Origin: Akkermansiaceae bacterium
Lineage (GTDB): Bacteria; Verrucomicrobiota; Verrucomicrobiia; Verrucomicrobiales; Akkermansiaceae
Direction of reading: 5' to 3'
DNA length: 37,303 bases
Assembly: GCA_021200315.1 (NCBI GenBank)
Contig: JAJQGU010000008.1
Span: 1 to 37,303, forward strand
Below the pieces are notes generated by a model. That model worked only from the letters and a program-made list of their open reading frames with translations. It ran no database searches and was not told where the DNA came from. Positions within the stretch are counted from its first letter, which is position 1. Each line of letters opens with the position of its first letter. This document shows, one piece after another, positions 1 through 37,303 of the stretch. Made by a program: the position numbers and the translations under genes.

Positions 1-217
1 ACAATTAGCAAATTGATATAGTTCGAGGTCATTCGCTTGCTGCTTTGAACTCTTTCTTTTGCTTTCTTCGGGTACGCGGATAGAATGGCTGGCGTTACCG
101 AGAGGGTAACATTCACTTTGCCGTACACTTACCAAGAGCGTCTACGCTTACCGAAGAACGCCCATCGGATTCCTCCCTGATGAGCGTCGCTCAAATACTA
201 AAGGGCGTCTTTAGTGC
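1..217. other. Gene-free left edge downstream of brxL
   Basis: No supported gene is seen here. A minus-strand frame is open from about 140 to the window edge and lacks an ATG; it could be the start of another gene but nothing in it is recognisable. The stretch has several small inverted repeats: a 6-bp stem at 94-110 (GTTACC/GGTAAC), an 11-bp perfect palindrome at 182-192, and the hairpin listed separately at 197-215. Confidence 0.4.
197..215 (-). terminator. Hairpin directly after brxL stop
   Basis: A perfect 7-bp stem (ACTAAAG/CTTTAGT) with a 5-base loop begins two bases past the TAG stop of brxL, where an operon terminator would sit. The run after it on the minus strand is only weakly T-rich (ATTTGAG), so it is not a textbook intrinsic terminator. 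Confidence 0.35.
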
Positions 218-1648
218 CTATTTTATCCAAATATTCGGCATTGTTACCTTAAACTCGCGGTCTATTAGATTACATTGCTCTTTGATGATACCTCTTCTTC
301 TCTTCGCTGGCTCAAGGCAGTATGTGTTAAACTCTTCCTTGTCGACATCAGATAGCTTTTCCCAATGCGGGAACAGTAATTTCATGTATGCGACAGCTGT
401 GCGTTTCACAGCTGTGAAATCGCGAATATCAGCATTACTCTCGAATCCGATAAGTTGATCAAATAAGAGGTTATACGAGTTTTGTGTTCGTAACACATGC
501 AGGATTTCTGAGAAGTACTCTACATTGATTGTCCACCCATTGTACGTAATTCCTTTATGGACTCTCGGGATATGCCAGCCTTCGATGAAACAATGGAATC
601 GATCGAGTAGGGCTGATTCTCTAAATGCGTTAGGTAATGAGTCAAAATAACGATCACTCTTCGGTGTCCTATCCTCATTAAGAGGGATGTTTCCCATCAG
701 CATAAGACCACACTCAGATGAAAACTCATTGTTGTCGATTGTCGTTTTTCCAGATTCTAGGTATGATTTAAGTGCAGCCTGTATTTCAGCAGGCTCCTGA
801 AAAATAATGGTTTGAATTTCATCGAAAGCGGTGACATCGTGGTTCTTGATAATGCCGTTCTGTTGCTTGGTCTTATCGTAAAAAAGTTTTGCGCGTGTCA
901 CCTTGCCACCGCTAACAAGCCATCCGTATTTGGAAATATTACCAAAGACATAAGACTTGCCTGTGCCTTTAGGTGCTAATTCTATGGCATTTAAGCGAGG
1001 CTCTATGAAAATCAAAAGACGAGTCAAGATTTCAAGCCTTTGAGCAAGAGATTTGAAGCCATCAGTATCATACTCCATAGCAGAAAGTAAAAAATCAATC
1101 CACTCAAGTGTGGTAAAGGATTTTCTAGCCTCTTTGTAGTACTCGATATCAACTGTTTTATATGGCTTAAACGCCTTGTAGGCAATCATTTCGACGTGGT
1201 TGTCTTTGCCGCCGTCATTTGGCAGCACGGCAAGTTTAATAATTCCCCACTTCTCTCCGTCAACGAGTTCTCCTTTGTGCTTTTCGTATACATAGGGCGG
1301 GATTTGCCCCTCTTTAATTTTTATACCCATATCAGGTATCCCAAAGCGGCGGATATTTTTAACTAGGTCGATATAGACGACAAAGCGGCAAAGAAGTTGG
1401 ATTTCTTCTCCTGCTCCTAAGCGGTCTTTAACTTCTGATTGCTTTTGGGGGATAACAGTTCGTAAGAAGTGTAGAAGTTCGTCTTTACGGATACTGCCAT
1501 CAGGGTTGATATATCTGCGTATAATGAAGTCTTTAACAAAGGAGGGGAGATTACATCCCGCAAATAAGCCGTCAGCAGCATCGCGGTCTTTCAAAATCGC
1601 CATCGCAGAGAAAACTTCACGAATTTTTTGTGCTGTATTAGTGTTCAT
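218..1648 (-). CDS. brxL: BREX system protein BrxL, short form without Lon protease domain
   Basis: This is a 476-residue AAA+ protein and the last gene of the BREX operon. The Walker A motif is APKGTGKS near residue 228 and a Walker B-like AFDEIQ lies near residue 274. They are followed by MLMGNIPLN and a FRESALLDRFH stretch typical of the BrxL/Lon-related ATPase core. Type 1 BrxL proteins are about 680 residues and carry a C-terminal Lon-like domain; here the protein stops after the ATPase and a helical tail. Shorter relatives of about 450 residues are known in the family, so this may be natural rather than truncated. Its ATG lies 3 bp after the pglZ stop, so it is almost certainly cotranslated. 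In the family, BrxL is a DNA-binding hexameric ATPase needed for phage restriction; that role is inferred here. Base composition is AT-rich like the rest of the operon. Confidence 0.85.
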   Translation of the reverse strand: MNTNTAQKIREVFSAMAILKDRDAADGLFAGCNLPSFVKDFIIRRYINPDGSIRKDELLHFLRTVIPQKQSEVKDRLGAGEEIQLLCRFVVYIDLVKNIRRFGIPDMGIKIKEGQIPPYVYEKHKGELVDGEKWGIIKLAVLPNDGGKDNHVEMIAYKAFKPYKTVDIEYYKEARKSFTTLEWIDFLLSAMEYDTDGFKSLAQRLEILTRLLIFIEPRLNAIELAPKGTGKSYVFGNISKYGWLVSGGKVTRAKLFYDKTKQQNGIIKNHDVTAFDEIQTIIFQEPAEIQAALKSYLESGKTTIDNNEFSSECGLMLMGNIPLNEDRTPKSDRYFDSLPNAFRESALLDRFHCFIEGWHIPRVHKGITYNGWTINVEYFSEILHVLRTQNSYNLLFDQLIGFESNADIRDFTAVKRTAVAYMKLLFPHWEKLSDVDKEEFNTYCLEPAKRRRGIIKEQCNLIDREFKVTMPNIWIK

Positions 1649-1651
1649 ATC

Positions 1652-4072
1652 TTAATCAAATAAGTCGGTTTCTTCTTCTGCTCCTGTTTTTACGATCAAA
1701 GTATCAACTTGTTCAAAAGATGCTCCGATGCGCAAGATTACCTTTGTTTCCGTTTGCTGTATATTATCAACTTTAGGGCATTCAAAAGTAGATTCATCCA
1801 CCTTTTGCAGCGTATATTTCTTACAGTTGTATTCTATTTCTATTGTTGGATAAGCTGACGAGGTGATGCCTTTGATTTGATATTGTATATTTGATCTTAT
1901 TGGGGAGATTTTCTTTGTTAAGATTTTAGCATTGATACGAGGACTCACCTCCTTATCAGACACAATAATGATAGGGACTAATACCTCCTCAGGCGTTGCT
2001 CCGCCGTGAGCTCCTATGCCAAGAGCTGTCTTAGATGAAATGGAGTCGTGAGTGAGAGCGCAAGCCGTTAAGCCATCGCCAGTGGTGATCATATACACCT
2101 TGTCTTGTGTAAGTCTATCTATAATAATTTCTGCACAACGCCCCGCATGGTCACTCTTAATTCCCGCAAAGTTCAGCCCTTTGCCGTATTGAGCAAGATA
2201 AGTCAAACCGTGGTCTGAAATGAAAGCTATTTTTTTACCTTGATATTTTTTGAGTGCTTCTTCGACACAGTTTCGAACCAATTTGAACTCTTCGTCTATA
2301 TGAGTGGGGAAAGCTTTATTTTTATGGGCGTTAGCATCTAAGTCACCCATTTTTTTCAACTTATCTCCTGCTGCAAGTTCTTCAAGCTTTTTCTTGTTGT
2401 TCTCGGTGCGAGTGGGGAGTTCCGATGTCGCAATGTTTACCTCGTTTAAGTACATGCCGTAGAATCCCCCTTTTTCTTTAATGACTTGAATAATAAAAGG
2501 AATCCAGTCTACGCCGAGACCATCTATCCAAAGAAAAATATCTATATCAGATCTACCATGCAAGAGCGTTTTCGTTGTTTTGAAGTCATTATGCCAACGT
2601 TCAAATAACATTGCTGATGAGCTATGCTCTGAAAGCATCCGGCTAAGGTTTTCTGATATTGTTTGCGCCGTTTTAGATAATTTGTACTCTGAAAAGTAGC
2701 TGTTAAGCCATGTTTGGCCGGAAGGAACAGGCAGATTGTATTCTGAGGTGTAGTAGTGATAGAAATCAGGGAAAGCTTGCTCAACGTCTTCTCTGCGTAT
2801 TGCTCCTTTCCCGAACCAGTTAATGACCAAATGTCTCTCTTTGGGGGTGTATGCCGTGACGTATTGAAGAGCTGTCTGATAGCCCTGGTTGTCAGCTATT
2901 TCAATGAGTTTGTTTTGGAGGTGAGCAGTATCTTGTTCAGAAAGAGTTATGTCTTCTCTTAACGCTTCGTATGCGGTTTTGAGAAGTTGTCTTCTATCTG
3001 GTATAAAAACGGAATTTGCCGTATCTTCGAAGATATTGAGTTCAATGGCGGAGATTAAAGAATCGAAAGAAAGTGAAGAGCAGCTTTGGATTGCTCGACT
3101 AAAATAGGTGTCCTTTTTTTGGGGTATGAGGAGATAAAGCAATTTTAGAAGCCATCGGGAGTAGTCCGGCTTCGGACTCGGACATTTTAGCCAGTTTGCA
3201 AGTACGTCTGCCTCTAGATTAGAAAAATTAGAATTAAATGTATTGCGTAAAAAGGAAAGAGGATCAAAGTTGTTAGTAAAGTCTATTTCAGACGAAAAGG
3301 TATTCCAAAAGTCGTTATCGCATTTATGTGGTGGCATAATGCTTAAGTCTTTGTCAATCAACATTGATAGCAAAGATTTTATATCAGGGTAAAACTTGAC
3401 ATCTATCGCATTATCACTTGTTGGTAGTGAATTCTTCTTATAGATATCGGAAGCGGTTTTGGATGAAAGTATAATTTTGTGTTTAATCTTGTTATTCGGC
3501 TGCCAAAGATTGACCCAATCTTTAAGGCTTGAGCAAATGCTGTATTTGTTTGACAATCCATTTATATTATTTAGTTTAACGTCATCTGTAAGAATAAGAC
3601 TATAACAATTGCCAGCCTGATTGCAATTATCCCAAATAACGATGGCGGGGTCGTTTACAAAGTTATACATGCGACTCTGCTGTCCTATAAAGGGAAGGTA
3701 TACACGTTGTTGTTCGTCGCGACTCTCTATTCCTTTTATAGTTGTGATGAAACACTTGAACTCATTGTCATTATAAAATCTGGCAATCTCCGAAATAGGA
3801 AATACAACCAAATCATTTTTACCGGAAGAAATTTTTCCCTTTATCCAGTCACACAATGATTTCATTGTTAGCTGCTTATCGTCTGACAAAGCTTCAGCTA
3901 GGGGGCACATAAATGCACCATCTTTGGAACGGCGTGTTTGTATGAACGTATCAAAGTTTTTGTAATCATCGAATAGAACAAAACGACAAGGGAAACGATT
4001 GCCCCCACGCTTCTTGTCATCGTTTATAGCTGCTTCCAGGTCTTTAAGAGATTGATATGGAAAGACGCTCAT
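1652..4072 (-). CDS. pglZ: BREX alkaline-phosphatase-superfamily protein PglZ
   Basis: This is an 806-residue PglZ-family protein. Metal-site motifs of the alkaline phosphatase superfamily are visible in the C-terminal half: WIDGLGVDW near residue 518, ISDHGLTY near residue 620 with a second SDHAG further on, and GIGAHGGATPEE near residue 689. The N-terminal half is divergent and shows nothing I recognise. PglZ is the one protein shared by all BREX types; its biochemical role is not settled, though metal-dependent nuclease or phosphodiesterase activity has been proposed for the family. The start codon lies 29 bp inside the 3' end of brxC, and the stop is 3 bp from brxL, which indicates translational coupling through the whole operon. 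No frameshift or missing metal ligand is apparent. Confidence 0.92.
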   Translation of the reverse strand: MSVFPYQSLKDLEAAINDDKKRGGNRFPCRFVLFDDYKNFDTFIQTRRSKDGAFMCPLAEALSDDKQLTMKSLCDWIKGKISSGKNDLVVFPISEIARFYNDNEFKCFITTIKGIESRDEQQRVYLPFIGQQSRMYNFVNDPAIVIWDNCNQAGNCYSLILTDDVKLNNINGLSNKYSICSSLKDWVNLWQPNNKIKHKIILSSKTASDIYKKNSLPTSDNAIDVKFYPDIKSLLSMLIDKDLSIMPPHKCDNDFWNTFSSEIDFTNNFDPLSFLRNTFNSNFSNLEADVLANWLKCPSPKPDYSRWLLKLLYLLIPQKKDTYFSRAIQSCSSLSFDSLISAIELNIFEDTANSVFIPDRRQLLKTAYEALREDITLSEQDTAHLQNKLIEIADNQGYQTALQYVTAYTPKERHLVINWFGKGAIRREDVEQAFPDFYHYYTSEYNLPVPSGQTWLNSYFSEYKLSKTAQTISENLSRMLSEHSSSAMLFERWHNDFKTTKTLLHGRSDIDIFLWIDGLGVDWIPFIIQVIKEKGGFYGMYLNEVNIATSELPTRTENNKKKLEELAAGDKLKKMGDLDANAHKNKAFPTHIDEEFKLVRNCVEEALKKYQGKKIAFISDHGLTYLAQYGKGLNFAGIKSDHAGRCAEIIIDRLTQDKVYMITTGDGLTACALTHDSISSKTALGIGAHGGATPEEVLVPIIIVSDKEVSPRINAKILTKKISPIRSNIQYQIKGITSSAYPTIEIEYNCKKYTLQKVDESTFECPKVDNIQQTETKVILRIGASFEQVDTLIVKTGAEEETDLFD

Positions 4073-7000
4073 ATTCTTCTAGAAAGTTTATGATTTCATC
4101 TATAACGGAAGAAATCTGCTTTTCGCAAAGAACTTCTAGAAGTTTCTTTGCTTCATCTAGGGAATCTATGTTTTTAATCCTGGTTCTTGCCTTTTGAAGA
4201 GCCTCATCCGACGGCGGTTTAGGAGGATCAGGAGGAGTTGGCTTTGGTGGTGGCGGTGGTGGTGGAAAGGGTGGTTGAGTACTACTTATCCTCCACTCCA
4301 TAACAAGTTTAACCACTTCATCTTCTTTCCAAAGGCCGATAGTTGATGGCGAATGTTGAGTGATGTATTCCAACGCTTTGTCTACTTCTTCGCGGCCACT
4401 AATGTGCAGTTTTGGGTTTGACGTTAGAAAATTCCTTAAACCTTCTCCGAACGCCTCTTTACAATTGAGAATGTTTTGCATCTCAAACCTGTATGTGTTA
4501 ATGAGGGAAAGAGTCTTGTCGTAGAGAGAAGAATTGTCCGACTCACGCTCTCTGCAAATTGTAGAGATATTGTCTATAAGCGTCTTCATCTCGTCGTTCG
4601 GAGGGGTAAGACCGCAGAATACCCCTTTTGGAGTGTATTTTATTGCCCATAGAGGAGCCTTCACTTCGTCCGCAAATTGTACGGTAATAAGCCCCCTAGC
4701 TTTGGCTAAGCTTGCTGATTCTGTCAAGTCCTTATCTAGGCGATTTAAATTAAATAGGCAGACAAACTCTTTGCAGAGTTTTCCTTCTTCGGGCTTTTGA
4801 AATTTGACCTCCAATGCGCTGTTAGGCTTATTATTTTCCCACGCTTTAAACAAAGCGCTTATGCGGTTAGTTAAATCCAAAGATTTCAGAGGCTTTCCTT
4901 GCGTATCAAAGATTTTGCCAACACATGAACGACGGAGTGAGAAAGCAACCATTGCCATGCAAGCGAAATTCTCAAAAAGACCGTAAGGAGGCTTTGTTAA
5001 AACTTTAAACTTATCTGCAAAGTTGAACGGAACGCTTTTGTCCGCAGAAGCAATAATGCTAGCCACTTTATCATCGACTTGTTTGAGCGGATGGTCTGGT
5101 GCTACATTAGTCTTCCATTTCCATTTATCATCGAGTGCACCTTGAATCAAAAACTTTATCGGGCTCATTGGAGCGTTGAGGTTGTTGATGAAGTCGTCAG
5201 GAGAAGGTGCGTCTAGCATCCTCCTGACAATATTTTTGGAATTTTGTTTTTTCCAGAAAGTGCCATATTTTTGGGAATTTGCGAATGCGGGGTGAGCATC
5301 AGGTGCGTATGGATACAGGGCAGGCGTTATCTCAGAATTTACTTTTTGAGGCCATCCTGAAAATGTACATGAGAACTCCTTGATGCCCTTGATGTATACA
5401 GAAGCTGTACCTCGTAGCAGATCAGCTATCCATTCTCTTACCATGCCGCTCGCATTCTCCATATGCGTTTGGGCCTGTCCGGCTAATCCGTGATTTGACG
5501 CGCATTTGTAATTAGCTTGATATTCAATGAAACGCTCGTATTCTTTAACAGAGAAAGTCCTGTCAAAAACGATAAAAACGATTTGTTCCAATTCCTTATC
5601 AAACTCATCTTGCATACATTTCGCGGCGAATGCTTTCAATTCTTCACGTTCCTCATCGTCTTTTGAAAATAGGAAGGCAAAAAACAGCTCGTATGACTTT
5701 GCTGCTTTTCTCGCCTTTTTAATCTCCAGTAATGTTCTATTCTGAAGTCTTGAAAAACAGCCGTATTGATAGGGTCTGTTGATTAAATTGAGACTTTTTG
5801 CAAACGTGTCTTTCTTAGAGTCAATGAGCTTTACGATTTTGCAAGTGTGTTCAAATTCTTTTCGGAGGCTGTTTTTTAACTCTTCAATTTCATTAGTCGG
5901 GAGCGCTGAAAATTGTACCGAGAAGAGACCGCTTGGCGAGCGTTGAATTATCCCGTTTCCGTTAAACCACGTCAGGATGTCATCAATATGCGCCTCGTAG
6001 TCAGTGCCAATAAACAATCTTTTAATGTTTTCTTCTGATGGAGTTACAAGACCGTTATTATTTTCAGCAGATATATTGTTAAAAGCATTTAGGAGGAGAG
6101 TTGCTTTAAATACAGCTAGGTAAGAAGCTCCTTGATTTGCAACCTTTTGTTGATGAGAGTAGAAGCGTTCTGTGACCGCACCATAACTGGTGATGTCCCC
6201 CTGAAAAACCTTGAGTACATAATCCCACAAGTAGTCTGCTGTAATGGTGGCCTTTTTTGAGAATTGCTCCTTGTCGGATAAAAATGATTTAATATCGTCA
6301 TTTTGTCCCAAAAATTCAAAGACGCTGCGACTGGATGAGCCTACAACGGTAGCGTAATGTGCTGCAAGATTAGCCGTGCCTGGGTGTAGAGGGAAGAGAT
6401 TACGAATGTCTTCTTTCGTTGAGTTTTCATCGTTACTTGTTTGGGAGAAAATCTCCAATAATTCTGGATGATCCTTATAAAACGCTTCACTGAGGTCCTT
6501 GTGTTTATCTGCATTGCTTATACTGAACTTTCGGGACATAATTCGAAAAGCAGAAACCGGCTCCATGTTATACTGCATCTTATGGTATCTGCCATCGGTC
6601 TGTTTTTGCTGATCGTTATTCATGTGATCGAAGGCAGATGGATGCGATATTAAGAAGAGATACGAATTATTATTATCACCCTTGGCGAACTCTTCCGCTA
6701 TGGTTTGCAGTGCTTTTAGTGCGGGGGTGCCAATCGTGCTCATCACGTCGGTAAACTCATCCCATACAATCAAAAAGCCGTTATAGTCTCCCTCGGCGGC
6801 AAGAGCATTTTGCGCCTCAATCAGCCAAGAAGTGATATTGTTATTATTTAACCTAAAGCTCAAGGATTCATCACGCAGTGCGCTCGTAGCAGCATTGTAT
6901 GCCTTCGTATCATACCTCCTTAACATATCTACTAACTGATTACAGTCTGACACTATGTTGGACAAATCGTTGTTCCTTTTAATACGCAGAGACCACATTT

Positions 7001-7529
7001 CGTCGTGAGATTCGATGTTATCCGCATAATTATCAAATTCAGTATGGATACGTTCGGAGAAAGTGATCTGGTGCTTTTTCAACGTGTCTGCAACACTCCG
7101 TTGGATGACCAAAGCCAAATCGCTCTCTCTGGTCATGGATTCAAGCCCCTTGATGTTGACGGGAAGAAGGCGTTTGTTTTCGCGGAGTGTTAATATATCT
7201 TGCCTGTCTCGCCGTATTTCAGCCTTCTCACCTTGGTATTCGTTATTTACCCATTGCTCAATTTCCTCCTTTTTATCGCCGAGCAAGTGGCTGATGACGG
7301 CGGCAGCGTGACTCTTTCCCGTACCATAACTGCCGTATAGCCAAAATGATTTGTGGTTGTCGATGTCGTTAGCGCGAACGGATTTAATAACGATTCTTAA
7401 AATGTCGTTAAACTGTTTATTTGCAATAAATGAAGTCCATTCTTTAGCACTTGCTTTGTCTGTTATATCAAACACAGCTCTACAGGCTCGTATCTTTATA
7501 ATGTCTTCGTAACAGGTAGCCGTATCCAT
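4044..7529 (-). CDS. brxC: BREX ATPase BrxC (type 4 variant)
   Basis: This is a 1161-residue P-loop protein. Walker A is GSYGTGKSHAA (residues 66-76) and a Walker B-like segment FLIVWDEFTDVM lies about residues 247-258. The order and length fit the large BrxC/PglY ATPases that form the scaffold of BREX. Near the C-terminus, about residues 1090-1115, there is an unusual proline-rich stretch with a run of seven prolines. It links the body to a short helical tail of about 45 residues that ends inside the pglZ start region. The gene starts 37 bp after brxP stops, with no clear Shine-Dalgarno sequence before the ATG. Family knowledge says BrxC is essential for defence; DNA or nucleotide binding at the P-loop is inferred. 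The length and both ATP motifs suggest it is intact. Confidence 0.9.
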   Translation of the reverse strand: MDTATCYEDIIKIRACRAVFDITDKASAKEWTSFIANKQFNDILRIVIKSVRANDIDNHKSFWLYGSYGTGKSHAAAVISHLLGDKKEEIEQWVNNEYQGEKAEIRRDRQDILTLRENKRLLPVNIKGLESMTRESDLALVIQRSVADTLKKHQITFSERIHTEFDNYADNIESHDEMWSLRIKRNNDLSNIVSDCNQLVDMLRRYDTKAYNAATSALRDESLSFRLNNNNITSWLIEAQNALAAEGDYNGFLIVWDEFTDVMSTIGTPALKALQTIAEEFAKGDNNNSYLFLISHPSAFDHMNNDQQKQTDGRYHKMQYNMEPVSAFRIMSRKFSISNADKHKDLSEAFYKDHPELLEIFSQTSNDENSTKEDIRNLFPLHPGTANLAAHYATVVGSSSRSVFEFLGQNDDIKSFLSDKEQFSKKATITADYLWDYVLKVFQGDITSYGAVTERFYSHQQKVANQGASYLAVFKATLLLNAFNNISAENNNGLVTPSEENIKRLFIGTDYEAHIDDILTWFNGNGIIQRSPSGLFSVQFSALPTNEIEELKNSLRKEFEHTCKIVKLIDSKKDTFAKSLNLINRPYQYGCFSRLQNRTLLEIKKARKAAKSYELFFAFLFSKDDEEREELKAFAAKCMQDEFDKELEQIVFIVFDRTFSVKEYERFIEYQANYKCASNHGLAGQAQTHMENASGMVREWIADLLRGTASVYIKGIKEFSCTFSGWPQKVNSEITPALYPYAPDAHPAFANSQKYGTFWKKQNSKNIVRRMLDAPSPDDFINNLNAPMSPIKFLIQGALDDKWKWKTNVAPDHPLKQVDDKVASIIASADKSVPFNFADKFKVLTKPPYGLFENFACMAMVAFSLRRSCVGKIFDTQGKPLKSLDLTNRISALFKAWENNKPNSALEVKFQKPEEGKLCKEFVCLFNLNRLDKDLTESASLAKARGLITVQFADEVKAPLWAIKYTPKGVFCGLTPPNDEMKTLIDNISTICRERESDNSSLYDKTLSLINTYRFEMQNILNCKEAFGEGLRNFLTSNPKLHISGREEVDKALEYITQHSPSTIGLWKEDEVVKLVMEWRISSTQPPFPPPPPPPKPTPPDPPKPPSDEALQKARTRIKNIDSLDEAKKLLEVLCEKQISSVIDEIINFLEEYERLSISIS

Positions 7530-7566
7530 GATGTTGGCAGATGAGATATGAAATGAAAAGTTGAGT

Positions 7567-10092
7567 TTAATAGTTGAGCAGTGATTTCAGAGCACTTGAC
7601 GCGGTGTAGTTATCAGAAAGTGTGATATGGTTGAGCCCCATGTTTAGCGCAGCGGTAAGGACTCTGTTTTTTGTGCTCGATAGGTACCTTAATGCGCGGG
7701 AGAGGTCATTTTGCGAAGTTCCAAATTCGCGGTATGGCCCGCATTCAGCGGCTTCGCCATATAGGTCAGAAAGTTGAAACATGCTGCTCTTGTTTTCTTG
7801 ACCATATTTAAAGAGAGAATAAGCAACTGCTTCTGGAGAGAGTTTTGCGTATGCGCTTCTTGAAATTTGCTCTCTATCTGCGCAACATTGGTTAAAATCG
7901 ACTCCTATTGGAGAGTATTTAAATGTTTGGATTAAGGCTTGAACAGCGTATTTAATAGTAGTGTCTTTGAAGAAGTATGCAAGGAAGTATTCGAGTGCAA
8001 GTTGATCGAGGTTCTTGCGCGTTATATTAAATCCAACATTGATGGTATTTACATACCATTTCATTAGGGGGCTGTTATGCACTAGGTTGATATGGATAAG
8101 CTCCCACAGAAGCTTTTGACCCTTTTGGCCATTTTGGCTAATTTGGCTGCAGAGTTTACCAAACTCGGTCAACAAACCTTTATCGCCTATGATTTCAGCG
8201 TCTTTGAGCCAAGCCTTAAAGCTGGGGAGTTGTTTCACTCCAAGGCTATTTTCTTCCCAATAGCCTTCTGTATCAGCAAAGAATTCGTCAAGCCATGCTG
8301 CATGTAGACCAAAGGTGCCGTATTTCGATATTTTCATATTAGCAGAGGTGTTAGCGGTGGGTTTAATCAAAGAGTCAGCGACAATGCATCCAACATTATG
8401 GTATTCGAGACACCTATGACAATGTATGCACCTCGATTTGTCTATCTTGACTTCAGGGTAGACAGACAATGCACCGGTTGGGCATTCTAATTCACAGGCT
8501 TCGCAGTTTATGCAGTACGTAACTTTATTGACGGTTTTTCTGAGAAGCGTTCTTAACTGGACGTTGTTATTATCCTGAACAATAAAGGTAAAATCGCTTT
8601 GCGAGGTTCCGTAAGAAATTTCGTAGTTGTAGACATTTTTGTTGAAGAGTAAATCACCAACAAAACCATCAGAGGTTTCTTGTCTACTGTATGCACATAA
8701 AGCAGGTAGCCAGTCAAAAATATCTTTCTGTGCGCCCTTAACTTCGGCAACCCACTCTATGGGTGAGGTTTCTATTCTGAGAGTTGTAGGGTTTTGTGAA
8801 AACTTACCGCTGCTCCGAAGTTTCCATTTTCTCTCGGTTATGTACTCGTGTTTGTTCGGAATATTTCGCTGCTCGGTAATTGCTTCGATTCTGGATAAGA
8901 AGGGTTTTAATTCATTCGGGTAGCAGGTGTTCACAATCATATCATCCCATGGAGAGCCGAATGGACATAAAATACACCCAACGCGAGGCTTACCAACTCT
9001 ATACGCAGCATTGACAGGTAGGTTATGCCTAAATAGGTAAAGAAATACCTCAGTGGTGTTCCAGCGAAGTATTGGTCGAGCGTTTATCACAAAATTGTGT
9101 TTCACTCCTTTCCCAATTCGCGCATATTCGCTTCTTTTATTAGACTCTTCTGCTCTAACACCTTCAAATGCGAGAAACTTCGGATTTTTCTTTTTTATTC
9201 CCGAGCGGAGAAGTCGATAAAGAGGGGAGGTTTTCATCACGGAACAACACCATCTATGGCTGTCGCTGGGAGTTCCGATTTTATCCCAATAGTTAAGTAC
9301 AGATTCGTGATTTTTTGCTGTGAGAAAATTCAGCATGGGAAACCGCGTATGATATAAAGCTTGCGTCTCTTCGTATAGCTGAAGAGACGCGGGTAATTCA
9401 TATCCAGTATCGCTGTATATCACTTCAAAGCTGTTTGGCGGAATTGCTCGTGTGCATAAATCCAAAACAACTTGGGAATCTTTGCCGCCAGAAAATGAAG
9501 CGATGAACTTGTCAATTTTGCTGGAAAGGATTATCTTTTTGCCTGTATATTTAGCTTTGTCCAGAGGAACAATATCAAAACTGTCGCAATTTTCCTGAAC
9601 CAATGCCATTTTCTGTTTTGATTGCTTTTCTACCTTGCAAATCAACGACTCAAAGTCAATCTTGTTTGATTCAGACTTGTTGTATGCCTTATTTACACGA
9701 ACGTAGAAAATGTACGTGTCTCGAATGAACTCTATAGCTTCATATTCAAGCATAAACATTATATCCTCGTTTCGCCTGAGCATTGCTGTCATATCAACAG
9801 GTATAAGCTTGATGGAGCTGTTAGTATCCGCTGTGAACTTTATTGCAGGCTTTGTGTAAATGTCCGCCCCTTTGACGGTAAACATTAACTGCCCACGATA
9901 ATAGTATTGCTTATTGACAGCCCACATGAGTGGCTCGGGGCATTGGGGGTACTCCCAACCAAATCGGGGAAGTTCTAACAAATCCAATTCCTCAAAAAAG
10001 ACAGGGCGTGGTGCTATACCGACAGTCTGCGAAGAGTTGTGCGTTGTCAGCAAAACGCCGCCAGTTTCTGTGTCCCATTCTATTTTGTACAA
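7567..10092 (-). CDS. brxP: BREX type 4 PAPS reductase/ferredoxin-like protein BrxP
   Basis: This 841-residue protein marks the operon as type 4. An N-terminal region of about 190 residues is followed by a PAPS-reductase/N-type ATP-pyrophosphatase domain: the PP-loop SGGKDS at 201-206, SDTGYE near 227, HRWCC at 279-283, EGVRAEES near 310, and GCILCP at 372-377. A two-cluster 4Fe-4S ferredoxin module follows (CINCEACELECP at 527-538; CIHCHRCLEYHNVGC at 555-569), then about 270 residues with no recognised domain. It resembles the ATP- and cysteine-dependent sulfur-transfer enzymes that include DndC. The start codon is TTG: the conserved family start MYKIEWD begins there, an in-frame stop lies about 30 bp upstream, and no ATG intervenes. 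It is the first gene of the operon. A role in DNA or nucleotide sulfur chemistry is inference. Confidence 0.93.
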   Translation of the reverse strand: MYKIEWDTETGGVLLTTHNSSQTVGIAPRPVFFEELDLLELPRFGWEYPQCPEPLMWAVNKQYYYRGQLMFTVKGADIYTKPAIKFTADTNSSIKLIPVDMTAMLRRNEDIMFMLEYEAIEFIRDTYIFYVRVNKAYNKSESNKIDFESLICKVEKQSKQKMALVQENCDSFDIVPLDKAKYTGKKIILSSKIDKFIASFSGGKDSQVVLDLCTRAIPPNSFEVIYSDTGYELPASLQLYEETQALYHTRFPMLNFLTAKNHESVLNYWDKIGTPSDSHRWCCSVMKTSPLYRLLRSGIKKKNPKFLAFEGVRAEESNKRSEYARIGKGVKHNFVINARPILRWNTTEVFLYLFRHNLPVNAAYRVGKPRVGCILCPFGSPWDDMIVNTCYPNELKPFLSRIEAITEQRNIPNKHEYITERKWKLRSSGKFSQNPTTLRIETSPIEWVAEVKGAQKDIFDWLPALCAYSRQETSDGFVGDLLFNKNVYNYEISYGTSQSDFTFIVQDNNNVQLRTLLRKTVNKVTYCINCEACELECPTGALSVYPEVKIDKSRCIHCHRCLEYHNVGCIVADSLIKPTANTSANMKISKYGTFGLHAAWLDEFFADTEGYWEENSLGVKQLPSFKAWLKDAEIIGDKGLLTEFGKLCSQISQNGQKGQKLLWELIHINLVHNSPLMKWYVNTINVGFNITRKNLDQLALEYFLAYFFKDTTIKYAVQALIQTFKYSPIGVDFNQCCADREQISRSAYAKLSPEAVAYSLFKYGQENKSSMFQLSDLYGEAAECGPYREFGTSQNDLSRALRYLSSTKNRVLTAALNMGLNHITLSDNYTASSALKSLLNY

Positions 10093-10106
10093 TTTGTGAC
10101 TATAAT

Positions 10107-10112
10107 ATTATA
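10107..10112 (-). promoter_or_regulatory. Candidate -10 box of the BREX operon
   Basis: A consensus TATAAT lies on the minus strand 14 bases before the TTG start of brxP. I find no convincing -35 hexamer 16-18 bases upstream. If used, the transcript would have a leader of under ten bases. Confidence 0.35.
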
Positions 10113-10191
10113 CTGATTGCGCCCATCCGAGAGGGAAGAGAGGACGGGGCAGCCAGGCAAGGTCATCCGCACCCTCAAATGAACAGGAAAA

Positions 10192-10398
10192 GCATAGCGG
10201 ATTTTGAATCCGCCATGCAGAAATACCCTCTGAAATTCGCATCTAATCCACTCTGAACACAATGTTTCTTTCCCAAAATACATAACGCCATTATATAAAT
10301 TCAGGCCGAATTTCCGGAAACGAAATCGAAGAGCAAGCAGTTTTTTCTCAATAAAAATCGAACTTTCTGGTTGACAGCGGATTCAAAATCCGCTATGC
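10192..10398 (+). repeat. 207-bp palindrome-ended dispersed repeat, copy 1
   Basis: The element begins with a near-perfect palindrome (arms GCATAGCGGATT and AATCCGCCATGC) and ends with the matching arm TTGACAGCGGATT...AATCCGCTATGC, so the ends are inverted repeats of each other. The centre holds a third hairpin, AAATTC-AGGCC-GAATTT. A second copy of exactly the same length lies inverted at 20639-20845, with roughly three-quarters identity by eye. There is no ORF inside, and no target-site duplication is evident. It reads as a MITE- or REP-like non-autonomous element. It sits between the BREX promoter region and the macrodomain gene. Confidence 0.8.
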
Positions 10399-10581
10399 AT
10401 CGGTCTTCCTCTTAGCCCGCGAAATGGCCCCAGCAAATTGAATCTGAGCCTTTTTCATCCAAATCGAAACTTTTGCATAGACTCTTGAACTGAAATTTGT
10501 TAAAAACCCTTGCTTCACTATGAGGTAAGAAATATCCTCCTTTATAGATGTTCCCATAATTCCTCCAACAAAATTAACACT
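10399..10581. other. Non-coding DNA between the repeat and the macrodomain gene
   Basis: No gene is seen. Positions 10421-10446 resemble an internal segment of the 207-bp repeat next to its first palindrome (compare GAAATGGCCCC with GAAACGGCCCC in copy 2), so part of this stretch may be a decayed third copy. No clear promoter or Shine-Dalgarno sequence precedes the gene at 10582. Confidence 0.35.
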
Positions 10582-11091
10582 ATGCCATTACACATTATCC
10601 AAAACGACATTACCAAGATGGAGGTGGATGCTATTGTCAATGCAGCCAATACTGCCCTGCTGGGTGGAGGTGGCGTGGATGCCTGCATTCACAGCGCTGC
10701 GGGGGCATCTCTTTACGAGGAATGCAAAACCCTTGGCGGATGCGAAGTAGGGAGCGCCAAAATGACTGGTGCTGGCAATTTGCCATGCAAATACGTCATC
10801 CATGCCGTGGGCCCGCGCTACCGCGATGGGAAACACGGAGAGGCCGCAACACTCGCCTCCTGTTACAGCACTTCACTTCGACTCGCAGCTGAGGCAAAGT
10901 GCCAAACCATCGCCTTCCCTCTAATTTCTTGTGGTATCTATGGCTACCCCCTCAAAGAGGGCATACAAATCGCATGCGACACCATCAACGACTTTCTACG
11001 CGAGCACGATTTGACTGTCTACCTAGTCATCTTTGATAGCAAAACGGTGCAATTTTGCAAAGAGCGGGAGCTCCTGCCAAAATTCTGCTGA
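10582..11091 (+). CDS. Macrodomain protein, probable O-acetyl-ADP-ribose deacetylase
   Basis: This is a 169-residue single-domain macrodomain protein. The family signature is clear: an N-terminal strand and QNDIT, VDAIVNAAN (catalytic/substrate Asn), LLGGGGVDACIHSAAG (ribose-binding loop), then TGAGNLPCKYVIHAVGP, IAFPLISCGIYGYP (phosphate loop) and VIFDSKTVQFC near the end. This is the YmdB/MacroD subclass, which hydrolyses O-acetyl-ADP-ribose or removes ADP-ribose from proteins. I chose the ATG at 10582 because the conserved domain starts right after it; an upstream TTG at 10510 would add 24 unrelated residues. The gene stands alone between the 207-bp repeat and an ankyrin remnant. A link to phage defence or toxin reversal is possible from its position but not shown. 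Confidence 0.9.
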   Translation: MPLHIIQNDITKMEVDAIVNAANTALLGGGGVDACIHSAAGASLYEECKTLGGCEVGSAKMTGAGNLPCKYVIHAVGPRYRDGKHGEAATLASCYSTSLRLAAEAKCQTIAFPLISCGIYGYPLKEGIQIACDTINDFLREHDLTVYLVIFDSKTVQFCKERELLPKFC

Positions 11092-11115
11092 TCCATTCTT
11101 GAACAGTACGAAGCA

Positions 11116-11406
11116 TCACGCAACGCACGTTTCCTCCATCCGTCTAAGCTGCCTGACGAGATTAGGAACTGAATAACGCGGATAGATGATGGTGAGCGTG
11201 TGAGGTTCCTCTCCCTCAGCTACCATCCACAATTCACCCATACCTGAGGCAGCGAGTCTACCAAGCATGCATTTCAAAACCTCCGCATTTCCCCAATCTG
11301 CCACCAAATCGAGCGGCGAACATGGACTCCCATCTACGGGCACATCCGCACCATGTGCGAGCAACATCTTCACAATCCCCCGATTTAGCAACGAATTCAC
11401 CCCCAA
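11116..11406 (-). pseudogene. Ankyrin-repeat protein remnant
   Basis: About 96 residues are readable. The segment GIVKMLLAHGADVPVDG followed by SPLDLVADWGNAEVLKCML fits one to one and a half ankyrin repeats. It ends in a non-repeat tail with a normal TGA stop. The frame is open a further 20 codons upstream, up to a TGA, but has no ATG; only TTG or GTG could start it. A repeat protein this short without a start is most likely the 3' remnant of a larger gene. It is convergent with the macrodomain gene and leaves a 24-bp gap. Confidence 0.55.
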
Positions 11407-12048
11407 AAACCGATTTTCAAGAATTATTTTTGTCCTTTTTTCATTCTCACAAAATCATCTCTAGCAATCGTTTACAACTTCACTCTCTTCCATACCCCTC
11501 ACCTTTCGCGTTTATCGACTTCTTCCTCATTTTGAGTATATGGGTTCTCTTGACTCGAGAAACAACTTTCTTCGCTCTATACAGCTCTTTATCAACGCTT
11601 TCAAAAACCGATTCTTCCGAGTCCTTTGGAGTCCTTTTCTCTCCCAAAACGCTCCACAAAGCGAAATTTCGCAAAAACTCCGAAAAATGTCGTTATGAGT
11701 CGGAAGGAATTCTTATTCTCTCAACTCTTTTATTTTAGTTCGATTACAAAAATATCGCACAGTCCCAGATTTTGAAATCTTGAAGGATGCGCGATAAATC
11801 GGAAACTAGTGTCTATCTGCGTTAGAATACTTTAGAGGATTATTTATAATACTTTACAGAGATTCGTCCTTTTTGAGGTCCTCCATTTTGGCAGAAATTT
11901 GACTCATAAAGCGGTTCTAACGCGAAAAAGGCTTATTCTTGTGTCATATAAATCCCGTGTATTCGTTTTGCGAGGTCACGAAATCCCTCTTTTTGGGAAA
12001 ATGAGAGGCTTCTGTTATGAGTCGGGAGTATATGAGATCACAGCTTCT
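11407..12048. other. AT-rich gene-free stretch with a short repeated motif
   Basis: No supported gene lies in these 640 bases; the frames that stay open have no recognisable protein content. The 12-mer GTTATGAGTCGG occurs at 11692-11703 and again at 12014-12025, and the inverted 9-mer GACTCATAA lies at 11901-11909. Their role is unknown. Confidence 0.4.
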
Positions 12049-13557
12049 TCATTTCTTACCCTTCTCATCTTTTGCTGCTTGTTTCTCTTCCTTCTCATGG
12101 CGATTGATGCCCTCGATGAGGAGCTTGTCGAGTTCCTGAGCGAGGGGCAGAACGTTGTAGTGAGGGTCATCAGCGATGAAGTAGGCGGCAGTATTGCCAC
12201 GCATGAAGTAGATAGCGGATTTCTCGCTCCCCTCAGCGATGGAGCCATCGGAAGCTAAGCGTGGCACGGTGCAGATGTCCCAATCCCCAACCAAGCGCGG
12301 GTTGATTTGCATGAGGTTTTTTATATCTGATTTTTCCATCTTCTTCACCTTGGCATCGACAACAATTCGTCTCCTCACTCCAGTTTCATTCTCATACAAT
12401 TGAAATCCAAGCAAAGCGTAGCGTGCATCAGTCGGGTTGAAAGCGTGATAAATGCAATAGCGCAAGAGCACATTTTTGTCCTTCATCCGTGCCCAGAGGC
12501 AATACTTGCCTCCTCGTTGTTCAATCATCGTCATTCCTCTCGTTAAAAGAGACTGCACAAAATCACGGCAGCCCACCCCCGTGTTCACATTGGGAATGAT
12601 GTTCTTTTCTTCCAAAGGATTGAGCCCCAATTCTTCGGCAACACCGTTGACCTGATCCGCCCAGAACAGGTCAGCACTTTCATCCCATTCCTTGTTCTTA
12701 TATCGCTTCCACGCATTTTCGGCGAAGCAGGGTGTGTTGCCCCTAGTATTCCTATCCCAACGCACATGATGCTTCTCGCGTATGGCATCATCTTCTTCAT
12801 AGAACTTCTTAGCTTTTTCTATATCCTTGGGTCGCCTTTCTTTATTATGCACGATTGTTAATATTTCGTGGCAGATTTGCTTCATTTCATCTACAGTTGG
12901 CTCTTCTGCAATGTATGGAAGAGCTCTATCGGGAGGCACGGGGTGAGACACATGATTCACATATCTCTCACCATAAGATTTCACTTGTAATTCATAACGA
13001 TACTCATAATATCTCACTAGTTCCCTTTCGCTTTTGACCTCATCGCCCTTATACTGACTCCAGCGATTTTTTAGTCGTTCTACATAGAAAATATTATCTT
13101 CTTTTACTAACCAATCTGCGTCGCTAAACTTTAATCTCTCAGGATTCATGGGCCTAAAACAGCCTTCCTCCAATCGCTCCACCAATGGTATAGGAGGCGT
13201 TTCCTCCTTCCATCTCCATATTTCGATTTCAAAGGCTCGATGCCCTTGCATATCAAACGCGGCATTTTTATAAAATATATATCTACCTATCGTCACGCCA
13301 GACAAAAGAGAATCAGCATCTTCTGCTTGACAGTTGATATTATAGACTTCAGTCAATTTCGCATATTCTTCTTCGCTCACACCTACAAATTGAAGAAGAT
13401 TCTTTTTGAAAGACGGGGGTGGTGGCTCTATGTATAAATTATTTGTTACAAGTCGAAATTCATCGCGCTCGGTAGTTGCTTCAGCCAAACATAAGTTTGC
13501 AATAGTTAGAGCAACCATCAGGGAACAGCATATTTTAATGAGCTTCTTTTTCATCAT
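12049..13557 (-). CDS. Secreted protein of unknown function (502 aa)
   Basis: I do not recognise this family. The N-terminus is a good Sec signal peptide: MMKKKLIKICC, then a hydrophobic core with a probable cut after LCLA near residue 25. The rest is soluble, rich in charged and aromatic residues, and ends in a lysine/glutamate-rich tail. Cysteines are scattered (for example GVGCRDFVQSLLTRG and RYCIYHAFN in the C-terminal half). It is the last gene of a three-gene operon, 25 bp after the 841-residue gene. The tight layout suggests the three products act together at the cell surface or in the periplasm, but no function can be assigned. Two ATGs are adjacent; the first is listed. Confidence 0.75.
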   Translation of the reverse strand: MMKKKLIKICCSLMVALTIANLCLAEATTERDEFRLVTNNLYIEPPPPSFKKNLLQFVGVSEEEYAKLTEVYNINCQAEDADSLLSGVTIGRYIFYKNAAFDMQGHRAFEIEIWRWKEETPPIPLVERLEEGCFRPMNPERLKFSDADWLVKEDNIFYVERLKNRWSQYKGDEVKSERELVRYYEYRYELQVKSYGERYVNHVSHPVPPDRALPYIAEEPTVDEMKQICHEILTIVHNKERRPKDIEKAKKFYEEDDAIREKHHVRWDRNTRGNTPCFAENAWKRYKNKEWDESADLFWADQVNGVAEELGLNPLEEKNIIPNVNTGVGCRDFVQSLLTRGMTMIEQRGGKYCLWARMKDKNVLLRYCIYHAFNPTDARYALLGFQLYENETGVRRRIVVDAKVKKMEKSDIKNLMQINPRLVGDWDICTVPRLASDGSIAEGSEKSAIYFMRGNTAAYFIADDPHYNVLPLAQELDKLLIEGINRHEKEEKQAAKDEKGKK

Positions 13558-13582
13558 GGCTTTAGTTTGTATCGTTTTGAGA

Positions 13583-16108
13583 CTATTTCTGCGTACTTGC
13601 TTTTTCTTTAGGTGTAAAGCTTTCGAGTTTTATCATGCAGGGCAATATTCCATTACCAGTATAAGAGGAACCAAAATCAGATCTTGGATCTATCCATCTT
13701 TTCCTCGTCGAATTATATAGAGGTGGAGTGGAATCGTAAATAGTAGATTTGTAAACGTTAAACACATGATTAGGAGCCTTGGCTATACAAAGTGTTTTAT
13801 CTTTTTCAATCCCACAGATTCTTGGAAGAACCGCAGACAAACACGCCACGTCTGCGCATATTACTTTAGGATCATTGTCACCTCGCTTAGTTTGATTACT
13901 AGCAGACTTTGTTTCAAAGCCAGTCAAGTGAAGAACCATTCTTTCTATATCCAAAACAAACTCTTTACCTGAAAGTGGAATTGGCATATCTGAGATTGGC
14001 AGAGAATAGGTTTTATCCCTCTGAAGGCTATAAAATGAACCCAAATATGATTTCCCTTTATGCAATACGTTATCCAAATTATTCCATTTCAAAACGGGAT
14101 GATACGTAGTAAGAGAATAAAGAGCAGTAGAAATTGCTTCTTGTATGGCGGATTTTTGGGGGTTATTATTTGCATACACTTCTTTGCACATCGCTTTTAG
14201 AGCATCTTCCCATACTAGCACAGGATGTTCATCAACCGCGCCCTCAATATTCACAGATCCATCGATTAACCCATCTTTTCGCCACGTAGAATCATCAAAA
14301 ATTAAATACACATCTTTAAGCGTAGTATATGCATAATCTGTTGGATTTTCCTCTATTACCTCGTTACCATGTTTATCGTGCTTAAGCCTATGCAAAGACC
14401 ACTTGTTGCGCATTTTGCAGTAACGAATTTTATCGGGTAAACTATTTTCCATCTGCATATCCACCTCATAAATATCATACAGCGAAGTATGGCCTGATAT
14501 CTTTATTCCACTTGCTAACTTTATTGCACGTTCTTTCTTTGTTTTACTTTCTTCCTGTTTCCTCTCGATTTGATTCAAGTTATCAGCCAAATTTTCCTTG
14601 GTATATTCATAATATGTACCAGTGTCTAATACCTCACTTCGTCCCAAAGCATCTTTTTCTGCCTTTAGCGACCACGAATCTCCCAAGTCCTGTCTCACTG
14701 CAACAAGAACCCTAAAGGTAACTCCAGACGCTCTGGTTTTCAGCGCAATGGGTGATTGCTCGGGTTTTCGACAAAATCCTTGAATCTTATTGCATCCATC
14801 TGTCCACTTGTAGTGCCATTGGTTATCCTCTCCTGACACTATTGTGTAATAAGTTGGTTCTTCTTTTTCACTACCTCTCTGTCCTTGTCTATGCTTGATG
14901 TTGCTGAACTCTGCGCGAATAACACGATTCTGTAAATCTTGTGCATGCGTTTGATCAGTTGGCTGAAATTGCTGCGTAACGGTTATACCATCAGGAGTGG
15001 CTGCATCTTGGGGGCCATCTTTCCAATCACTCGTAATTGCAAGAATATAAAATTCCTTATTTTGCTTGACTTCGGCAAGGACGACAGCCTTAAGCAAAGT
15101 TCCTTTATCCTGTTCTTCTACGATTGCCCAATACTTATCGTTAAGATGATTTTGAGCCGTTTTTGTCAACCTCACTTTCGCAGAAAAGGGCAACAAGTGG
15201 AAGGATGGAGGTGCTACTTTTTTCTTCGATTTATTCGAAATTTTAAAAAATGAATCTTTCAAACGTGAACTGCTGTGCAAATATAAGAAACCGTCATATT
15301 GATTCTTGCTCTCATTGATTGCTTTTTGAAATTCTTTTCCCCAATTTAAATCATTTTTCTTCCTACTCTCTTTGGCAATTTTTATGCCCTTATTTCTAAG
15401 CTTATCAAACATTTCCCATTCTAATGGCCAGAATTCACCCAACTCCGCCTCAATAGAATTTAATTTTTGAGGGAGTTTTTTATCTACCCATGTACTTATG
15501 ACTTGATATTCCTCCTCACCATATTTTCTATCTAACATAGCTACCCATGGGCACTTTGAAAAATCCTTTACTGGCGGCTTCTCTAAGATTTGTTGGTAAA
15601 TTTCAGGTTGGACATTTCCGTATGGATGAAATTTCTTCCACTTGGTAAAGTCAATATGAGCTAAGGCCCGAACTCTCCCCTTTATTTTCAAACCTGCGTG
15701 AGATATAGCATAAAATGATGAAGAAGGTCTGCACCAAAACGTTGGGTTCCCTTTATAAGCAGAGAAATAATCTAGGCATCCCCAAACGCACTCCCAGTGG
15801 ATTTGCGCATTTTCTTCCTTATACTTCACTCGATACGGGTGAACGATTTTGATTTGCGCGCCGAGTAAATCTGGCACCTTACCATTCTCCACTTGTGGTG
15901 CGTAAAAAAGCTGCGCTCCATCTAAGCCCGCTGGATTATCTACATAATCACTTGACTGTACCTCATCTAACAGATGCGGCGTAAGTGAAACAAAATGAGA
16001 TTCTATATCCGCATTCGCTCCCTGACTTGCTGAGCCAGCACTCTGCCCCCACGCGATGCCTAGCAGGGAGAGCATCGTGCACCATCTTATCTTTTTTTCT
16101 ATGTTCAT
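13583..16108 (-). CDS. Secreted protein with a possible transglutaminase-like C-terminal domain (841 aa)
   Basis: A signal peptide is present (MNIEKKIRWC, hydrophobic core to GIAWGQSAG, cut about residue 24). No family is recognisable over the first 640 residues, which contain several W/C-rich segments. In the last 120 residues the order of motifs fits a transglutaminase-like cysteine-protease fold: VICADVACLSAVLPRICGI (Cys751), then NHVFNVYK (His781), then RWIDPRSDF (Asp807). This matches the general C...H...D layout with CxDxA and a W-x-D-P tail. The match is by eye and the domain call is an inference. The ATG lies 1 bp after the stop of the beta-propeller gene, so the two are cotranslated. 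Base composition is AT-rich, unlike the central region. Confidence 0.7.
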   Translation of the reverse strand: MNIEKKIRWCTMLSLLGIAWGQSAGSASQGANADIESHFVSLTPHLLDEVQSSDYVDNPAGLDGAQLFYAPQVENGKVPDLLGAQIKIVHPYRVKYKEENAQIHWECVWGCLDYFSAYKGNPTFWCRPSSSFYAISHAGLKIKGRVRALAHIDFTKWKKFHPYGNVQPEIYQQILEKPPVKDFSKCPWVAMLDRKYGEEEYQVISTWVDKKLPQKLNSIEAELGEFWPLEWEMFDKLRNKGIKIAKESRKKNDLNWGKEFQKAINESKNQYDGFLYLHSSSRLKDSFFKISNKSKKKVAPPSFHLLPFSAKVRLTKTAQNHLNDKYWAIVEEQDKGTLLKAVVLAEVKQNKEFYILAITSDWKDGPQDAATPDGITVTQQFQPTDQTHAQDLQNRVIRAEFSNIKHRQGQRGSEKEEPTYYTIVSGEDNQWHYKWTDGCNKIQGFCRKPEQSPIALKTRASGVTFRVLVAVRQDLGDSWSLKAEKDALGRSEVLDTGTYYEYTKENLADNLNQIERKQEESKTKKERAIKLASGIKISGHTSLYDIYEVDMQMENSLPDKIRYCKMRNKWSLHRLKHDKHGNEVIEENPTDYAYTTLKDVYLIFDDSTWRKDGLIDGSVNIEGAVDEHPVLVWEDALKAMCKEVYANNNPQKSAIQEAISTALYSLTTYHPVLKWNNLDNVLHKGKSYLGSFYSLQRDKTYSLPISDMPIPLSGKEFVLDIERMVLHLTGFETKSASNQTKRGDNDPKVICADVACLSAVLPRICGIEKDKTLCIAKAPNHVFNVYKSTIYDSTPPLYNSTRKRWIDPRSDFGSSYTGNGILPCMIKLESFTPKEKASTQK

Positions 16109-16109
16109 C

Positions 16110-18443
16110 TTATTGATTATCTGCCGCTTGTCTCTTGAGCTCTTCTAGGCTTGGTTTGGGTGTGCCTTTGTAGTCATCTCGGTATTGCTTCCAGTCTATC
16201 TCTTTCCTCTCGGCGTAAAGTAATTCCTTACGCGTCAGGTTGACGGTCCCAGGGCTAAAGGGGCGGTATTGCTTGGAGCGGGCGTAGAGATACGCGTCTT
16301 GCACAGCTTCCCACGCTTCGTCAAGTGACTTGGCGTATGCTTTCTCAGAGCGCTCTGTCCAGAGGTAGAGGTGCTTGCGCCATATTTTTTTGAGATTGTC
16401 GTTCCCCTTGAGGCTGCGGTAGCTTGCGAGGGCGGCGAGGCGCGAGAACGCAAGGTAGGCGGGGTCGATTTTCTCGGGGCTGCGCGTGATACTCCAGAGG
16501 CGGAGCGCGTCTTGCGCGTCTGCGCTAGGGGCGCCGTGTGCGATGCATACCTTTTCCTCCCACGGCACAGCATAAATGGGGGCACAGTGAAACTGGGTGG
16601 GCGTTTCATTGAGGTTGGAGAGGAAGACGCCGTTGAGGATGGTGTTGAAGGAGTGATTGCGACATACGCGCACCATCAAGACGCGAGGCCCCTGCACGAA
16701 AAAGTTTTTCCAACACCCGCTACCTGCAAAGTCAAAGATGCGGGTGCGCGCTAGGACGGGACGGTGCTGGATGGAGGGCAGGTCTTGCTGGGTGCTGTTT
16801 TCATCTCCATCTCTCACTTCGACGAGGAAGTCTCGGTAACCATTGCGCGCGTGGCGACCGTTGGGGTTGTAGAAGTAGAGGGAGAGCATGTAGCGCCCCC
16901 CGGGTATCTTGACTTTCGCCCAGACATCGGGGCCATCTTGAGACTGGGGATATTCTTCGCCGTGGTCATCCCACTCGGCTTCAGAGCGCGTTCCCGCATC
17001 GGGATTCCAGAGTACGTTGAGATTCTCGTGATCATCCTCCTCGTGGAACCAGAGACGCAGGTGGTCATTCTTGGCGCGTTTGGGGCCTACCATGCCCTCG
17101 AGCCAGCCCGGCTTGGGGAGGCTTTTGTCAAAGCAAAAGGCGATGTCGCAGGGAGAGGCGCCGGCATTGAGATGAGCAAGGCTACGCCCATAGCGCAAGC
17201 ACCAGTTGCCACGCGTGTACCAGTCTTCAAACCAGAAGAAGACGGCTTTGCCGGTGGGGGCGGCGGGGTGTTCTTTGAGTGCGGCGAGCATGCTTTGGAG
17301 TTCTTTCGTACTGGCGGGGCTGGGTGGCATCGTATGTGAGGCACGGGTTTTAGGCGTGAGCTGCAGCTCGGGGAGCTGCGCCACATAACGCAGGCCTCCA
17401 CCGTAGGTGACGGCATAGAGCGCGCCTTTCGGGAGGCGGACGAATTGCCTGACCCACTTGGCGCGGGCGTTACGAACGTTGTTAAAACCGCTGACCGCTT
17501 TTTTGGGAGCGAGGGTCTGGGCGTCGAGCAACTGGACTCCCTGCTGGCGGTAGCCTACCCACAAGCCCTCGGAGCTGGGGTAGAGTGCGGTGACATAGTC
17601 CTCTAGGAGCAGGCTTTCAGGCTGTGTCGAATCTGGCTGAGTTTTTGCCAAGGGCACTTGCAAGCCTTTGTTTTTATCTGCGTAGTCTTTACCACGCACA
17701 TAGAGCCACTGTTCGTTTTGGTAGAGGGCGAGGCCGCAGGTGCTGCCGTAGTAAGTCTTGCCGTTGAGCGTGGCGATGGCGTTGCCGAGGTTGGAGGGGA
17801 TGCCGCTCCCCGTGGAGGTCTGGGGCTGGCGGCTGAGAGAAGCGGGTTCTACATACCAAGAGGTGGAGGTCGAGCGCCATTCCTTGGCACGTGCGGGCAG
17901 TACCCCTACGCCCCCGCAGGCAAAGGAAGCCCAGAGCTTACCTTGCTCATCGTACGCAAGAGAGGTGGCGATGGCATCTCCCATGCCATTGGCTGGGGTC
18001 TGGTGCGACCATGTGCGCTCATTTCGCATGGAAATGCCTCCCGAGGTGGCGATGGCTAGCTGCTTCTCGTGGGCGGCAATCGCAAAGACTCGTTCCCCCG
18101 CTAGCCCATCTTCACGGGAAATCCGTTGCCATGACTTGCCATCCCAGAGAGCAACTCCTTGGTTGTCAGTACCTACCCAGATGGTGCCGTATCCGTCTTC
18201 GGCGATGGCGTAAGCGTTGAGGGTGGCTGGAAAGCCTTTTTTCTCGTGCATGGCTTCCCACGTTTTCCCATCAGAGCAACGGAAGACACCCTTGCCCTCA
18301 GTGGCAATCCACACGGAGCCATCCGAGCCGGTGAGGGCGGCCATCACATGCGGGCTGGGGCTCGGCGGCAAGGTGTTTTCGACCGCAGCCATCACGGTTT
18401 GGAAGAATGCTATGAAAGTGAATGAACAGAGTTTGACGCGCAT
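16110..18443 (-). CDS. Secreted two-component-regulator-type beta-propeller protein (777 aa)
   Basis: The protein opens with a signal peptide (MRVKLCSFTFIAFFQTVMAA). Residues about 30-350 contain repeated propeller blades of the regulator-propeller type: GSDGSVWIATEGKGVFR, GYGTIWVGTDNQGVALWDG, LWASFACGGVGVL and GLWVGYRQQGVQLL. In two-component hybrids such blades form a periplasmic ligand sensor, but here no membrane helix, kinase or DNA-binding domain follows. The second half is a different, unrecognised region with a jelly-roll-like segment (WAKVKIPGGRYMLSLYFYNP) and a helical C-terminus. It is the first gene of the secreted operon. A promoter-like pair lies just before the ATG. A soluble sensor or binding protein is the likely role; the ligand is unknown. 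Confidence 0.8.
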   Translation of the reverse strand: MRVKLCSFTFIAFFQTVMAAVENTLPPSPSPHVMAALTGSDGSVWIATEGKGVFRCSDGKTWEAMHEKKGFPATLNAYAIAEDGYGTIWVGTDNQGVALWDGKSWQRISREDGLAGERVFAIAAHEKQLAIATSGGISMRNERTWSHQTPANGMGDAIATSLAYDEQGKLWASFACGGVGVLPARAKEWRSTSTSWYVEPASLSRQPQTSTGSGIPSNLGNAIATLNGKTYYGSTCGLALYQNEQWLYVRGKDYADKNKGLQVPLAKTQPDSTQPESLLLEDYVTALYPSSEGLWVGYRQQGVQLLDAQTLAPKKAVSGFNNVRNARAKWVRQFVRLPKGALYAVTYGGGLRYVAQLPELQLTPKTRASHTMPPSPASTKELQSMLAALKEHPAAPTGKAVFFWFEDWYTRGNWCLRYGRSLAHLNAGASPCDIAFCFDKSLPKPGWLEGMVGPKRAKNDHLRLWFHEEDDHENLNVLWNPDAGTRSEAEWDDHGEEYPQSQDGPDVWAKVKIPGGRYMLSLYFYNPNGRHARNGYRDFLVEVRDGDENSTQQDLPSIQHRPVLARTRIFDFAGSGCWKNFFVQGPRVLMVRVCRNHSFNTILNGVFLSNLNETPTQFHCAPIYAVPWEEKVCIAHGAPSADAQDALRLWSITRSPEKIDPAYLAFSRLAALASYRSLKGNDNLKKIWRKHLYLWTERSEKAYAKSLDEAWEAVQDAYLYARSKQYRPFSPGTVNLTRKELLYAERKEIDWKQYRDDYKGTPKPSLEELKRQAADNQ

Positions 18444-18451
18444 CGTGCGGG

Positions 18452-18480
18452 AAAGTAACAGTGAGAATAAAATAAGTCAA
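18452..18480 (-). promoter_or_regulatory. Sigma70-like promoter candidate for the secreted-protein operon
   Basis: TTGACT (18475-18480) and a weak -10 TACTTT (18452-18457) are separated by 17 bases on the minus strand. The -10 ends only 8 bases before the ATG at 18443, so transcription would begin almost at the start codon. Confidence 0.4.
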
Positions 18481-18549
18481 GAAAAAAGCAACAAGCTCAC
18501 ATACCCTGAATACGAATAAGATGTGTCAACAAACTCCCCGCCATGTTCT

Positions 18550-18960
18550 TCACCATGCCCCCATTATCGTGGTCTGGTAAGCCTTTCTGCCGACGCACCT
18601 TGCCGAGTATAGCAAGTCTCTTGCTTTCACCCATCTTTGTCCCGCCTCAAAGCATTGGTCGGAGTTCTCTTTCCGACTTTTCTCCAACTCGAAGGCTAAG
18701 TAGTTGATATCCTCTCGCATTTCCTCTAGTGTGTCAGAGTTGGGGATGATTGGCATATTGAGTTCAACTCTACCCAGCTTTTCTAAGCGGGTCTTGAAGC
18801 ACTCGATGCTCTCGGTCAGGATGCTGAGGTTGTTAATCTCTGCGTTCTTGCAGGAATCCTCGTCAGCATCTCGTTCTCCGAGGAGCGTGCGATAAGCTGC
18901 TGCGTGAATGCTCATTTGAGTCAGGTAGGAATGTGCGGTGGTTAATAATTCAGCGTTCAT
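18550..18960 (-). CDS. Small hypothetical protein (136 aa)
   Basis: I do not recognise this protein. It is a 136-residue soluble, mostly helical protein without signal peptide or membrane segment. A glutamate/lysine-rich middle (about residues 50-105, with EEMREDINYLAFELEKSRKE) could form a coiled coil. It is on the same strand as the secreted operon, 107 bp upstream of it. Its composition is less GC-rich than the central region. The minus-strand leader holds AT-rich TATA-like sequence. It could be a small accessory-region protein of unknown role. Confidence 0.55.
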   Translation of the reverse strand: MNAELLTTAHSYLTQMSIHAAAYRTLLGERDADEDSCKNAEINNLSILTESIECFKTRLEKLGRVELNMPIIPNSDTLEEMREDINYLAFELEKSRKENSDQCFEAGQRWVKARDLLYSARCVGRKAYQTTIMGAW

Positions 18961-19755
18961 GGTTTAATCGGCGCATATCACTATATATTAATAGAATATG
19001 GAGGAAATGCAAGGTCTTTTTATTTTCCTATATTTGTTTTGAACGATTTGTGCAAGTTGTTTGGAGTTGCATATTCACTAGAAAATGTTTGTGTCAAATA
19101 CAAAAGAGTAGAATCTTAACTCTACCTCGAGTAGAAAGATGTATACATTTTTGCAAACAGTAAAATAAAATGTTTGCGTTTGCGCAAAATAATATGCACT
19201 ACATGCATGCAGACATGGGAAACATGGATGAATGTTTGGAGCGTGCTCTTAAACGCAAAGTTAAGATATACGCACAAGTCCTTTCGAGTACGCGAGGGTT
19301 TGGGGGTGTTTTGAAGGGAAATTGTAGGCTTGACAGCGAGTCCTGCGTTTATGAGTTATACAGTATTGACATCAAGGCCAAATAGTTTCCTATTCTTTTT
19401 GTCTTGTCTGAGGGAGAAAGGAAAACGATTACAGGTATTGCAAAGGAATAGGGCATACCAACCCGTCTGTGAGCAATACGGTAAGAGAAATGACAATAAA
19501 GGGGTTTGTGAAGGGAGACAGAGGATAAAGAAGACATTCAAAGGTGTTTCATTAGATTCTTTGGCCGTAGGTGAAAAGTCTATGATGTAGTCACACAGCA
19601 TAGAGAGGACTATTTATAAATTACTATTTTTGTACACAGATTTCTACATATACAGATTCAAATAAAAGGTAAATTCTCAGTTTCTTGCCTCAATGAAAAG
19701 ACAAGGGGAAAGATAAGTACGTTCTTTTGAAATGCGGGGGGGGCGAAACGGCGGG
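18961..19755. other. AT-rich gene-free stretch before ruvA
   Basis: No recognisable gene lies in these 795 bases. A plus-strand frame at 19170-19385 could encode 71 residues but has no recognisable features and no ribosome site. There is a small hairpin within 19118-19132 (TCTAC/GTAGA). The sharp change to GC-rich DNA near 19730 marks the border between accessory and core sequence. Confidence 0.4.
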
Positions 19756-20349
19756 TCAGCCGAGCATGCGCAGGGCGGAGCGGATGAGCTTGTCCGTGTC
19801 GGACTGGGGGTCTTCGCGCAGGAGAGAGGCAATGGCTTTCCTCGCCTCGATCTGTTTGAAGCCCAGCGCAATGAGGGCGAGTTCGGCGTCGCCGGCAGCC
19901 TGCGGGGTGGTGCCTTCGGCCTGGGCCTCCCACGTGGCGGCCAGCCCCACTTTATCCTTAAGTTCGAGGATGATGCGCTCAGCCGTCTTTCTGCCCACCC
20001 CTTTGGCGCGGGCGATGGTGGCGGCGTCCCCGGCCACCACGGCCGCCTTAAAGGCCGCCACCGTCAGGCCGCTGAGGATGCTGACCGCCGTGGAGGGGCC
20101 GATGCCCGACACCCGGCCGATCAGCAAGAGAAAAATATCGCGCTCCGCATCGCTGGCGAAGCCGTAGAGCGTTTGAGCCGTCTCTCGGATCTGCAAATGC
20201 GTCCTCAAGGTCACTTCCTTGCCCACGGTCGGGTTGAGCGTGTCAAACGTCGACAGGGGCACCTGCACTTCGTACCCAACGCCGTGCACATCCAACACCA
20301 ACCTATGGGGGTAAGCTTCAGCCACGATGCCGCGCAAGAAAGAAATCAT
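19756..20349 (-). CDS. ruvA: Holliday junction branch migration protein RuvA
   Basis: This 197-residue protein is full length for RuvA, the tetrameric DNA-binding subunit of RuvAB that holds four-way junctions for branch migration. The N-terminal OB domain begins MISFLRGIVAEAYPHRLVLDV with GVGYEV. The two helix-hairpin-helix motifs are visible as RVSGIGPSTAVSILSG and AKGVGRKTAERIILELKDK, and domain III ends the protein (ALIALGFKQIEARKAI). The ATG is preceded by AGAGG at short spacing. ruvB and ruvC are not next to it in this window. High GC content and a housekeeping role mark the start of the core region. Confidence 0.97.
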   Translation of the reverse strand: MISFLRGIVAEAYPHRLVLDVHGVGYEVQVPLSTFDTLNPTVGKEVTLRTHLQIRETAQTLYGFASDAERDIFLLLIGRVSGIGPSTAVSILSGLTVAAFKAAVVAGDAATIARAKGVGRKTAERIILELKDKVGLAATWEAQAEGTTPQAAGDAELALIALGFKQIEARKAIASLLREDPQSDTDKLIRSALRMLG

Positions 20350-20417
20350 CGCCCTCTATCATGCACGGGTGAGCACTCCGAGGCAAGAGAAGATCGCGTC
20401 ACGCCCCCCCCCCGAAA

Positions 20418-20638
20418 GTGCGGAGCGAATTCATTACGCGCCTCATCCACGCCGCCGTTTCCCAATCGCTCCCGATAGCAGCCGGGGTTCGACGCCGCGG
20501 CAACTTTCATTTTCTTCACAGGGAACTGGGCTCCATCAACAAACTGCGAATCGACCCCGACTCCGTCGGGACGCCGTTCTGCTACCCGTTCCGCACCAAC
20601 CCCGCCGAACTGCGGGGCGCGAGCGGAGATGAGGCAAT
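20418..20638 (+). pseudogene. Fragment of a DegT/DnrJ/EryC1-type aminotransferase
   Basis: About 73 readable residues resemble a C-terminal part of DegT-family sugar aminotransferases: RSEFITRLI, then RRRGNFHFLHRELGSIN, and IDPDSVGTPFCYPFRTNPAELRGA. In that family the last part precedes the conserved segment ending in a W-P motif, which is absent here because the 207-bp repeat begins at 20639. No upstream part exists: a run of ten Cs (20404-20413) and then ruvA come first. So this is a both-ends-truncated fragment. Such enzymes act in surface-polysaccharide synthesis, which fits the flavoenzyme remnant that follows. Confidence 0.5.
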
Positions 20639-20845
20639 GCACGGCGGATTTTGAATCCACTGTCAACTCCGGAAATCGCTTTCCCTTGAAGAAAAGTTGC
20701 TTGAGTTCCGTTTTCGTTTTTGGAAATTCGGGCTGAATTTATATGAGGGCGTTATGCATTTTGATCGTGTAATGTTGCATTCAGAGTGAATTAGATTCAA
20801 ATTTCAGGGGCCGTTTCTGCATAGCGGATTCAAAATCCGCTATGC
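20639..20845 (-). repeat. 207-bp palindrome-ended dispersed repeat, copy 2
   Basis: This copy is inverted relative to the one at 10192-10398 and has the same length. Its right end is a perfect palindrome (arms GCATAGCGGATT and AATCCGCTATGC); its left end is a degraded version (GCACGGCGGATT). The internal hairpin AAATTC-AGCCC-GAATTT keeps both arms while its loop differs from copy 1. Insertion separates the DegT fragment from the flavoenzyme fragment. Confidence 0.8.
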
Positions 20846-20918
20846 TTGCCGCGCCGATTTCGTTCCACATCGGGAATGAATGGACGCAAAACGCTTACTC
20901 ATCTCTCCCCGCTTTGGC

Positions 20919-21141
20919 ATGAAAACAGCCGTCATCGGAGCCGGTGTTTCCGGCATGTCGCTTGCCCGGATGCTTTCCGGCCGGCACGAAGTCACCGTAT
21001 TCGAAAAAGAGGCGCGCCCAGGGGGGGCTTATCCGCTGCGAACGCGTCGGCGATGTCTTCTTCCATACCGTGGGCGGCCACGTCTTCAATTCCCCCCGTC
21101 CCGACGTGCTGGATTGGTTCTGCGGAGGCAGGGATATTTGA
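20919..21141 (+). pseudogene. Frameshifted N-terminal remnant of a Glf-like FAD-dependent enzyme
   Basis: The reading starts MKTAVIGAGVSGMSLARML, a classic Rossmann dinucleotide-binding motif, and runs to VFEKEARPGG. A run of seven Gs at 21021-21027 then shifts the frame; with one G fewer the protein continues as LIRCERVGDVFFHTVGGHVFN and SPRPDVLDWF, as in UDP-galactopyranose mutase and related NAD(P)/FAD oxidoreductases. It stops at a TGA after about 74 residues, while the full family is 350-450 residues. Thus it is both frameshifted and truncated. The next gene begins 22 bp later. Confidence 0.65.
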
Positions 21142-21163
21142 TTATCTTGCACGATTCACAGCG

Positions 21164-22813
21164 ATGATTTGCTCGGAGAAAAAAACATACCTCGCGGCTT
21201 TTCTGCTGGTTGCGGCGGCAGTCTTCTATTTATTCAACGTCTGGACACCCATGATGGAGGATGACTACTATGCTCTGTTCAATTTAAGGCGGCCGAGTTT
21301 TCCGGGCGATGATGATGTCTTTACGACAAATAAGATTTCCAGCACGTCAGAGCTCGTTCAAGCTTACTTCGATCACCGTCAATGGCATTTCACCGGAAGA
21401 ATTAGTGACTACATTTACTCTGCCATTGTGCTGCTCGCGGGGAAGTGTGGGTTCAACCTCCTCAATGCGCTCGTGTTCATTCTTGCAGTCACGGGCGTCT
21501 GCCGCTGGTGCTTCCGGAAAATCGATCTGGCCGGCTGCGCGGCGGCGCTTCTCGCTCTTCTGGCTTTCCTGCCCAAAATCGCCGGTACTCTCCTTTGGGC
21601 TTGCGGCGCGTGCAACTACCTGTGGGGCACGCTGCCGCTGCTGCTCGTCCTGCACGCCATAAGAAGGCTTTTAGAGGGGAAAGGACTTTCCCGCCGCTGG
21701 AAGGCGGCCGCCGTCTGCTGTGCTTTCGCCTGCGGAGCGCTGCACGAGGCGCTGGGCTCGACACTGAGTGCGGGACTTGTCCTGTTCCGGCTAGTGCACC
21801 GCGGCGCATCCAAAGAAGAAAAATGGGGGAACCCCTACACTCTCATTACGCTGGCGGCCATTCTCGGGGCGCTCGTCACGGTGACGGCGCCCAGCATGTG
21901 GCAGAGAGCCGCGGGAGACGGAGGTTTCACCAGTGAGTTGCTGTTACCCAATATTCTTTCCATGGTTCGCTTCTCTGCTCCTCTGTTGATTATCGCCGCC
22001 ATATTGGTCTGGCGGAGATCGACCTCCATCGTATCCCCCTTGGGCGGCTTCATTCTGGCGAATTCCGGCCTCTGCCTGTTGTTCGGCAGCAAAGGCTCTT
22101 GGGGCGGCGGCTTCTTCTATCTGAATTTCGGGCTGATTCTTTTTATTCTGCAGTCCGCAGGAGCCTTCGTGATTCGCCTGCACCGGCGCGCGGCGCTGAG
22201 TATCTCTCTGCTCGGCATCCTGGCGATCGTCTTGCCGGCCGTTCCCCGCGCCTGGCGAGCCCACTCCATCGTCAAAGAGGTGCTTGCGGAACCAAAGAAC
22301 GGCCAGACGATCGTGGTGGATGTTTCCGAGTTCGGGAACAGCCTGCCTTTTCCGTTCCAGATGGGAGCATTACCGTTGTCGATCTCTTCTAAGCATGCCG
22401 TTATACCCGCCTGGCATGGACAGCAACCGTTCAACGTATCATACAGGAATTGCCGCATGGATCCATCCGCCTACGCCGCTTTCGGCGATGCCGGCTCGGA
22501 TGAAATCGAACTCCGGAGGATATCAGGCAGTCTCGTGGTGAGACTGCCAAGGGGATGGAAAGATGTCAGTGCCTCCTTGAGCAAAGGAGGGAAAAAGAAA
22601 CTGATGTTAAGATTTCGTGAATGGGCATGGACAGGGCGGCTGCTCTCTCTCTTCCCCCACTATGAACTGGGTTATTTGGAACGGGATTTCCATGACGGGT
22701 ATCTCTACCTGATTCTGCCGCCGGCCGCGCTGGAATATGAACACATGACCCTTATAATAAGCGGAGAAGAGGGAGTGCAACGGGAGATTCAATTGGCGGT
22801 TCCCCAGCCGTGA
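21164..22813 (+). CDS. Polytopic membrane protein, DUF6056-like (possible GT-C-type glycosyltransferase)
   Basis: The 549-residue protein starts with a hydrophobic helix (residues about 9-26), then an acidic loop motif MMEDDYYALFN (residues 30-40) and WHFTGRISDYIYS. About ten membrane helices follow to about residue 350. The C-terminal 180 residues are soluble and beta-rich. Helix 1 followed by an acidic DD loop is the layout of GT-C glycosyltransferases and of the DUF6056 membrane proteins found in surface-polysaccharide loci. The family call is from memory of pattern. The frame is open further upstream to 20846, but that part overlaps the 207-bp repeat boundary and the flavoenzyme remnant, so I place the start at the ATG at 21164. 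It may be the only intact gene of a decayed glycan locus. Confidence 0.65.
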   Translation: MICSEKKTYLAAFLLVAAAVFYLFNVWTPMMEDDYYALFNLRRPSFPGDDDVFTTNKISSTSELVQAYFDHRQWHFTGRISDYIYSAIVLLAGKCGFNLLNALVFILAVTGVCRWCFRKIDLAGCAAALLALLAFLPKIAGTLLWACGACNYLWGTLPLLLVLHAIRRLLEGKGLSRRWKAAAVCCAFACGALHEALGSTLSAGLVLFRLVHRGASKEEKWGNPYTLITLAAILGALVTVTAPSMWQRAAGDGGFTSELLLPNILSMVRFSAPLLIIAAILVWRRSTSIVSPLGGFILANSGLCLLFGSKGSWGGGFFYLNFGLILFILQSAGAFVIRLHRRAALSISLLGILAIVLPAVPRAWRAHSIVKEVLAEPKNGQTIVVDVSEFGNSLPFPFQMGALPLSISSKHAVIPAWHGQQPFNVSYRNCRMDPSAYAAFGDAGSDEIELRRISGSLVVRLPRGWKDVSASLSKGGKKKLMLRFREWAWTGRLLSLFPHYELGYLERDFHDGYLYLILPPAALEYEHMTLIISGEEGVQREIQLAVPQP

Positions 22814-22920
22814 GAGTGGTGCCCCCCCGTCCTCCAGAGCTCTCGTTCCGCCGCCCCTACTTTTTTTGCTGCCTGCTTGGTTTTTCCCTCTTCTCGCGGC
22901 GAGAGGGAAGGCCGGGACGC

Positions 22921-23005
22921 TGGTGCCTCCGACCGGACTCGAACCGGTATGATGTTACATCGGCAGATTTTAAGTCTGCTGCGTCTGCCATTCCGCCACG
23001 AAGGC
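22921..23005 (-). tRNA. tRNA-Leu(TAA)
   Basis: An 85-nt type II tRNA on the minus strand. The acceptor stem pairs GCCTTCG with CGGAGGC, and CCA is encoded. The anticodon stem GCAGA/TCTGC encloses loop CTTAAAA with anticodon TAA (22970-22972). A long variable arm (GATG-TAA-CATC) and a GGTTCGAGTCC T-arm are present, all typical of tRNA-Leu. Confidence 0.97.
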
Positions 23006-23149
23006 CCGTGGTGCGCGATTGTTTTACTCTTTTTTGCCGGGAAAGGCAAGGCTAAAGCGTTCCGGGCGCGGGGCGGGCGCTTTTATTTTCGGCGTTCCGC
23101 AGAAAGTGCGCTCAGGAGAGACGTGCCGGAGCAGCAGCTTTCCGCACGC

Positions 23150-24028
23150 TCACTTCTTCGCTTTCGTCTTCCGATAGACGCGGATGTAGTCCACTTCGTA
23201 CCGCTGGGGGAAAGACAGATTCTCCAGCGAGCCGCCGGTGGCTCCGAGAGCGAGGTTCACGAGGATATAATGTGGCTGGCGGAAGGGGTTGCGCACTTTT
23301 TCCCAGCGGGCGTTGAGCGTCCCTTCCAGAGAGGTGCGGTTGATGAGTCGTCCGTCGATGTAGAGTCGGACTTCCTTCCCGTCCCAGTCCATCCGGTAGA
23401 CGTGAAAGCGGCTGCTCCAGCCGGGGCTTTCCTTCTCCAGCTCTGCCACGGGGTGCGTCTTCGTGCTCCAGGCGGAGTCCCAGCGGTTTTTCCCCTCCTT
23501 TGACCAGCAGAGGTTGGCGAGAAATTTTCCCTTGTAATACTCCATGATGTCGATCTCCCCGCAGGATGGCCAGTGTTCGCTCACCCCCAGCGTCCAGAAG
23601 GCGGGCCACATCCCCTCCGCCGGGGTGAAGCGGGCGCGCATCTCAAACCGCCCGTACCGGCAGGAGAATTTACCCTTGGTCACCAGACAGGCGGAGGTGT
23701 AGTGCGCTTCCGGCCGGTTGAGGCGCCAATCGGCGCTCGCCGGGTCAAAGCGCGGGTTCTTCACCGTCTCCCGCCGCCCCTCGATGATGAGCAGGCCGTT
23801 CTCGCAAAAAGCGTTTTCGCGCTGATACCACTGCATTTCCTCGTTGCGGACGAAACCCTCCTGATAGCCCCACTTCGCCGGATCCGGCCTCCCCGGGGCG
23901 GTGAACTCGTCATGCCACACGAGCGTGTAGCCGGGGATGGACGGGGCACTCTCCCCTGCGGCATCCGCGGCCGGCAGCGCGGGCGCGAGAAGGAGGGCGG
24001 CGCAGGCTGAAATGCTCATTGTGTTCAT
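23150..24028 (-). CDS. Secreted glycoside hydrolase family 16 (beta-glucanase type)
   Basis: The 292-residue protein has a signal peptide (residues 1 to about 23) and a single GH16 domain. Start motif YTLVWHDEFT, GRFEMRARF, and the catalytic motif GEIDIMEYY with nucleophile Glu158, helper Asp160 and acid/base Glu163 are all present. The extra Met in EIDIME is the beta-bulge form of laminarinases and beta-1,3-glucanases and related marine-polysaccharide enzymes. VNLALGATGG and YEVDYIRVYR close the fold. It should hydrolyse internal beta-1,3/1,4 links in a glucan or galactan outside the cytoplasm; the substrate cannot be read. A GGAGG stands 1 base before the listed ATG but 10 bases before a second in-frame ATG at 24019, which may be the true start. 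Confidence 0.93.
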   Translation of the reverse strand: MNTMSISACAALLLAPALPAADAAGESAPSIPGYTLVWHDEFTAPGRPDPAKWGYQEGFVRNEEMQWYQRENAFCENGLLIIEGRRETVKNPRFDPASADWRLNRPEAHYTSACLVTKGKFSCRYGRFEMRARFTPAEGMWPAFWTLGVSEHWPSCGEIDIMEYYKGKFLANLCWSKEGKNRWDSAWSTKTHPVAELEKESPGWSSRFHVYRMDWDGKEVRLYIDGRLINRTSLEGTLNARWEKVRNPFRQPHYILVNLALGATGGSLENLSFPQRYEVDYIRVYRKTKAKK

Positions 24029-24142
24029 GCCTCCATTCTATCGGGAGGCGCCTCGGGAACGCAAGCAGAAAAGCGCGCTTTTTGTGGGAGAGAGTGCGGA
24101 AGAGGGCAGGGGAAAGGCGGGGACCGAAACAGCGCTTTTCGC

Positions 24143-24171
24143 TTGATCGGGCAGAGTTTTCTGAGTATACT
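24143..24171 (+). promoter_or_regulatory. Sigma70-like promoter of the topoisomerase gene
   Basis: TTGATC (24143-24148) and TATACT (24166-24171) are separated by exactly 17 bases. The -10 ends 8 bases before the GTG at 24180, so a transcript starting at the usual distance would be leaderless or nearly so. Confidence 0.6.
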
Positions 24172-24179
24172 GGCGGCGC

Positions 24180-26345
24180 GTGAGTTCGGAGCCACCCATT
24201 TACAAGAACCCCAGTCCCAGCGGCATTCAGCGGATGTACGGGGAGTATTATCTGGAGTATGCGTCCTACGTCATCCTGGAGCGGGCTGTGCCCCACATTG
24301 ACGACGGGTTGAAGCCCGTGCAGAGGCGCATTCTGCACGCTATGGAACGGATGGACGACGGGCGATTCAACAAGGTGGCCAACGTGGTGGGTGACACGAT
24401 GAAGTATCATCCGCACGGAGACGCGTCCATCTACAGCGCCCTCGTGACGCTGGGACAGAAGAACCTGCTCATCGAGACGCAGGGGAACTGGGGCAACATT
24501 ATCACCGGCGACCCCGCCGCGGCCGCCCGATACATCGAGGCCCGCCTCTCGAAGCTTGCCAAGGAGCTGGTGTACAGCCCGAAGGTGACGGAGTGGAAGC
24601 TTTCCTACGACGGACGCAACAGGGAGCCGGTGACACTGCCCGTCAAATTCCCCCTGCTTCTGGTGCAGGGAGCCTTCGGCATCGCCGTGGGGCTGAGCTG
24701 CCTGATCCTGCCGCACAACTTCAACGAGGTGATCGACGCGGCAATCGCCTGCCTGAAGGGGGAGCCGTTCTCCCTGTACCCGGACTTCCCGACGGGGGGG
24801 CTCGTCGACGCATCGGACTACCGGGACGGAGAGAACGGCGGCCGGGTGCGCTGCAGAGCCCGGCTGACGGTCGATTCGAAAAAGCTCGTCCGCATTACCG
24901 AGATCCCCTACGGCACCACGACGGAATCAGTAATCCAATCCATCGTCGCGGCCGCGGAGAAAGGCAAGATCAAAATCGCGCGCATCGAAGACAACACGGC
25001 GCAGGAGGCGGATATTCTCGTGCACCTGCCCGCGGGAGCGGACGCTGGGCAGGTCTGCAAGGCGCTCTACGCCTTCACGGAATGCCAAGTGAACATTTCC
25101 CCGAAAGCGTGCGTCATCCTCGACAGGAAGCCCGTGTTCCTCGGCGTGGGCGGGATATTGCGCCACAGCGTCGAAAGAACCCGCGGGATACTGCGGCGGG
25201 AGCTGGAGGTGAAGCTGGGTGAGCTGGAGCAAGCGCGTCACGAAGCCAGCCTGGAGAAGATATTCATCGTGAACCGCATCTACAAGGTGCTCGAAGAGAG
25301 CGGGAGCTTCGGGGAATCCCTGCGGCTGATCGATGAGAGGCTGCAGCCCTTTCTCCCGCAGCTGAAGCGGCCCGTGACGCGGGAAGACCTCGTGCGCCTC
25401 ACGGAAATCCGCATCAAGCGCATCGCCAGATACGAGGTGCTCGAGGAGGAGAAGCGCATCCGGACTCTGGAGAAGGAGATCGCGCGCACGGAGAAGGATC
25501 TGCGCCAGCTCACGAAGTATACTATCCGCTGGTTTGAAGGCATCCGCGAAAGATACGGAACGGCTCGGCCAAGGCGTTCGGAGATCACCGAGTTCGGCTC
25601 CGTGTCGCGGGCGGCGGCGGCGGCGGAGAACGAAACGCTCTACCTTGACGAAGAAGGCTTCGCCGGTTATGGCGTCAAGAAGGGTGCGCCCGTGTGCAAG
25701 TGCTCCACCCTGAGCGACGTGGTGACCGTGGACGGAGACGGGGTGCTCATGGTGCGCCGCATTCAGGAAAAATTCTACGCCGGCAGGAAGCTGCTCTACA
25801 TCGGGGTGCTGCATGAGGGAGAGGATCCGGTGTTCAACATGATCTACCGCGATGGGCGCGAGGGACACACGTACGCCAAGCGCTTCCGCATCGGGGGGTT
25901 CACGCGCGATAAGGCATATCCCCTCACCCCCGGCACGAAGGGAACCCGCGTGTTCTTCCTTTCCTGCCACCCCACGGAGGAGGAGAGCGCGGCGCTTGCC
26001 GTGAATGTGCACATCAAGTATCTTCTGCGCAACATGCGCAAGGCGGCGCCCTATTTCTTCGGCAAGCTGCGCGTGAAGGGGCGCGGCGCACAGGGCAACA
26101 TCGTCACCAAGAACACAGTGGAGCGCGTGGCGCGGATCATGGCTTCGGCGGCGCGGGAGGAGGCGGAGCCGCCCGTGCCTGCGGAAACGCAGCAGGAAGA
26201 GCCCCCGGGTGCTCCGGAAGCGGAAAAGACGGCGGAACGAGGGGAAAACACCGCGCCCGCGCGGGAAGGAGCCCTCTTGAAACAGCGGCATCTCTTCCCG
26301 CCGGACACCCCTGGGGAAGGCGCCTCCGGCGGGGAGGGAGAGTGA
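24180..26345 (+). CDS. parC: DNA topoisomerase IV subunit A (ParC-like)
   Basis: This 721-residue type IIA topoisomerase breakage-reunion subunit cuts and rejoins DNA through a 5'-phosphotyrosine. Hallmarks are YASYVILERAVPHIDDGLKP near the N-terminus, KYHPHGDASIY (75-85), the QGNWGN segment and the catalytic Tyr118 in AAAARYIEARL. A coiled-coil tower follows around residues 340-450 and a divergent C-terminal domain after about 500. I see no GyrA box (QRRGGKG-like), which favours ParC over GyrA. The last 60 residues are an acidic, low-complexity tail rich in E, P and G. The partner subunit is not in the window. The GTG start gives the usual short N-terminal extension; an ATG at 24234 is the alternative. 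Confidence 0.88.
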   Translation: MSSEPPIYKNPSPSGIQRMYGEYYLEYASYVILERAVPHIDDGLKPVQRRILHAMERMDDGRFNKVANVVGDTMKYHPHGDASIYSALVTLGQKNLLIETQGNWGNIITGDPAAAARYIEARLSKLAKELVYSPKVTEWKLSYDGRNREPVTLPVKFPLLLVQGAFGIAVGLSCLILPHNFNEVIDAAIACLKGEPFSLYPDFPTGGLVDASDYRDGENGGRVRCRARLTVDSKKLVRITEIPYGTTTESVIQSIVAAAEKGKIKIARIEDNTAQEADILVHLPAGADAGQVCKALYAFTECQVNISPKACVILDRKPVFLGVGGILRHSVERTRGILRRELEVKLGELEQARHEASLEKIFIVNRIYKVLEESGSFGESLRLIDERLQPFLPQLKRPVTREDLVRLTEIRIKRIARYEVLEEEKRIRTLEKEIARTEKDLRQLTKYTIRWFEGIRERYGTARPRRSEITEFGSVSRAAAAAENETLYLDEEGFAGYGVKKGAPVCKCSTLSDVVTVDGDGVLMVRRIQEKFYAGRKLLYIGVLHEGEDPVFNMIYRDGREGHTYAKRFRIGGFTRDKAYPLTPGTKGTRVFFLSCHPTEEESAALAVNVHIKYLLRNMRKAAPYFFGKLRVKGRGAQGNIVTKNTVERVARIMASAAREEAEPPVPAETQQEEPPGAPEAEKTAERGENTAPAREGALLKQRHLFPPDTPGEGASGGEGE

Positions 26346-26369
26346 GCATCCCTCGAACGGCCGGGGCGG

Positions 26370-28010
26370 TTAGCGGTCAATGTGCGGCGTGCCGTCCGCA
26401 CGGCGGAAGTTGACTTTCTTGTTGTCGAGATAGTCCTCCTGGCGTTGGAGGCGGCGGGCGAAGTCCTCTTCGCTGCGGCGTTCCTGGGGGGTCCAAGCCA
26501 TTTCCGCCACGGCGAGGGCGCGGGGGAAGGCCAGGTACTCCCACTTCAGGAGATTGGGGATGTATTCGGCCCATACGTTGCCCTGCATGCCGAGGATGCG
26601 GCTCTCCTGCTCGGGGGTGATGCCGGCGGGGACGGGGTTTCTGGAGTAGACGTGGCGCCAGTCCCGCCGGCCGTCGTTGATGTTGTCGTAGAGCGGCCGT
26701 GCGGGGCTGTCGCCCTGGTTGTAGTCCAAGTAGCAGTATTCCGTGGGGGCGAGGATGATGCTGTTGCCGTTCTCGAGCACGGGTTTGGCGAACTCGGGGC
26801 TGCGCCAGACCATGATGACGGCGGAGGGATCCAGGCCGCCCTGAAGCTGGAGCTCGTCCCAGCCGATGATGCGGCGTCCGCGCGCCTTGAGGCGCTTTTC
26901 CATCTGGCGGATGAAATAGCTCTGGAGCTCGTCCTCGTCCTTCAGCCCCTGTTCCTTGATGACGTTCTGAGCCATGGCGGATTGTTTCCACTGTTTTTTG
27001 GGGGCTTCGTCGCCGCCGATGTGGATGTAGGGGGAATCCGGGAAGAGCGCGCACACTTCGGCAAGCACATCGTCGAGGAAATTGAAGGCTTTTTCCGTAG
27101 GCGCGTAGAGATAGGACTTCACGCCCCACGTGGTGGCCACTCGGGGGTTGTAATCCGGAATATCGGCGTTGCCGAACTCGGGATAGGCGGCGATGGCTGC
27201 GGAGGAGTGGCCCGGCATCTCGACTTCGGGCACGACGAGGATATAGCGCGCGCGGGCATAGGCCACGACATCGCGAATCTCATCCTGCGTGTAGAAGCCG
27301 CCGTAGGGGGTGCCGTCGCCCCGGCGGCGGTCCCCCATGACGGGGGATTCCGCGCGGACGGAGCCCACTTCGGTGAGTTTCGGGTATTTTTTGATCTCGA
27401 TGCGCCACCCCTGGTCTTCGGTGAGGTGCCAGTGAAGGCGGTTGAACTTGTAGTGAGCCATGAGGTCGATGATTCGCTTGATCTCATTGGGCTTGAGCAT
27501 GTAGCGTCCGCTGTCGATCATGAGCCCGCGCCACTCGAAACGGGGCGCGTCCTCAATGGTCATGGCGGGCAGGGCAGGGCGGCCCTGGGAATCCTTCACG
27601 ACAGACTGCGCGAGCGTTTGGACGGCATGAAAGAGGCCGGCCTCTCCGCCGGCCGCGATCCGGATGCGGTTCGGAGTGATTTCAAGCGTATAACCCTCTT
27701 CCCGCAGGCCGGGGGCGGAAAGCGAGACGTCGAACACGTCGGCGGCGGAGCCTCCCGCCTCAAAGGGGATGTCCGTCTTCTGCAGGGAACGGATGAGCGC
27801 CTGCCCCTCGGGCGTCCCCGCCAGGGCGGCGGAAATGGGAAGCGGCGAGGTAAAGGCGAAGCCCTCCTCGCGTTTCCGCCACTCGAGCTTGGCGGGCAGG
27901 GGGACGATGGCGGGATCTTCCATGACGGGAGCCGAGGGGGCGCCCGAAGAGGGAGCGGGGGCAAGGCCGAGGCAGGCGAGAACAGGCAGCAGGCTGTGGC
28001 GTATTGTCAT
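26370..28010 (-). CDS. Secreted beta-N-acetylhexosaminidase, glycoside hydrolase family 20
   Basis: The 546-residue protein starts MTIRHSLLPVLACLGLAPAP, a signal peptide. Domains follow in order: a GH20 N-terminal alpha/beta domain (about 35-155) and the catalytic TIM barrel (about 158-500). FEWRGLMIDSGRYML, FNRLHWHLTEDQGWRIE and the catalytic pair Asp334-Glu335 in YIHIGGDEAPKKQW are clear. It removes terminal GlcNAc or GalNAc by substrate-assisted catalysis, as in mucin or chitin oligosaccharide use. The frame continues 16 codons upstream to 28058, but the signal peptide supports the later ATG. It is convergent with the topoisomerase gene (24-bp gap) and divergent from kbl. Confidence 0.95.
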   Translation of the reverse strand: MTIRHSLLPVLACLGLAPAPSSGAPSAPVMEDPAIVPLPAKLEWRKREEGFAFTSPLPISAALAGTPEGQALIRSLQKTDIPFEAGGSAADVFDVSLSAPGLREEGYTLEITPNRIRIAAGGEAGLFHAVQTLAQSVVKDSQGRPALPAMTIEDAPRFEWRGLMIDSGRYMLKPNEIKRIIDLMAHYKFNRLHWHLTEDQGWRIEIKKYPKLTEVGSVRAESPVMGDRRRGDGTPYGGFYTQDEIRDVVAYARARYILVVPEVEMPGHSSAAIAAYPEFGNADIPDYNPRVATTWGVKSYLYAPTEKAFNFLDDVLAEVCALFPDSPYIHIGGDEAPKKQWKQSAMAQNVIKEQGLKDEDELQSYFIRQMEKRLKARGRRIIGWDELQLQGGLDPSAVIMVWRSPEFAKPVLENGNSIILAPTEYCYLDYNQGDSPARPLYDNINDGRRDWRHVYSRNPVPAGITPEQESRILGMQGNVWAEYIPNLLKWEYLAFPRALAVAEMAWTPQERRSEEDFARRLQRQEDYLDNKKVNFRRADGTPHIDR

Positions 28011-28082
28011 ACCGACGATACGGAGAATCCCGCCCTCTCCTTTCAAAAATATGCGCACGGCGCACGGGGGCGAGAATCCTCA

Positions 28083-28111
28083 TTGACTTCGGCGTAGAAA
28101 AGAGATAGACT
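28083..28111 (+). promoter_or_regulatory. Sigma70-like promoter of kbl
   Basis: TTGACT (28083-28088) and TAGACT (28106-28111) are 17 bases apart. The predicted start lies about 17 bases before the ATG at 28136, with no Shine-Dalgarno sequence in the short leader. Confidence 0.55.
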
Positions 28112-28135
28112 CCAGCGGGTATTTCCCACACGATC

Positions 28136-29335
28136 ATGTATACACCCGCATTCAAACAGCAGCTCGCCGACACGCTCGGCGGCCTGAAGGCCGAAGGACT
28201 CTACAAGGAAGAACGTTTCATCGACACCCCTCAGTATTCCCAAGTGGGGCTGGAGGACGGTACATCGGTGATCAACATGTGCGCCAACAACTATCTCGGC
28301 CTCGCCAACAACCCTGAATTGATGGAGACCGCCCGCGAGGCCATCGGGCGCTGGGGCTTCGGCATGGCCTCCGTGCGCTTCATCTGCGGCACGCAGACGC
28401 TGCATCGCCGTCTGGAGGAACGCCTCAGCCAGTTTCTCGGCACCGAATCCACGATTCTCTACGGCTCGTGCTTCGACGCCAATGGGGGGCTCTTCGAGGC
28501 TCTGCTCGGGCCGGAGGACGCCATCATCTCGGACTCCCTCAATCACGCCTCGATCATCGACGGCGTGCGCCTCTGCAAAGCCAAGCGTTATCGCTACGAA
28601 AACAACGATATGGAGGATCTGGAGGCCAAGCTGCGGCAGGCCGACGCGGATGGTGCGCGCACCAAGCTGATCTCCACGGACGGCGTCTTTTCCATGGACG
28701 GCATCATCGCCCAGCTCGACAAGATTCACGAAATCGCCGCCAAATACAATGCCCTCGTGCATTTTGACGAAAGCCACTCCACCGGCGTGCTCGGGGCGCG
28801 GGGACGCGGCACTCACGAGCATTGCGGCCTCTTCGGCAAGGTCGACATCACCACGGGCACGCTCGGCAAGGCGCTCGGCGGCGCCTCGGGCGGCTATACC
28901 TCGGGGCGCCGGGAAATCATCGACGTGCTGCGCCAGAAGTCCCGCCCGTACCTGTTCTCCAACAGCGTAATGCCGGCCATCGCCGCCACGACGCTCAAGG
29001 TGCTCGACATGCTCGAGGCCACCACGGAATACAGCGATCGCGTGAAGGAGAACGCCGCCTACTTCCGCAAGGCCATGACGGAGGCCGGCTTCACGATGGC
29101 GGGCGCGGGGCATCCGATCTGCCCGGTGATGCTGGGGGACGCGGCGCTTTCGCAGAAAATGTCCGCCCGGCTCCTCGAACTCGGTGTCTACGCCATGGGC
29201 TTTTTCTACCCGGTGGTGCCGAAGGGCAAGGCCCGCATCCGCACGCAGCTCTCCGCCGCCCATACACACGAGCAGCTCGACCGGGCGGTTGATGCGTTCT
29301 GCACGGCCGGCCGTGAGCTGGGCGTCATCCGCTGA
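28136..29335 (+). CDS. kbl: Glycine C-acetyltransferase (2-amino-3-ketobutyrate CoA ligase)
   Basis: The 399-residue PLP enzyme is full length for Kbl, which joins glycine and acetyl-CoA to 2-amino-3-ketobutyrate (or cleaves it, in threonine breakdown). Family motifs: [69 protein letters not shown], and the PLP lysine Lys245 in [15 protein letters not shown]. Closely related alpha-oxoamine synthases (BioF, HemA, Spt) share this fold, but the motif wording is closest to Kbl. The usual partner tdh (threonine dehydrogenase) is not next to it. The kinase gene follows 32 bp later and could share its transcript. Confidence 0.93.
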
Positions 29336-29367
29336 CCCTCCCCGCGCCCCCGTCCGCCGTTCTCCGT

Positions 29368-32079
29368 GTGCCGCCCGCTGCGGACCCCCGGGACGGGGGC
29401 GCTCCTTCCCCGCGACACGTGCCCTCATCGCTCCCCAGCACAGCCTCCCTCGGGAACGGCGGAGCCCGCCGTCCCGCCAATACGCCGCCTTTTATTCCCG
29501 ACTTGGAGGTTCTGGCGCGCATTGGGAAAGGCGCCTACGGGGAAGTATGGCTCGCACGTTCGCTCACGGGGGCTTTCCGCGCCGTCAAGATCGTGTGGCG
29601 CGAGGATTTCGAGGACGAACGCTCCTTCGTCCGGGAGTTTGAAGGGATTTTGAATTACGAGCCCGTCGCGCGCAATAACCCGGGGCTCGTGCACATTCTC
29701 CACGTCGGCCGTGGCGCGGAGCCTTCTCCGTTCTATTACTACGTCATGGAACTGGCGGACGACGCCCGCACCGGTATCCATATTGACCCATCGGACTACG
29801 TGCCGCGCACGCTGCGCAGCGACAAGCAGCTCTACGGCAACCGCCCTCTCCCTCTCGACTACACTCTCGAAGTCGGCAGCCAGCTTGCGCGCGCCCTCCA
29901 GTATCTCCACAGCGAGGGATTGACGCACAGAGACGTCAAGCCCGCAAACATTGTGTTCGTCAACGGCCGCCCCAAACTGGCCGACATCGGCCTCGTGGCT
30001 CATGCCGATCAGCACAGCTTTGTGGGCACTGAAGGGTTCATCCCCCCCGAGGGTCCCGGCTCTCCCCGCGCCGATACATACGCCTTGGCCAAGGTGCTCT
30101 ACGAGATCGCCACCGGCAATGACCGCCTCGACTTCCCGGAGCTGCCCAGCGAAAAGCCCGAAGGGGCATCGAAGAAAAAATGGCTGGCGCTCAACGATAT
30201 CATCTGCGAAGCCGCAGAACCGCGGCTCGAAAAATGCACCATCGCCACGGCGGAGGAGCTGGCCGACCGCATCGACGAACTCCGGGTCTACAAGCCCCGC
30301 AGAAAAACCGCCCCGCACAGGGCGGGGAGCCGCTTCCCCTGGAAGACTGTCTCCTTCTCCTTGGCACTCGGCCTGGCGCTGGCATGGGGCATCGTCCATT
30401 GGAATGACTTGGAAGCGAGTCTCGGCCCGCGCCTCTGCGCCGCATGGGCGGGGTTGACCGGAGAGAGCGCCCCTCCGGAGCGGGAGGCGGATCGCCCGGG
30501 CGGCGACAAGCCGCTGCCCGAGGAGTCCGCCGGCCTGCTCTATATCACCAGCGTGCCCGCGGGCGCCTCGATTTACACCTCCGGCGGCAAATATGTCGAT
30601 GAAACGCCTTACGGGCCGATCGCCCATGAGGCGGAGACGCACGTTTCGTTCGTGCTGCGCAGGGAGGGGTTCGCCGACAAGCTGGTGGAGGGCATCATCC
30701 CCAGGAGCTCCCTGCTGGCTCTGGGCGGCGATCTGAAACCCTACCACCCTCCGACTCTGCGGGAGGAATGGAAGGATGCCCTGGGCAATGTCTATCTGCC
30801 CGGGGAGAAGGTGCACACGGCGGCATCTCCGGTGAGCGCGGAAAATTACAGGACTTTTCTGGAATCGCTCGCGCACCCCGCCCCGTTTCCCCATCAGGAG
30901 GCCGCGGCGAAGGAAAAGGGCGCGCCGAAGCTCGTGCTCACTTCTCCCGAGGGGATAGGCGCCTATATTCTCTGGCTCACGCGCCAGTGCATCATGGACG
31001 GGCTGCTGGGCCGGGATCATACGCTCAACGCGGAAGAGGAAGAGGGCCTCGCGTCGGCGGACGGTAGGCTGAAGGGCTATCGCCTTACGGCGACTCCTGT
31101 GCGCAAGACGCCCATCACCATTCTGACCAACCCTGCCGGCGCCGCTGTGTGGCTCAACGGCCTTTCGCTGGGGGTGACGCCCATGCAGAATGTCTCCGTG
31201 CCTCTGGCGCCCTATTACCTCGAACTCAAGATGCCCGGCTACACGACTGTGCGCCACAGCGGTCTCAACCCCAAAGGGCTTTTTCTTTCGCTCAATCTTG
31301 AGCCCAACAACTCTGTCGTCTTCGGCCAGGACTGGATCAACAGTCTCGGCATGCGTTTCGTCTCCATGGGCCCGCATATTCTGGCCGGCGCCACGGAAGT
31401 GCGGGTGGCGGACTATGCCGCTTTTTCCGCCGCCGAGGGGCGGGAAGCGCCGCCCCCGCCTCCTTTCGAGCAGAACGGCCATCACCCCGTCGTCAATCTC
31501 ACGCGCGGCGAGGCCGAGGCTTTTGCCGCATGGCTCACGAAGACAGAACGGGAGAAAGGACTGATCGAGCCGACAGATGCCTACCGGCTGCCCAGCGACG
31601 CGGAATGGAGCGCACTGGCCGGCCTGAGCCCCGAAAGCGGCGGCAGCCCCTATGCCCGGCAGGCCAACGCCCAGATGGGGGGCAGCGCCTATAATTTCCT
31701 CTGGGGGACGCGCTGGCCGCCCTCGCGCCGCAGCGGCAATTTCGCCGATCTTTCCGCCCTCCCCGGCCTCGCGGCTTCGCGCATTATTCCCAATTACGAT
31801 GACGGCCACCCCTTCACCGCGCCTGTGGGTGCCTACACCCCCAACGGGCGCGGCGTGTTCGATCTTTCGGGCAATGTGCAGGAATGGGTCTCAGACGATT
31901 ACGGCGGCCCCCGCAATTTTCGCTTCCGTTCTTATGGCGTCGTGCGCGGCGGCAGTTTCCAGTCCTTCCGCCCTTCGCAGCTCGTGCCGACGCACCGCGT
32001 GCCCCTGCCTGCCGATACGCGCTCCGAGACGGTCGGTTTTCGTCTGCTGCTTGAGCGCCGCCATGCTGCGCGGCTGTAA
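29368..32079 (+). CDS. Membrane Ser/Thr protein kinase with PEGA and FGE-sulfatase-like domains
   Basis: A multidomain protein of up to 903 residues. The kinase domain (about 46-300) has the glycine loop GKGAYGEV (53-60), the Lys74 site AVKIVW, HRDVKPAN (187-194) and DIG in place of DFG (206-208). One membrane helix lies at about 326-345. PEGA 1 is at about 389-445, PEGA 2 at about 582-645, and a formylglycine-generating-enzyme (SUMF1) fold at about 658-896 (EVRVADYAAF, YRLPSDAEWSALAG, GVFDLSGNVQEWVSD, VVRGGSFQS). The catalytic cysteines of true FGEs are absent, so it is probably a binding version. A degenerate FGE-like piece (VSAENYRTFLE, GAYILWLT) sits between the PEGA domains. The kinase likely faces the cytoplasm and the rest lies outside. 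The start is uncertain: GTG at 29368 is listed and another GTG lies at 29419. Confidence 0.85.
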   Translation: MPPAADPRDGGAPSPRHVPSSLPSTASLGNGGARRPANTPPFIPDLEVLARIGKGAYGEVWLARSLTGAFRAVKIVWREDFEDERSFVREFEGILNYEPVARNNPGLVHILHVGRGAEPSPFYYYVMELADDARTGIHIDPSDYVPRTLRSDKQLYGNRPLPLDYTLEVGSQLARALQYLHSEGLTHRDVKPANIVFVNGRPKLADIGLVAHADQHSFVGTEGFIPPEGPGSPRADTYALAKVLYEIATGNDRLDFPELPSEKPEGASKKKWLALNDIICEAAEPRLEKCTIATAEELADRIDELRVYKPRRKTAPHRAGSRFPWKTVSFSLALGLALAWGIVHWNDLEASLGPRLCAAWAGLTGESAPPEREADRPGGDKPLPEESAGLLYITSVPAGASIYTSGGKYVDETPYGPIAHEAETHVSFVLRREGFADKLVEGIIPRSSLLALGGDLKPYHPPTLREEWKDALGNVYLPGEKVHTAASPVSAENYRTFLESLAHPAPFPHQEAAAKEKGAPKLVLTSPEGIGAYILWLTRQCIMDGLLGRDHTLNAEEEEGLASADGRLKGYRLTATPVRKTPITILTNPAGAAVWLNGLSLGVTPMQNVSVPLAPYYLELKMPGYTTVRHSGLNPKGLFLSLNLEPNNSVVFGQDWINSLGMRFVSMGPHILAGATEVRVADYAAFSAAEGREAPPPPPFEQNGHHPVVNLTRGEAEAFAAWLTKTEREKGLIEPTDAYRLPSDAEWSALAGLSPESGGSPYARQANAQMGGSAYNFLWGTRWPPSRRSGNFADLSALPGLAASRIIPNYDDGHPFTAPVGAYTPNGRGVFDLSGNVQEWVSDDYGGPRNFRFRSYGVVRGGSFQSFRPSQLVPTHRVPLPADTRSETVGFRLLLERRHAARL

Positions 32080-32685
32080 TCAGACGGCTTCCGGCGGCGT
32101 GTTGTTTCCGTCGGGTGGTTTGCCGCCGTGCCTCTCCCCCTGCCGGAGCACCTGCAGCAGCGTCTTCACGGGGAGGCCGATCACGTTGTCCACATCCCCC
32201 TCCACCCGTTCCACGATGAGTTCGCTCTTCTCCTGCATGGCGTAGGCTCCGGCCTTGTCGAGCACGTGCACCTCCGCCAGGTAGCGCCCGATGTCCGCGT
32301 CGCTCATGGGACGGAAGGTCACCCGGCTTTTGACGGAGAAATCCCTCCGCTCGCCGCCGGGCATGAACACGGCCACGGCCGTGCAAACGCAGTGCGTGCG
32401 GCCGGCCAGCGTGCGCAGCATGCGCCGCGCCTCGGCCGTGTCCGCCGGCTTCCCCAAAGGGCGGCCGTCGATAAATACCAGGGTGTCCGCCCCGACTACG
32501 ATGTCATTCGGAAAATCCGCCGCCACGGCGCCCGCCTTGGCGGCGGCGTTCAGTGCGCACAGCTCCTCCGGCCGCAGGGCGGCGTCGCTCACTTCGTCCA
32601 CGGGGCGCGTCTCCACGCGGAAGTCCACCCCCTCCCGTTCCAGCAGGTCGCGGCGGCGGGGCGATTGGGATGCCAGAATGATCAC
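32080..32685 (-). CDS. maf: Maf-family nucleotide pyrophosphatase
   Basis: The 201-residue protein begins with IILASQSPRRRDLLEREG, and has VVGADTLVFIDGRPLGKP, with Asp67 at the usual catalytic site, AYAMQEKSELIVERVEGDVDNV and IGLPVKTLL, which define Maf house-cleaning enzymes acting on dTTP, UTP or modified nucleotides. The GTG start overlaps the ilvA stop by four bases (GTGA), so it is translationally coupled. The open frame continues 63 codons upstream within ilvA, but the family begins at this GTG. Its stop directly abuts the stop of the kinase gene with zero bases between. Confidence 0.92.
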   Translation of the reverse strand: MIILASQSPRRRDLLEREGVDFRVETRPVDEVSDAALRPEELCALNAAAKAGAVAADFPNDIVVGADTLVFIDGRPLGKPADTAEARRMLRTLAGRTHCVCTAVAVFMPGGERRDFSVKSRVTFRPMSDADIGRYLAEVHVLDKAGAYAMQEKSELIVERVEGDVDNVIGLPVKTLLQVLRQGERHGGKPPDGNNTPPEAV

Positions 32686-34238
32686 AGCGGAGACATGGTT
32701 TCTAGAATGCGGCGGCGGGCGCTTCCCGTCACCTCCTGAATGCCTTGGATGACGGTGCCGGCCAGCTGCTCGGCCTTGCGGCGGCAGATGTCCCGATCCT
32801 CCACGGTGTCGAACTCCAGACCCACGAGGGCGCGCCCCACCCGTTCGCCGGAATACAGGTAGTTGAAATAGCACAGAGAGGCGTATTCTCCCATGGCCTC
32901 CATGAATTCGAGAAAAGCGCCCGGCCTCTCCGGGAATTCGATCTGGAAGAATACGGGGTGTTTCAATCGCCCTGCGTCATAGTGAATCATGCGAAAGCGC
33001 ACATCTTCGTCGGTCGTGATGTCTTCGGCCTTGAGGCCCTTTTCAGCGAGGCGTTCATGGATGCGGCGGAATTCCTCATCCGTCCCCTCCACGCCGAAGA
33101 CCGGGTATTGGAGCTCTCCGGCCACGCGGCCGAATTGCACATCGGTGAGGGAGACGCCTTGCGGAATGCTCTTGAGGTATTTGAGTATCTGCCCCTTCTT
33201 CGTCTTCATCGGGATGCGCAGATAGCGCGTTTCGCGCCCCACGGCGCCGGTGCCGGCATGGCGGGCGATGGAGCCCATCTGGGAGAAGTCCATGTTCGCG
33301 CCCGAGACGATCACCAGGGCTTTGCCCGGGTTCTCTGGCATGCCGTGCTTGCATTGCTTGAGGAAGGCGGCCAGCCCCATGGCGCCGGAGGGCTCGGGCA
33401 CCACGCGCGAAGATTCCCACATGGCGCGCACGGCGTGGCAGACTTCGTCGTTTGTCACCGTTACGAATTCGTCGATGAGTTCGCGGCAGAGGGGGAATGT
33501 CAGCTTGCCGGCCATGCGCACGGCCGTCCCGTCGCAGAAGACGTCCACATATTTGAGCGCACGCCGTTCGCCGGCGTCGACGGCCAGTTTCATGGACGCC
33601 TGCTCCTCTCCCTCCACGCCCACGATGCGGCATCGGGGCCAGAAGTGACGGAACCAGCAGGCACAGGCGGCAGCCAGCCCGCCGCCGCCGATTTGGAGGT
33701 AGACGCGGTCAAACGGCCCTTGCCCGCTCATGACTACTTCGTCGGCCAGCGTTCCCTGTCCGCCCATGGTGCGCAGGTCGTCGTAAGGGTGCACGAAGGC
33801 GAGCCCTTCCCGAGAGGCGAACGCGTGCGCGGCCTGGGAAGCGGTGTCGTAGGAGTCTCCCACGAGGACGATTTCGACGTGGCTGCCGCCGAGGCGCTTC
33901 ACTTCGCGCTGCTTGACGTTGGGAGTGGAGCAGGGCATGAAAATGTACGCGCGGCAGTTGAGGCGCGAAGCCGCGAGCGCCACGCCCTGAGCGTGGTTGC
34001 CGGCCGAGGCCGCCACCACCCCTTTCGCCCGCCGCTCCTCCTCGAGGGAGGCCATGCAGTTGTAGGCGCCGCGCCATTTGTAGGCTTTAATGGGCCCCAG
34101 ATCCTCCCTCTTGGCGTACACCGGGGCAGGGATGGAGGCCAGGTTCAACCGCTCGAGGGGGGTGTGGCTGCCCACGGCGTAGACGCGCTGGCGGGCCTGC
34201 AGGATTTCTTCGAATAATTGATCGCTGAGTGCACTCAT
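32682..34238 (-). CDS. ilvA: Threonine ammonia-lyase (threonine dehydratase), biosynthetic type with C-terminal regulatory domains
   Basis: The 518-residue PLP enzyme deaminates threonine to 2-oxobutyrate, the first step to isoleucine. KREDLGPIKAYKWRGAYN contains the PLP lysine (Lys54, in the position of SFKLRGA). ASAGNHAQGVA, the phosphate-binding IGGGGLAA, and VIVSGANMDF complete the catalytic domain of about 330 residues. Two ACT-like regulatory domains follow (about 345-420 and 440-510), so isoleucine feedback control is expected from the family. The ATG at 34238 is chosen because homologues begin there; the frame runs 13 codons further up into the end of the pfkB-type gene. It sits between pfkB-type and maf genes in one operon. 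Confidence 0.93.
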   Translation of the reverse strand: MSALSDQLFEEILQARQRVYAVGSHTPLERLNLASIPAPVYAKREDLGPIKAYKWRGAYNCMASLEEERRAKGVVAASAGNHAQGVALAASRLNCRAYIFMPCSTPNVKQREVKRLGGSHVEIVLVGDSYDTASQAAHAFASREGLAFVHPYDDLRTMGGQGTLADEVVMSGQGPFDRVYLQIGGGGLAAACACWFRHFWPRCRIVGVEGEEQASMKLAVDAGERRALKYVDVFCDGTAVRMAGKLTFPLCRELIDEFVTVTNDEVCHAVRAMWESSRVVPEPSGAMGLAAFLKQCKHGMPENPGKALVIVSGANMDFSQMGSIARHAGTGAVGRETRYLRIPMKTKKGQILKYLKSIPQGVSLTDVQFGRVAGELQYPVFGVEGTDEEFRRIHERLAEKGLKAEDITTDEDVRFRMIHYDAGRLKHPVFFQIEFPERPGAFLEFMEAMGEYASLCYFNYLYSGERVGRALVGLEFDTVEDRDICRRKAEQLAGTVIQGIQEVTGSARRRILETMSPL

Positions 34239-34260
34239 GGTATACGAATACTCCACAGAT

Positions 34261-35238
34261 CTATATACTCTTTCCATCGGCGAATGTCCAGCCCGTCATG
34301 TCGGCGAAGACGCGCAGCCTGCGCATGATTTCCCCGCGAGGCGTACGCAGCAGCGCGGCTGCACCGAAGGATTCGCAGGCGGCGGCTCCCACCACGGCGG
34401 CGGCGGCCGTGCCGCGCTTCATTTCCTCCCAATCGGGGTTTTCCCCCGGGCTGTGAGAGGCCGCCCAGCCGCCCAGTGCTCCCATGAAGGAATCCCCGGC
34501 TCCGGTGGGGTCGACAATGCGGCGCAGAGGCCATGCCGGGCAGCGGAATATCCGAAGCCGGCCGTCTTCCTCTTGGTGCAGAAGGGTGGCGCCTCCCGAG
34601 CCCTGCTTCAGGACGAACCAGCGGGGCCCCATCGCCAGCGTCCGCTCCGCCGCCGCGAGAGCATCCCGGGAAGCGGCGAAAGCGCGTGCCTCTTCCTCGT
34701 TCATCAGTACGAGATCGGCGCGGGCGATTACCTGTTCCACTTCGTCGCGGTTGCTGCGTATCCACGATTCCATGAAGTCCGCCAGCACGAAGGCACTTCG
34801 GCTGCATTGAGCGAGCATGGAGAGCTGCAGCGCGGGCGTGGCGTTCGTGCAGAGAATGCAGCCGGCGCGCCTCATAGCCGCGGGCAGCCGGGGGCGCCAG
34901 TTTTCCAGCGTTCCATACCGGGTGGCTATCGTGCGCCGGCGATCCGTGTTTTCCTCGTATTCAGCCTCCCAGGCAAAGGTCGCTCCCCGTCTGGTTTCCA
35001 GCCCCGAGAGGTCGATCCCGCTCGTGCGCAGCCCCTCCGCGTATTCCCGGGGAAAGTCGTCTCCCACCGCCCCGGGCATGCATACATGCGGGTGGAAATA
35101 CCGGGCTCCCAGCGCGGCGTAAGGCGCGGAGCCCCCCAGTGCGCCCGCTGCCTCGCCCGCCGGCGTGCGCAGTGTATCGAGCCCCACCACGCCGAAGGCG
35201 AGCAGGGGAGCGGACGATGGGGAAGAGGCATGCTCCAT
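34261..35238 (-). CDS. PfkB-family sugar kinase
   Basis: The 325-residue protein has the ribokinase-like fold: a G-rich start (GVVGLDTLRTP, ALGGSAPYAALG), PGAVGDDFPREYAEGL, and the C-terminal signature IVDPTGAGDSFMGAL with catalytic Asp249. VLMNEEEARAF is the usual hinge motif before the ATP site. It phosphorylates a sugar or nucleoside with ATP, but the family is broad and the substrate cannot be told; wording is closest to generic ribokinase/adenosine-kinase-like members. It is the first gene of the pfkB-ilvA-maf operon; ilvA starts 22 bp after its stop. The ATG lies in a strongly GC-rich context. Confidence 0.88.
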   Translation of the reverse strand: MEHASSPSSAPLLAFGVVGLDTLRTPAGEAAGALGGSAPYAALGARYFHPHVCMPGAVGDDFPREYAEGLRTSGIDLSGLETRRGATFAWEAEYEENTDRRRTIATRYGTLENWRPRLPAAMRRAGCILCTNATPALQLSMLAQCSRSAFVLADFMESWIRSNRDEVEQVIARADLVLMNEEEARAFAASRDALAAAERTLAMGPRWFVLKQGSGGATLLHQEEDGRLRIFRCPAWPLRRIVDPTGAGDSFMGALGGWAASHSPGENPDWEEMKRGTAAAAVVGAAACESFGAAALLRTPRGEIMRRLRVFADMTGWTFADGKSI

Positions 35239-35529
35239 GCCCGTTTATTACCTCACCGGGAGCCCGCAGTCAATCTGAAATCTTCCTCCGTTTCTCCCAC
35301 CGCCTCCCGAATTTCGCTTCCTCTCCAACTCCACTCTCTCCGTCCCGCGCCACCCAACTCCACTTTCACACTCCACCCTGAAAAAGAGAACTCCCCCGCC
35401 GCGTCTGCGGCGAAGGGAGCCCTTAAGCAATATCGATGATCAATATGAAAAAAACATTCACTCATTTTTTCAGACGGACGGGGAACTCGCCTCCCCGCCC
35501 GGCGCTCGCCTCGAAGCGCGCGAATGGCC
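35239..35529. other. Non-coding DNA between pfkB-type gene and gene remnant
   Basis: No gene is seen. The first part is pyrimidine-rich on the plus strand and probably holds the promoter of the minus-strand pfkB-type gene. The terminator-like hairpin at 35391-35419 lies here. GC content drops near 35430, at the border with the right accessory region. Confidence 0.4.
35391..35419 (-). terminator. Intrinsic-terminator-like hairpin
   Basis: Stem arms CTCCC/GGGAG and CGCCGC/GCGGCG with a GTCT loop and a small internal bulge. On the minus strand it is followed by TTCTCTTTTTC, so it would stop transcripts arriving from the right-hand genes before they reach the pfkB-type gene. Confidence 0.5.
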
Positions 35530-35826
35530 TCAGGCGCGGCGGCGCAGAGCTGGCGAAAGCGGCACTGTCTCCCGAGACGCTGACAGATCGGCTACGCTCG
35601 TGATCGTAGCGGCCACGGTGCCGCTGTTCGTCCATTGACGTAGCGCGCCCGAAGTGAGCGTCACGTTGATGGTGGGTTCAGACTCGAATGTGCACGTAAT
35701 GCAGTAGTCTCCCGAGCTGCTGTCCAGGCAGACGGTGTATGTCGACTTGTCATAAACGAGGCTTTTAGGGCGAATTCGTTGATAAATCAGGGGAAATGGG
35801 GCCTCATGATGAATTGGGCGGCGCTT
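35530..35826 (-). pseudogene. Remnant of an unrecognised beta-rich protein
   Basis: A minus-strand frame of 99 codons is open from the TAG of the 148-residue gene to a TGA. Its second part reads like a true protein end rather than noise: LVYDKSTYTVCLDSSSGDY, CTFESEPTINVTLTSGALRQ and SGTVAATITSVADLSASRE, with alternating Thr/Ser/Val as in secreted beta-sheet proteins. There is no start codon of its own near that part. I take it as the 3' end of a lost gene. The family is unknown. Confidence 0.4.
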
Positions 35827-36273
35827 CTATCGGAGGTTAGGGGCAATTTTCAGGTGGAGAAAAAACTCATATGCCTCCCGCGTGCCCAATTTTCCCAATC
35901 TGACAGCGAAACGTTCGCGTGCATGAAACAATATCTGGCCATCGATCGAGTCTCGTACTCTTTCATCGTAAAGCCCCTTTGCCACCAAGTAAACAACCAC
36001 AGGATCCGATTCCTGAGCGGCAATATCATCGATGAGTTCACAGCCTTCCCGTACGATCTGCTCCTCTTCGTCATAACTCTTCCCTTCTCCCCGGCCGGCT
36101 AGGCGGCTGGCTGTTTCCAAAATCCTTTGCTCGATTTTGACCGCCTGTCTGTAAGCCTCAATGTTGAGTCTGTAAGCCTCAGCCTCAATGTTGTCAGACT
36201 TGATAGACGCGCTGACGACACCCAATTGACAGCATATCATAGCCAGAAAGATATCAACGGCGTAGGTTCTCAT
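35827..36273 (-). CDS. Small secreted protein of unknown function (148 aa)
   Basis: I do not recognise this family. The N-terminus (MRTYAVDIFLAMICCQLGVVSA) is a plausible signal peptide. The mature part is helical and charged, with a tandem-like AEAYRLNIEAYRQ and a middle acidic stretch. AAGGA-like sequence (AAGGA, 9 bases before the ATG) gives one of the few clear ribosome sites in the window. It lies 155 bp downstream of the putative lipoprotein gene on the same strand and may be part of an RHS-linked cluster. Confidence 0.6.
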   Translation of the reverse strand: MRTYAVDIFLAMICCQLGVVSASIKSDNIEAEAYRLNIEAYRQAVKIEQRILETASRLAGRGEGKSYDEEEQIVREGCELIDDIAAQESDPVVVYLVAKGLYDERVRDSIDGQILFHARERFAVRLGKLGTREAYEFFLHLKIAPNLR

Positions 36274-36428
36274 GGATTTAATTCCTTGTTTTTATGTTGT
36301 TCTTAATCACGGGCATTGTATGATGAGTAAAATGGGGGGTCAGCTTGTCGAGACTTCGTCTTGTGGCAGGAAAATATTCTTCGACACTCTCTCCATTTAC
36401 AAATTACAATTGAGACATCCTGACAAAG

Positions 36429-37115
36429 TTACGATGATTCATCGGAGGAATCAGAATCATCGCTCAACAACGAGTAGTATAAGCCGTATAATGGTAGCCA
36501 GATCGGATAGAGAGGTGAAGCAGCGAGAGAAAGAGCTGGGTCTATGCAAAAGTCGAATGGAGCAGCTAGAATTTGTGCGCTTAAACTGCCACGCGAAGAC
36601 TGCGGAGTAGAAAAGTCCCCTAAAAAGCGATCAGGCGGTGTAATAGGAAGCACGTCTCCCTCTTTATAATCGTCCTTTTTTAAATAATCCAAGGTCAGGA
36701 ATGCACAGCTGTGCTCCCTTGGCACCCATTCGTCCTTTTTTACATTATCCAAGCGCATTTCTGCATGGGGTGGCAGACTGTCTCTTACTTGAGTAAGATG
36801 TCCAGATTTTGATTCAACTAAAACCTTACGTCCTGTAAGTGTTACATCAAATGTCCCTTCAAGCGGCCAATCCTTGAGAGCAAAGACTGTCATGATGCTA
36901 GGACGCCGACGATAGGTGACCTCGGATGCGTATTCATAAGTATATACCCCGTCTACCCAATATCTATTGTCATCTTGAAAAAAAGGAGCAAGTCCTACAA
37001 CTCCTGCATGAACAGCCGTAGAGGAACGTATACATTCACCAAACCGCACTTTCACACATGATGAGGGGATAAGCGCAACTGAATGAAAAAGAATCCAATA
37101 TAATATTTTTTTCAT
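36429..37115 (-). CDS. Putative lipoprotein of unknown function (228 aa)
   Basis: I do not recognise this family. It begins MKKILYWILFHSVALIPSSC, a signal peptide with a cysteine at residue 20. The lipobox is atypical (Pro at -3, Ser at -1), so lipidation is possible but not certain. The rest is a beta-rich domain with TFDVTLTGRKVLVES, then a hydrophobic stretch (about 190-215, ASPLYPIWLPLYGLYYSLL) and an acidic serine/aspartate tail. It starts 31 bp after the stop of the RHS gene. In RHS loci the next gene is often an immunity or accessory protein; that role is only a guess here. Confidence 0.6.
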   Translation of the reverse strand: MKKILYWILFHSVALIPSSCVKVRFGECIRSSTAVHAGVVGLAPFFQDDNRYWVDGVYTYEYASEVTYRRRPSIMTVFALKDWPLEGTFDVTLTGRKVLVESKSGHLTQVRDSLPPHAEMRLDNVKKDEWVPREHSCAFLTLDYLKKDDYKEGDVLPITPPDRFLGDFSTPQSSRGSLSAQILAAPFDFCIDPALSLAASPLYPIWLPLYGLYYSLLSDDSDSSDESS

Positions 37116-37146
37116 TTCTTGTTGTGTGTTAATTTATAAAAACGAA

Positions 37147-37303
37147 TTAGTCAGATGATATCTTCTGCAAATACTCATGTAAGTATTGTTCAGCTGTTTT
37201 ATTTCTGTTGTTGTCAGGATTAGTGAAATTTAAAGCAATATACAAATCCCCCCCGTTCTGTTCGTCGATGGGATCGCGGCTGATCCACCTTCCGTCCGTG
37301 GGG
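37147..37303 (-). CDS. RHS-repeat protein, C-terminal end (partial)
   Basis: The gene enters from the right edge and only its last 52 residues are seen. TDGRWISRDPIDEQNGGDLY matches the end of the RHS-repeat-associated core domain (pattern GRW-SRDPI-E-GG-NLY). In RHS toxins this motif is followed by a variable toxin domain; here only about 32 residues follow (IALNFTNPDNNRNKTAEQYL and a short end) before the TAA. So it is either a toxin-less RHS protein or a truncated one. The core match is short but distinctive. Confidence 0.75.
   Translation of the reverse strand, partial: PTDGRWISRDPIDEQNGGDLYIALNFTNPDNNRNKTAEQYLHEYLQKISSD

Follow-up and report, generated by a model that had tools for sequence, protein, structure and literature searches.

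Operon layout and surrounding features

The window (the whole stretch of DNA analysed here, 37,303 nucleotides) makes up all of contig C4 in an assembly of 75 contigs and 2.2 Mb from an Akkermansiaceae bacterium, and its left end is the contig end. Positions 218-10092 are occupied by four genes in the order brxP-brxC-pglZ-brxL:

7567-10092, minus strand: brxP, TTG start, 841 aa
4044-7529, minus strand: brxC, 1161 aa
1652-4072, minus strand: pglZ, 806 aa
218-1648, minus strand: brxL, 476 aa

All four ORFs lie where the first-pass annotation, which had read them as a complete type 4 BREX operon on one strand, had placed them, and its spacing was reproduced, with 37 bp between brxP and brxC, a 29-bp overlap of brxC and pglZ, and 3 bp between pglZ and brxL. 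That annotation had proposed profile searches of the four proteins as a check; the best PADLOC matches (BrxP 1.7e-264, BrxC 2.1e-264, PglZ 6.4e-127, BrxL 1.8e-209) agree with its assignment and place the first gene inside the BrxP family. PglZ belongs to the type 4 subfamily (NCBIfam NF033445, BREX_PglZ_4; 542.6 bits for a cut-off of 140) and BrxL matches NCBIfam TIGR02688 (414 bits for a cut-off of 329). BrxP carries the PAPS reductase, ferredoxin and DUF4007/SspB-like tail that replace PglX in type 4, BrxC and BrxL are encoded in the same operon as BrxP and PglZ, and the P-C-Z-L order is common to most of the related loci fetched. Profile searches found no methyltransferase among the operon genes, as had been claimed. 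The window operon, with four long frames and intact motifs, is a complete and ordinary BREX type 4 operon (brxPCZL): it agrees with known systems in its genes and their order, in profile families and in domain fusions, and nothing essential differs.

The possibility that a pglX gene is hidden to the left of the operon, which would have spoken against the first reading, was rejected. The first 55 bases of the window are identical to the end of contig C32 (4413-4467 of 4467) and to the end of C46, and overlap orientations leave C32 as the sole leftward neighbour, a joining that derives from assembly overlaps and not from reads. C32 is a 4467-bp repeat contig encoding an RHS/YD-repeat protein (named by eye from its sequence) that is open at the far end, and therefore no pglX adjoins brxL.

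Upstream of brxP there is a perfect 22-bp inverted repeat (10192-10213 and 10377-10398), each arm of which contains its own short palindrome, followed by a macro-domain gene (10510-11091) divergent from brxP; another macro-like ORF was seen near the related operon L054. Positions 12049-16108 hold a pair of AT-rich genes whose products (502 and 841 aa) begin like signal peptides and match nothing in Pfam; relatives of the 841-aa product occur in a single other genome among 40 of the genus. The window also encodes a GH20 protein, for which the best PDB match is 7cbn.

Domain architecture of the operon products

The following parts were delimited in BrxP:

residues about 1-110: N-terminal domain
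residues about 116-385: CysH-like PAPS reductase/PP-loop domain, with SGGKDS at 201-206, CC at 282-283 and CxxC at 373-376
residues 527-569: 8-Cys ferredoxin, between the CysH-like and SspB-like parts
residues 581-841: SspB-like C-terminal domain

Pfam recognized PAPS_reduct (1.1e-30) and Fer4 in this protein, and its DUF4007 profile gave no score. An AlphaFold (AF2) model built with 37 sequences has a mean pLDDT of 88.5; in this predicted structure, residues 581-841 match SspB (6juf) with a Z of 21.0 over 254 residues, and residues 116-385 match the CysH-type structure 7lhs with a Z of 18.2, in line with the PAPS reductase reported by the first-pass annotation. No row of the 37-row alignment departs from cysteine at any of the twelve motif positions (282, 283, 373, 376 and eight in the ferredoxin). 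The model supports a view of BrxP as a putative SspD-type sulfur-transfer enzyme and SspB-type DNA-binding component fused in one chain.

The three other products also retain their motifs:

BrxC: SspC-related AAA+ ATPase, Walker A at G66-S73 and Walker B (WDEF) at 256-259
PglZ: type 4, alkaline-phosphatase-superfamily hydrolase, with conserved D517, T556, D620, H621, H642 and H689

The BrxC motifs are conserved in 52 clade members and the listed PglZ residues in 48, and BrxC also matches the PADLOC profile of SspC (1.3e-24). BrxL contains a BrxL_ATPase domain (Pfam, 2.3e-113), and its Walker A and R350 are conserved. It matches the BrxL chain 8emc (3.8e-45); since the match covers only residues 12-458 of the 679 aa of that chain, the 476-aa product is a short form without the C-terminal part.

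The window operon has BrxC, PglZ and to some extent BrxL-type components in common with BREX types 1-3, but it has no PglX methyltransferase and a PAPS reductase stands in its place. With Ssp systems (SspABCD-SspE) it shares an SspD-like PAPS reductase, an SspB-like domain and an SspC-like ATPase; in contrast to these systems, BrxP unites the SspD-like and SspB-like parts in one chain, and the operon includes PglZ and BrxL. SspE was not found among the operon genes, where PglZ and BrxL occupy the place of the effector, and the separate sspB, sspC and sspD genes with an sspE effector that define Ssp are not found in it.

A second operon and the distribution of BrxP

A second complete type 4 operon occurs in the same genome on contig C56, with brxP, brxC, pglZ, brxL and a cysteine desulfurase gene after brxL:

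L005:4033-10537 and L013:544-5660: second operon (contig C56)

Its BrxP is 29% identical to that of the window, and two further desulfurase-like genes were found in the genome. Contamination is an unlikely origin for this operon: 38 of the 40 sampled genus genomes contain relatives, mostly at 55-68% identity, of a gene that C56 carries ca. 6 kb past the desulfurase, which indicates that this contig is very probably part of the genome of the window.

BrxP relatives were detected at 80 loci by a genome scan, and the nearest ones, at 63% identity, come from Prevotella and Bacteroides. Tree placement puts the window BrxP with four Bacteroidota sequences (support 100) and the C56 BrxP among Bacillota. 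Full-length BrxP was found in none of the 194 other sampled genomes of the family, the window's own being the only one of 195; among the matches listed, those in other family genomes were partial and mostly involved the CysH-like part. The simplest reading is that the two operons were acquired horizontally and separately. No close genus relative was found for either flanking protein tried in the search for an empty insertion site.

BrxP was also present on each of two contigs (L101 and L120) of the Selenomonadales bin CAMJQS01, possibly a second two-system genome. One viral contig (L124:7965-17679) bears a complete brxPCZL set followed by a small endolysin-like ORF (judged by eye). In other viral contigs (L126, L128-L131), two BrxP-like PAPS-reductase genes (578 and about 535 aa) stand in tandem, and brxC was not seen on the stretches of them examined.

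A putative reader gene in related operons

In 18 of 52 window-type operons (about a third), brxP and brxC are separated by a stand-alone gene with a product of ca. 145 aa; none of 25 C56-type operons has it. Examples are:

L044:12517-12957: SBD gene between brxP and brxC
L046:12519-12938: SBD gene between brxP and brxC

Pfam and PADLOC gave no name to this small protein; it was identified only by a profile of the ca. 145-aa proteins run against the PDB, which matched the sulfur-binding domain (SBD) SBDHga1 (8h0l, E 3.7e-25). Sulfur-binding domains such as SBDHga1 read phosphorothioated (PT) DNA. At this place the window has only the 37-bp spacer, and no SBD reader was found anywhere in its genome by searches in which the positive controls worked. 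A cysteine desulfurase gene occurs in 1 of 49 window-type operons versus 20 of 24 in the C56-type sister clade, where it follows brxL. Its absence from the window operon is usual for this clade; according to PMC12839542, the gene is present in 56% of type 4 taxa.

These patterns suggest, with our confidence evenly divided, that type 4 comprises two deep lineages, one Bacillota-type with a BrxC of ca. 1400 aa and its own desulfurase, the other Bacteroidota-type with a BrxC of ca. 1150 aa, no desulfurase and, in about one third of cases, an SBD gene. As one genome holds both, the desulfurase of one system could supply the other. Among the publications consulted, none was found that joins BREX with an SBD reader as an operon gene, and no priority is claimed.

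Proposed function

The first-pass annotation regarded self-recognition in type 4 as much less studied than in type 1. This is outdated, since published work assigns DNA phosphorothioation to BREX type 4 (PMC12839542, PMC11931770, PMC12707154), an assignment that these papers credit to Yuan et al. 2024/2026; the value then claimed for the locus is outdated for the same reason. From this literature we infer that the window operon most likely has PT and anti-phage activity. Because BrxP combines CysH and SspB folds and BrxC matches SspC, the operon can be described as PglZ and BrxL combined with an Ssp-like PT writer. We are accordingly quite confident that brxPCZL is a type 4 defence operon in which host DNA is marked by PT and PglZ and BrxL are directed against unmarked DNA. 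BrxP and the SspC-like ATPase BrxC would replace a non-bridging oxygen by sulfur at sequence-specific sites of host DNA, with sulfur supplied by a cysteine desulfurase encoded elsewhere, either a housekeeping enzyme or the one beside the C56 operon, and PglZ and BrxL would act on unmarked invading DNA, blocking phage replication. The SBD gene of clade relatives and the desulfurase after brxL in the sister clade point toward PT; the window operon itself contains neither a desulfurase nor a PT reader, which counts against it.

The PP-loop domain also resembles the tRNA thiolases TtuA and NcsA, which have Fe-S clusters, and BrxP of a genuine type 4 system might make another sulfur-dependent modification, such as a thiolated base, instead of backbone PT. 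This is very improbable given the SspB fusion and the SspC-like partner, the SBD neighbour genes in the clade and the assignment of PT to type 4 in the literature. The operon might also be a leftover of horizontal transfer that has lost its activity in this bacterium. This would fit its location in an island of low G+C (about 0.41 versus 0.65 for the chromosome), its restriction to a single sampled family member and its want of reader and desulfurase; we nevertheless hold it to be very unlikely, as the four long frames are intact with all conserved motifs and several relatives have the identical minimal P-C-Z-L set (e.g. L043, Methanosphaera plasmid).

With PT marking as the preferred reading, the explanation of self-marking is already published, and the interest of the locus lies in its context, namely two lineages in one genome and a reader gene in relatives. 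It provides an intact example of PT-type BREX in a family where 194 other sampled genomes have none. The two divergent operons in one cell would let one ask whether their motifs differ and whether a sulfur donor is shared, and the SBD gene of related operons suggests a way in which PT marks may be sensed by some type 4 systems.

What the first reader, a model, noticed from the sequence alone, without database searches (positions are those of the whole stretch)
7567..10092. BrxP combines a sulfur-transfer PP-loop, paired cysteines and a two-cluster ferredoxin
SGGKDS, HRWCC, GCILCP and two 4Fe-4S motifs in one chain point to ATP-driven sulfur chemistry with built-in electron supply. DndC, which makes phosphorothioate DNA, belongs to the same superfamily. 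The self-mark of this system could therefore be a sulfur-based DNA modification instead of methylation. The last 270 residues have no recognised domain and might bind DNA.
Basis: inference. Interest (0 to 1): 0.75.

Follow-up and report, generated by a model that had tools for sequence, protein, structure and literature searches.

The report
BrxP, sulfur-marking enzyme of BREX type 4
This gene belongs to a known bacterial virus-defence system that is reported to mark the cell's own DNA with sulfur instead of methyl groups; the guess was right in outline, and the 'unknown' end of the protein has the fold of a known DNA-binding and nicking protein of a related sulfur-marking system.

Summary
The protein is real, but on the minus strand (10092 to 7567, TTG start, 841 aa). 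It heads an intact brxP-brxC-pglZ-brxL operon: BREX type 4. A sulfur (phosphorothioate, PT) mark for this system is already in print, seen here through citing papers. Two details change. (1) HRWCC and GCILCP match the CC...CxxC motif of [4Fe-4S] APS reductases; with eight ferredoxin cysteines, all 12 are invariant in 61 of 61 aligned BrxPs, so three clusters are likely and no other cysteine is conserved. (2) The 'unrecognised' last 260 residues have the SspB fold (Z 20.5; next, BrxA, 9.3). BrxP is thus SspD, ferredoxin and SspB in one chain. The operon is a low-GC import related to Bacteroidota loci; the genome has a second, 29%-identical type 4 operon with its own cysteine desulfurase. New side leads: in 19 of 75 related loci a stand-alone DNA sulfur-binding domain sits between brxP and brxC (absent here), and phage contigs carry BrxP's catalytic half without BrxC. 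Whether this locus makes PT, and how electrons and sulfur flow, is untested.

The parts
7567..10092 (-). brxP, 841 aa, TTG start
   Evidence: one open frame; PADLOC BrxP 9e-264
9475..9492 (-). PP-loop SGGKDS, residues 201-206
   Evidence: sequence; S201, G203, K204, D205, S206 invariant in the 61-row alignment
8962..9504 (-). PAPS-reductase domain, residues 197-377
   Evidence: Pfam PF01507 E 1.1e-30; APS/PAPS reductase structures Z 15.6-17.4
9244..9249 (-). C282 C283, first half of the predicted third [4Fe-4S] site
   Evidence: 61 of 61; aligns with CC of 7lhr
8965..8976 (-). C373 xx C376, second half of that site
   Evidence: 61 of 61; aligns with CxxC of 7lhr
8371..8523 (-). two-cluster ferredoxin segment, residues 524-574, eight cysteines
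   Evidence: Pfam Fer4; eight cysteines 61 of 61
7570..8352 (-). SspB-fold C-terminal part, residues 581-841
   Evidence: SspB 6juf Z 20.8 whole model, Z 20.5 for residues 590-841 alone
4044..7529 (-). brxC, 1161 aa
   Evidence: PADLOC BrxC 2.1e-264, SspC 1.3e-24
1652..4072 (-). pglZ of BREX type 4, 806 aa
   Evidence: NCBIfam BREX_PglZ_4 542.6 bits, cut-off 140
218..1648 (-). brxL, 476 aa
   Evidence: TIGR02688 414.3 bits, cut-off 329.3

Best explanation
BrxP is the writer of a BREX type 4 system and makes phosphorothioate in the host DNA backbone. It joins in one chain what Ssp systems keep in two proteins, SspD and SspB. Shown here by sequence and predicted structure: domain order, motifs, operon and kinship. 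Inferred mechanism: the SspB-like C-terminus binds, and perhaps nicks, the target DNA, and BrxC, an SspC-like ATPase, loads or moves the complex. The PP-loop domain uses ATP to activate the backbone phosphate. Sulfur taken from cysteine by a desulfurase encoded elsewhere in the genome is delivered at an APS-reductase-like [4Fe-4S] cluster (C282, C283, C373, C376). The fused two-cluster ferredoxin supplies the two electrons that bring a sulfane sulfur to the sulfide level. PglZ and BrxL act against unmarked DNA.
For: Complete brxPCZL operon by curated models. SspD and SspC matches of BrxP and BrxC. SspB fold of residues 581-841 well above every other fold. APS/PAPS reductase fold and cysteine motif. 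12 invariant cysteines, 61 of 61. Three desulfurase matches in the genome. Relatives with the same operon carry a stand-alone DNA sulfur-binding domain between brxP and brxC, 19 of 75 loci. Literature passages: brxPCZL makes PT, type 4 corresponds to SspBCD.
Against: No PT measurement for this locus; the primary PT report was not read. No desulfurase in the operon, unlike 14 of 20 loci of the other group. The window lacks the sulfur-binding gene and none was found in its genome. A C-terminal sequence profile finds no SspB. Nickase residues were not tested. The electron role of the ferredoxin rests on motif alone; PMC12839542 calls its role unclear.
Confidence: 0.8

Rival explanations
1. BrxP thiolates a base of DNA or tRNA, not the DNA backbone, in the way of TtuA or NcsA.
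For: TtuA (Z 13.1) and NcsA (Z 12.4) share the PP-loop fold and use a [4Fe-4S] cluster.
Against: APS/PAPS reductases fit better (Z about 16); SspB-fold DNA part on the same chain; sulfur-binding domain gene in relatives' operons; brxPCZL reported to make PT.
Confidence: 0.06
2. BrxP is an assimilatory APS/PAPS reductase caught up in the operon.
For: Fold and CC...CxxC motif.
Against: Family scores far below curated cut-offs; the genome has a separate short reductase frame next to CysD- and CysN-like frames on contig C33; fused DNA-binding part.
Confidence: 0.02
3. The locus is a recent import that is not active here, for want of a partner desulfurase or of expression.
For: GC 0.39-0.42 in the operon against 0.61 for 20000-37303; no full-length BrxP match in any of the 36 same-genus genomes searched.
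Against: All four frames are open and all motifs kept; three desulfurase matches in the genome; housekeeping desulfurases can substitute according to PMC12839542 (passage).
Confidence: 0.1
4. The four cysteines of HRWCC and GCILCP carry a persulfide or form a disulfide and do not bind a cluster.
For: A sulfur-transfer enzyme needs a sulfur carrier, and no cysteine outside the 12 is conserved.
Against: The pairs align with CC and CxxC of APS reductase, whose role as cluster ligands is established knowledge.
Confidence: 0.15

Closest known systems
BREX type 4 (brxPCZL)
   Same: All four genes, in the same order, by curated models
   Different: Nothing essential; this member lacks a linked desulfurase and the sulfur-binding gene of some relatives
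Ssp system (SspBCD)
   Same: SspD-like domain, SspB fold, SspC-like ATPase
   Different: SspD and SspB parts fused with a ferredoxin between them; PglZ and BrxL in the operon
DndC
   Same: PP-loop superfamily; FRWC/HRWC motif and CxxC (for DndC)
   Different: BrxP has tandem CC; DndC as described in PMC12193691 (passages) has one C there and a loop cysteine as fourth ligand; far below the DndC cut-off (23.2 against 290.4 bits)
APS reductase (CysH, [4Fe-4S] type)
   Same: Fold and CC...CxxC motif
   Different: CysH family cut-offs not reached; fused ferredoxin and DNA-binding parts

Membership tests
BREX type 4 | brxP, PAPS-reductase protein | tested here: met
   PADLOC BrxP 9e-264
BREX type 4 | brxC ATPase | tested here: met
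   PADLOC BrxC 2.1e-264
BREX type 4 | type 4 PglZ | tested here: met
   BREX_PglZ_4, 542.6 bits, cut-off 140
BREX type 4 | brxL | tested here: met
   TIGR02688, 414.3 bits, cut-off 329.3
BREX type 4 | gene order P-C-Z-L on one strand | tested here: met
   window coordinates; same order in related loci
BREX type 4 | phosphorothioate in host DNA | not testable with these tools
   needs mass spectrometry or iodine cleavage
Ssp system | SspB fold | tested here: met
   Z 20.5, rmsd 3.0 over 245 residues; not found by sequence profile
Ssp system | SspB nickase activity or residues | not tested
   active residues not at hand
Ssp system | separate sspB, sspC, sspD genes | tested here: not met
   SspD-like and SspB-like parts are one chain
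DndC | curated DndC score | tested here: not met
   TIGR03183 23.2 bits, cut-off 290.4
CysH (APS/PAPS reductase) | curated scores of assimilatory reductases | tested here: not met
   NF002537 62.1 against 154; TIGR02055 50.3 against 235.3; TIGR00434 49.7 against 165.1

The most novel reading that the evidence does not exclude
BrxP is a single-chain reductive phosphorothioate synthase: three [4Fe-4S] clusters, two of them a fused ferredoxin that drives the sulfur step, with the DNA-selecting SspB part on the same chain. Many Bacteroidota relatives of the operon also encode their own sulfur reader, a stand-alone DNA sulfur-binding domain in a variable slot between brxP and brxC, so that writer and reader of the mark belong to one BREX operon. 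Some phages carry the catalytic half alone, perhaps to mark their own DNA.
Probability: 0.35. Interest if true: 0.6.

Novelty: new member of a known kind. Interest (0 to 1): 0.35.

Why it matters
It places an orphan-looking protein end in a known DNA-recognition family and corrects the reading of its cysteines, which gives clean point-mutation tests of how sulfur reaches DNA. The stand-alone sulfur-binding domain inside relatives' operons is independent genomic evidence that the BREX type 4 mark is backbone sulfur, and such a small protein might serve to pull down or map the mark.

Tried and rejected
Sequence-profile match of the C-terminus to solved structures: none at E up to 10, so the SspB link rests on predicted structure, on the weak DUF4007 hit and on the statement in PMC12839542. 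A sulfur-binding domain in the window or elsewhere in its genome: none found with the 16-row profile; one search warns that an empty answer without a positive control shows little. An Mrr-type nuclease in the genome: none (7 of 14 control genomes ring). Rfam on the window: one tRNA only. A methylation reading was not needed: none of the four operon proteins matches a methyltransferase model. The VIA-align list of the whole model covers mainly residues 16-423 besides the SspB part, so nothing is said about the fold of residues 1-100 or 435-510. A taxonomy look-up only confirmed that Rikenellaceae are Bacteroidota.

Not read: Yuan et al. (bioRxiv 2024.06.03.597175 / PMC12914056), the report of PT by BREX type 4, not held; known here only through passages of two citing papers.

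Full report
What is there. The finding's coordinates are right, but the gene runs on the minus strand. Window 10092 to 7567 is one open frame of 841 aa with a TTG start; + frame 1 is full of stops. It is followed on the same strand by brxC (7529-4044), pglZ (4072-1652) and brxL (1648-218). The window is a whole contig of the genome, so what lies beyond brxL is not seen.

Identity. PADLOC calls the protein BrxP (E 9e-264, residues 1-838), with weaker SspD (2.2e-14) and DndC (5.9e-8) matches; the next gene is BrxC (2.1e-264) with SspC matches (best 1.3e-24). NCBIfam names the third gene the BREX-4 PglZ (542.6 bits, cut-off 140) and the fourth BrxL (414.3, cut-off 329.3). This is a complete BREX type 4 operon.

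What is known. PMC11931770 (passages) lists three gene families for PT synthesis: dndABCDE, sspBCD and brxPCZL. PMC12839542 (passages) states that type 4 swaps methylation for PT modification, that BrxC, PAPS reductase and DUF4007 correspond to SspC, SspD and SspB, that DUF4007 is often fused to the reductase, that a ferredoxin-like segment is present, and that 56% of taxa carry a cysteine desulfurase. The primary report was not held. So the finding's main idea, a sulfur mark instead of methylation, is right for the family and already in print.

Cysteines. In an alignment of 61 BrxPs (59 of the 85 near-full-length frames, picked by hand for diversity, plus the two of this genome) exactly 12 cysteines are invariant, and no other cysteine column passes 33 of 61. 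Eight are the ferredoxin's. The other four, C282 C283 and C373 C376, align with CC and CxxC of M. tuberculosis APS reductase 7lhr. That such reductases hold a [4Fe-4S] cluster on this motif is established knowledge; PMC12193691 (passages) sets DndC's cluster beside APS reductase 2GOY and gives DndC a different fourth ligand. I therefore read the 'paired cysteines' as ligands of a third cluster. Caution: RWCC was part of a probe that found most of these sequences.

The C-terminus. The AlphaFold2 model of the whole protein is confident (pLDDT 91.5, pTM 0.79). Residues 581-841 match the SspB crystal structure at Z 20.8. Folded alone (residues 590-841; pLDDT 95.1, pTM 0.93) the part gives SspB Z 20.5, rmsd 3.0 over 245 residues; then BrxA 9.3, and ORC, Cdt1 and FokI rows near 8. 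Foldseek agrees (6lb9 E 3.9e-7; nothing but SspB under 0.019). By sequence alone only a sub-threshold DUF4007 hit exists, and a C-terminal profile finds no solved structure. In three loci (L077, L078, L080) the part is a frame of its own, which fits a module.

Kinship and import. The nearest BrxPs are up to 64% identical and lie in Bacteroidota; in a quick tree of 61 rows the window protein groups with them (SH-aLRT 100). Operon GC is 0.39-0.42 against 0.61 for 20000-37303. In one search only the own genome has a full-length match among 59 searched; 0 of 36 of the same genus has one. The same genome has a second type 4 operon on contig C56 (BrxP 29% identical over the longest stretch), with a 635-aa gene before it and a DndA/SspA-like desulfurase after it; its BrxP groups with Bacillota rows.

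Two kinds of locus. In window-type loci a desulfurase gene was seen in 0 of 36 that have BrxL and at least 1.3 kb beyond it; in the other loci in 14 of 20 (set aside for lack of BrxL or room: 13 and 11).

A reader beside the writer. In 19 of 75 genome loci that hold both genes (80 fetched, 5 incomplete) a gene of about 145 aa lies between brxP and brxC: 18 of 47 window-type loci, L071 with a broken brxP among 5 unsure ones, and 0 of 23 of the other group; in L038 it is broken in two and in L051 cut short. NCBIfam's PT-DNA restriction endonuclease model matches its first half weakly in 3 of 6 tested (best 4.1e-6, cut-off not reached), Pfam gives nothing of use, and a 16-row profile finds PDB 8h0l, SBDHga1, at E 1.4e-22. 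Lysine 28 and proline 78 are invariant in all 16; PMC6224610 (passages) names R117 (lysine in most homologues) and P165 of ScoMcrA as sulfur contacts; that these are the same positions is my inference from the 8h0l alignment. The window lacks the gene (37 bases between brxP and brxC), and none was found in its genome.

Phages. Of 26 viral loci, 14 hold BrxP-like frames without BrxC in the fetched stretch (L127 is broken up and L129 cut by the end). Five whole records of these were searched and 0 of 5 has BrxC; L111 served as positive control. In L122 two such genes lie in tandem in a phage-like neighbourhood, L128 has one, and the three proteins printed keep the cysteine motifs by eye.

Mechanism and doubt. 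Solid: what the operon is. Well supported: PT writing, the SspB fold, the APS-reductase-like cysteine site. Guess: the ferredoxin as electron source, the third cluster as the place of sulfur transfer, nicking by the C-terminus, the roles of PglZ and BrxL here. The finding scores low on novelty because the family-level claim is published; the residual interest lies in the testable cysteine assignments and the side leads.

Noticed in passing
L024:12514-12963, L040:12513-12959 and 17 more loci: Stand-alone DNA sulfur-binding-domain gene between brxP and brxC in 19 of 75 loci with both genes; profile matches PDB 8h0l at E 1.4e-22.
   Followed up: partly
L122:8001-11351, L128:7986-9710; other viral loci among L114-L129: Phage contigs carry one or two tandem BrxP-like proteins (PP-loop plus ferredoxin, no SspB part) and no BrxC; possible self-marking of phage DNA.
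   Followed up: partly
L005:2120-15659 (contig C56 of the same genome): A second, diverged type 4 BREX operon with its own DndA/SspA-like desulfurase and an unmatched 635-aa gene at its head; two PT-type systems in one genome.
   Followed up: partly
L047:12512-13909 and L065:12503-13900: In these two loci the brxP-brxC slot holds another gene (in L065 465 aa) in place of the sulfur-binding domain, so the slot is variable.
   Followed up: no
L076:10001-13105: A 1034-aa BrxP-like frame with no BrxC, PglZ or BrxL match in 22 kb.
   Followed up: no
window 10510-11091, +: Small frame upstream of brxP whose sequence looks like a macro-domain (ADP-ribose) protein; by eye, not searched.
   Followed up: no
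window 12049-18443, -: Three large genes beside the operon (502, 841, 777 aa); two have no Pfam match, the third has two-component-propeller repeats. Low GC reaches to about 16500, so the import may be larger than the operon.
   Followed up: no

Follow-up and report, generated by a model that had tools for sequence, protein, structure and literature searches.

We find that a 207-bp element present in about 40 copies in the genome of an Akkermansiaceae bacterium is very probably an Akkermansia-type inverton, that is an invertible promoter switch, and that its copies appear to share one recombination address. CGGATT-N-AATCCG is found at both ends of the element, which carry CGGATTNNNAATCCG, the published Akkermansia inverted-repeat motif CGGATT..AATCCG that the accessible part of PMC13343947 gives after Jiang et al. 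and at which flipping was measured in A. muciniphila. The accessible part of PMC11892184 recovers the same group in A. muciniphila as inverton group 138 and mentions a promoter motif for it. A working switch is suggested here by this published behaviour of the same repeat together with sequence patterns in the present genome, namely the copies themselves, the matched centres of their ends, copies found flipped or reassorted, and a bias in the position of a promoter-like hexamer.

Two copies lie in the window, the whole stretch of 37,303 nucleotides that was analysed, at 10192-10398 on the plus strand and 20639-20845 on the minus strand. As the earlier note had described, both are 207 bp long and mutually inverted, with inverted-repeat ends that are palindromes themselves. 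The two are 78-79% identical, and each end measures 22 bp, around GCGGATT-TTG/CAA-AATCCGC. The note had also placed a defence operon beside one copy, and indeed the copy at 10192-10398 faces brxP-brxC-pglZ-brxL, one operon with brxP first, which we take to be BREX type 4 by the type rule. The features of the window are as follows.

10192..10398, plus strand: inverton copy 1, 207 bp, segment with both inverted repeats (alignment, BLAST)
10192..10213, plus strand: inverted repeat on the gene side (5'), with its recombination core CGGATTTTGAATCCG at 10198-10212 (sequence)
10377..10398, plus strand: inverted repeat on the far side (3'), with its recombination core CGGATTCAAAATCCG at 10378-10392 (sequence)
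10371..10376, plus strand: TTGACA, candidate -35 box within the invertible body (in all 35 aligned copies)
10191..10196, minus strand: TATGCT, candidate -10 hexamer in the gene-side flank, predicted to lie 17 bp from TTGACA after inversion, towards brxP
10394..10399, plus strand: TATGCA, candidate weak -10 on the far side, 17 bp from TTGACA as assembled, predicted to point towards the macro-domain gene
10182..10218, minus strand: terminator-like 12-bp hairpin (10192-10218) with T-rich tail on the gene side, in the assembled, presumably OFF orientation (putative function)
10275..10301, plus strand: conserved internal AT-rich block AAAATACATAA-n-TATATAAATT (alignment)
10093..10191, minus strand: brxP leader, homologous, with the inverton, to the C26 and C31 copies
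7567..10092, minus strand: brxP of BREX type 4, with a PAPS-reductase domain; the first gene that the inverton faces
4044..7529, minus strand: brxC
1652..4072, minus strand: pglZ
218..1648, minus strand: brxL
10582..11091, plus strand: macro-domain protein gene, far side of copy 1
20639..20845, minus strand: inverton copy 2, 207 bp, cores at 20645-20659 (one mismatch) and 20825-20839

A BLAST search of the genome returned 61 rows, including end-to-end self matches and well in excess of chance, and these parsed into 40 copies on many contigs; the family suspected from the two window copies is thus both dispersed and multi-copy. Thirty-five of the 40 are essentially full length (204-208 bp) and make up the alignment used below, which leaves out five copies cut to 58-146 nt by contig ends. 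Exact GCGGATTNNNAATCCGC palindromes number 82 genome-wide, and a reversed control pattern gave none. No full-length element was found in any of the 58 relatives searched, four of which match it over only ~30 bp at one end, and the viral contigs searched for the element gave no match. The element core presumably resembles the anticodon arm of tRNA-Leu(CAA), and tRNA-derived ends were considered and rejected, as ARAGORN found no tRNA at the ~30-bp matches in these four relatives.

Across the 35 aligned copies, the mean major-base frequency reaches 0.99-1.0 in the palindromes and in TTGACA, which is present in every row, and is 0.85 in the body. An internal AT-rich block, AAAATACATAAcgncntTATATAAATT, is much better conserved than the remainder of the body. 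The earlier note read it as a central hairpin with kept arms, but at least 8 of the 35 rows have TCAT in place of TTAT, which breaks one pair, so that what the data show is a conserved sequence and not conserved pairing. Only 1 of 40 invertons of relatives has a likeness to this block. Within the body, AAAATACATAA....ATATAAATT stands out in the 35 copies (10275-10301 in the window).

Being short, without coding capacity, present in many copies and bounded by terminal inverted repeats, the element has MITE-type traits, and the earlier note had proposed a MITE or REP-like mobile element. By that account it would be a MITE or another non-autonomous transposon spread by transposition, with the palindromic terminal repeats as transposase sites. 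MITE and REP elements are short and dispersed with palindromic ends, and the constant length, the 22-bp terminal inverted repeats and the dispersed, multi-copy occurrence seen here all agree with this. We nevertheless hold such an origin to be very improbable, since the target duplications that the note had looked to were absent (none of at least 3 bp in the 32 testable copies of 40), many copies are followed, on the 5' side, by a start codon ~25-125 bp away, neighbouring leader DNA moves along with the element, and the ends pair with matched centres across the genus. Further, no transposon with these ends was met when the exact ends were sought genome-wide and non-copy sites were read locally, and the association here is with a recombinase rather than a transposase. 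What stands of the earlier proposal is the dispersed multi-copy family with inverted palindromic ends; mobility of a MITE or REP-like kind does not fit the missing duplications, the absence of full-length copies from the 58 relatives, the matched centres or the flipped bodies. Some process spread the family along with leaders or genes, and it need not have been transposition.

The pairing of centres was examined at all 121 exact sites of two complete genomes of the same genus, G004 and G017 (56 and 65 sites). Neighbouring sites 100-600 bp apart form 41 pairs, of which 40 have reverse-complementary 3-nt centres, in 20 classes, while shuffled centre labels gave a mean of 1.5 matched pairs and a maximum of 9 in 10,000 permutations. 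The lone unmatched pair is in G017 (137146/137384). The centre therefore behaves like a recombination address, and a matched 3-nt centre would be a sequence rule predicting which inverton ends recombine. The present genome has 88 exact sites, and 78 of them (counted from the site listing) carry the CAA/TTG centre; the commonest class in G004 comprises 8 of its 56 sites. In nearly all copies the repeats are inverted and their centres match, one end having CAA and the other TTG. As far as the accessible parts of the sources describe them, the A. muciniphila CGGATT..AATCCG invertons are alike in repeat core, genus and position upstream of surface or capsule genes, but in our genome one body occurs at ~40 copies with one shared centre, whereas the relatives use many centres. 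Two copies, C69:30 (L064, C69:30-228) and C33:34 (L177, C33:34-226), have centres in direct orientation; these should not invert and would be excised instead, and the only account we can offer for them is misaligned exchange. Outside the genus, a genome from another family of the same order carries 16 CGGATTNRNAATCCG palindromes.

Flips and shared neighbours were sought by clustering the outward flanks of the copies, a comparison of paralogous loci of one assembly. Both flanks of C30:5045(+) recur at C3:35(-) (249 nt at 96% and 32 nt at 100%) with the element turned between them, C21:4778(+) and C37:42736(-) have one flank in common on opposite ends (232 nt at 90%), and the common far-side flank was found on the 5' end in C69:30 and C10:18460. 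In the flipped copies the outermost repeat bases travel with the flank and not with the body, which places the breakpoint inside the palindrome. One could instead suppose static palindromes, that is operators or REP-like sites for protein binding or RNA hairpins, spread by gene duplication, with old flips and no present recombination. Their conservation far above the body (0.99 versus 0.85) would suit such sites, as would the duplication of whole gene-plus-element units (C69:25181, C60:9528 and C31:1369, over ~1.27 kb) and the fact that flips are known here from paralogous loci in one assembly. Static sites would, however, give no account of centres that are reverse-complementary within pairs but of 20 different kinds between pairs, nor of flipped copies with the same flanks, and flipping was measured at the same motif in A. 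muciniphila (accessible part of PMC13343947), so we give this idea hardly any credence. By the inverton reading, the copies described here presumably still flip today.

Leaders and far flanks also combine in several ways, the same leader occurring with different far flanks and the reverse; C68:16372, for instance, has the leader of C53:14178 and the far flank of C53:9268. Some same-strand copies are only 0.8-1.2 kb apart. Together with the single centre common to 78 of the 88 sites, this would agree with sites that serve chiefly for exchange between loci, an integron-like shuffling of cassettes in which the promoter role is secondary. Yet the duplicated units are not bounded by palindrome cores, and their homology runs 5-118 bp beyond the element, so homologous recombination explains them too. 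Neither a circle nor an empty site was seen for the copies, and integron-integrase (IntI) models fall far below the cut-off for the recombinases of this genome, with 19.9-26.6 bits for the best model against a cut-off of 265 in three of four paralogues; for the fourth, the model was not among the listed matches. We consider it unlikely that exchange is the chief role of these sites.

The inverton reading, in turn, accounts for a promoter layout in which TTGACA is followed by the palindrome as a 17-bp spacer and then by a hexamer in the flank. TANNNT lies 17 bp from the TTGACA position on 28 of 33 gene (5') sides and on 4 of 39 far (3') sides (Fisher 8e-11, with related copies treated as independent rows), and in C69:30, C10:18460 and C37:42736, the three copies that are flipped, TTGACA has the TA hexamer beside it. 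For the 40 invertons of G004 and G017, TANNNT is found at 17 bp in 12 of 80 ends and at 16 and 18-22 bp in 1-3 of 80. A clear TTGACA-like box at one end is present in only 29 of these 40, among which TANNNT is on the same side as the box in 3 and on the other side in 8. The candidate -10 hexamers of the 207-bp family resemble TATAAT only weakly, at 3.3 of 6 positions on average, and the split site was not reported by a standard promoter scan of the region. A promoter wholly within the body was also considered but is less probable, as the same scan found no hexamer pair there and the AT-rich block has its like in only 1 of the 40 relatives' invertons. We infer that TTGACA and the flank hexamer act as a promoter, which would make the assembled state OFF in most copies and ON in a few.

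A second feature of the gene side is a terminator-like hairpin. In the OFF orientation the window copy has there a 12-bp stem with a T-rich tail (-18.5 kcal/mol, with no shuffle as good). At least four T in the first 8 bases occur on 24 of 33 gene sides and 1 of 38 far sides, and an extended stem, with at least five further pairs, on 16 of 31 5' ends and none of 31 TTGACA ends of the 207-bp family. The extended stem was found at only 1 of 29 comparable ends in relatives' invertons, and the hairpin is thus a trait of the 207-bp family at most; a terminator role as a genus-wide rule was rejected. Within this family the gene-side hairpin may act as a terminator.

We propose that a tyrosine recombinase would recognise both palindromic ends (CGGATT-NNN-AATCCG) and flip the ~180 bp between the cores, because one end has CAA as its centre and the other has TTG. 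The body carries TTGACA just inside one end; beyond it the palindrome itself would serve as a spacer of 17 bp, leading to a -10 hexamer (TATGCT or TAGGCT) outside the element in the flank of the gene. When ON, TTGACA would meet the flank hexamer and a promoter would be built across the recombination site; when OFF, TTGACA would face away and the gene-side palindrome would become a 12-bp hairpin with T's that may stop read-through. With this geometry, any assembly would show which copies are ON and which are OFF. Neither PMC13343947 nor PMC11892184 describes, in its accessible part, -35 and -10 boxes divided by the repeat, a rule on addresses or a terminator-like hairpin at the gene side.

Bacteroides fragilis likewise has multiple promoter inversions of similar lengths in one genome, served by a global invertase in trans, with invertible promoters that lie wholly inside the segment; here, in contrast, the repeat motif and recombinase differ and the promoter would be split by the site. 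The fimS and Hin systems are single-locus invertible promoter segments with an unsplit promoter, Hin being a serine recombinase that adjoins its own site, and like them the present segment carries a promoter element.

Copies are placed ahead of genes for surface proteins and, in the window, ahead of a phage-defence operon. Among 28 long-flank copies, 12 face PEP-CTERM secreted proteins with their 5' side; the count was made by eye on copies whose 5' flank extends for 750 bp or more, and it includes three flipped copies with the gene on the other side. The C10 copy neighbours a glycosyltransferase, and the C37 copy what is presumably a polysaccharide-flippase-like gene, for which a Pfam search gave no match. 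The C30 copy (L069, C30:1-10000) is followed by a short reading frame and then by a cytosine (C5) methylase, a FokI/AlwI-like nuclease and Vsr, so that defence genes recur behind this switch. The brxP leader and inverton match C26 at 90% over 313 bp and C31 at 87% over 310 bp; at C26 the homologous leader precedes a PEP-CTERM gene, and the homology ends 3-9 bp ahead of the brxP start codon. These matches suggest that the promoter cassette of a surface-protein gene came to lie ahead of the BREX operon. GC is ~41% over BREX and neighbouring genes (window 1-16000) versus 58-65% further right (20000-36000), as expected of an acquired island. The BREX switch is probably OFF as assembled, and an anti-phage BREX type 4 operon seems to have been placed under a phase switch. 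Akkermansia is a major gut commensal, for which a phase-variable capsule has been published.

A search of the genome for recombinases gave seven tyrosine-recombinase and six serine-recombinase matches. Four of the tyrosine recombinases are paralogues, three of them at 41-45% identity to P0001 (C48:9409-10440), which has three CGA-centred sites 17-204 bp upstream. The P0001 family has 2-22 matches in each of the 36 relatives of the same genus that were searched and only weak ones outside the genus, and close matches of the recombinase loci are nearly all Akkermansia or Akkermansiaceae. We took 60 of 63 recombinase loci (L114-L173, leaving out the distant L174-L176); the counts are for the 51 that have 350 bp or more of upstream DNA, a partly redundant set in which L115 and L144 carry the same pair. 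Allowing at most 2 mismatches per site and 3 per pair, 26 of the 51 have a matched-centre pair that precedes the recombinase match by 8-41 bp, and the other 25 have no upstream pair; no matched pair was found elsewhere in the 277 kb of recombinase loci, and none is expected from shuffled loci. This Akkermansia tyrosine-recombinase family with a pair directly upstream is the likely candidate invertase, for a motif without a named recombinase in the accessible parts of PMC13343947 and PMC11892184. Serine recombinases were rejected, with no core site in the stretch examined at any of the six serine loci, and the odd, asymmetric 3-nt centre would also fit a tyrosine recombinase better.

Taken jointly, these patterns lead us to a broader reading, which we put forward tentatively and at somewhat less than even chances. 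The 3-nt centre would be an address that keeps switches apart, a code that has collapsed in this genome to leave ~40 promoter cassettes with one address. The recombinase could then flip each of them and also let loci for surface proteins, capsule, restriction and BREX trade promoters and neighbours with one another. Since one recombination site would serve both as promoter spacer and as terminator stem, each flip would put a promoter in place of a terminator at the boundary of the gene.

Finally, we also observed that the three-site CGA-centred inverton at C48 (L186) has a tyrosine recombinase on one side and an autotransporter-like gene on the other, so this enzyme may be phase variable in its turn. 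The recombinase family reaches 22 matches in a single genome, with many matches in genomes almost free of the CGGATT motif, and there may be further families of sites. Two contigs labelled Lachnospiraceae and Bacilli in MAG records (L167 and L172) carry an Akkermansia-type recombinase and are probably binning errors.
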